A model generated the notes under the pieces. The model was not told the origin of the DNA. It worked only from the letters and a program-made list of their open reading frames with translations, and did no database searches. DNA of 32,314 nt from Blastococcus sp. MG754426 (GTDB lineage: Bacteria > Actinomycetota > Actinomycetes > Mycobacteriales > Geodermatophilaceae): the NCBI RefSeq assembly GCF_021699055.1, contig NZ_SSXC01000047.1, positions 1 to 32,314 of the forward strand, in the 5' to 3' direction. Below, one piece after another: positions 1 to 32,314 of the stretch. The position numbers and the translations under genes are program-made. Each line of letters opens with the position of its first letter. Positions within the stretch are counted from its first letter, which is position 1.

Positions 1-47
1 GTCGCCCGCTCCCGCAGCTCGTCGGGGTACTTCCTCGGTGCCGCCAT
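1..47 (-). CDS. IS3-family transposase OrfA, N-terminal start only
   Basis: The minus strand from 47 reads M-A-A-P-R-K-Y-P-D-E-L-R-E-R-A and then leaves the window. This is the characteristic opening of the helix-turn-helix OrfA subunit (HTH_Tnp_1 type) of IS3-family transposases, which binds the element ends. OrfA is normally about 90-110 residues and is followed by OrfB, which carries the DDE catalytic core and is made by programmed frameshifting. Only the first 15 residues are visible, so integrity and activity cannot be judged. The start is the only ATG and lies just inside the IS leader. Confidence 0.65.
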   Translation of the reverse strand, partial: MAAPRKYPDELRERA

Positions 48-99
48 GACTCTCATCCTCACGTGGATTGAGAGCCTCCATCAGACCCGGGGCGGGACA
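1..99 (-). mobile_element. End of an IS3-family insertion sequence (partial)
   Basis: The outermost bases read on the minus strand begin TGTCCCGCCCCGGG at position 99. They run through a leader to the ATG of an OrfA-type transposase at 47. A TG terminus, a GC-rich terminal inverted repeat and a roughly 50-base leader before OrfA are typical of the IS3 group. Only this end is in the window, so the other inverted repeat, orfB and the target duplication cannot be seen. The element abuts a reading frame that is open right up to its edge, which suggests that it interrupted that gene. Confidence 0.6.
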
Positions 100-101
100 G
101 G

Positions 102-515
102 AAGCGACCCTGGGTTCTCTTCGTCGCCGATCGAGCTGAAGACCTGCTCTCCCTGTGTCGAATCGAGTCCGAGCGGGCGTGGATCGCGCGGATGTTCCAG
201 AGCGTGAGAAGCCAGGACTCCTACGCCGCTCTCATCGAGGAGTACACGGCCGAGCAAATGGTCCTGGAGGCGCGGCGCCGCCGCGTGCGGAACGCCCTCG
301 TGCACGGCAACCCTGCTAGTTTCACGGTCGTCGAGTCAGTTCGCGATTACTCCGAGTTCCAGAGTGGCACTGCACTCCAACTGGGTCTCGAGTCCTACGT
401 TTCAGCGTCGGATCCCGTCAGCGCGCTAGCAAAGCGCACCGCCGAGTTCGAAGCGATGCGCCTTGGTCAAAATGCGGCCAGCTACTGGCGAGACCGCGTT
501 GCGGCCAGAGATTGA
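102..515 (+). pseudogene. C-terminal fragment of a HEPN-domain protein, cut at an IS edge
   Basis: This frame is open from the IS edge through to a TGA at 515, giving about 137 residues. The ATG at 192 is internal: the 30 codons before it (K-R-P-W-V-L-F-V-A-D...) read as normal coding sequence and continue to the IS terminus. The visible part is helical and contains R63-N-A-L-V-H68, followed by G-N-P. This matches the R-x4-H motif of HEPN domains, which are RNA-cleaving or RNA-binding modules common in toxin-antitoxin, Abi and Apea-like defence proteins. The N-terminal part is missing, so I call it a remnant of a larger gene broken by the IS. Base composition here is clearly less GC-rich than in the rest of the window, consistent with acquired DNA. 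The exact family is not certain. Confidence 0.5.
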
Positions 516-619
516 CCAGCTGTGGTCCCAGCGGGACAGGCGAAGATGTCAGCAGCCCGTGTATAGCTCTCGCCACGTCCGAGCCTGCCTACGTGAGCCG
601 CGAAAGACTGGACCCATAA

Positions 620-638
620 CGACACCGCAATAGTGTCG
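620..638 (-). terminator. Short hairpin downstream of the GHKL-nuclease gene
   Basis: The arms CGACAC (620-625) and GTGTCG (633-638) form a 6-bp stem with a 7-base loop, 18 bases past the stop of the minus-strand gene. There is no T-run, so this is only a weak terminator candidate. The rest of 516-655 shows nothing I can support. Confidence 0.25.
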
Positions 639-655
639 CAATGCGCCATAATCGG

Positions 656-2611
656 TCACGAGTTCACCTGCGGAAGGAAGTCCGCGTACTGTTCGCGCAC
701 ATACCCGAGCCCTTCGGAGATAGAAGGGTCGTGTTCTAAGGTGCGCGTCACAAAGTCCAGCCGCCGGCGGTTCTCGTCGATCAAGTCACGCCACCGTCGG
801 ACGTAGGCGGTCACGCGGGGTCGGCCAGCCTTGGGCGTCGGCTCCCAGAATTTTCCGAGCTCGAAGTCCTCTTTGAAGATCCGGTTCTCGGCGACGTCGT
901 CGAGCGCCGTGCCAACGAGGATGAGGTCCCAGTGTGCGGTGCTGCTGCTGAACTGGGGCCCGAAAAAGATGGCGTTGCCGTAGTCCTCGACTTGATCCAA
1001 CTCATGCCGACCAATCGTGACGTCGGGTGCTTTCAGCTCCACCACCAGGTGTCGGACCCGGTCGTGTTCTTGGTACTTCGCGGCGAGGTGGAGGTCGACG
1101 CGACCGCTCTTGCCGTCCCAGCGCTTCACAGGGGTGGCATTCTTCGTCGGCAGGCCCTCGAGCTTCAGGTGGGTGCGGAGAAGCTGTGTCAGGCCACGCT
1201 CACTGCTCATCAGGTGGTACGCCTCGCCGAACACCCACAGCTCGTGCTCGAGGATCCGGTGCAAGTGGTCGCGCTCGCCGACCTCGGGGGAGTCGGTCGG
1301 ATCGAACAGCAGGTGCTCCAGTCCCGCCAGAAACTTGTGCCGGCTGGCGACGAGGTTGGCGGACCGGATGATCGCGCTCAGCGTCGTCTCGCTGAGCAGG
1401 CGGGTCAGGGTGTCCCGATCGGCTTCGCTGAGCGACACCACCTCGTGCAGAATCGTCGTGAGCTTGTCGGGGTCATGCCGAATCGCGTCTCTCAGGAGGG
1501 CGAGGGTCAGCCGGGCGTCGCTGTTCCGCTTCGAGATGTGCGGGACCAGCGCGCCGGACACCACATCGAAGACTGCCCGCTCAGCTCGCTCAGGTTCGGT
1601 CGTCGGCTCCCCCTGGTAGGGGTAGACCCCGGTCTCCTTCCACTTGTCGACCTGCTCGCGCCGACGCTCCCGGAGGCGCCTGGCGAAGTGCTCGCGGATG
1701 GCGCGACGGGACGACCGCCATAGGTGATTGATCGGCTCGGGTGCCATGTCCCCAAGCCCCAGGACGGCGACGGCGTCGTGGTCGAGGCCGTCCCACGTGA
1801 CGTAGGCCGAGAACGGGTACTGGCCTTCTACGTCGCGGCCGGGTTCCTCGAACGGGAAGTGGTGGGCATCGGGGCCGTAGTAGATGGCTCGGTGCTTGCC
1901 GCTGCGCCACTCGATGACGCGAACGGACAGCTCGCCGCCTCTGCTGCCGTCCCCGAACGGGACGGTCAGCTCGGTGTCGTCGACGATCTCCTGGGACGGG
2001 TCAAGGGAAGCCCCGTCGTACGTGATGGTGAGGCCAGCGTCGTGGAGCAGGATCGGTGCGAAGTGTGACCGAAGGGCGGGGAGCGCGGCGTCGTTCTCCA
2101 GTGCCGCGAGGCTCCGCTGCTCATCGTTGTGGACGGTCACCGTCGTGCCGGTCGTAGCCTGGCCCGCGGGATCGGCTGTCCATCGGAACACGTGCCGGTT
2201 GCTGCGGCTGCCGGTGATCTCGACGTTTTGCAAGACGCCGGCCGTGTTGACGCTGCGGCTGCTCCACGCCACGCGTGACCCGAGCGCGAAGGCGCGGAGC
2301 CGGCCCTCGCCGCGACTCCCATGGAGCCGACGCATGTCGTTTTTCGACCGCCGACTGAGCCTCTTCCACGAGTCACCGATCCGTCCGAATGTGGCCTCCA
2401 CCTCGTCCGAGCTGATTCCGTGGCCGTCGTCCTGGACGTGCACCGCCGTGATGGCGTCCGTGGTGCCGTCACGCTCCAGACGGACGATCACGACCGACGA
2501 CTCCGCGTCGATGGCGTTCCAAACCAACTCGACGACGGCCCGGACCGGGTCTGCTTCGTGGGCAAGCCGCGCCACGAGGTCGTTGCTTGCCTGGAGCACC
2601 AAGTCGGCCAC
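656..2611 (-). CDS. GHKL ATPase fused to a PD-(D/E)XK (Shedu-like) nuclease, putative defence protein
   Basis: The predicted protein has 651 residues. The N-terminal third is a GHKL (Hsp90/MutL/MORC-type) ATPase: N-box E28-L-V-W-N32, G1 box D61-D-G-H-G-I, and G2 box G-S-R-G-E-G at about 98-103. The C-terminal part resembles Shedu/DUF4263 nucleases, with D506 in R-V-D-L-H-L, E525-L-K527 and a Q near 540 giving the D-ExK-Q active-site pattern. Prokaryotic MORC/MutL-like ATPases are known from restriction-type and other conflict systems, so ATP-gated DNA cleavage is plausible, but the target is unknown. No partner gene is adjacent. Start choice: GTG at 2611 puts the N-box at a normal distance from the N-terminus. 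The frame stays open up to a TTG at 2791, but those extra 60 residues look non-coding (R/P/G-rich). Neither start has a good Shine-Dalgarno. Confidence 0.75.
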   Translation of the reverse strand: MADLVLQASNDLVARLAHEADPVRAVVELVWNAIDAESSVVIVRLERDGTTDAITAVHVQDDGHGISSDEVEATFGRIGDSWKRLSRRSKNDMRRLHGSRGEGRLRAFALGSRVAWSSRSVNTAGVLQNVEITGSRSNRHVFRWTADPAGQATTGTTVTVHNDEQRSLAALENDAALPALRSHFAPILLHDAGLTITYDGASLDPSQEIVDDTELTVPFGDGSRGGELSVRVIEWRSGKHRAIYYGPDAHHFPFEEPGRDVEGQYPFSAYVTWDGLDHDAVAVLGLGDMAPEPINHLWRSSRRAIREHFARRLRERRREQVDKWKETGVYPYQGEPTTEPERAERAVFDVVSGALVPHISKRNSDARLTLALLRDAIRHDPDKLTTILHEVVSLSEADRDTLTRLLSETTLSAIIRSANLVASRHKFLAGLEHLLFDPTDSPEVGERDHLHRILEHELWVFGEAYHLMSSERGLTQLLRTHLKLEGLPTKNATPVKRWDGKSGRVDLHLAAKYQEHDRVRHLVVELKAPDVTIGRHELDQVEDYGNAIFFGPQFSSSTAHWDLILVGTALDDVAENRIFKEDFELGKFWEPTPKAGRPRVTAYVRRWRDLIDENRRRLDFVTRTLEHDPSISEGLGYVREQYADFLPQVNS

Positions 2612-2869
2612 GTGGGCGACTCTAGGGAGGAGGGCTGACAGCCGAGTCGCCCGGCTCGCCGGCGTAACACTGCTGCGTTCAACGCGGCGGCCACCGCTTC
2701 GAGGGCATCGCGGTAGGCCTTCGGGACGCTGGCGATCTGATCTCCGCCGCCCTCCGGCAGGCGCAACACCGACTGAGTCGTGGTGAGCCAAGACGACCGT
2801 TGTGTCGCCAGGTCCGTACGACCGGGCACAGACGGGCCATGGTTATGGACGTCCGACCTGGCCAGCGTT

Positions 2870-2913
2870 TGGGGCGGGTTACGAGAATCGAACCCACGTA
2901 ATCAGCTTGGAAG
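2870..2913 (-). other. 3' half of tRNA-Gly(UCC): likely attachment-site remnant
   Basis: Read on the minus strand this is a tRNA 3' half: anticodon loop CTTCCAA (2913-2907, anticodon TCC), 3' anticodon stem GCTGA, 4-base variable loop TTAC, T-arm GTGGG-TTCGATT-CTCGT, acceptor strand AACCCGC and CCA at 2872-2870. It follows the layout of E. coli tRNA-Gly(UCC) position by position. The bases 5' of the anticodon loop do not pair with the stem and hold no D-arm, so the 5' half is absent. A break inside the anticodon loop is where many tyrosine recombinases cross over, and an integrase stub lies 41 bases away. I read it as an att site left by an integrative element. It is not a functional tRNA. 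Confidence 0.65.
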
Positions 2914-2953
2914 GGTGGTGTTGCCAAGCGGTGCCCCGCTGGTCAACGCCGGA

Positions 2954-3118
2954 TCAGGACGGCGCGGTGCCTTCCGATTGCCTCGCCGCCACGCTCATGG
3001 AGGCGGCGGAGCGGCATCGCTTCTGCCCGGCACGCTGGTACTGCAAGGCTGCGGCGGGAGGCGTGCCGAGGTGGTGCATTAGCTCCCTGGCGGTGGCTCC
3101 ATGCTGGGCGGCGATGGT
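2954..3118 (-). pseudogene. C-terminal stub of a tyrosine-recombinase (phage-type) integrase
   Basis: The last 54 codons of a minus-strand frame (stop at 2954) read as the end of an actinobacterial phage integrase: A-A-Q-H-G-A-T-A-R-E-L-M-H-H-L-G, then P-A-A-A-L-Q-Y-Q-R-A. The tyrosine in L-Q-Y-Q-R-A is at the position of the catalytic nucleophile. The usual L-G-H dipeptide is altered (L-G-T), and the upstream part bearing the other catalytic Arg/His residues is missing, so this is a dead remnant. Its 3' end faces the tRNA-Gly fragment, which is the normal int-next-to-attP arrangement. This supports one former integrative element using tRNA-Gly as its target. Confidence 0.6.
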
Positions 3119-3394
3119 GGCGCTCCAGCCGCCACCGATCGCTGAGGACGCCGATTCCGATAATTCGCGACCCGCGACCGACGCCGGAACGTCACATGAC
3201 GCGCGTCGGTGGCGACAGTCACCAGCGCGTGGGACGCAGCTCGGACCGGTCGCCGCGGTTGCAGTTCTGGTTGCAGTTGTCCTCTCCTGATCTTGGTTCG
3301 CCCTCATTCGCCGTCGTCCGGTGAAGCGGTGAACCTCCTGCTCAACGGGCCCTTTCGGACATGAGCGAACGTCCGCGAACGCGATCATGACGGC
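3119..3394. other. Non-coding island edge between the integrase stub and the tmRNA fragment
   Basis: No convincing gene was seen here. The minus-strand frame that contains the integrase stub stays open up to 3388, but its residues here are low-complexity T/A/R runs without similarity to the integrase core. The segment probably consists of junction DNA from repeated integration and deletion events. Confidence 0.4.
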
Positions 3395-3438
3395 CTGGCA
3401 GTGTGGGGGTCAGGGGTTCGAGTCCCCTCAGCTCCACC
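3395..3438 (+). ncRNA. ssrA: 3' end fragment of tmRNA, probable right attachment site of the island
   Basis: The T-arm AGGGG-TTCGAGT-CCCCT (3412-3428) is followed by the acceptor strand CAGCTCC (3429-3435) and ACC. The ending CAGCTCCACC is that of actinobacterial tmRNA (its partner 5' end is GGGGCTG), and no GGGGCTG or tag-peptide reading frame occurs in the preceding 400 bases. Only the tRNA-like 3' end is therefore present. ssrA is a classic integration target: the element restores the full gene at one end and leaves a 3' copy at the other. The intact ssrA should lie left of this window, at the far end of the island. A different tRNA with the same acceptor sequence is the main alternative. 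Confidence 0.65.
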
Positions 3439-3442
3439 CGAT

Positions 3443-3483
3443 CGACCGAGGCCGCTGCTCTGCCGGGGCAGCGGCCTCGGTCG
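3443..3483 (+). terminator. Strong hairpin terminator behind the ssrA 3' end
   Basis: A perfect 16-bp stem (3443-3458 with 3468-3483) closes a 9-base loop, five bases after the tmRNA fragment. It is the natural terminator position for ssrA and suggests that the chromosomal ssrA locus resumes here. The bases 3484-3578 show nothing further. Confidence 0.8.
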
Positions 3484-3578
3484 TCTCCGGCGTCCGTCGC
3501 GCTGGCGAGTCGGACCTCGACGTCCCGACGAAGAGCCCGGTGCCGACGACTGAGGCGCCGATCGTGCAGGTCGGGACC

Positions 3579-4550
3579 TCAGGCCGGCAGGCGGTGAGCG
3601 CGGTCCGACCCGGAGCCGGCCGGGAACGACACCCCCGCCAGCTGCTCCGACAGCCGCCAGATGCGCCGCGCGTCCTCGGTGCTGCGCAGGCTCCGGTACA
3701 CCGCCTGCTCGGCCGGCGCTCCGCTCATGTGCCGGAACCGGCGTGGCCCGTAGAACCGGCCCCCACCGGCGTCCGGCGACGTCGCGGCCAGCAGGGCGGG
3801 CAGCGCCGCGGTCTCCGGTGTCCCCGCGATGCCCCACCGCGACAGGCGGCGGATCACCCGGATCTCGCGTGACTCCTCGGCCCGGCCGATCTCCGGCCGG
3901 GGCGCGAGCAGGCTCGTCGGGGCGATGCCGGGGTGCGCGATGTTGCTCGTGACGCCCCAGCCGGAGGCCTCGCTGCGCCGGTCGAGCTCCAACGCGAACA
4001 GGCCGACGGCGATCTTCGACGAGCTGTAGGCGCGGAACGGGTCGTAGGAGCGGTCCCACTGCAGGTCGTCCCAGTGCACCGCGTTGCGGTTCGCGGCCAC
4101 GCTCAGCTGCGTGGTCACGCGTGCCCTGCCGGCCCGCAGCAGCGGCAGCAGCCGGGCGACGAGGGCGACGTGGCCGAGGTGGTTGGTGCCGAACTGCAGC
4201 TCGAACCCGTCGGCCGTCGTCCGGCGCTCCGGCGGGCTCATGACGCCGGCGTTGTTCACCAGGACGTCGATCGGCCGGCCCTCGTCGGCCAGCGCGCCGG
4301 CGAAGTCGGCGACCGAGTCCAGCGACGCCAGGTCGAGCTCGTGCAGGGTGACGCTCGCCCGCGGCACCCGGGCCCGGATCTCCGCGGCCGCTGCCTGGCC
4401 CTTGCCGAGGTCGCGCACCGGTAGGACGAGGTCGGCGCCGGCTGCCGCCAGGCGGCGGGCGAGCACCAGGCCGATGCCGTCGCTGCCGCCGGTGAGCACT
4501 GCGCGCTTCCCCGACAGGTCGGGGACGGTGATGTCGGTCGTGCGGGCCAT
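3579..4550 (-). CDS. Short-chain dehydrogenase/reductase (SDR), retinol-dehydrogenase-like
   Basis: The protein has 323 residues and is cytosolic. It shows the classical SDR order: NAD(P)-binding T20-G-G-S-D-G-I-G27, N99-N-A-G-V, catalytic S150 and Y175-S-S-S-K179. This pattern indicates an NAD(P)(H)-dependent oxidoreductase; the substrate cannot be told. The length, about 50 residues more than a minimal SDR, is usual for the RDH/WWOX-like subgroup. The ATG at 4550 has a CAGGAG Shine-Dalgarno seven bases upstream. The same frame is open much further upstream, but that part runs antisense through the divergent regulator and is a GC-rich artefact. The gene faces away from an XRE-type regulator, a pairing common in actinobacteria where the regulator controls the SDR. 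Confidence 0.9.
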
Positions 4551-4626
4551 CGCGGGACTCCTGGGTTCGTGGACGCGCTGATCGTGCCGTGTCACCACGG
4601 TCGCCGGTCCCGGCACCGCGTGGCAG

Positions 4627-4674
4627 GGCCTGCCGATCCCCCCGTCCGGACGGCGAGAGGGGGATCGGCAGGCC
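4627..4674. promoter_or_regulatory. 48-bp nested inverted repeat in the SDR/regulator divergent promoter
   Basis: The arms 4627-4642 and 4659-4674 are perfect 16-base reverse complements (ggcctgccgatccccc). The 16-base spacer itself contains the perfect palindrome cgtccggacg (4643-4652). It lies 77 bases before the SDR start and 78 bases before the regulator start, almost exactly midway, so it suits a shared operator bound by the regulator. A transcribed hairpin is the alternative. Confidence 0.6.
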
Positions 4675-4751
4675 GTGGCTGCGGCGGGCCCGCGCCGGTA
4701 GACAGGGCTGTGCCGGCCGATGGGCCGGCGTCGGTGCACGAGAGGACGTCC

Positions 4752-5651
4752 GTGGTGATCGATCGAGCCGGGCTGGCGGCGTTCCTCCGCCGCCGGAGGG
4801 AGTCGCTGCAGCCCGAGGACGTCGGGCTGCCCCGGGGGCCGCGGCGCCGCACCGCCGGGCTGCGCCGCGAGGAGGTCGCGGCCCTGTGCCACATGTCGAC
4901 CGACTACTACACCCGGCTGGAGCGGGAGCGGGGCCCGCACCCCTCGGCGCAGATGATCGCCGCCATCGCGCAGGGGCTGCACCTGTCGCTGGACGAGCGC
5001 GACCACCTGCACCGGCTGGCCGGGCACCAACCGCCGCCGCGCGGGGAGAACAGCGAGCACATCAGCCCCGGCCTGCTGCGGATCTTCGACCGGCTCGGCG
5101 ACACCCCCGCCGAGATCGTCACCGAGGTCGGCGAGACCCTGCGGCAGACCCCGCCCGGCATCGCCCTCGTCGGCGACGCGATGCGCTACACCGGGCCGGC
5201 CCGCAGCCGCGGGTACCGCTGGTTCACCGACCCGGCGGCCCGCGCGCTGCACGTGCCGGAGGACCACGCGCACATGTCGCGCACGTACGCCGCCGGGCTC
5301 CGCGCGCTGGTCACGCTGCGGGGGCCCGGGTCCCGCGCGGCCCACCTGGCCGACCTGCTGCTGGCGCGCAGCGAGGAGTTCCGCTCGCTGTGGGCGGTCC
5401 ACGAGGTCGGCATCCACCTCGACGAGGTGAAGCGCTACCAGCACCCCGAGGTCGGCCGGCTGGAGCTCAACTGCCAGACGCTCGTCGACCCGCACCAGGC
5501 CCACCGCCTGCTGGTCTACACCGCCGCCCCCGGCACCGAGAGCTACGACAAGCTCCAGGTGCTCACGGTCCTCGGCGCCCAGTCCCTCGCACCGTCCGGC
5601 GCCGGCGGGGGAGCGCCGCCCACCTCACCGGCACCCAGCCCCATCGGGTGA
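4752..5651 (+). CDS. XRE-family regulator with MmyB-like ligand-binding domain
   Basis: The protein has about 299 residues. The N-terminal 80 residues form a helix-turn-helix of the HTH_31/XRE type, with the family signature [13 protein letters not shown] and then [10 protein letters not shown]. The C-terminal 180 residues match the MmyB-like (MLTR) ligand-binding domain, including [12 protein letters not shown] near the end. Such proteins are actinobacterial repressors or activators that often sit next to an SDR or NmrA-type gene; the ligand is thought to be a small hydrophobic molecule. GTG at 4752 is preferred because AGAGGA lies upstream and the HTH starts straight after it. GTG at 4755 is equally possible. 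The neighbouring palindrome is the likely binding site. Confidence 0.88.
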
Positions 5652-5654
5652 GGG

Positions 5655-5675
5655 CCGCCCCCCGGGGTGGGGCGG
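5655..5675 (+). terminator. Hairpin after the XRE regulator
   Basis: The arms ccgcccc (5655-5661) and ggggcgg (5669-5675) form a perfect 7-bp stem with a 7-base loop, four bases past the stop codon. The following bases are not T-rich, as is usual in high-GC actinobacteria. Confidence 0.55.
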
Positions 5676-5705
5676 TTCCGGGTCGGCTCGGTCCACCCTG
5701 GACGC

Positions 5706-5783
5706 ATGACCTGCGACGACTGCCTCGAGCTGGCCGACTTCTGCCGCTGCCACTCCCGGCCCTGGTGGCGCCGGCGCGGCTGA
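5706..5783 (+). CDS. Very small Cys-rich ORF, unknown function
   Basis: ATG 5706 to TGA 5781-5783 encodes only 25 residues with a striking composition: C3-x2-C6, then C13-x-C15-H16, and a basic W-W-R-R-R-G tail. Four cysteines plus a histidine in the first 16 residues could bind one zinc ion or an Fe-S centre. There is no clear Shine-Dalgarno. The gene starts about 30 bases after the regulator's terminator hairpin and ends nine bases before the stop of the convergent hydrolase gene. A chance ORF cannot be excluded, but five metal-ligand residues in 16 is unusual. I do not recognise a family. Confidence 0.35.
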   Translation: MTCDDCLELADFCRCHSRPWWRRRG

Positions 5784-5792
5784 CGCGCCCGC

Positions 5793-6482
5793 TCAGCCCA
5801 GCGCGTCGGAGACGACGTCGGCCAGCACCTGCGTGCCCTCGGCCGAGGGGTGGGTGCCGTCGTCGCTCATCCCGTCGGCGAAGGTGCCGTCCGGGTCGGC
5901 CAGCGGCGTCCAGAAGTCCAGCAGTGCCACGCCGCGCTCGTCCGCCCACGCGCGCAGCCGCTCGTTGAGGGCCGCGGTCTCCCCGGGGAACTCGTCGCTG
6001 GGAGGCAGGGTGGCGAAGACGGGGGTCGCCCCGCCCGCCTCGACCTCCTCGGCGATCTGCGTCAGCGTGCCGATCGTCCCCTCGGCGCGCCCCTGGCGGA
6101 CGTCGTTGGTGCCGGCGAGCACGAGCACCGTGGCCGGGCGCGGCTGGAGCGCGTCGGGCACCCGGGCGAGGATCTCGTCGCTCCGCTCCCCGCCGACCCC
6201 GAAGTTGCCGCCGTAGGTGACAGGGGAGTCCTCGCGGCAGGCGAGCACGTCGGCGTACGAGTCGTCGACCCCGATGGCCAGCGCGTCGACGTGGCTCCCG
6301 GCGGTGATCGAGTCGCCGAGGGCCACGGTGCCGCCCGGCTCGGCGGACGGGGACAGGAAGCACTCGAAGTGCAGGACGGCGTGGGCCAGCCGGTTGCCCG
6401 GGCTGTTGCGGACGAGCACCGAGCCCGCGAGGGCGACGATCACGACGGCGACGAGCGCCTGGACCACGCGTCCCGGAGCCAT
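5793..6482 (-). CDS. SGNH/GDSL hydrolase, membrane-anchored or secreted
   Basis: The protein has 229 residues. A hydrophobic segment at residues 8-24 is an uncleaved anchor or signal peptide, so the enzyme acts outside the membrane. The SGNH blocks are visible: G56-D-S-I-T with nucleophile S58, an N-F-G-V-G-G segment supplying block-II Gly, G-T-N-D at about 123-126 with the oxyanion Asn, and D-D-G-T-H-P-S near the C-terminus with the Asp/His of the triad. The family includes esterases, lipases and carbohydrate acetylesterases, and the substrate is not predictable here. ATG at 6482 is used. The gene is divergent from a second SGNH hydrolase, with 125 bases between the two starts. Confidence 0.85.
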   Translation of the reverse strand: MAPGRVVQALVAVVIVALAGSVLVRNSPGNRLAHAVLHFECFLSPSAEPGGTVALGDSITAGSHVDALAIGVDDSYADVLACREDSPVTYGGNFGVGGERSDEILARVPDALQPRPATVLVLAGTNDVRQGRAEGTIGTLTQIAEEVEAGGATPVFATLPPSDEFPGETAALNERLRAWADERGVALLDFWTPLADPDGTFADGMSDDGTHPSAEGTQVLADVVSDALG

Positions 6483-6607
6483 GGGCTCGACGGTAGCCCG
6501 TGCCCGCCGGGCGACACGCCGCCGCCGCTACCTGTGTGACCTGCGTAACCGGTGACCGGCTGGCGCGTTGATCCGCGCACACCGCCCCCACCCGATCTGG
6601 AGGAGAC

Positions 6608-7471
6608 GTGCGCCGTCTCGCCACCTGCATCCTGGCCGCCGTCGCGGTCCTCACCGGCGTCGTCGTCGCGCCGTCGGCCCAGGCCGCGCCGGCCCCGGTG
6701 CGCTACGTCGCCCTCGGTGACTCCTACAGCGCGGCCTCCGGCGTCCTGCCGCCGGACCTCACCGCGCCGCCGCAGTGCCTCCGCTCGACCCGCAACTACC
6801 CGCACGTCATCGCCGCGGCGATCGGCGCCCGGCTCACCGACGTCACCTGCGGCGGCGCCGAGACCGCCGACTTCTTCACCGAGCAGCACCCGGGCGTGGC
6901 CCCGCAGCTGGCGGCGCTGAGCCGCGACACCCAGCTGGTCACCATGACCATCGGCGGCAACGACAGCGGCGTCTTCATCAACTCGGTGCTCGCCTGCAGC
7001 AGCGCCGGCCTCGCCACGCTCGGCCAGGGCAGCCCGTGCAAGGACCGGTACGGCAGCTCGTTCACCGACACCGTGCGCAGCACGACGTTCCCGGCGCTGG
7101 TGGAGGCGCTCCGGGCCGTGCGGACAGCGGCACCGAACGCCCGCGTCGCGATCCTCGGCTACCCCTGGATCGTGCCGGCCAGCGGTGGGTGCTTCGACCG
7201 CATGACCATCGCCGAGGGCGACATCCCCTACCTGCGCGACCTCCAGGCGACGCTGAACGACGTGGTGCGGCGGGCGGCGTCCCTGTCCGGCGTCACCTTC
7301 GTCGACCTCAGCCGCGTCTCCGACGGCCACGACGCCTGCCAGCCGATCGGCGTCCGGTGGATCGAGCCGGTCCTGCAGGGCCTCAACCCGGTGATCGTGC
7401 ACCCCAACGCGCTCGGCGAGGCGGAGATGGCCGCGCGCACCTTGGCGGTGCTGCGGCTCGACCGCGGCTGA
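6608..7471 (+). CDS. Secreted SGNH/GDSL lipase-type hydrolase
   Basis: The protein has 287 residues and a classical Sec signal peptide: M-R-R, a hydrophobic core at about 7-22, and a likely cleavage after A-Q-A at 24-26. The mature enzyme has G37-D-S-Y with nucleophile S39, G-G-N-D (block III) near 118, and H-P-N near the C-terminus. It carries Cys residues that could pair, as in Streptomyces-type secreted lipases/esterases of the SGNH family (SEST or Rv0518 type). GTG at 6608 is preceded by GGAGGAG at ideal spacing. The stop is only six bases from the convergent FlbD-like gene. The region 6483-6607 is the shared promoter with the opposite hydrolase; I see GTGACC repeats there but no clear -10. 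Confidence 0.88.
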   Translation: MRRLATCILAAVAVLTGVVVAPSAQAAPAPVRYVALGDSYSAASGVLPPDLTAPPQCLRSTRNYPHVIAAAIGARLTDVTCGGAETADFFTEQHPGVAPQLAALSRDTQLVTMTIGGNDSGVFINSVLACSSAGLATLGQGSPCKDRYGSSFTDTVRSTTFPALVEALRAVRTAAPNARVAILGYPWIVPASGGCFDRMTIAEGDIPYLRDLQATLNDVVRRAASLSGVTFVDLSRVSDGHDACQPIGVRWIEPVLQGLNPVIVHPNALGEAEMAARTLAVLRLDRG

Positions 7472-7477
7472 GCGGCG

Positions 7478-7780
7478 TCAGCTCGGGACGGCGCCCAGCT
7501 CGGTCTCGCGCGCCCGTCCCGTGCCGTGCCGCTGGGCGAGCCGGGCGAGCCGGGCGGCCGTCGGCGTCGCGGCGTACCCGTCGGTGAGCCGCGCCCGGGC
7601 GACCAGCGCCCCCGCGCGGTGGGCGGCGATCGAGTGCAGGACCTCCTCGAAGGCCGTCTCGACGACGTAGTGGGTGCCGTCGACCAGGTGCACGACCGTG
7701 TCGGGGTCGCGCTCGACCCGCTCGATCAGGTCGGGGTCGACGGCGAAGTGCTCACCGTTGCGGCAGCTCACAGCGATCAC
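7478..7780 (-). CDS. flbD: FlbD-family protein, without flagellar neighbours
   Basis: The protein has 100 residues. Residues 1-62 match the FlbD family (pfam06289): M-I-A-V-S-C-R-N-G-E-H-F-A-V-D-P-D-L-I, then D-G-T-H-Y-V-V. FlbD-family proteins are small cytosolic proteins usually encoded inside flagellar operons next to motA or fliL. Here no flagellar gene is seen in the window. The C-terminal 40 residues are an Ala/Arg-rich extension beyond the family core. GTG at 7780 is preferred over an upstream ATG because the family core starts there and AGAGGA lies upstream. The role in this context is unknown. The gap 7781-7915 holds GC-rich partial repeats but no clear signal. Confidence 0.75.
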   Translation of the reverse strand: MIAVSCRNGEHFAVDPDLIERVERDPDTVVHLVDGTHYVVETAFEEVLHSIAAHRAGALVARARLTDGYAATPTAARLARLAQRHGTGRARETELGAVPS

Positions 7781-7915
7781 GGGGCGGTCCTCTCGCACTC
7801 GTCGGCCCGGGGACCGGTGGCCCGGTCCGGACATCGGTCCGGCACCGGGGCCATCGGCAGCCCGGGGCCCGTGCTGGAGGTCGCCGGGCCGGATGCGCCC
7901 GTTCGGGTGACCCGC

Positions 7916-9220
7916 TCAGAAGCCGAACAGCAGGCCCAGCCCGCCGAGGGTGAACAGGACCATCACCACCACCAGCGGGAGCTGGTCGGAGGCCCGGGCG
8001 TGGCGCGCCGAGCGGAGTGCCCGCTCGTGCGCCAGCGCCACGCCGACGACGTGGCCGGCGATGATCGCCCCCACCTGCACCAGCGCGATCGCGTCGGAGC
8101 CGACCGCGGTCAGGTCGACCCGGTTGCCGTACGTGCCGAACAGGTCGACGCCGGCGACGCCGAACGGGTTGCTCACCAGGATCCAGGTGTGCTGCCCGTC
8201 GAGGAGCAGCAGGCTGAAGTAGTGGGCCACGGTGTAGCCCAGCGCGATCGGGATGACCGTGGCCGCGTACCGGCCCGGCTGCACGCCCGGGGCCTGCCCC
8301 GCCAGCCGCCCGGACAGCCGCGTGCCCAGCGCGTACAGGGCGGCGACCACGCCGATCGACGCCAGCAGGCCGACCGTGCCCGACAGGATGTCGTCCGCCG
8401 CGCCCGGGCCGGTCTGCCACCACACCGTGCGCGAGAGCCCGTCGAAGGCGGTGGAGCCCAGCAGCACCACCACCAGCGCGGTCAGCCCGGGCTCGGCGGG
8501 GGTGGCGAGCGCGCCGGCCAGCGGGTTGCGCAGCACCAGGCGGCCGTCGTCCCGCCGCCCCCACGGGGAGAGCCGGGCGATCAGCGTGGAGTAGGCCTCG
8601 AACCCGTCACCGCGGGCGAACCAGCCCTCGCCGAACCACAGCGACAGCGCCACGTGCACCACCGAGTGCACCAGCAGGAACACCGCGACGGTCACCGGCT
8701 CGGCGCGGCCCGGGAAGACCAGTTCGAGCCAGACGAAGGCGAGCAGCGACGCCGCCGCGGGCCAGAGACCGAGCGCGGGCAGCCGGGCGGCACCCGGCGC
8801 GTCCGGCGCCACCGGCCGCAGCAGCCGGTGCAGCAGCCGCAGCGGGTTCGCCACCCGCCAGACCGGGCCGAGCAGCAGGCTCGCCGGCACCAGCCCCACC
8901 CAGAAGGTCACGTACAGCACCCACGGGGCGAGGTTGCGCGCGGTCTCCCGGGGCCCCAGGAACGCGACGGCGACGAGGAGGGCGGCGACGGCCAGCGCGC
9001 CCGCCTGGAGCCCCCGCCGCAGCGGCGCGGCGTCGACGACCCGCTGCACGCCGGCCGGCAGCGGGCGCCCCGACCCGGGACCGCCCAGCCGGGGCGTGCG
9101 CCAGAACAGCAGCAGGACGGCGAAGCTGACCAGGATGGCCGCTCCCGCGCCGTAGAGTGCGAAGCCGATCGGGATCGGCAGGTCCGTGCGCGAGCCGACG
9201 CCGTGCGCGAGGACGCTCAC
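7916..9220 (-). CDS. Polytopic membrane protein, third gene of a MerR-linked operon
   Basis: The protein has 434 residues and about ten hydrophobic segments spread over the full length, including a strongly hydrophobic last helix. There is no signal peptide and no catalytic motif that I can name. Several conserved-looking His, Trp and acidic residues lie near helices (for example V-H-S-V-V-H-V-A-L and A-H-Y-F). From memory, similar actinobacterial proteins are sometimes labelled fenitrothion hydrolase; I cannot verify that label and would not infer hydrolase activity from it. ATG at 9220 overlaps the stop of the upstream lipoprotein gene (ATGA), so the two are translationally coupled. The context suggests a membrane complex with the lipoprotein and the 609-residue protein. 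Confidence 0.75.
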   Translation of the reverse strand: MSVLAHGVGSRTDLPIPIGFALYGAGAAILVSFAVLLLFWRTPRLGGPGSGRPLPAGVQRVVDAAPLRRGLQAGALAVAALLVAVAFLGPRETARNLAPWVLYVTFWVGLVPASLLLGPVWRVANPLRLLHRLLRPVAPDAPGAARLPALGLWPAAASLLAFVWLELVFPGRAEPVTVAVFLLVHSVVHVALSLWFGEGWFARGDGFEAYSTLIARLSPWGRRDDGRLVLRNPLAGALATPAEPGLTALVVVLLGSTAFDGLSRTVWWQTGPGAADDILSGTVGLLASIGVVAALYALGTRLSGRLAGQAPGVQPGRYAATVIPIALGYTVAHYFSLLLLDGQHTWILVSNPFGVAGVDLFGTYGNRVDLTAVGSDAIALVQVGAIIAGHVVGVALAHERALRSARHARASDQLPLVVVMVLFTLGGLGLLFGF

Positions 9221-9642
9221 CCGACCTGCAGCGTCAGCAGCACCGTCCCGGCGTCGTGCAGCTCCAGCTCGAAGACCCCGGGGATCGTGGCGTCGAACGC
9301 GAGCTCCGCCGGCTGCCCCGGCACCAGGTTGGCCAGCTCGTCGTACCCGTGCAGGTGCGCCTCGTCGGCGACGTCGGAGGTGACGACGACGGTCACCGGC
9401 TCACCCAGCGGCACCGGCACCCGGCCGGTGTCGCCGGTGACCCGGCCGTCCGCGTACGCCACCTCGATGCGCCGGCCGGCGGCCTCCGTCGGTGCGGGGT
9501 CGGTCGGCGTGGTGCTGCCGGCGGCGGGGGAGTCGGCTGCCGCAGGAGCGGCCGCCTCCACGGCGGGGGCGGCCGTGCCGGCGCAGCCGGCGAGCGGGAG
9601 CGCCAGCAGCAGGACGGCGGCGGCCGTGCGGCGCGGGCTCAC
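9217..9642 (-). CDS. Lipoprotein with cupredoxin-like domain
   Basis: The protein has 141 residues. The signal peptide ends in a lipobox L-A-G-C20, followed by an Ala/Pro/Ser/Thr-rich linker to about 55. A compact beta-rich domain at about 58-141 contains A-H-L-H-G-Y-D and ends F-E-L-E-L-H-D-A-G-T-V-L-L. This looks like the cupredoxin_1/EfeO-type fold, and the paired histidines could bind a metal, but the full blue-copper ligand set (Cys/Met) is not visible. GTG at 9642 overlaps the stop of the upstream gene by four bases, and its own stop overlaps the next ATG. It is the middle gene of a three-gene operon and should sit on the outer face of the membrane. Confidence 0.78.
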   Translation of the reverse strand: MSPRRTAAAVLLLALPLAGCAGTAAPAVEAAAPAAADSPAAGSTTPTDPAPTEAAGRRIEVAYADGRVTGDTGRVPVPLGEPVTVVVTSDVADEAHLHGYDELANLVPGQPAELAFDATIPGVFELELHDAGTVLLTLQVG

Positions 9643-11468
9643 CGGCGCGCCCCGGACGCCGCCGTGCGCTGCCGGGGGCGGCCCGCCGGGGCGTCGGCGG
9701 ACGGCTCCCCGGCGGGGCCGCGGCGGGCGTGGCGGGCCACGCCCCAGGCGATGGCGGCCACGAGCGCCAGCGTGCAGGCGAGCACCACGAGGTTGGACAC
9801 CAGCCACAGGCCGCCGCCGCTGTCCTGCAGCTCCCGCTGCAGGATGTCGATCTCGGGGATCGCGCTGCGGGTCATGCCGTCCTCGGCGGGGATCTCGCCG
9901 GCGGGGATCGCGTCGTCCTGCGGCAGGTAGATGGGGAACGCGGTGAGCACCCGCCCGTCGTGCACGCGCAGCAGCGTCTTCCACGTGCCGTGCAGCGGCA
10001 CCGGCTCGGTCGTCCGGTACTCGCCCTCGCCGACCCGCTCCAGCGGCGTCACGACCAGGCCCTGGCCCTGCCAGGCGGTGATCTGCAGCCACGCGGGGTC
10101 GTCCGGGAAGTCCGCCGGGTCCAGCCGCACCCCGATGTCGGCGGTGCGCGGCCCCGTGGTGACCTCGTCGATGGTGAAGGTCGCCTCCACGTCGTCGGGG
10201 ACGGTGGCGACCAGGCCGTTGGCGACGGCGCCCGCGAGCACCGCCAGGCAGGCCAGCAGCACGCCGCGGGCGACGGCGGGGCGCGGCAGCCGGCGGCGCA
10301 GCCCGGTGGCCAGCAGGGCACCCAGCAGCGCCCCGGCGATGCCGCCGGCGAGCGCCATGAGCGTGCCCTCGACCAGGATGTCGCTGCCCCAGCTGAGCTC
10401 CTGGACGAGGTGGGTCCAGCCCGCCTCCGTGGCATGGCCGACCGTGCCGATCGCCACCCCGGCCACGGCGCCGAACAGCAGCGGCCTCCGCGCCGGCGGC
10501 AGCGCGAGCGCCAGGAGCTCGACCGCGATCGCCGAGCCGAGGTAGAGCGGGAACGTGGGGGTGATCTCGCCGAGGCCCGGGCCCACGACCAGCGCGATGG
10601 AGCCGCGCACGACCAGGAAGAACACCGTCGCGGCGAGCGCGCCGCCGCGGCCCATGAACATGCGGGCGGCGACCAGCGCGACGCCGGCGGCGCCGGCGAT
10701 CATGAACGGCTCCAGCACCAGCCGGAACTGTGGCACGTCGAAGTCGTACTCGCCCTGGAACACCGACATGCCCAGCAGCAGCCCACCCATGGCCGAGGCC
10801 TGCCGGAGGAAGCGGACGGTGCCCGCCCGGTCACCGCCGTCGGTGGAGCGCCTGCCGTGCCCCTCCTGCTCGAGGACCAGCAGCCCGACGATCGACAGGC
10901 CGGCGCCGCCGATCAGCATCAGGTGGGTGGGGCCCCAGAGGGTCACGTCCTGGCCGAACATCCGGTGCCACACGTCGTCCAGGGGGAACCCGAGCAGCGC
11001 GTAGAAGCCCGCGGCCGTGAGCAGGATGCCGCCGACCGGGACGTCCCAGCCGCGGACGAAGCGCACCGCCGCCGGGCCGGGCCGCTCGTCCAGCGGCATG
11101 GCGCAGGCCAGCACACCGCCGGCGAAGACACCGAACAGGCCGAAGAGGATGAGGTAGTGGGCCGGGTTCGCCAGCGGACCCTCGTCACGGCCCACGCCGA
11201 TGTGCAGGGCGATGTCCCACAGCATGCCGAGCAGGGCGGTGAGCAACGACGCCGTGGTGAGGACCGTCGGCAGGGCGACCCAGCCCGGTGCGCCCGTGGC
11301 GCGGCCCAGCCGGTCGCCCACCCGCACGAGCAGGGTCGACCGCCGGGTGCGGTGCGCGAGGACCAGGGCCAGCAGCACGGCGGTCAGGAGCGCGCCGATG
11401 CCCGTGGCGAGGGCGACCTCGCCCAGGGCGGCACCTCCTGCCGGACGCGTCTCGGCGGCGATCAGCAC
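9639..11468 (-). CDS. Large polytopic membrane protein with extracytoplasmic C-terminal domain
   Basis: The protein has 609 residues. About twelve hydrophobic segments fill residues 1-420. They are followed by a soluble beta-type region at about 430-555 that starts D-V-E-A-T-F-T-I-D-E-V, then one more membrane helix near 565-590 and a basic tail. The membrane part contains conserved-looking His/Asp/Glu residues (D-I-A-L-H-I-G, P-A-H-Y-L-I, W-G-P-T-H-L-M) that could bind metal or haem, which is an inference only. I do not recognise a named family. GTG at 11468 is chosen because GGGAGG sits six bases upstream; the longer frame starting at 11501 would overlap the promoter. It is the first gene of the operon and is divergent from a MerR regulator. 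Confidence 0.8.
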   Translation of the reverse strand: MLIAAETRPAGGAALGEVALATGIGALLTAVLLALVLAHRTRRSTLLVRVGDRLGRATGAPGWVALPTVLTTASLLTALLGMLWDIALHIGVGRDEGPLANPAHYLILFGLFGVFAGGVLACAMPLDERPGPAAVRFVRGWDVPVGGILLTAAGFYALLGFPLDDVWHRMFGQDVTLWGPTHLMLIGGAGLSIVGLLVLEQEGHGRRSTDGGDRAGTVRFLRQASAMGGLLLGMSVFQGEYDFDVPQFRLVLEPFMIAGAAGVALVAARMFMGRGGALAATVFFLVVRGSIALVVGPGLGEITPTFPLYLGSAIAVELLALALPPARRPLLFGAVAGVAIGTVGHATEAGWTHLVQELSWGSDILVEGTLMALAGGIAGALLGALLATGLRRRLPRPAVARGVLLACLAVLAGAVANGLVATVPDDVEATFTIDEVTTGPRTADIGVRLDPADFPDDPAWLQITAWQGQGLVVTPLERVGEGEYRTTEPVPLHGTWKTLLRVHDGRVLTAFPIYLPQDDAIPAGEIPAEDGMTRSAIPEIDILQRELQDSGGGLWLVSNLVVLACTLALVAAIAWGVARHARRGPAGEPSADAPAGRPRQRTAASGARR

Positions 11469-11491
11469 GGTGTCCCTCCCAGGCATGTGCC

Positions 11492-11522
11492 TATGTAACA
11501 CGAGTAACGGTTACATCGACAA
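11492..11522 (-). promoter_or_regulatory. MerR-type promoter/operator of the membrane operon
   Basis: On the minus strand TTGTCG (11522-11517) and TACATA (11497-11492) are separated by 19 bases. That over-long spacer is the hallmark of MerR-activated promoters. The dyad ATGTAAC (11493-11499) / GTTACAT (11510-11516) covers the spacer, and an inner GTAAC-G-GTTAC lies at 11504-11514. The operon's GTG at 11468 and its Shine-Dalgarno follow directly. The divergent MerR gene starts 54 bases away, which supports it as the binding protein. Confidence 0.65.
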
Positions 11523-11575
11523 GTGCTACATGGAACGGGTCGCATACCGTGTGCGGACGACGGAGAGGAGCAGCC

Positions 11576-12337
11576 GTGAGCCAAGCCCCACCCGGGCCGG
11601 CCGGTGAGGACGAGCAGGAGCTGACGGTCGACGAGCTCGCCGCCCGCGTCGGGCTGACGGTCCGGAACGTGCGCGCGTACGCCGCCCGGGGCCTCCTGCC
11701 GCCGCCGCGCATGGTGGGCCGCACGGGCTACTACGGCCGCGGGCACGTCGCCCGGCTGCTGCTGGTCCGGGAGATGCTCGCCGAGGGGTACTCGCTGGCG
11801 ATGATCGAGCGGACCCTCGCCAGCGCCCCGCCGGCGGCGAGCTCGGCCACCCTCGCGCTGCACCGGGCGCTGCTCACGCCGTGGCTCCCGCCGGAGCCGG
11901 AGGAGACCACCGGCCCCGAGCTCGCCGCCCGGACGGGCGTGCAGATCGGCCCCGCGCTGGTCGACCAGCTGGTGGAGCTCGGCATCGTGGAGCGGCTGGG
12001 CGGGGAGCGGCTGCGGGTGCTCGACCCGGCGCTGCTGGTGGCCGGGCTGCAGGTGGTCGGTCTCGGCGTGCCGTCGGCGGCGCTCATCGCGGCCCAGGCG
12101 CAGGTCAACGAGCACGTGCGGGCGATCAGCCGCACCTACGTGCAGATGTTCGTCGACACCGTGTGGCGGGGCTTCGTCGAGGCCGGGGCGCCGCCCGCGC
12201 AGCTGGACGCCATCCTGGCCACCGTCACGCGTCTCCAGCCGGTCGCGGCGCAGGCGGTGCTGGCCGCGTTCCGCACCGAGATGGCCGCCGAGGTGGCCGG
12301 CGCCGTCGAGGCGGCGCTGGGCGAGCTCGGGGGCTAG
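11576..12337 (+). CDS. MerR-family transcriptional regulator
   Basis: The protein has 253 residues. A winged-helix MerR DNA-binding domain occupies about 16-85: L-T-V-D-E-L-A-A-R-V-G-L-T-V-R-N-V-R-A-Y, then a G-L-L-P-P-P turn and G-Y-Y-G-R-G-H-V-A-R-L. The C-terminal part (about 90-253) is all-helical and has no cysteines, so thiol-based metal sensing as in MerR or CueR is unlikely; a small-molecule or protein signal fits better. GTG at 11576 has AGGAG six bases upstream. It is divergent from the three-gene membrane operon, whose promoter carries a MerR-type dyad, and most likely controls it and itself. Its TAG shares bases with the stop of the convergent small gene (CTAG). Confidence 0.88.
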   Translation: MSQAPPGPAGEDEQELTVDELAARVGLTVRNVRAYAARGLLPPPRMVGRTGYYGRGHVARLLLVREMLAEGYSLAMIERTLASAPPAASSATLALHRALLTPWLPPEPEETTGPELAARTGVQIGPALVDQLVELGIVERLGGERLRVLDPALLVAGLQVVGLGVPSAALIAAQAQVNEHVRAISRTYVQMFVDTVWRGFVEAGAPPAQLDAILATVTRLQPVAAQAVLAAFRTEMAAEVAGAVEAALGELGG

Positions 12338-12555
12338 CGGTCCGGGGCGTCGCCCTCGGCGAGCTCCTCCCGCGTCGCGCCCCGGCGGTCGGCCTCGGCC
12401 GCCGCCTCCCGCGCGGTGATCCGGCGGTCGCGGACGACGGCGCCGGCGACCAGCGCCACCAGCACGGCCGCCGGCACGAAGAAGCCGACGGTCCCGATGA
12501 CGCTCAGCCCGTCGGTGGCGACCACGTCGTAACCAGGCACGAGCTCATGTGACAC
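12334..12555 (-). CDS. Small single-pass membrane protein, unknown function
   Basis: The protein has 73 residues. One hydrophobic segment (about 20-43) is followed by a charged, Ala/Arg/Glu-rich helical tail that probably faces the cytoplasm. No family is recognised. The start is uncertain: GTG at 12555 lies inside a cluster of TGACACC repeats and lacks a Shine-Dalgarno, and an internal GTG at codon 6 is possible. The gene is convergent with the MerR regulator and overlaps it by four bases. It is co-directional with the upstream siderophore-interacting protein gene, 32 bases away, so it may be read through from it. Confidence 0.55.
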   Translation of the reverse strand: MSHELVPGYDVVATDGLSVIGTVGFFVPAAVLVALVAGAVVRDRRITAREAAAEADRRGATREELAEGDAPDR

Positions 12556-12590
12556 CGGCTGGTGTCATGGTGTCAACCGGAAGGGTGTCA
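12550..12590 (-). promoter_or_regulatory. Cluster of TGACACC repeats upstream of and over the small gene's start
   Basis: GGTGTCA occurs at 12561-12567, 12569-12575 and (as gGTGTCA) 12584-12590, and TGACACC at 12550-12556. The first pair makes the dyad TGACACC-ggct-GGTGTCA (12550-12567). Four copies of a 7-base word in 41 bases, straddling the stop of one gene and the start of the next, suggest an operator or an RNA structure. Confidence 0.45.
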
Positions 12591-13532
12591 GTCGGAGTCG
12601 CGGCCCTCGCGCCAGTAGCCCATGAAGGCCACCGACCGGCGGTCGACGCCCACCTCCTGGACCAGGTGCCGGCGCAGGCCCTTGACCACGCCGGCCTCGC
12701 CGGCGAGCCAGGCGTAGACGCCGGAGGAGCCCGCGGCCACGGTGTCCTCGGCGGGCACCTCCCAGAGGATGCCGGCGTCGACGTCCACGTCGGCCAGGTC
12801 GACCGCGGGGGAGGGGGAGACGAGGTCGCCCAGCTCGCGCACCGCCGCGAGCACGGCCTCGGTGAGCAGCCGCCCCCGCGGCGCGGCGGGTGCGCCGTCG
12901 GCGGGCCAGCGGGGCAGCCAGGTGATCTCCACCCCCGCCGGGGCGGCGACGTTCAGCGCGTCGCCGGCCGTCGGCACCTCGAGCAGGACCTTGGCGCGGC
13001 GGCCGGCCGGCAGGCCCTCGACGATCGCGCAGACGGCCGGCACCGCGGTCTCGTCGCCGGCGATCAGCAGGCAGGAGGCGTCGGCCGGCGGGTGCCACTC
13101 GTAGCCGCCGGTCTCCCCGGGGAAGCGGGCGTTCGGGGCGACCAGGACCACCTCGTCACCGGGGCCGGCCTGCTCGGCCCACGCCGAGGCCGGGCCGGTC
13201 GCGCCGTGCAGGACGAAGTCGACGTCGACCTCGCGCTGCTCGGGGCGCAGCGCGCGGACGGTGTAGGTGCGGATCGGCATGCGGCGCTCGGCGGGCAGGG
13301 TGCGCCACGCGCCGTACCAGTCCTCGCCGGCCGGGCAGTCCAGGATGCCGCGCCCCGGCAGGGGCAGCATGACCTTGATGCGCTGGTCGCGGCCGTTGGA
13401 CGTCAGGTCGTCCATCTCCGGCCCGGTGAACGTGACCCGCAGGAAGCTCGGGCTCAGCCGCTGCACCCGCGCGACGCGCACCGGGAAGGTGCGGTAGGCG
13501 GGGATCTGCGCGGTCTGGACGGTCACGGCCAC
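12588..13532 (-). CDS. Siderophore-interacting protein (ViuB-type FAD ferric reductase)
   Basis: The protein has 314 residues and is cytosolic. It has the SIP layout: a FAD-binding barrel with R-T-Y-T-V-R (about 88-93), a G-P-A-S-A-W-A loop, and a C-terminal NAD(P)H-binding half with L-L-I-A-G-D-E-T-A-V-P and G-Y-W-R-E-G. Such enzymes reduce ferric-siderophore complexes to release iron after import. The GTG at 13532 is taken as start; a second GTG two codons on (13526) has the better Shine-Dalgarno (GGGAG). It is divergent from a ferric-siderophore binding lipoprotein, with an IdeR-like box between the two starts, so it is probably repressed when iron is plentiful. Confidence 0.92.
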   Translation of the reverse strand: MAVTVQTAQIPAYRTFPVRVARVQRLSPSFLRVTFTGPEMDDLTSNGRDQRIKVMLPLPGRGILDCPAGEDWYGAWRTLPAERRMPIRTYTVRALRPEQREVDVDFVLHGATGPASAWAEQAGPGDEVVLVAPNARFPGETGGYEWHPPADASCLLIAGDETAVPAVCAIVEGLPAGRRAKVLLEVPTAGDALNVAAPAGVEITWLPRWPADGAPAAPRGRLLTEAVLAAVRELGDLVSPSPAVDLADVDVDAGILWEVPAEDTVAAGSSGVYAWLAGEAGVVKGLRRHLVQEVGVDRRSVAFMGYWREGRDSD

Positions 13533-13560
13533 TCCCGGGTCGGTGCGTGTGGGCCGGCTC

Positions 13561-13579
13561 CCTAGTTAGGCTAGCCTTC
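13561..13579. promoter_or_regulatory. Putative IdeR/DtxR iron box
   Basis: The stretch contains GTTAGGCTAGCCT, about 12 of 19 matches to the IdeR/DtxR consensus TTAGGTTAGSCTAACCTAA, including its central part. It lies 29 bases before the siderophore-interacting protein start and 89 bases before the binding-protein start, and so could control both. Confidence 0.65.
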
Positions 13580-13667
13580 CCTGGCTTCCGGCAGTCTTGC
13601 ACACGGACGCCGGCCGATCCAGACGCACGCCCCTCCCCGGGGGTGCGCTCCAGCACGGAGGAGAACC

Positions 13668-14618
13668 ATGACGATGCGCCTCTCGCGCGCGACCGCCCTC
13701 GCGGTGGCGGCCGCCCTGACCCTGGCCGCGTGCGGCGGTGGGGACGAGCCCGACGACGGGGCGTCGGGCGGGACCGTGACGGGGGACGCCGCCTTTCCGC
13801 GCACGGTCGAGCACGCCATGGGCACGACCGAGATCCCGGCCGAGCCCGAGCGGGTCGTCGTCCTGGACACCGGTGAGCTGGACTCGGCGCTCTCGCTCGG
13901 CGTCACCCCCGTGGGTGCGGTGACCACCGACGTCTCCGAGACCTTCCTCAGCTACCTCGCCGAGGACGCCGAGGGCGTCGAGGTGGTCGGCACGATCGCC
14001 GAGCCGAACCTGGAGGAGATCGCGGCGCTCGAGCCGGACCTCATCCTGTCCAACTCCGTGCGCCACGAGGACATCTACGACCAGCTGTCGCAGATCGCCC
14101 CCACGGTCTTCGCCGCCGACGTCGGCGACACGTGGAAGGAGAACCTCCTCCTCGACGCCGAGGCGCTGGGCAGGGAGGAGGAGGCAGCCGAGCTCATCGC
14201 GGACTACGAGGAGCAGGCCGCCCAGCTCGGGCAGGAGATCGGGACCGGTACGACGATCAGCCCGATCCGCTTCGTCGGCGGCACCATCCGGGCCTACCAG
14301 CCCGACTCGTTCATCGGCACGGTGCTCGGCGACATCGGCCTGGAGCAGGTCGAGCTGCCGGCGGGCCGCCCCACCTTCGCCGAGCTGAGCCCCGAGGAGA
14401 TCAGCCGGGCCGACGCCGACGTGATCCTGTACTCGTCCTACGGGCCGGTCGCCGACTCGGGCGAGGCTTCCGTCGTCGCCGGACCGCTGTGGCCGATGCT
14501 CACGGCGGTCCAGGACGGACGGGCCTTCCAGGTGGAGGACGACGTGTTCTACACCGGGATCGGCCTGCGCGCCGCCACCCTGCAGCTCGAGCGGCTGCGG
14601 GAGCTGCTGGCCGGCTGA
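13668..14618 (+). CDS. Ferric-siderophore ABC transporter substrate-binding lipoprotein
   Basis: The protein has 316 residues. The signal peptide ends in the lipobox T-L-A-A-C22, so the protein is tethered outside the membrane. The mature part is a FecB/FepB-type (class III) periplasmic binding fold: E-R-V-V-V-L-D at about 60-66, N-L-E-E-I-A-A-L-E-P-D-L-I-L, a long linking helix near 165-190, and F-A-E-L-S-P-E-E-I in the second lobe. It binds an iron-siderophore and delivers it to an ABC permease, but no permease or ATPase genes are nearby, so it must share one encoded elsewhere. ATG at 13668 has GGAGGAG upstream. Expression is probably iron-repressed through the box at 13561-13579. Confidence 0.92.
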   Translation: MTMRLSRATALAVAAALTLAACGGGDEPDDGASGGTVTGDAAFPRTVEHAMGTTEIPAEPERVVVLDTGELDSALSLGVTPVGAVTTDVSETFLSYLAEDAEGVEVVGTIAEPNLEEIAALEPDLILSNSVRHEDIYDQLSQIAPTVFAADVGDTWKENLLLDAEALGREEEAAELIADYEEQAAQLGQEIGTGTTISPIRFVGGTIRAYQPDSFIGTVLGDIGLEQVELPAGRPTFAELSPEEISRADADVILYSSYGPVADSGEASVVAGPLWPMLTAVQDGRAFQVEDDVFYTGIGLRAATLQLERLRELLAG

Positions 14619-14633
14619 GCCCGGGAGCGCGAC

Positions 14634-14662
14634 GAGGGCCCCTCCCGACGGGAGGGGCCCTC
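14634..14662. terminator. Bidirectional terminator between binding-protein and bfr genes
   Basis: A perfect 13-bp stem (14634-14646 with 14650-14662) has a 3-base loop GAC. It lies 16 bases after the binding-protein stop and six bases past the convergent bfr stop, so it can serve both. Confidence 0.8.
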
Positions 14663-14668
14663 CTCGCG

Positions 14669-15151
14669 TCAGGGCGTCTCGGTGGCGATCTGCGCGGCCA
14701 GGTACTGCGGGGAGCCGACGCGCTCGATGGCGGCCAGCTGCGCCTCGAACCAGTCCGCGTGCTTCTCCTCGTCGAGGACCATCTCCTCGAACACCGACGC
14801 GGTGCCGTGGTCACCCAGGTCGTGGCACTCCTTCGCGGAGGCGTTGAACTGGGCGACGGCGGCCTTCTCGCTGTCGAGGGCCAGCACGAGCATCTCCTCG
14901 GCCGTCTCACCCACCCGGATCGCCCCGAGACGCTGCAGGTTGGGGTGGCCGTCGAAGAGCAGGACGCGCTGGATGAGGGCGTCGGCGTCGCGCATCTCGT
15001 CGATGGAGAGGTCGTAGAAGACCTTGCCGAGCTTGGGCAGGCCCCACGCGTCGAGCATGCGGGCGTTCAGGAAGTACGTGTTGGTGACCGTCAGTTCGAA
15101 GGTCAGCGCGTCGTTCAGCAGTTCGACGACGCGGGGGCTAACGGGCTGCAC
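14669..15151 (-). CDS. bfr: Bacterioferritin
   Basis: The protein has 160 residues and forms the four-helix ferritin fold. It stores iron in a 24-mer shell. Compared with E. coli Bfr, the ferroxidase residues E19, Y26, E52, E95, E128 and H131 and the haem-ligand position M53 are present, but the residue equivalent to H54 is D55 (D-E-M-R-D-A-D). A carboxylate can still bind iron, so activity may be altered, not lost. GTG at 15151 has GGGAG at good spacing. It overlaps the end of bfd by 14 bases and is therefore co-transcribed with it. The IdeR-like box upstream of bfd implies iron control. Confidence 0.92.
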   Translation of the reverse strand: MQPVSPRVVELLNDALTFELTVTNTYFLNARMLDAWGLPKLGKVFYDLSIDEMRDADALIQRVLLFDGHPNLQRLGAIRVGETAEEMLVLALDSEKAAVAQFNASAKECHDLGDHGTASVFEEMVLDEEKHADWFEAQLAAIERVGSPQYLAAQIATETP

Positions 15152-15368
15152 CGGCCACTCCCAGCTCTCGCTCGGCCGGGTGCTCGGTGGTGCCCCCGGC
15201 TCGCACCGGGCAATGCTGGCACACCAGCTCGCGCAGGGAGGTCACGCAGTTGCCGCAGGTGCGCCCGGCGCCGGTGGCCCGGGCGACGTCGGCGACGCAG
15301 CGCGCCCCGTTGGCGATCGCCTCGAGGACGTCGCGGTCGGTGACCACGGTGCAGTGGCACACGTACAT
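15138..15368 (-). CDS. bfd: Bacterioferritin-associated ferredoxin
   Basis: The protein has 76 residues. It is a BFD-like [2Fe-2S] domain with ligands C4 and C6 (V-C-H-C) and C38-G-N-C41 (T-C-G-N-C). In other bacteria Bfd docks on bacterioferritin and passes electrons to release stored iron. Residues beyond about 55 are an extra tail containing further Cys and His (C-Q-H-C-P). The ATG at 15368 is the only start that keeps the first Cys pair. It is the first gene of a two-gene operon with bfr, and an IdeR-like box lies 63 bases upstream. Confidence 0.92.
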   Translation of the reverse strand: MYVCHCTVVTDRDVLEAIANGARCVADVARATGAGRTCGNCVTSLRELVCQHCPVRAGGTTEHPAERELGVAGAAR

Positions 15369-15430
15369 GGAGCGGACGCCTAACGGGAGACGGCGGGGGC
15401 TGCCCCGGCGCTGGCGCCCGGGCGACCCAC

Positions 15431-15449
15431 GCAGGTTAGCCTGGCCTTA
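15431..15449. promoter_or_regulatory. IdeR/DtxR iron box upstream of bfd-bfr
   Basis: gcAGGTTAGCCTGGCCTTA matches about 15 of 19 positions of the IdeR/DtxR consensus. It lies 63 bases upstream of bfd and 57 bases upstream of the divergent lyase-family gene. In mycobacteria IdeR bound upstream activates bacterioferritin/ferritin genes, and the distance here would permit activation or repression. Confidence 0.75.
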
Positions 15450-15505
15450 CCGGTTCCCGCCAGGGTGGCTGGTCAACGGCTCCGCGCGCGCCCTAGGTTG
15501 CCCGC

Positions 15506-16288
15506 ATGCCCGACCTGGCCTCCCGCGCCCGCACCCTGCTGCGGCTGCAGACCGATCCCCGCATCCTCGTCCTGGCCAACGTCTGGGACGTGACCTCCGC
15601 CCGCGTCGTCGCCGGCACCGCGGGGACCGGTGCGCTGGCCACGGCCAGCCACGCCATCGCCGCGTCGCTGGGGTACGAGGACGGCGAGCGCATCCCGCTG
15701 GAGCTGCACCTGGACGTGGTGCGGCGGATCGCCGCCGCCGTGGAGCTACCGGTCTCCGTCGACATGGAGGCGGGCTACGGCGACCCGGGCGGGACGGCGG
15801 CGCGGGTGATCGCGGCCGGCGCCGTCGGCGGCAACCTCGAGGACGCCCTGCGGCCGCTCGACGAGGCGGTGGCCGCCGTGGGGGAGGTGCTCGACGCCGG
15901 CCGCGCCGCCGGCATCGACTTCGTCCTCAACGCGCGCACCGACGTCGTCCTGCTCGCGCCCGTGGACGCCGACCGGGCGGCGCTGCTGGAGGAGGCGGCG
16001 GACCGGGGCCGCGCCTTCCTGGCCGCCGGCGCGGCCGCGGTCTTCGTGCCCGGGGTGGTCGCGGCCGGCGATATCGCCGCGCTGGTCGGGGCCCTGGGGC
16101 GGGGGCGGCTGAGCGTGCTGGCCGTCCCCGGCGCCACCCCGCCGGTCGCGGAGCTGGAACGGCTGGGCGTCGCGCGCGTCTCCACCGGCCCCTTCGCGCA
16201 GCGCGCCGCCCTCACCGCCCTGCAGGACGCGACGGCGGAGCTGCTCGCGGGTGGGGTGCTGCCGCCGGGCACCCGGATGCTGAGCTGA
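15506..16288 (+). CDS. Isocitrate lyase / PEP mutase family enzyme
   Basis: The protein has 260 residues and is cytosolic. It is a TIM-barrel of the PEP_mutase family (pfam13714): N-V-W-D at about 25-28, a substrate loop near A-S-H-A-I-A, the metal-binding stretch V-D-M-E-A-G-Y-G (about 84-91), and N-L-E-D near 114-117 followed by N-A-R-T-D. The family cleaves or forms C-C or P-C bonds of 2-oxo acids (oxaloacetate, 2-methylisocitrate, phosphonopyruvate); which of these cannot be told. It lacks the K-K-C-G-H signature of true isocitrate lyases. ATG at 15506 has no clear Shine-Dalgarno, so the transcript may be leaderless. The methyltransferase gene follows after ten bases. Confidence 0.85.
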   Translation: MPDLASRARTLLRLQTDPRILVLANVWDVTSARVVAGTAGTGALATASHAIAASLGYEDGERIPLELHLDVVRRIAAAVELPVSVDMEAGYGDPGGTAARVIAAGAVGGNLEDALRPLDEAVAAVGEVLDAGRAAGIDFVLNARTDVVLLAPVDADRAALLEEAADRGRAFLAAGAAAVFVPGVVAAGDIAALVGALGRGRLSVLAVPGATPPVAELERLGVARVSTGPFAQRAALTALQDATAELLAGGVLPPGTRMLS

Positions 16289-16298
16289 GGCGGCCGGC

Positions 16299-16823
16299 GT
16301 GCGGGCGTCGGAGCGGCTGACCTGGGCGGCGGGCCTGGTCGACCCGGCGCCGGGGGAGCGGGTGCTCGAGGTCGGCTGCGGCCACGGCGTGCTGGTCGCC
16401 CTCCTCGCCGCGCGGCTGCCGGGCGGGCACGTCGTCGCGGTCGACCGGTCGCCGGCGATGGTCGCGGCGGCGACCGCGCGCAACCGGGCGGCGGTCGACG
16501 CCGGCCGCGTCACCGTCCACGGTGGCCCGCTGGTCGAGGTGGAGCTGCCGGAGCGCGGGTTCGACGTCGTCGTCTCCTTCGACGTCCGGGCCTTCTGGAC
16601 GCCGCCGGGTGCGGAGTGGGACGTCGTCGACCGGGTGCTCGCCACCGGCGGGCGGATCCTCGTCGGCTGCTCCGTGATGGGCCCGGACACCGTCGAGCGG
16701 GTGCTGGCCGGGGTGCTCCGGGCGGCCGGGCCGCGGGGCCTCACGGAGCACGCCCTGCACCGGGCGGAGACCAGGCCGTTGCCCGCGGCGGCGGTCGAGT
16801 TGCGGCGCGCACCCGGCGGGTAG
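16299..16823 (+). CDS. Class I SAM-dependent methyltransferase
   Basis: The protein has 174 residues. Motif I is V-L-E-V-G-C-G-H-G (about 22-30), with the acidic end of strand 2 in V-A-V-D-R-S. A central F-D-V-V-V-S-F-D-V strand and a later G-G-R-I-L-V strand complete a Rossmann-like fold. It transfers a methyl group from S-adenosylmethionine to an unknown acceptor. It is shorter than most class I enzymes and has little room for a substrate domain. The GTG at 16299 is ten bases after the lyase-family stop, so the two are probably one transcript. The next gene follows 33 bases later with its own Shine-Dalgarno. Confidence 0.82.
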   Translation: MRASERLTWAAGLVDPAPGERVLEVGCGHGVLVALLAARLPGGHVVAVDRSPAMVAAATARNRAAVDAGRVTVHGGPLVEVELPERGFDVVVSFDVRAFWTPPGAEWDVVDRVLATGGRILVGCSVMGPDTVERVLAGVLRAAGPRGLTEHALHRAETRPLPAAAVELRRAPGG

Positions 16824-16856
16824 GAGGCCGGGCGCCACCGACGAGAGGACACCCGC

Positions 16857-18035
16857 ATGACCGACGACCTCATCCCCGGCGACCTCTACGCCTACGAGTC
16901 GCTGCTGGCCGACGACGAGCGCGAGGAGCTCGCCGGCATCCGCAGCTTCCTGCGGGAGGAGGTCCGCCCGGGGGTCAACGAGCACTGGGCGGCGGCGACC
17001 TTCCCGATGGAGCTCGTGCCGCGCTTCGCCGAGGCCGGGCTCGTCGGCCGCAGCTACGACACGGAGGGCTCGCCGCGGGCCTCCCGGCTGTTCACCGGGT
17101 TCATCGCGCTGGAGACCGCCCGCGTCGACCCGTCGATGGCCACCTTCCTCGGCGTGCACAACGGCCTGGCGATGGGCTCGATCGTCACCCTCGGCTCCGA
17201 GGAGCAGAAGGCCCGCTGGCTGCCGGGCATGCTGGCGCTGGAGAAGATCGGCTGCTTCGCGCTGACCGAGCCGCACGGTGGCTCCGACGTCGCGCTCGGC
17301 CTGGAGACGACCGCGCGCCGGGACGGCGACGAGTGGGTGCTCGACGGCGCCAAGCGCTGGATCGGCAACGGCACCTTCGCCGACCTCGTCGTCGTCTTCG
17401 CCCGCGACGTCGCCGACGACTCGGTGAAGACCTTCGTCGTGGAGAAGGGGACCCCGGGCTTCAGCGCCACCAAGATGGAGGGCAAGTACGCCCTGCGCAC
17501 CGTGCAGAACGCCGACATCACCTTCGAGGGCTGCCGGGTCCCGGCGGAGAACAAGCTCGAGGGCGGCAACACGTTCAAGGACGTCAACCGGGTGCTGAAG
17601 CTGACCCGCGGCGGCGTCGCGTGGAGCGCCGTCGGGTGCCAGATGGGCGCCTTCGAGACGGCGCTGGCCTACGCGAAGCAGCGGGAGCAGTTCGGCCGGC
17701 CGATCGCCGGGTTCCAGCTGGTCCAGGACCTGCTGGCGCGCATGGCGGGGAACGTCACCGCGAGCCTGGGGATGGCGGTGCGGGTCGCCCAGCTGCAGGA
17801 GGAGGGCGTCTTCCGCGACGACCACGCCGCGCTGGCGAAGAGCTACGTCACCAGCCAGGCGCGGCAGACGGTGGCGTGGGCCCGGGAGCTGCTCGGGGGC
17901 AACGGCATCCTGCTCGAGCAGGACGTCGTCCGGTACTTCAACGACGCCGAGGCGCTCTACTCCTACGAGGGGACCCGCGAGATCAACCAGCTGATCGTCG
18001 GCCGGGCCCTGACCGGGGTGAGCGCCTTCGTCTGA
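16857..18035 (+). CDS. Acyl-CoA dehydrogenase, glutaryl-CoA dehydrogenase-like
   Basis: The protein has 392 residues, full length for the family. It is a flavoprotein that oxidises an acyl-CoA and passes electrons to ETF. Seen motifs are C-F-A-L-T-E-P-H-G-G-S-D (the FAD/substrate signature, about 138-149), Q-F-G-R-P-I-A-G-F-Q, and A-L-Y-S-Y-E-G-T-R-E-I with E371 as the likely catalytic base. The E-G-T-R-E-I-N-Q-L ending and overall pattern are closest to glutaryl-CoA dehydrogenases, but substrate choice is inferred. ATG at 16857 has AGAGGA upstream. It may be co-transcribed with the two preceding genes and ends at a hairpin. Confidence 0.9.
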   Translation: MTDDLIPGDLYAYESLLADDEREELAGIRSFLREEVRPGVNEHWAAATFPMELVPRFAEAGLVGRSYDTEGSPRASRLFTGFIALETARVDPSMATFLGVHNGLAMGSIVTLGSEEQKARWLPGMLALEKIGCFALTEPHGGSDVALGLETTARRDGDEWVLDGAKRWIGNGTFADLVVVFARDVADDSVKTFVVEKGTPGFSATKMEGKYALRTVQNADITFEGCRVPAENKLEGGNTFKDVNRVLKLTRGGVAWSAVGCQMGAFETALAYAKQREQFGRPIAGFQLVQDLLARMAGNVTASLGMAVRVAQLQEEGVFRDDHAALAKSYVTSQARQTVAWARELLGGNGILLEQDVVRYFNDAEALYSYEGTREINQLIVGRALTGVSAFV

Positions 18036-18045
18036 GCGGGTGGTG

Positions 18046-18080
18046 CGGCCCGCCCCGCCCCGGGTCAGGGGGGCGGGCCG
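18046..18080. terminator. Bidirectional GC-rich hairpin between convergent genes
   Basis: The arms cggcccgcccc (18046-18056) and ggggcgggccg (18070-18080) form a perfect 11-bp stem with a 13-base loop. It sits ten bases past the dehydrogenase stop and ten bases from the stop of the convergent glycan operon. Confidence 0.75.
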
Positions 18081-18090
18081 GGCCGCGGTC

Positions 18091-18336
18091 TCAGGCGCCG
18101 AGGACGGCGGTGCGCACCAGGTACAGCAGCACCACCACGGCGACCGCCACGGCGAGCCCGACCCACAGCCGGCGCTCGCGCACGCGGTCGGCCTCGGTCT
18201 CGTCGGCCAGCGCGACCGGGTCGGCCCACACAGGGGGCAGCCCGCCGCAGCGGGCGAGCAGCTCCTCGGTGAGCACCACCGGCGGGCTCACCCGGAACGG
18301 CTGCCCGGCCCCGACCAGGTGCTCGACGCTGCTCAT
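18091..18336 (-). CDS. Small C-terminally anchored membrane protein of the glycan operon
   Basis: The protein has 81 residues. The first 50 are soluble, with no cleavable signal, and a basic stretch (R-V-R-E-R-R) precedes a single strongly hydrophobic helix at about 57-77. It is thus a tail-anchored-like protein with a cytosolic N-terminus. ATG at 18336 overlaps the stop of the glycosyltransferase gene (ATGA), so it is translationally coupled to it and is the last gene of the five-gene operon. No family is recognised. By position it may be an accessory subunit of the synthase. Confidence 0.7.
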   Translation of the reverse strand: MSSVEHLVGAGQPFRVSPPVVLTEELLARCGGLPPVWADPVALADETEADRVRERRLWVGLAVAVAVVVLLYLVRTAVLGA

Positions 18337-19814
18337 GCGGTGACCCTCCCGGTCTTCTCGGTCTTGTCCCAGGTCATCGCGGCCCCGCGGAACTCCTTGA
18401 CGTAGGCGTCCGCGGTGATCGCGCACATCATCGGCCCGAAGCCGACCAGGTAGAGCGCCAGCGGCGTCAGCGGCCGGCCCCAGCGGGTGCCCTCCAGCCT
18501 GCGCACCCCGTAGGCCAGCGGGATGCAGAGCACCAGCCAGCTGTAGACGAACAGCGTCCAGAACGTCTCGGCGCCGCCGGACAGGGGGACGATCCCCGGG
18601 AAGGCCGCCGAGACCAGGACGACGAAGGAGACGGCGCCGGGGAACAGCAGGGCCTCGCGCCACACCTTCAGGCCGGTGCGCGGGTCGACCGACATCGTCA
18701 GCGTGATCATGAAGACGAACGTCGCGATCGGCACGAAGACCGCTGCGCCGAACACCTCCGAGGCGAGCTCGCTGTCGAGCAGGAAGAGCCCGATGAGGCC
18801 GACCGAGGTGAGCAGCATCGCCACCGGCAGCAGCAGGATGGCGAACCAGAAGATGCCGAAGAAGAAGCCGCCCAGCCCCGGGTGCACCGACCGGCGGAAC
18901 CACAGGTGCCGGTACATCGAGGTGATCTGCACGTTGCCCCGGGCCCAGCGCAGCCGCTGCTTCCACAGCGCGTCCACGCCGGCCGGCTCCTCGGCCAGCA
19001 CGCGGGCGTGCGGCTCGAAGACGACGCGGCGCCCGGCGAGCTGGGTGCGGAAGGTGGTGACGGTGTCCTCGGCCAGCGACGAGGTGTCGATCTGGCCGCC
19101 GATCGCCACCAGGTTCTCCCGCGAGTGCAGCTGGGCGCCCCCGGCCAGGCAGGCCATCGCGCCGGCGACGTTCTGGGCCCGGCGCGAGGCGGCCTGCGCG
19201 GCCAGGTAGTCGAACCCGATGAACCGGGTGATGCCCTCCGGGTCGCCGCTGCCCTCGCGGATGTAGGCGGTGACCGCACCGACCGTGGGGTCGGCGAGGT
19301 GGCGGGTCATCTTGCGCAGCGAGGCCGGCTCGTAGATGACGTCGGCGTCCATGATCAGGAGCGCCTCCATCCAGTCGTCGGCGAGGATCTCGCGCAGCCC
19401 GTGGTTGAGGGTGTGCGCCTTGCCCTCGCCGCCCTTCTCGCGGCGCAGGTGCACGACCCGGCCCGGGAAGCGCTCGGCGCAGGCGGCGAGCACGGCGGGG
19501 GTGTCGTCGGTGCTGGCGTCGTCGACGACGTACACCCGCAACCGGTCCGGCGGGTAGTCCAGCCCCATCAGCCGCTCGATCGAGGTGGTGAGCACCGCGG
19601 CCTCGTTCCAGGCCGGGATCACCACCGCGACGTTGGGCAGGTACGGGCCGGTCTCCCGGTAGTGGTTGCGCAGCGCGTGGAACGGGATGACGAGGAACTG
19701 TGCCAGCCCGGCCACGACGGGGACCGCCCCGATGCCGACCAGCGCCAGCAGGACGACGGTCAGCGCGGTCTCCCCGATCGCGGCGACGTCCGTGCCCGCG
19801 GCCAGGGTGCTCAC
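18333..19814 (-). CDS. Processive-type family 2 glycosyltransferase, membrane-embedded
   Basis: The protein has 493 residues. There is a hydrophobic N-terminal segment (about 13-45), then a cytosolic GT-A domain with V-V-I-P-A-W-N-E-A (about 63-71), V-V-D-D-A-S-T-D, the metal-binding D-A-D near 155, an A-E-D acid motif near 245, and Q-R-L-R-W-A-R-G near 285. The D, DxD, ED, QxxRW set is that of cellulose/hyaluronan/poly-GlcNAc synthases that polymerise and export a sugar chain. At least five C-terminal membrane helices follow. The sugar is unknown; the operon's PIG-L domain hints at GlcNAc. ATG at 19814 overlaps the preceding PHP gene's stop. It is the fourth of five coupled genes. Confidence 0.88.
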   Translation of the reverse strand: MSTLAAGTDVAAIGETALTVVLLALVGIGAVPVVAGLAQFLVIPFHALRNHYRETGPYLPNVAVVIPAWNEAAVLTTSIERLMGLDYPPDRLRVYVVDDASTDDTPAVLAACAERFPGRVVHLRREKGGEGKAHTLNHGLREILADDWMEALLIMDADVIYEPASLRKMTRHLADPTVGAVTAYIREGSGDPEGITRFIGFDYLAAQAASRRAQNVAGAMACLAGGAQLHSRENLVAIGGQIDTSSLAEDTVTTFRTQLAGRRVVFEPHARVLAEEPAGVDALWKQRLRWARGNVQITSMYRHLWFRRSVHPGLGGFFFGIFWFAILLLPVAMLLTSVGLIGLFLLDSELASEVFGAAVFVPIATFVFMITLTMSVDPRTGLKVWREALLFPGAVSFVVLVSAAFPGIVPLSGGAETFWTLFVYSWLVLCIPLAYGVRRLEGTRWGRPLTPLALYLVGFGPMMCAITADAYVKEFRGAAMTWDKTEKTGRVTA

Positions 19815-20560
19815 CGGGCGCCGACCAGCCGGGTCGCCGACGCCGCGTCAGCCACCCACGAGAAGCGGCCCACCGTGGCGGCCTCGTGGCTGTCGGTGGA
19901 GCCGACCAGGGTCACCCCGGCGGCGGCCAGCGCCAGGACCACGCGCGGCCCCGGGCAGCGCCACTTCTCGTTGACCTCGACGGTGGTGCCGGTGCGCACC
20001 GCGGCATCGGCGATCGCGGCCACGTGCTCGTCGAGCAGTTCGCTCTCGTGCAGCCCGATCTTGGGCAGCAGCGAGAACAGGTGGGCGAGCTGGGCGCGGC
20101 CGGCCCGCTGCATCGCGCGCACGGTGGCCTCGACCAGGATCGACAGCGCGTCCTGGGCGGGCAGCCCGCCCTCGATCTCCTCGAGCGTGCGGCGGGGGCT
20201 CCACGGACCGTCCGGCCCGGGGAACTGGTGGTCGGCGATGAGGATGCGGTCCACCCCGCCCGGCCCCACCACGAGGTCCTCGGGCAGGTCCAGGCGCCCG
20301 GAGGCGTCCAGCATCTTCGCCTCCACGCCGGTGAGCACCTCCAGCCCCTCGACGCGGGGCAGCGCGGCGACCTCGGCGAGGAAGCCGGGCACCCAGGTCG
20401 TCGTCGTCCGGACGTGGTCGACCATGCGGATGCTGGCCAGCCCGGTGTCGCGGGCGGCGACCAGGTTCTCCGCCGGCGCGCTCACCGCGTCGTCGGACCA
20501 GGTGGAGTGCACGTGGTGGTCGGTGAGCAGCAGGTCGAGGTCCTGCAGGGCGGTGGTCAT
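19811..20560 (-). CDS. PHP-domain phosphoesterase
   Basis: The protein has 249 residues and is cytosolic. The PHP metal-binding motifs appear in order: D14-H-H16-V-H18 near the N-terminus, M-V-D-H, G-V-E-A-K, A-D-H-Q-F, A-H-L-F, and S-T-D-S-H-E near the C-terminus. Stand-alone PHP proteins are trinuclear-metal phosphoesterases (histidinol phosphatase, YciV or CpsB type, the last linked to capsule synthesis). The substrate here is unknown, but a sugar-phosphate or a phosphoprotein would fit. ATG at 20560 overlaps the ATP-grasp stop and its own stop overlaps the glycosyltransferase start, so translation is coupled on both sides. Confidence 0.85.
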   Translation of the reverse strand: MTTALQDLDLLLTDHHVHSTWSDDAVSAPAENLVAARDTGLASIRMVDHVRTTTTWVPGFLAEVAALPRVEGLEVLTGVEAKMLDASGRLDLPEDLVVGPGGVDRILIADHQFPGPDGPWSPRRTLEEIEGGLPAQDALSILVEATVRAMQRAGRAQLAHLFSLLPKIGLHESELLDEHVAAIADAAVRTGTTVEVNEKWRCPGPRVVLALAAAGVTLVGSTDSHEAATVGRFSWVADAASATRLVGAR

Positions 20561-21546
20561 CGGGCGGCCTCCTCGGCGACGACGTCGGACGGGGCGAGGA
20601 AGACGTCCTCCAGGTGGCGGACGACGGCGAGCTCGCGGAACGGCACCGCGGCCGGCAGCGGCCGGCCCAGCGCCAGGTCCAGGGCGAGCGAGGGCATGTC
20701 GACGCCGGCGGCGACGGTCAGCGGCATCGCCCCGGGGAAACGCGGGTTGACCTCCAGGAGGGCCGGGCGGCCCTCGGCGTCGCGGCGCAGCTGCACGTTC
20801 GCCACCCCGACCAGCCCGATCGCGCGGGCCACCCGGCGGGCGGTCTCCTCCAGCTCCGGGTCGGCGACGGTGGCCCCGGCGACCGAGACGCCGGAGTCGA
20901 CCCGCAGGCGGGACCGCGGCACGGCGGCGACCACGTGCCCGTCGGCGTCGGCCAGCGTGTCGACCGAGTACTCCTCGCCGGGCAGGTGGGCCTGCACGAG
21001 GGTGTCCTCGTCGCTGCCGAGGGCGCGCAGCGCGGCGGCGTCCTCGACCAGGTGCACCCCGCGGGAGCCGGCGCCGCGGCGCGGCTTGACGATCACCGGG
21101 TAGTCCCAGCTGCCGGCGTCGGTCGCACCCAGCAGCGCGGTGCGCGGCGTGGGCAGCACCTCGGCGCAGCGCTGCGCCAGCGCGTACTTGTCCAGGCAGA
21201 CCTCGAGCGTCTCCAGGCTCGGGGCGGCCAGCGTGGTGCCGACGGCGTCCAGGCGCTTGCGCTCGGCGGCCAGCCGCGGCAGCTCGACGTCGACGGTGGA
21301 GAACAGCACGTCGACCCGCTCCCGCTCGCACAGCGCGACCAGGTGGTCGACGAACTCCTCGTCCAGGCCCGGCCGGACCAGGTGCCGGGCGCCGGCCTCG
21401 ACCAGGTAGAGGCCGCTGGCGTACCGGTCCATGTCGGCGGCGAGCAGCACGACGTCGTCGCGCCGGGCCAGCGAGCGGAGCACGGCGATGCCCGCGGGGC
21501 CGCCCGCTCCGGTGACGAGGACGCGGGTGGGGCTGGGGTCAGACAC
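20557..21546 (-). CDS. ATP-grasp ligase (carbamoyl-phosphate-synthase-like)
   Basis: The protein has 329 residues and is cytosolic. The N-terminal domain begins R-V-L-V-T-G-A-G-G-P-A-G, a Rossmann-like pre-ATP-grasp fold. The ATP-grasp core shows P-V-I-V-K-P-R-R-G-A-G-S-R-G-V and the metal-binding L-L-E-V-N-P-R-F-P-G. Enzymes of this group activate a carboxylate with ATP and join it to an amine or thiol. In this operon an amine exposed by the PIG-L deacetylase is an attractive acceptor, but that is inference. GTG at 21546 overlaps the receiver-PIG-L gene's stop by eight bases; the open frame further upstream is low-complexity and rejected. Confidence 0.85.
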   Translation of the reverse strand: MSDPSPTRVLVTGAGGPAGIAVLRSLARRDDVVLLAADMDRYASGLYLVEAGARHLVRPGLDEEFVDHLVALCERERVDVLFSTVDVELPRLAAERKRLDAVGTTLAAPSLETLEVCLDKYALAQRCAEVLPTPRTALLGATDAGSWDYPVIVKPRRGAGSRGVHLVEDAAALRALGSDEDTLVQAHLPGEEYSVDTLADADGHVVAAVPRSRLRVDSGVSVAGATVADPELEETARRVARAIGLVGVANVQLRRDAEGRPALLEVNPRFPGAMPLTVAAGVDMPSLALDLALGRPLPAAVPFRELAVVRHLEDVFLAPSDVVAEEAAR

Positions 21547-22621
21547 CGTAGGGCTCCGGGGTGGTCGAGGTGGCGGGGGAGGGCTGCTGGAAGGCGGACT
21601 CGCTGGTCGCGCCGACGACGCCACCGGCGTCGCGGACCACCTCGAGCGGCTCGCAGTACTGGCCGCCGCTGCCGTAGCGGGACCAGTAGCGGGCGGTGGC
21701 CAGGACGAAGTCGTCCTGGAGGTAGGCGCGGATGCCGGCCTGCGAGCGGAAGCTCTTGAGCAGGTCCAGCTTGGTGCGGGTGAACCCGTCGATGGAGACG
21801 AAGCGGGAGGGCCGGAAGTCGATCGTCGCCGAGGGGCTCTGGAAGCAGGCCACCGTCGGCACGTTGCGGGTCGCGACGGTCGCGGCCTGGTGCACCGCCC
21901 GGTGGTCCTGGTGCCGGTCGTTGGCCGAGTGCGTGTAGACGATCGTCGGCCGCACCTCGGCGACGACGCGCTCGATGATCGACATGGTCGGGTCCATCGG
22001 GCTGATGCGGGTGTCCTCGAGGTCCTCGAGGAACAGGCGGGCGCCGATCAGCTCGGCGGCGGCCAGGGACTCGTCCTGCCGGTCGTCGGCCGCACCGCCG
22101 CGCGCGCCCCGCGAGAGCGTGAGGATGACGACCTGGTCGCCGGCCGAGCGGTGCGCGGCCAGGGTGCCGCCGACGCCGATCTCGACGTCGTCGGGGTGGG
22201 CGCCGATGGCGAGCACCGTCTGCCGCCGGGGCGCCGCGGCGCGCTTGGCCTGCGCGGTCTCGGCCAGCCGGCGGATCGTCGCAGCCAGGGTCTCCTTGGG
22301 CACCGGCTTGACGAGGAACTCGTCGGCCTGGCGGCGCAGGGCGTCCACGGCGTAGTCGACCGACGCGTGCGCCGTCATCACGGTCACCGGCAGGTCCGGG
22401 CGCAGCGCGCGGAGCCGGTCGAGGAACTCCAGCCCCGTCATGCCCGGCATCTCGATGTCGGTGATCGCGGCGTCGAACTCGGTGCGCCCGGCGAGGGCGA
22501 GCGCCTCGAGCGGGTCCGCGCACGTGGTCACGGCCATGCCGCCCCGCTGCAGCACGGTGCGGACGAAGAATGCGGTGTCGGGGTCGTCGTCGACGACCAG
22601 GACGTGCAGGGCACCGTCCAC
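21539..22621 (-). CDS. Response-regulator receiver fused to a PIG-L (LmbE) deacetylase
   Basis: The protein has 360 residues. Residues 5-122 are a CheY-like receiver with D11/D12, phospho-acceptor D55 (T-D-I-E-M-P-G), T83 and K105 (V-K-P). Residues 135-330 are a PIG-L/LmbE domain with A141-H-P-D-D145-V-E and H-S-A-N-D-R-H-Q-D-H240, the zinc-binding pattern of N-acetylglucosaminyl deacetylases such as MshB. The tail from about 335 is Ser/Pro/Thr-rich. A receiver directly fused to a deacetylase implies that phosphorylation switches the enzyme itself and not transcription. GTG at 22621 with GGGAG upstream starts at the receiver's first strand. It is the first gene of the five-gene operon. Confidence 0.88.
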   Translation of the reverse strand: MDGALHVLVVDDDPDTAFFVRTVLQRGGMAVTTCADPLEALALAGRTEFDAAITDIEMPGMTGLEFLDRLRALRPDLPVTVMTAHASVDYAVDALRRQADEFLVKPVPKETLAATIRRLAETAQAKRAAAPRRQTVLAIGAHPDDVEIGVGGTLAAHRSAGDQVVILTLSRGARGGAADDRQDESLAAAELIGARLFLEDLEDTRISPMDPTMSIIERVVAEVRPTIVYTHSANDRHQDHRAVHQAATVATRNVPTVACFQSPSATIDFRPSRFVSIDGFTRTKLDLLKSFRSQAGIRAYLQDDFVLATARYWSRYGSGGQYCEPLEVVRDAGGVVGATSESAFQQPSPATSTTPEPYGV

Positions 22622-22800
22622 GGTTCCGGCTCCCGTCGGTCGGGTCCCCCGGGTCGACCGGGAGGGGGAACGGGATGTCCCCGCGGGGGTTGACGGCCGC
22701 CCGGGCCCCACCCATGAGCCGTGCCCCGCCGTCCTCACCCGATGGGGTGGGCCGGGGGACAGGCCGCCCGCTCAAGCCGCCCGGCCGGCGTGCCGATCAC

Positions 22801-22816
22801 CCGGTCAGGTGACCGG
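22801..22816. promoter_or_regulatory. Perfect dyad upstream of the OmpR-family regulator
   Basis: CCGGTCA-GG-TGACCGG is a perfect 7-base inverted repeat, 46 bases before the regulator's GTG and 180 bases from the divergent operon's GTG. It may be an operator for either transcript. The rest of 22622-22861 is GC-rich with no recognisable -10. Confidence 0.45.
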
Positions 22817-22861
22817 AGGACCAGCCTCCGCACGCCCAGCGAGCAGCGAGGAGGGGACGTC

Positions 22862-23572
22862 GTGCCGGAGCAGTCCGTGCTCGTGGTGGAGGACACCGAG
22901 GAGATCCGCGAGCTCGTGACCACGGTGCTCGGGCGGGCGGGGTTCGCCGTGCGCGCCGTCGGCACCGGGATCGAGGCGCTGGAGGAGGTGCGGCGCGACC
23001 CGCCGGACCTCATCGTGCTCGACCTCGGGCTCCCCGACGCCGACGGCACCGAGGTGTGCCGGCAGATCCGCGCCGAGACGCCCTGCTACGTGCTGATGCT
23101 CACCGCGCGGGCCGAGGAGGTCGACCTGCTCATCGGGCTGGCCGTCGGCGCCGACGGGTACATGGCCAAGCCGTTCTCCCCGCGCGAGCTCGTGGCCCGG
23201 GTGCAGGCGATGCTGCGCTTCCCGCGGACCGCCCCGCAGCCGGCCGCGGCGCCGGCCGCGGCGGCCGAGTCGGTGCGCCGGCTCGCCGAGCTGGAGGTCG
23301 ACGAGGACAGCCGCGAGGTCCGGGTCGACGGCGAGGTCGTCGACCTGACCCGCACCGAGTTCGACCTGCTCGCCGCGCTCGCCTCCCGGCCGGGTCGCGT
23401 GCTGCAGCGGGAGACGCTGCTGCGCGAGGTCTGGCACACCGACTGGGAGGGCAACCTGCGCCTGGTCGAGGCGCACATGTCCAACCTGCGCCGCAAGCTC
23501 GTCGCCGCCGGGCTGAGCACGCCGGAGATCAGGACCGTCCGCGGCGTCGGCTACCGGCTGGTCGCCGCGTAG
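22862..23572 (+). CDS. OmpR/PhoB-family response regulator
   Basis: The protein has 236 residues. The receiver (about 4-120) has D11, phospho-acceptor D54 (V-L-D-L-G-L-P-D), T81 and K103 (M-A-K-P-F). An Ala/Pro linker at about 121-137 leads to a winged-helix DNA-binding domain (about 140-235) with R-T-E-F-D-L-L, the recognition-helix region V-E-A-H-M-S-N-L-R-R-K-L and the closing T-V-R-G-V-G-Y-R-L. GTG at 22862 has a strong AGGAGGGG upstream. No histidine kinase is adjacent on the same strand. The PAS kinase, Hpt and single receiver 0.1-5 kb away are candidate partners, and the 11-bp repeats at 25811-25854 are a candidate target. Confidence 0.92.
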   Translation: MPEQSVLVVEDTEEIRELVTTVLGRAGFAVRAVGTGIEALEEVRRDPPDLIVLDLGLPDADGTEVCRQIRAETPCYVLMLTARAEEVDLLIGLAVGADGYMAKPFSPRELVARVQAMLRFPRTAPQPAAAPAAAAESVRRLAELEVDEDSREVRVDGEVVDLTRTEFDLLAALASRPGRVLQRETLLREVWHTDWEGNLRLVEAHMSNLRRKLVAAGLSTPEIRTVRGVGYRLVAA

Positions 23573-23592
23573 CCCCCCTGCCGCGCAGGCAC

Positions 23593-23643
23593 AGGAAGCT
23601 GTGCACCCGCCTCGGGGCCCCGGGACGCCGGTAGAAGCTTCCT
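23593..23643. terminator. Structured bidirectional terminator region
   Basis: The arms aggaagct (23593-23600) and agcttcct (23636-23643) enclose a GC-rich loop that itself contains the palindrome cggggccccg. The element lies between the stops of the convergent OmpR-family and Hpt genes. Confidence 0.5.
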
Positions 23644-23666
23644 ATGCCTCCGCGGGTCGGGGGCGC

Positions 23667-24077
23667 TCAGCAGGCGCCGGCGAGCTGCTGCAGCCGGGCG
23701 ACCCGCGAGTGGGCGAGCACCCCGCGGCGGGCGTCGGCGGCGATCTCCTGGCAGATCGAGGCGACCTCCGGGTGGCCCAGCTGACCGCTGGTCCCGGCCA
23801 GGGTGTGGGCCGCGAAGGCGACCGCGGTGGCGTTCCCGGCGCGGGTGTGCCGGTCGATCGCCGACAGCCGCGAGGGCAGCGCCTCGGCGTACACGCCCCG
23901 CAGCCGGGCCATCAGCTCGCCGTCGACCAGGTCGTCGTCCGCGGCGTCGTCCCCGGCCTGCGCGCCCGGCCCCGTGGTCCGGGCGCGCAGGAAGTCCAGG
24001 AGGCCGTCGTCGGAGAGGAGGGCGACGGTCCGGCCGGGGGCAGGGGCGGTCCGATCCGCGGGCGGGCCGGTCAGCAC
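23667..24077 (-). CDS. Histidine phosphotransfer (Hpt) domain protein
   Basis: The protein has 136 residues. Residues about 50-130 form a helical Hpt domain with the phospho-accepting histidine H91 in A-A-H91-T-L-A-G-T-S-G-Q-L-G, a close match to the family motif. The N-terminal 45 residues are Gly/Ala/Asp-rich and probably flexible. Hpt proteins shuttle phosphoryl groups between receivers in multistep phosphorelays. GTG at 24077 overlaps the end of the Fn3-like gene by seven bases, making it the last gene of the TasA-like operon. Coupling a cytosolic relay protein to exported structural proteins is odd and suggests that fibre production and signalling are linked. Confidence 0.85.
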   Translation of the reverse strand: MLTGPPADRTAPAPGRTVALLSDDGLLDFLRARTTGPGAQAGDDAADDDLVDGELMARLRGVYAEALPSRLSAIDRHTRAGNATAVAFAAHTLAGTSGQLGHPEVASICQEIAADARRGVLAHSRVARLQQLAGAC

Positions 24078-24484
24078 GACACGGCCGCGGTCGGTGCGGA
24101 CGTCGCCGTCCAGCCGTACGGGGTCTCGGCGGTCACCGTGAACGTGTAGCTCTGCCCGGAGGCCCAGTAGGTCTCGCTGACGCTCGTGCCCCGCGCACCC
24201 GTCCGGCCCACGACGAACGTCGTGCCGTTGCTCCGGCGGGCGGTGACCACGTAGCCGCTGACATCGGGAGAGGAGCTCGGGCTCCACGAGATCCGGACCC
24301 CGAACCTCAGGAAGCACCAGCTGCCGGCCGTGCTGACCGCCGTGGGCGGCTGGACGACCTCGGTCGAGATGGTGGTCGGCACGCTCGCGGTGCCGTCGAA
24401 GCCGGCCGCGGCGGGGACGGCGGTCCCGGCGACGAGTGCGGCGGCGAGGCCGGTGACGGCCAGGGCGCGGCGGACGGCGTTCAC
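24071..24484 (-). CDS. Secreted small Fn3-like domain protein
   Basis: The protein has 137 residues. A signal peptide covers residues 1-27 (hydrophobic core, likely cleavage after V-P-A-A-A). The mature part is one beta-sandwich of the fibronectin type III kind: I-S-W-S-P-S-S-S-P-D-V-S-G-Y-V-V in the B-C strands and Q-S-Y-T-F-T-V-T-A near the end. Two cysteines (W-C and the C-terminal S-C) could join the termini. GTG at 24484 overlaps the SipW stop (GTGA). It should be an extracellular adhesion or fibre-associated module. The partner is unknown, but the operon points to the TasA-like protein. Confidence 0.75.
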   Translation of the reverse strand: MNAVRRALAVTGLAAALVAGTAVPAAAGFDGTASVPTTISTEVVQPPTAVSTAGSWCFLRFGVRISWSPSSSPDVSGYVVTARRSNGTTFVVGRTGARGTSVSETYWASGQSYTFTVTAETPYGWTATSAPTAAVSC

Positions 24485-25098
24485 GCCTGGTCCTCCTCGG
24501 TCTGCCGGGTCGGGCGCCAGATGGTCAGGAGCAGCCAGCCGGCGAGCAGCGCGGGGGCTCCGTAGAGCAGCACCTGGCTGACGACCGGGGTGCGCAGGAG
24601 CTGGACCAGGTGGCCGAACTCCGGGATGACCGCGCGGACCTGGTAGACGCTGTCGCCCTGGAGGCCGGCGGTCCACGGGTCGATGGCCTCGTTGGCGTCA
24701 CCCCTGGTCTGCACGGTGACGCTGCCGTCCTCGGCCCGGTCGACCGAGACGACGCGGTGGGTGATGAGGCTGCGGTCGCCCACCGGCATGTGGTACGTGA
24801 TCACCATGCCCTCGGTGAGCTCGGTGAGGGCGATCGGGGTGGCGATGGTGATGTCGCCCGGCTCGATGCCCGGCGCCATGCTCGCGGTCAGCATGGTCAT
24901 CGTGCGGTAGCCGAGCAGGTGCGGTCCGACGGCCAGGACGGCGAAGGCCAGGACGGCGACCCCCATGACGCCGCGGACCAGCCACGGGGTCGTGCGGCCC
25001 ACGGTGCGGCGGAACCGGCCGGCCGTGGGACGCGCGTCCTCGCTCGGGGCCGGCTCGACAGCCGGCGCCGCGGCGCGGACGGGGAGGACGGTGGTCAT
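24481..25098 (-). CDS. sipW: Type I signal peptidase of the SipW (ER) type
   Basis: The protein has 205 residues. An N-terminal membrane helix (about 40-62) and a second near the C-terminus (about 175-195) flank the catalytic domain. The nucleophile is S73 in T-A-S-M-A-P-G, and the general base is H114 in L-I-T-H-R-V-V in place of the bacterial Lys, which marks the SipW/ER subgroup. A later R-G-D-A-N-E segment supplies the conserved Asp. In Bacillus SipW processes TasA and TapA for biofilm fibres. Here the TasA-like gene is directly upstream (32 bases), and the Fn3-like gene overlaps its stop. ATG at 25098 is preceded by a GGAG-like sequence. Confidence 0.9.
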   Translation of the reverse strand: MTTVLPVRAAAPAVEPAPSEDARPTAGRFRRTVGRTTPWLVRGVMGVAVLAFAVLAVGPHLLGYRTMTMLTASMAPGIEPGDITIATPIALTELTEGMVITYHMPVGDRSLITHRVVSVDRAEDGSVTVQTRGDANEAIDPWTAGLQGDSVYQVRAVIPEFGHLVQLLRTPVVSQVLLYGAPALLAGWLLLTIWRPTRQTEEDQA

Positions 25099-25130
25099 GG
25101 CGGGAACTCCGTGTGGTCGTCGGGCGGGGC

Positions 25131-25742
25131 TCAGCGGGCGGTGCCGGCGGCCTGCGTGCCGGTGAAGGTCAGGCGCAGGGTGGCGGTCTTGCCCTGGAAG
25201 GAGTTGTCGGCCGCGGTCGGCAGCGAGATCGAGAAGACGAGGTTGTCGGAACCGCCCGCGGTCAGGGACTTGAGCCCGGGGAGGTCGACGGGCTTGAGGA
25301 CCGGCCCGGTCGAGAGCTGCTTCTCGCCGCTGGCGCAGGTGTAGGTGCGGGCCGTCTCCGTGCCGCCCTGGACCCAGGCGACGTCGCAGGACCTGACGGT
25401 CAGCTGCAGCCCGTTGGCCGCGCCGTTGGTGAGGACGCTCGACGTGGCGTCCGTGGCGGAGAGCCCCACCGAGGAGAGCCCGGTGCTGCCGTCGTTCGTC
25501 AGCGTCACCGCACGGGTCAGGCTGTCACCCGGCACGAAGCCGGTCGTGGTCACCGGGATGGCCGCCGCGGGCTGGGTCAGGTCGATCGAGACCGTGCCGG
25601 AGCTGATCGTCGTGTCGACCGAGGTGGAGTCGGTGAAGCTGCCGAAGGTGCCCAGGCCGGCGACCGCGGCCGCCGCGCCGATCACGCCGAGCGAGCCGAT
25701 GACCTTGCGGGCGGTCGAGGCGGTGGCGGTGGTGGTGCTCAT
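25131..25742 (-). CDS. TasA/camelysin-like SipW-dependent exported protein
   Basis: The protein has 203 residues. The N-terminus has the SipW-substrate form: a basic A-R-K, a hydrophobic stretch at about 14-31 and G-T-F-G-S-F-T-D-S, where TasA-family proteins have a comparable A-x-F-T-D site. The rest is beta-rich with Thr/Ser/Gly, and two cysteines (S-C-D-V and Y-T-C-A-S-G) could form a loop disulfide. TasA-family proteins are secreted fibre or matrix components. ATG at 25742 has AGGAG upstream. It is the first gene of the tasA-like/sipW/Fn3/hpt operon. Its leader holds a small hairpin, and four 11-bp repeats lie further upstream. Confidence 0.82.
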   Translation of the reverse strand: MSTTTATASTARKVIGSLGVIGAAAAVAGLGTFGSFTDSTSVDTTISSGTVSIDLTQPAAAIPVTTTGFVPGDSLTRAVTLTNDGSTGLSSVGLSATDATSSVLTNGAANGLQLTVRSCDVAWVQGGTETARTYTCASGEKQLSTGPVLKPVDLPGLKSLTAGGSDNLVFSISLPTAADNSFQGKTATLRLTFTGTQAAGTAR

Positions 25743-25770
25743 GTCCCTGCGTCTCCTGTGTCCGGGGCGA

Positions 25771-25786
25771 CGCCGGTTCTCCGGCG
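25771..25786 (-). promoter_or_regulatory. Leader hairpin of the TasA-like operon
   Basis: CGCCGG-TTCT-CCGGCG is a perfect 6-bp stem with a 4-base loop, 28 bases before the ATG on the minus strand. It could partly terminate readthrough from the kinase gene or act in the leader RNA. Confidence 0.35.
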
Positions 25787-25810
25787 ACACCGAGGACTCT
25801 CCGGGGGCAA

Positions 25811-25854
25811 CCGCAGGCCACCCGCCAGCGATCCGCAAGGAATCCGCAAGGAAT
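25811..25854 (-). promoter_or_regulatory. Four tandem 11-bp direct repeats, likely response-regulator operator
   Basis: Units 25811-25821, 25822-25832, 25833-25843 and 25844-25854 follow each other without gaps. The last two are identical (ccgcaaggaat), and all four keep CCGC at 1-4, G at 7 and A at 10. Head-to-tail 11-bp repeats, one helical turn each, are the usual sites of OmpR/PhoB-family dimers. They lie 69-112 bases upstream of the TasA-like ATG and just past the kinase stop. Confidence 0.7.
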
Positions 25855-25865
25855 GGGCGCGTCCG

Positions 25866-27614
25866 TCACCCGGGGACGGGCAGGGTCATCGTGAAGGTGG
25901 TGCCGACGCCCTCGGTGCTCTCCAGGTCCAGCGTGCCGCCGTGGGCGGTGGTGATGGCCTTCGTGATGGTGAGCCCGAGCCCGACCCCGGGGACGGCGTT
26001 GCGCTGCGCGTTCGACGTCCGGAAGAAGCGGGTGAACATCTGCCCCTGCTCGCCGGCGGGGATGCCCATCCCGGTGTCGGCGACCGAGAGCAGCGCCACC
26101 GGCGCCGCCTCGGGGACGCGGTGGTCGACGACCTCGCCCTCGGGCGTGCGCCAGCCCCGGCGCAGCACCAGGTCGATGCGCCCCCCGGCCGGCGTGAACT
26201 TGACCGCGTTGGAGACCAGGTTGTCGCAGGCCTGCCCCAGCCGGACGGCGTCGCCGGCCACGACCAGCCCGTCATCGGGCACGTCGACGACGATCTGCAC
26301 ACCCGCGGCCGCGGCGGCGACCCGGGCGGTCTCCTCGGCCGCGCGGACCACGCCGGCGAGGTCGACGTCGGCCGGCTGCAGGGTGAACCGGCCGCTCTCC
26401 ACCTGTGCGGTGAAGAGCAGGTCGCCGACCAGCCGCAGCAGCCGCTGGGCGTTGCGCTCCACCGTGGCGAGGTACTGCCGCTGCTCGTCGGTGAGGGGCT
26501 GGTCCTCGTCGTCCATGACCAGCTCGAGGTAGCCCAGGATCGAGCTCAGCGGCGTGCGCAGCTCGTGGCTGATCAGGCTGACGAACTGGTCCTTCATCCG
26601 CTCGGTGGCGCGGGCCTCGGTCATGTCGGTGCCGACGAAGTTCCAGCCGGCGTGCGCGCCGCGGTCGTCCGAGCGCGGGGTGATGGCGACGGAGACGGTG
26701 CGGTGGCTGCCGTCGGCGGCGACGTAGGTCCAGTCCCGGACGTCGCTGCCGTGCTCGCGGGCGGCGTGCACCAGCGCCTCGAGGCCGGTGCCGCAGGCGC
26801 GGTCCGCGGCGGCCGCGTCGAGCTCCTCGGGCAGGTGGAAGTCGAGGATCGAGCGGGTCCGGACGACGTCCGGGCGGGGGACGCCCAGCATCTTCTCCGC
26901 CCCGGGGTTCCAGACGCGGATGGTGCCGTCCCGGTCGGTGCCGATGATCGACTGCTCGGTGACCGCGTCGATCACGCTGGTCATGGTCTGGGCGCGGGCG
27001 GCCAGGATGCGCGAGGCGGTGTCCAGCTCGTCGGCGCGGCTCTGCACCTGGGCCAGCAGCGCGGCCTGCTCCCGCTCCAGCTGCCCGATCTCGCGCGACC
27101 GGGCGGCCAGCCGGCGGGCGGTCCCGTGGACCGCCGAGCCCCCGGCGGCGACGACGAGGGTCCCGAGCAGCAGCGCACCGGGCGGGTCCGTGACCGCGGG
27201 CACCGACAGCACCGCGGCGCTCCCGAGCACGCCGACCAGCAGCCCCCGGCGGTCCGGCTGCATGGCGAGCGCCCACAGCGGGCCCACGAGCAGCAGCAGG
27301 GTGGTCGCGGAGCCGGTGCCCGCGTGCAGGAGGGCGACGGCGCCCAGCTGCGCCGCGGGGACGGCGACGGAGCCGGCGACGGAGCGGGACCGTCGGGCGG
27401 CCCACGCGACGCCGGTGGCGGCCGAGGCGGCGGCCAGGCCCGCGAGGACGAGGTCTCGGTCGGCCACGGGGATCGAACCGGTCAGCAGCAGCAACGCCGC
27501 CCCGGTGAACAGGACCGTGCACAGCAGCGGCCCGTGCAGCACCCCCGCGACGGGGGATCGGCGGGTCCAGGAGCCATCGGCTGCCTGCGGGCGGTCGAGG
27601 ACGGCGAGGCTCAT
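25866..27614 (-). CDS. Membrane PAS histidine kinase
   Basis: The protein has 582 residues. Five to six hydrophobic segments cover about 25-165 (a membrane sensor without a large external loop). A coiled coil at about 168-210 is followed by a PAS domain at about 212-330 (G-T-I-R-V-W-N-P-G-A-E, and closing D-M-T-E). HisKA has phospho-acceptor H350 in S-L-I-S-H-E-L-R-T-P-L, and HATPase_c has D-N-L-V-S-N-A-V-K-F (N-box), D-T-G-M-G-I (G1), F-R-T (F-box) and G-V-G-L-G-L (G2). All catalytic parts are present. ATG at 27614 overlaps the stop of the single-domain receiver gene, so the two form one unit. Its sensory input is unknown. Confidence 0.92.
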   Translation of the reverse strand: MSLAVLDRPQAADGSWTRRSPVAGVLHGPLLCTVLFTGAALLLLTGSIPVADRDLVLAGLAAASAATGVAWAARRSRSVAGSVAVPAAQLGAVALLHAGTGSATTLLLLVGPLWALAMQPDRRGLLVGVLGSAAVLSVPAVTDPPGALLLGTLVVAAGGSAVHGTARRLAARSREIGQLEREQAALLAQVQSRADELDTASRILAARAQTMTSVIDAVTEQSIIGTDRDGTIRVWNPGAEKMLGVPRPDVVRTRSILDFHLPEELDAAAADRACGTGLEALVHAAREHGSDVRDWTYVAADGSHRTVSVAITPRSDDRGAHAGWNFVGTDMTEARATERMKDQFVSLISHELRTPLSSILGYLELVMDDEDQPLTDEQRQYLATVERNAQRLLRLVGDLLFTAQVESGRFTLQPADVDLAGVVRAAEETARVAAAAAGVQIVVDVPDDGLVVAGDAVRLGQACDNLVSNAVKFTPAGGRIDLVLRRGWRTPEGEVVDHRVPEAAPVALLSVADTGMGIPAGEQGQMFTRFFRTSNAQRNAVPGVGLGLTITKAITTAHGGTLDLESTEGVGTTFTMTLPVPG

Positions 27615-28042
27615 GCCACCGGCTCCCCCGCGGCCAGCGCGCGCACCTGCCGGACCAGCCCGGCCACGGTGAACGGTTTGGGCAGGTAGGCGTCGGCGCC
27701 GGCGGCCAGCCCGCGGGTGACCTCGTCCGGGGAGGCGCCGGCCGACAGCAGCAGGATGCGGATGCCGGCGGTCGCCGGGGTCGCGCGGAGGGCCGTGCAG
27801 ATCTCCAGGCCCGTGGCACCCGGCATGGAGACGTCCAGGACGGCCAGGTCGGGGAGCTGGGCCCGCGCCGCGGCCAGCGCCGTCGTGCCGTTGGGGGCCG
27901 CGACGACCACGTGCCCGCCGGCCTTGCGGACGGCCAGGCAGACCAGGGCGCGGATGTCGTCCTCGTCGTCGGCGACGAGCACGCGGATCGCACCCGGGGC
28001 CGGCCCGGCGGAGCCGCCGGGGGAGTGCAGGGCCGGATCCAC
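27611..28042 (-). CDS. Single-domain response regulator (receiver only)
   Basis: The protein has 143 residues. An 18-residue Gly/Pro/Ala leader precedes one receiver domain with D25/D26/E27 (V-A-D-D-E-D-D), phospho-acceptor D70 (A-V-L-D-V-S-M-P-G), S100 in the Thr/Ser position and K122 (L-P-K-P-F). No output domain follows, so it is a phosphate carrier or a protein-binding switch, as in multistep relays. GTG at 28042 has CGGGAG upstream. The kinase start overlaps its stop by four bases. With the Hpt at 23667 and the receivers at 22862 and 21539, a His-Asp-His-Asp relay is possible. Confidence 0.88.
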   Translation of the reverse strand: MDPALHSPGGSAGPAPGAIRVLVADDEDDIRALVCLAVRKAGGHVVVAAPNGTTALAAARAQLPDLAVLDVSMPGATGLEICTALRATPATAGIRILLLSAGASPDEVTRGLAAGADAYLPKPFTVAGLVRQVRALAAGEPVA

Positions 28043-28183
28043 GGGAGCTCCCGTTCGGTCGTGGTCCCGGCGCGGAGCTGCGGGGGGACCGGGGTCGTCG
28101 TCCCTGGGAGGAACGGCGCCGCGCCGGCAGGCCTGCAGCAGGCGGCGCGCCGGCTCACCCGTCGGGGTGGTGCCCCGGCCGCG

Positions 28184-28230
28184 GACAGCGCTGCGCCCCG
28201 CCGGGGAGCCCGGCGGGGCGCAGCGCTGCG
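28184..28230 (-). terminator. Strong hairpin terminator after the LEA-like operon
   Basis: The arms 28186-28205 and 28209-28228 pair perfectly over 20 bp, with loop GAG. The core is cagcgctgcgccccgccg and its complement. It lies 26 bases past the stop of the minus-strand operon. The remaining bases to 28042 are the kinase-unit promoter region, with a GCAGGCCTGC palindrome but no clear -10. Confidence 0.8.
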
Positions 28231-28253
28231 TGCGGGTCGGCCGACCCGCGGTG

Positions 28254-29021
28254 TCAGGAGCCGGAGGAGCGGCTCTGCACGTTCTCCTTGGACTGCTGGG
28301 CCTGGCCCTGCACGTTGTCCTTGGACTGCTGGGCCTGGCCCTGCACGTTGTCCTTGGACTGCTGGGCCTGACCCTGCACGTCCTGCGCGGCCGACTGGCC
28401 TTCCTGCTTCACGGTCTCGGTCGCGTCCTGGGCGGTGGACCTGACCTCCTCCACCGCGTGCTGGGCGGCCGGCTTGAGCTGCTCGCCCATCTCCTGGGCT
28501 GCCTCCTTGGCGGGCTGCAGCAGGGCGTCCTTGTTCTCGCGGAACGCGGTCTCGGCCTGGTGGGCGAGCTCCTGCTCCTTCTGCGTGGCGGGCAGCAGGC
28601 TGGACACCAGCCAGCCCGCACCGAAGGCGATCAGCCCGGCGGCGAGCGGGTTGCCCTGTGCCTGGCGCACGATCGTGTCCGGTGCCTGCTGGACGGCTCC
28701 GACCGCGGACGACGCCGCGTCCTGCACGCTGCCGGCCGCGCTCGACGCCGCGTCCTGCACGCTGCCGGCCGCGCTGGAGGCCGCACCCTGCACGGAGCCT
28801 GCCGCGTTCGAGGCCCGGTGCTGGGCCGTGGAGGTGGTGTCGTGGGCGGAACCCATCACCTTCTCCTTGAGGGAGGTCATGCGGCCCTTGGCCGCGGTCA
28901 CCCTCCGGTCCACGACGCGGGACGGGTTGACCTTCTCGTTGAGGGCGTCGACGTCGTAGCTGAGCTCGCGCCGGGTGTCCTCGATCTGCCGCCGGATGAC
29001 GTCCGGGTCACTGCTGGTCAT
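28254..29021 (-). CDS. DUF3618 protein with LEA-like 11-residue repeats
   Basis: The protein has 255 residues. The N-terminus matches DUF3618: I-R-R-Q-I-E-D-T-R-R-E-L-S-Y-D-V-D-A-L. It is followed by repeats of A-S-S-A-A-G-S-V-Q-D-A (about 68-105). A hydrophobic segment (about 122-143, L-A-A-G-L-I-A-F-G-A-G-W-L-V) anchors it in the membrane, then a helical Q/A/E/K-rich tail ends in three copies of V-Q-G-Q-A-Q-Q-S-K-D-N. Alanine-rich 11-mers with charged positions recall group 3 LEA proteins, which protect membranes and proteins during drying. ATG at 29021 has GAGGAG upstream. It is the last gene of a three-gene operon. Confidence 0.8.
   Translation of the reverse strand: MTSSDPDVIRRQIEDTRRELSYDVDALNEKVNPSRVVDRRVTAAKGRMTSLKEKVMGSAHDTTSTAQHRASNAAGSVQGAASSAAGSVQDAASSAAGSVQDAASSAVGAVQQAPDTIVRQAQGNPLAAGLIAFGAGWLVSSLLPATQKEQELAHQAETAFRENKDALLQPAKEAAQEMGEQLKPAAQHAVEEVRSTAQDATETVKQEGQSAAQDVQGQAQQSKDNVQGQAQQSKDNVQGQAQQSKENVQSRSSGS
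28277..28375 (-). repeat. Three tandem 33-bp repeats encoding 11-residue units
   Basis: Near-identical units start at 28277, 28310 and 28343. They differ at one or two bases and are in frame, encoding V-Q-G-Q-A-Q-Q-S-K-D-N type units. A fourth copy begins at 28376 and diverges at once. Confidence 0.9.
28721..28819 (-). repeat. Second 33-bp repeat array in the same gene
   Basis: Units start at 28721, 28754 and 28787 with the shared word cctgcacg. The first two are nearly identical and the third is diverged. They encode A-S-S-A-A-G-S-V-Q-D-A units and keep the frame. Confidence 0.8.
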
Positions 29022-29047
29022 GGTTGCGACTCCTCGCGGTCTGGTGG

Positions 29048-29572
29048 TCAGTGGGGCTTCATGGCGCCGGGCACCTGCTGGAGGGTGTCCACGGTGCGCT
29101 CGGGCTTGGGGTTCACCTGCTGGAACTTCTTGCGGCCCATCACGTAGGCGACGGCCCCGACGACGCCCCACAGGACGGCCACGATGAGGGCCGCCAGGCC
29201 GGCGTCCATGACGTTCTCCAGCGCCCACCAGAGGGCGAAGGACAGGAACATCAGCACCATGTAGCCGGCGAACCCGGCGGCGCCGAACATCCCCGCGCCC
29301 TGGCCGGCCTTCTTGGCCTCGGTCTTGAGCTCGGCCTTGGCCAGCTCGAGCTCCTGGCGCATCAGCGTGGAGAGGTCCTTGGTGACCTCGCCGATCAGCG
29401 CGCCGACCGAGACGCCCTCGACGTCGGGGTGGCCGGACTCGGTGGTGGGGGTGCCCATGTCGCCGCTGTAGTGCTGCTGGCCCTCGGGGTAGTCCGCGGC
29501 GTAGTTCTGCGCCGTCGGCTCCGCGTAGCCCTGCGACCCCGCGGGGGTGGCGCCGGAGTAGGGGGAGCTCAT
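29048..29572 (-). CDS. Phage-holin-family (DUF1469-type) membrane protein
   Basis: The protein has 174 residues. The first 45 residues are Tyr/Gly/Ser/Gln-rich and probably disordered. A helix at about 55-90 contains T-K-D-L-S-T-L-M-R-Q-E-L-E-L-A-K-A-E-L, the hallmark of the Phage_holin_3_6/DUF1469 family. Two membrane helices follow (about 95-117 and 122-145), then a basic tail. Despite the name, these proteins are common chromosomal envelope proteins and are not evidence of a phage. ATG at 29572 sits one base past the upstream stop, so the genes are coupled. DUF1469 and DUF3618 genes are frequent neighbours in actinobacteria. Confidence 0.85.
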   Translation of the reverse strand: MSSPYSGATPAGSQGYAEPTAQNYAADYPEGQQHYSGDMGTPTTESGHPDVEGVSVGALIGEVTKDLSTLMRQELELAKAELKTEAKKAGQGAGMFGAAGFAGYMVLMFLSFALWWALENVMDAGLAALIVAVLWGVVGAVAYVMGRKKFQQVNPKPERTVDTLQQVPGAMKPH

Positions 29573-29573
29573 C

Positions 29574-30419
29574 TCAGCGCACCTCACCGGGCCGGCGGGC
29601 GGGGTCGTCCCAGCCCGAGGGGGCGGTCGGCGGCACCGCGCTGCCGGCGGGGGGCACCGTGCCGTACGGCGGCGGGGGCAGCGGTGCCCCGGTACCCGTC
29701 CCCGCACCCGTCGTGGCGGTGGAGTAGCCCGAGTACGTCGGCGCCGGGTCGACGTAGTTGGTGGGCGTGCTGCGGTGGTGCTGGCCGTGGTCCTGGCCCG
29801 ACCCGGAGTCGCTGTGCACCGCCCGCGCGCCGCTGGTCAGCCGACCGGCGAGGACGCCGGCCGCGGCGGCGCCGAGCAGGAACAGGCCCGGCTTGCGGCG
29901 GGCGAAGGTGCGCACCTCGTCGAGGAGCTGCGCCGGCTCGCGGTTCTGCAGCTTGTCGGCGAAACCCTCGACCAGGCCGGAGGCCTGGTGGAGCAGGTCG
30001 CGGGCGGGGCCGGGGGCGCCGTCGCTGGTGCCGTCGGCCAGGCCGCGCAGCTCCTGGGCCAGGGACGAGAGCCCCGTCGCGGCCTTCTGCTGCTGGGCGA
30101 CCGTCTGCTCCTTGAGCTGGCTGCGGCCCTGCTCGAGCAGGTCCTTGGCCTGGCGCTGCGTCTCGCCGGCGACGTGCTTGGCCTGGTCGGCGGCGGTCGA
30201 GGCGACCTGGCTGCCGGCCTGCGCGGCCGTCTGCCCGACGGCGCGGGCCTCGCCCTTGGCGACGTCCTTCGTCTGCTGGGCCTCGCCCTTGGCGACGTCC
30301 TTGGTGTGCTGCGCCTCGCCCTTGGCGGCGTCCTTGGTGGACGTGCTGTCGGTCGTGGTGCTGGTTCCCGTCGTGGGCGGAACCGGCGGCGGGAACGGGG
30401 CGTCGATGGAGTGAGTCAT
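29574..30419 (-). CDS. Ala/Gln-rich LEA-like protein with membrane helix, first gene of the envelope operon
   Basis: The protein has 281 residues. A disordered Pro/Thr-rich start is followed by 11-residue repeats K-D-V-A-K-G-E-A-Q-Q-T (about 30-58), a long charged helix (about 60-130), and a hydrophobic segment near 193-208 (G-L-F-L-L-G-A-A-A-A-G-V-L-A-G). A Pro/Gly/Tyr-rich disordered tail completes it. No enzyme motif is seen. The 11-mers resemble group 3 LEA sequences. ATG at 30419 has GAGGAGG upstream; longer frames that reach into the hydratase gene are artefacts. It heads the operon with the DUF1469 and DUF3618 proteins, and all three probably line the inner membrane. Confidence 0.78.
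   Translation of the reverse strand: MTHSIDAPFPPPVPPTTGTSTTTDSTSTKDAAKGEAQHTKDVAKGEAQQTKDVAKGEARAVGQTAAQAGSQVASTAADQAKHVAGETQRQAKDLLEQGRSQLKEQTVAQQQKAATGLSSLAQELRGLADGTSDGAPGPARDLLHQASGLVEGFADKLQNREPAQLLDEVRTFARRKPGLFLLGAAAAGVLAGRLTSGARAVHSDSGSGQDHGQHHRSTPTNYVDPAPTYSGYSTATTGAGTGTGAPLPPPPYGTVPPAGSAVPPTAPSGWDDPARRPGEVR
30259..30337 (-). repeat. 33-bp repeats encoding K-D-V-A-K-G-E-A-Q-Q-T units
   Basis: Units start at 30259, 30292 and 30325 (gcgacgtccttcgtctgctg type). They are in frame and encode 11-residue helical repeats. Confidence 0.8.
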
Positions 30420-30456
30420 CGGTCCTCCTCGGCATGCTTCGTGGTCGGTGGGAGCG

Positions 30457-30481
30457 CTACCCCGGCGCCGTTCCGGCACAC
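30457..30481 (-). promoter_or_regulatory. Possible stress sigma (SigB-type) promoter of the envelope operon
   Basis: On the minus strand GTGT (30481-30478) and GGGGTAG (30463-30457) are 14 bases apart. This resembles the actinobacterial SigB-type GTTT-N-GGGTAT pattern with mismatches, 38 bases before the ATG. It would fit a stress-induced LEA-like operon, but the match is imperfect. Confidence 0.3.
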
Positions 30482-30616
30482 ATCCGGCCGGTGCGTTACC
30501 GCGGGTGGACGGCCGTGACGTCGTCGGGTCGGCGCCTCGTGGGTTCGGGCGCGAGAGCTGGTGTGCCCCGGCGCATCCGTGCGTCCCGGGGCGCGGTCGG
30601 GTGGTGGCGGTGGAAG

Positions 30617-30642
30617 GGGCCGGCGCAGCGCTGCACCGGCCC
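30617..30642 (-). terminator. Hairpin downstream of the enoyl-CoA hydratase gene
   Basis: The arms gggccgg (30617-30623) and ccggccc (30636-30642) pair perfectly, and the loop contains the inner palindrome cagcgctg. It lies about 75 bases past the hydratase stop. No gene is seen in 30420-30717: it holds this hairpin, the possible SigB-type promoter and otherwise unremarkable GC-rich sequence. Confidence 0.5.
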
Positions 30643-30717
30643 TCTGCCGCTCGCGAGAAACCCGTTCCGCGCAGCGGGTCGGGTACCCGCGCCCGGGCGT
30701 GGCCGAAACGCCCGATG

Positions 30718-31497
30718 TCAGCCCGACCAGGGAAAGCGCGGTGCGCGGCGCTCCGTGAAGGCGGCGACGCCCTCGGCCAGCTCCCCGGCGGCGATCGTCT
30801 CGCGGTAGCGGGCGGCGGCGAGCGCCTCGCCGTCCCCGCCGTCGGCGAGCGCGGCGACGACCTCCTTGGTCGAGCGCTGGGTGAGCCCCGAGCGGGAGGC
30901 CAGCACGGCGGCGAACCGGTGCGCCTCGGCGTCGAGGTCGTCGGCGTCGACGAGCCGGTCGACCAGGCCGGTGCGCAGCGCGGTCCCCGCGTCGACCAGC
31001 TCACCGCTGTAGAGGAGGTACTTCGTGGTGGCCGGTCCGACCAGGTCCACCAGCGCCCTGGTGGAGGCGGGCGTGTAGACGATCCCGACCTTGGCCGGGG
31101 TGACGCCGAAGACCGCCGTGGGGTCGGCGAACCGCAGGTCGCAGCAGGTCGCGAGCTCCACCCCACCCCCGATGCAGTGGCCGCGGACGACCGCGAGCGT
31201 CGGCTTGGGGAAGCTGCGCAGCGCCGCCTGCGCGGCGAGGTTGTGCCGCCGCACCTCGGCCATCGGGTCGACGGGGTCCGGGCCACCGAGGAGGTCGGAG
31301 ATGTCGGCACCGGCGCAGAAGCTGGGCCCGGCGCCGGTGACCAGCAGGGCCCGGACGCCGGGGTCGTCGGCGAGCGGGGCCAGGACGGCCGGCAGGGCCG
31401 CCCACATGCCCACGGTCATCGCGTTGCGCTTCTCCGGCCGGTCGATGATCAGGACGGCGACCGGCCCGTCCCGCGTCACGCGGAGGTGCTCGGTCAT
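30718..31497 (-). CDS. Enoyl-CoA hydratase/isomerase family protein
   Basis: The protein has 259 residues, the standard length of the crotonase family. Oxyanion-hole segments are seen at F-C-A-G-A-D-I-S-D (about 60-68) and G-H-C-I-G-G-G-V-E-L-A (about 105-115). The first catalytic Glu position may be filled by E114, while the second (E144-type) position reads V-G-I-V-Y-T-P and lacks a clear Glu, so a simple hydratase reaction is not assured. It acts on a CoA thioester in the cytosol. ATG at 31497 is two bases after the metallopeptidase stop, so the gene is read from the same transcript. A hairpin follows. Confidence 0.87.
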   Translation of the reverse strand: MTEHLRVTRDGPVAVLIIDRPEKRNAMTVGMWAALPAVLAPLADDPGVRALLVTGAGPSFCAGADISDLLGGPDPVDPMAEVRRHNLAAQAALRSFPKPTLAVVRGHCIGGGVELATCCDLRFADPTAVFGVTPAKVGIVYTPASTRALVDLVGPATTKYLLYSGELVDAGTALRTGLVDRLVDADDLDAEAHRFAAVLASRSGLTQRSTKEVVAALADGGDGEALAAARYRETIAAGELAEGVAAFTERRAPRFPWSG

Positions 31498-31499
31498 CG

Positions 31500-32314
31500 T
31501 CAGCCCAGGTCGTCGGTGGCGAAGGTGTCGCAGCGGCCGGGGTCGCCGGTCTCGTACCCGGTGAGGAACCAGCGCCGGCGCTGCTCGGAGGTGCCGTGGG
31601 TGAACGCGTCCTGGTCCACCGTGCCGCTCCCCAGGTTCTCCTGGATGAAGTCGTCGCCGATGCGCCCGGCGGCGTCCAGCGCCCGGGCGATGTCGTCGTC
31701 GGTGATCTCGGCGATCAGCGGCTGCCCCGACTCGTCGGGCACCGTCTCGGCGTGGTCGGCCCAGGCGCCGGCGAAGCAGTCGGCCTGCAGCTCCAGGCGC
31801 ACGGTGCCGCTCGTGGGCCCCGACTCGCCGGGGGTGACCTGGCGGTTGATGCCCAGCAGGTTCTGCACGTGGTGGGCGTACTCGTGCGCGATCACGTAGG
31901 CGTTGACGAACAGGCCGCCCCGGGCGCCGAACTGCTGCTCCAGCTGGTCGAAGAAGCTGAGGTCGATGTACACCAGCTCGTCCGCCGGGCAGTAGAACGG
32001 CCCCGACCCGCTGGTCGCCCCGCCGCAGCTGGTCTGCACCGAGCCGGAGAAGAAGACGGTCTGGGTGGGGCGGTAGTCGGCGCCGAGCACCCCGGTCCAG
32101 TAGTCCTGGATCGACTCGATGTCGGCGACGACGGCGCACTCGACCGAGTCGTTGGCGTCGGCCCCGGTGCGGCACCGCTCCTCGAGCCGGCCGTTGTCGG
32201 CGGTCTGGCCCGGCCCGAGCCCCGAGAGCCCGCCGACGCCTGCGCCGGTGCCGTCGCCACCGCCGCCCAGGAGCTGGAAGAGGACCAGCACGACGATGCC
32301 GACCACCCCCAGCC
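31500..32314 (-). CDS. ypfJ: YpfJ-type neutral zinc metallopeptidase, N-terminus beyond the window
   Basis: At least 271 residues are visible; the frame is open to the right edge, so the start is missing. The first visible residues (G-V-V-G-I-V-V-L-V-L-F-Q-L-L) form the membrane anchor typical of the zinc_peptidase family (pfam04228). The catalytic motif is A-H-E-Y-A-H-H-V-Q (HExxH), and downstream L-E-L-Q-A-D-C-F-A-G holds the third-ligand region. The Y-I-D-L-S-F-F and Y-C-P-A-D segments are also family features. It should act outside the membrane. The physiological substrate is not known. The hydratase gene follows after two bases. Confidence 0.9.
   Translation of the reverse strand, partial: LGVVGIVVLVLFQLLGGGGDGTGAGVGGLSGLGPGQTADNGRLEERCRTGADANDSVECAVVADIESIQDYWTGVLGADYRPTQTVFFSGSVQTSCGGATSGSGPFYCPADELVYIDLSFFDQLEQQFGARGGLFVNAYVIAHEYAHHVQNLLGINRQVTPGESGPTSGTVRLELQADCFAGAWADHAETVPDESGQPLIAEITDDDIARALDAAGRIGDDFIQENLGSGTVDQDAFTHGTSEQRRRWFLTGYETGDPGRCDTFATDDLG

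What the first reader, a model, noticed from the sequence alone, without database searches (positions are those of the whole stretch)
18091..28042. Candidate phosphorelay-controlled extracellular matrix locus
Within 10 kb lie genes for a PAS histidine kinase (H350), a single-domain receiver (D70), an Hpt protein (H91), an OmpR-family regulator (D54) and a receiver-deacetylase fusion (D55), which are all the parts of a His-Asp-His-Asp relay. Interleaved are a processive GT2 synthase with PHP, ATP-grasp and PIG-L partners, and a TasA-like/SipW/Fn3 set. Known biofilm loci combine an exopolysaccharide with TasA fibres, but I know of none with this relay and a directly phospho-switched deacetylase. 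That the parts form one system is inferred from proximity, overlaps and complementarity.
Basis: partly seen in the sequence, partly recalled or inferred. Interest (0 to 1): 0.85.

Follow-up and report, generated by a model that had tools for sequence, protein, structure and literature searches.

The report
Kinase-switched deacetylase beside a fibre locus
An actinobacterium close to Blastococcus carries a sensor kinase, a surface-fibre gene set and a sugar-polymer gene set side by side, with a sugar-trimming enzyme fused directly to a signal-receiving domain; the gene sets recur together in some distant relatives, but the supposed phosphate-relay protein has lost its key residue in most of the relatives compared and probably works differently.

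Summary
Comparison with relatives shows two modules.

Module A is REC, PAS-histidine kinase, TasA-like, SipW, Fn3, [REC]-Hpt, plus a facing OmpR regulator. It sits beside module A in Blastococcus and recurs in Cellulomonas, Microbacteriaceae and others, with a kinase of module A's family nearby in 28 of 36 loci. In the Cellulomonas-type clade TasA/SipW lie nearby in 9 of 11 loci.

So one kinase family beside a REC-deacetylase, in two lineages also beside fibre genes, is well supported. The His-Asp-His-Asp relay is not: the Hpt acceptor His is present in 10 of 34 loci (window included) and is the most variable of 82 Hpt columns, and the Hpt protein's own receiver is deleted in the window. Kinase His (64/64), OmpR Asp (39/39) and REC-PIG-L Asp (52/53) are kept.

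Best reading: a branched two-component system with a transcriptional and a direct enzymatic output, plus a decaying relay adaptor. Substrate, polymer and phosphotransfer are untested.

The parts
27611..28042 (-). Stand-alone receiver (REC, D70), first gene of module A
   Evidence: Pfam Response_reg 78.9 bits; overlaps the kinase start; present at this place in most relatives mapped, not detected in L230
25866..27614 (-). Membrane PAS-HisKA-HATPase histidine kinase (H350), hub of the locus
   Evidence: Pfam; His 64 of 64 in the aligned family; Cellulomonas module-B kinase hits it with 341 bits, next own-genome hit 114
25131..25742 (-). TasA/camelysin-like secreted protein with SipW-type signal
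   Evidence: PF12389 45.8 bits; TIGR04088 19.6 against 19; only PF12389 match found in the genome
24481..25098 (-). SipW-type signal peptidase
   Evidence: TIGR02228 54.9 against 51.85; Ser 44 of 44
24071..24484 (-). Small secreted Fn3-like protein, start overlaps the SipW stop
   Evidence: PF00041 25.4 bits against 25; two orthologues scanned gave no Pfam match; orthologues diverge fast
23667..24077 (-). Hpt protein that has lost the N-terminal receiver still present in 27 of 34 loci; acceptor H91 present here but not conserved
   Evidence: PF01627 36 bits
22862..23572 (+). OmpR-family response regulator (D54)
   Evidence: Pfam; acceptor Asp 39 of 39, 37 of them in Geodermatophilaceae loci
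22622..22861 (.). Divergent promoter region between the OmpR gene and REC-PIG-L, with k-mers conserved upstream of OmpR
   Evidence: 8-mer CCGATCAC upstream of OmpR in 84% of 37 loci, upstream of TasA in 3% of 36
21539..22621 (-). REC-PIG-L fusion: receiver joined to a PIG-L-type N-deacetylase (D55; AHPDD and HxxDH motifs)
   Evidence: Pfam; alignments A1, A2; residues 52 of 53 and 53 of 53; model with REC, long helix and PIG-L fold
20557..21546 (-). ATP-grasp ligase (ATPgrasp_Ter / PRK12767-like)
   Evidence: PF15632 113.7 bits; NCBIfam PRK12767 below its cut-off, 163.7 against 218; syntenic
19811..20560 (-). PHP-like phosphoesterase (below Pfam cut-off)
   Evidence: PF02811 20.9 bits against 26.4; NCBIfam PHP domain 45.3 against 264
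18333..19814 (-). Membrane GT2 glycosyltransferase with D, DxD, D, QxxRW
   Evidence: PF13641 108 bits; catalytic residues 37 of 37; best NCBIfam PgaC 120 against 422
18091..18336 (-). 81-aa protein with one predicted membrane helix, start overlaps the GT2 stop; possible PgaD/IcaD-like partner (analogy only)
   Evidence: A short one-helix ORF at this place in 15 of 15 Blastococcus loci with a detected GT2 and in 20 of 22 distinct outside loci with this GT2 type, by place, length and hydrophobicity; homology not tested; no Pfam family above cut-off

Best explanation
A branched two-component system controls a surface-matrix locus built from two modules. The kinase (membrane, PAS) phosphorylates the OmpR regulator, probably the lone receiver, and the receiver of the REC-PIG-L fusion. 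Phosphorylation of the fusion would switch an N-deacetylase that frees an amine on an N-acetyl-amino-sugar precursor in the cytoplasm. The neighbouring ATP-grasp enzyme would couple a carboxylate to that amine, the PHP enzyme would trim a phosphate, and the GT2 with its small membrane partner would assemble or transfer the glycan. The same locus makes a SipW-processed TasA-like protein, likely a fibre. The Hpt protein is not the obligatory relay: it is a decaying REC-Hpt adaptor that likely acts by binding. Shown: genes, synteny, conserved or lost phospho-sites, kinase kinship. Inferred: phosphotransfer, substrate, polymer, fibre, adaptor role.
For: Synteny: 13 of 18 Blastococcus loci with full order, exceptions named above. 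REC-PIG-L outside Blastococcus, 36 distinct loci: contiguous ATP-grasp-PHP-GT2 in 21, an ATP-grasp-GT2 pair on the other strand in 5, GT2 alone in 1, ATP-grasp alone in 1, neither in 8; a kinase of this family in 28; TasA+SipW in 9. Kinase kinship: the Cellulomonas kinase finds the window kinase with 341 bits, next 114; at E <= 1e-100 the kinase was found in 6 of 394 class genomes (three genera), all 6 among the 12 of 394 with REC-PIG-L. Identity of the window kinase to kinases at outside REC-PIG-L loci, medians: DHp 69%, HATPase 57%, PAS 37% (28 kinases), sensor part 26% (24 kinases). Phospho-sites: HK His 64/64, OmpR Asp 39/39, REC-PIG-L Asp 52/53, PIG-L residues 53/53, Hpt His 10/34. The PIG-L part folds like BC1534, BshB and chitobiose deacetylases; that these act on small GlcNAc compounds is from titles and recall.
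Against: Module A is intact in the 5 Blastococcus genomes without a REC-PIG-L fusion and, with Hpt and OmpR, in 13 of 15 other-genus loci examined, so module A and its kinase do not need module B. Eight of 36 outside loci have neither ATP-grasp nor GT2 near REC-PIG-L, and 8 of 36 have no kinase of this family nearby. TasA/SipW beside module B is seen in only two lineages, and independence within each is not tested. No top-ranked promoter k-mer is common to the OmpR side and TasA or REC. High DHp identity is partly general to kinases: one own-genome paralogue has 48%, and the lowest outside value is 50%. The window's own Hpt still has its His, so a relay in this strain is not excluded. GT2 and TasA-like are far below the PgaC and TasA equivalog cut-offs.
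Confidence: 0.55

Rival explanations
1. One reading: a working four-step relay, kinase to lone receiver to Hpt to OmpR and REC-PIG-L, drives the matrix genes.
For: All domains are in the window with intact residues. The genome has only two Hpt matches, the other in a 906-aa ORF. Four of 34 loci keep receiver Asp and Lys and Hpt His together.
Against: Hpt His in 10 of 34, most variable of 82 columns, at least 14 residue changes on the locus tree, while flanking residues are fixed. The Hpt protein's receiver is deleted in 7 of 34, window included.
Confidence: 0.12
2. Two unrelated neighbours: a family-wide TasA/SipW two-component locus, and a REC-PIG-L glycan operon that landed next to it in Blastococcus with no functional tie.
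For: Module A stands without module B in the 20 loci mapped, and module B is absent or reduced to traces in 5 Blastococcus genomes without loss of A. No common promoter k-mer.
Against: Outside Blastococcus, module B usually lies with a kinase of module A's family (28 of 36). In the window's genome no second kinase of this family was found: the next match has 113 bits over the catalytic part only. The DHp is the best-kept part of the kinase. TasA/SipW lie nearby in Cellulomonas too, in another order.
Confidence: 0.28
3. The receiver of REC-PIG-L mainly sets dimerisation or location of a housekeeping deacetylase acting on a small thiol-type or lipid precursor, not on a matrix glycan.
For: Closest folds are BC1534, BshB and chitobiose deacetylase. 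L058, L059, L190, L191 and L194 pair REC-PIG-L with the kinase without GT2.
Against: In 26 of 36 outside loci ATP-grasp and GT2 genes lie within a few kb. No mycothiol-type gene turned up among the genes scanned; no dedicated search was made.
Confidence: 0.15

Closest known systems
Response regulators with enzymatic output (CheB, PleD, RssB, PorX; recalled, PleD and PorX also appear as fold matches)
   Same: Receiver joined to an enzyme, acceptor Asp conserved in 52 of 53.
   Different: The output is a PIG-L-type N-deacetylase. None of my searches on this (listings only, open-licence library) listed such a fusion.
TasA-SipW matrix operons of Bacillus (tapA-sipW-tasA)
   Same: M73/TasA-type protein with SipW-type signal beside a SipW-type peptidase.
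   Different: Far below the TasA equivalog cut-off (31.7 against 450); no TapA seen, not specifically searched. Carries its own kinase, OmpR and Hpt genes. The Spo0F-Spo0B-Spo0A comparison is recalled.
PNAG synthase systems PgaABCD / IcaADBC
   Same: GT2 best matches PgaC in NCBIfam; a small one-helix protein follows, as PgaD/IcaD do (recalled).
   Different: 120 bits against 422. The deacetylase is a PIG-L type with an N-terminal receiver, not an exported CE4 type (recalled). ATP-grasp and PHP added.
Pseudo-Hpt proteins (plant AHP6, search listing and recall)
   Same: Hpt fold without the acceptor His.
   Different: Bacterial, inside an operon, His lost repeatedly within one family while some members, the window among them, keep it. 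A review gives His missing in 0.9% (90 of 10,312) of bacterial Hpt domains (PMC12632262: passages and section 6 read).

Membership tests
His-Asp-His-Asp phosphorelay | Kinase with phospho-His | tested here: met
   64 of 64
His-Asp-His-Asp phosphorelay | Hpt with conserved acceptor His | tested here: not met
   10 of 34 loci; present in the window; column identity checked by alignment to HptB 7c1i
His-Asp-His-Asp phosphorelay | Intermediate and final receivers with Asp | tested here: inconclusive
   OmpR 39 of 39 and REC-PIG-L 52 of 53. The Hpt-linked receiver keeps Asp in 19 of 27 and is absent in 7 of 34. The lone REC is intact in the window, but its family count is contaminated by other receivers and is not used.
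His-Asp-His-Asp phosphorelay | Phosphate moves through the four sites | not testable with these tools
   needs purified proteins
Response regulator with enzymatic output | Intact receiver fused to intact enzyme | tested here: met
   Asp 52/53, Lys 51/53, PIG-L H/D/D/H 53/53
Response regulator with enzymatic output | Phosphorylation changes activity | not testable with these tools
   needs an assay
TasA/SipW fibre locus | M73/TasA domain with SipW-type signal | tested here: met
   45.8 against 22.5 bits; TIGR04088 19.6 against 19
TasA/SipW fibre locus | TasA and SipW equivalog scores | tested here: not met
   TasA 31.7 against 450; SipW 56.5 against 190
TasA/SipW fibre locus | TapA partner | not tested
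   none seen among the window genes scanned; no TapA-specific search was made
TasA/SipW fibre locus | Fibres outside the cell | not testable with these tools
   needs microscopy
PNAG synthase (PgaC/IcaA) | GT2 above PgaC cut-off | tested here: not met
   120.2 against 422.3
PNAG synthase (PgaC/IcaA) | D, DxD, D, QxxRW of processive GT2 | tested here: met
   37 of 37 at each of six positions

The most novel reading that the evidence does not exclude
A kinase controls surface matrix at two levels at once: OmpR sets transcription, and a phospho-switched PIG-L deacetylase edits the glycan precursor directly. In the same operon, Geodermatophilaceae turned an ancestral REC-Hpt relay protein into a family-wide pseudo-Hpt that binds receivers without passing phosphate, with the former acceptor site freed to vary.
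Probability: 0.3. Interest if true: 0.8.

Novelty: new variant of a known kind. Interest (0 to 1): 0.6.

Why it matters
A receiver fused to a PIG-L deacetylase could let a sensor change a surface glycan without transcription, and the recurring kinase partner makes this testable with a few purified proteins. The Hpt gene offers a natural series of His-to-other replacements in otherwise similar proteins, which bears directly on what a pseudo-Hpt can do; [quoted passage not shown]

Tried and rejected
Complete four-step relay as the conserved mechanism: rejected on Hpt His and receiver decay.

Recent transfer of module B into Blastococcus: not decided. The REC-PIG-L tree places Blastococcus as one clade beside a clade that holds the Cellulomonas type, with weak support, 84/46. 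The kinase tree places the Blastococcus kinases inside Geodermatophilaceae, which fits vertical inheritance of that kinase.

Shared OmpR binding site: the k-mer comparison found k-mers conserved upstream of OmpR; none of the 24 listed was common upstream of TasA (at most 3%) or REC (at most 26%). It is crude; OmpR and REC-PIG-L share one intergenic region and so match trivially.

Class-wide search with the REC-Hpt alignment was swamped by receiver matches, 361 of 394 genomes. Among the rows listed only the two Blastococcus genomes matched the Hpt part to its end; further rows were not listed, so no count is claimed. Lone-REC residue counts were dropped because the best hit per locus was sometimes OmpR or REC-PIG-L (seen). 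My simple gene caller failed on the lower-GC loci L053, L058 and L059; those were read by profile matches instead. Outside the genus I examined 15 of the 48 TasA-positive family genomes, chosen mostly for high TasA scores and genus spread. L182 and L196 come from one genome. Hpt rows dropped before the 34: L040 and L242 (contig ends), L239 (frame break), L240 (none found); second, weaker Hpt copies were not counted. Foldseek with the Hpt model gave only E >= 0.048, though the best five are all Hpt domains. The 300-aa protein after the second GT2 type has no Pfam match. Paper searches cover only the held open-licence library. Papers opened: PMC12632262 (passages and section 6), PMC9674648, PMC3842833 and PMC9686282 (passages); all others were seen as listings.

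After the hold I rechecked the neighbourhood counts and the lineage. Mended: the L041 exception (no SipW seen), wording on the 5 Blastococcus genomes, the HATPase identity, the SipW equivalog miss, TapA as not tested, the own-genome limit.
Full report
What is there. The nearest named relatives are Blastococcus records (L051 and L052 have the contig lengths of G019 and G005, genomes of the window's genus), family Geodermatophilaceae. A further 81-aa protein with one predicted membrane helix, 18091-18336 (-), overlaps the GT2 stop. A short one-helix ORF lies at this place in 15 of 15 Blastococcus loci with a detected GT2 and in 20 of 22 distinct outside loci with this GT2 type; homology was not tested.

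Synteny inside the genus. A search of 112 family genomes with the REC-PIG-L protein listed matches over both domains only in the window's genus: 17 of 23 genus genomes; G009 has a receiver fragment. In 18 loci with longer flanks (window and L034-L050) the full order is intact in 13. L040 ends at a contig end; L041 ends at a contig end and shows no SipW between TasA and Fn3; L042 has 41 residues of GT2 matched; L045 has no ATP-grasp/PHP/GT2 and a repeated TasA-Hpt pair; L050 (G009) shows several broken frames.

Two modules. In 20 TasA-positive loci without a REC-PIG-L fusion, the arrangement REC, kinase, TasA, SipW, (Fn3), REC-Hpt and facing OmpR is mostly kept. All 5 such Blastococcus genomes show it; the separate REC was not detected in L230. 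So do 13 of 15 loci of other genera, four of them (L238, L241, L243, L245) with a second TasA; the two exceptions are L242 (contig end) and L240 (other order, no Hpt). Those 15 are a selection from 48. Traces of module B remain in three of the five Blastococcus genomes: a REC-PIG-L fragment in G008 and a lone PHP gene in G017 and G021. On the kinase tree these genomes are interleaved with carriers. I infer that module A is family-wide and that module B was gained beside it and lost more than once.

Module B elsewhere. REC-PIG-L over nearly its full length was found in 12 of 394 class genomes and, some shorter, in 24 of 396 genomes of the order of G279, and in Cellulomonas, Glaciihabitans, Cryobacterium and Microbacteriaceae records. 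Over 36 distinct outside loci, 21 have contiguous ATP-grasp-PHP-GT2, 5 an ATP-grasp-GT2 pair on the other strand, 1 GT2 only, 1 ATP-grasp only, 8 neither. A kinase of the window kinase's family is present in 28. TasA and SipW are both present in 9, all in the 11-member Cellulomonas-type clade; of the other two, L060 is a 10-kb contig and L182 shows none. There the order differs: the fibre genes lie beyond the kinase on the other strand.

The kinase ties the modules. A Cellulomonas module-B kinase finds the window kinase with 341 bits and the next own-genome kinase with 114. In the class sample the kinase was found at E <= 1e-100 in 6 of 394 genomes, all 6 with REC-PIG-L; these are three genera, so independence is limited, and within Geodermatophilaceae the kinase is common without REC-PIG-L. 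Between the window kinase and kinases at outside REC-PIG-L loci the DHp part is 69% identical, HATPase 57%, PAS 37% (medians of 28), the sensor part 26% (24 kinases). Two own-genome paralogues, compared without gaps, have 48% and 20% in the DHp. The kinase tree shows Blastococcus kinases inside Geodermatophilaceae. It is thus plausible, not shown, that the module-A kinase serves REC-PIG-L.

The relay does not hold. HK His is kept in 64 of 64, OmpR Asp in 39 of 39, REC-PIG-L Asp in 52 of 53, four PIG-L residues in 53 of 53. The Hpt acceptor is His in only 10 of 34 (Tyr 7, Gln 5, Thr 4, Asn 3, Phe 2, Asp, Gly and Ala 1 each), with a His eleven residues on and an Arg further on fixed at 34 of 34. 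It is the most variable of the 82 Hpt columns. The tree of kinase, OmpR and SipW needs at least 14 residue changes at this site, 4 if only His versus other is counted. The profile aligns this column with the His of HptB 7c1i. Twenty-seven of 34 proteins carry an N-terminal receiver, with Asp in 19 and Lys in 16; 7, the window among them, have lost it; only 4 of 34 keep receiver Asp and Lys and Hpt His. A review gives 0.9% (90 of 10,312) as the rate of missing His in bacterial Hpt domains (PMC12632262, section 6). The window keeps H91, so a relay in this strain is not excluded.

Mechanism. The REC-PIG-L model (mean pLDDT 74.5, pTM 0.54, under 50 at 264-277 and 313-360) shows a receiver, a long helix and a PIG-L fold closest to BC1534, BshB and chitobiose deacetylases. 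I propose that phosphorylation alters deacetylation of a small N-acetyl-amino-sugar compound in the cytoplasm, that ATP-grasp acts on the freed amine, and that GT2 with its small partner builds the glycan. These steps are inferred from family knowledge. TasA-like and GT2 are relatives, not equivalogs, of TasA and PgaC.

Limits. Genome sampling is one genome per species and partly selected. Neighbourhoods reach about 10 kb or to a contig end. No experiment was possible. A Geodermatophilaceae genome survey (PMC9686282) has no occurrence of the word TasA in its main text (term search only).

Noticed in passing
L149, L150, L151, L195, L196 (about 3.9-7.3 kb in L149-L151 and L196; about 12.5-15.5 kb in L195): A second GT2 type (about 420-440 bits to the profile) with its own ATP-grasp and a following protein of about 300 aa lies opposite REC-PIG-L and the kinase; the 300-aa protein of L150 and L196 has no Pfam match.
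   Followed up: partly
L045 9945-13934: G011 carries a repeated TasA-Hpt unit and lacks ATP-grasp, PHP and GT2 next to REC-PIG-L.
   Followed up: no
L230 6176-6853, L231 5863-6543, L229 6302-6472: Remnants of module B (a lone PHP gene, or a REC-PIG-L fragment) in Blastococcus genomes without the rest.
   Followed up: partly
L050 (G009) whole stretch: Several neighbouring genes are broken in frame, including the unrelated zinc peptidase, which suggests assembly errors rather than decay of this locus.
   Followed up: no
L056 16427-21025: In Cellulomonas an FAD-binding protein and a GGDEF-EAL gene flank the SipW-TasA pair, hinting at c-di-GMP control.
   Followed up: partly
window 7919-11501: Two large ORFs (434 and 620 aa) near a FlbD-type gene match nothing in Pfam or NCBIfam at the thresholds used.
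   Followed up: no
window 22622-22861: The divergent OmpR/REC-PIG-L promoter holds a near-palindrome GGTCAnnTGACC next to CCGATCAC, conserved upstream of OmpR in most of 37 loci, about half of which lack REC-PIG-L; possible autoregulation site.
   Followed up: partly
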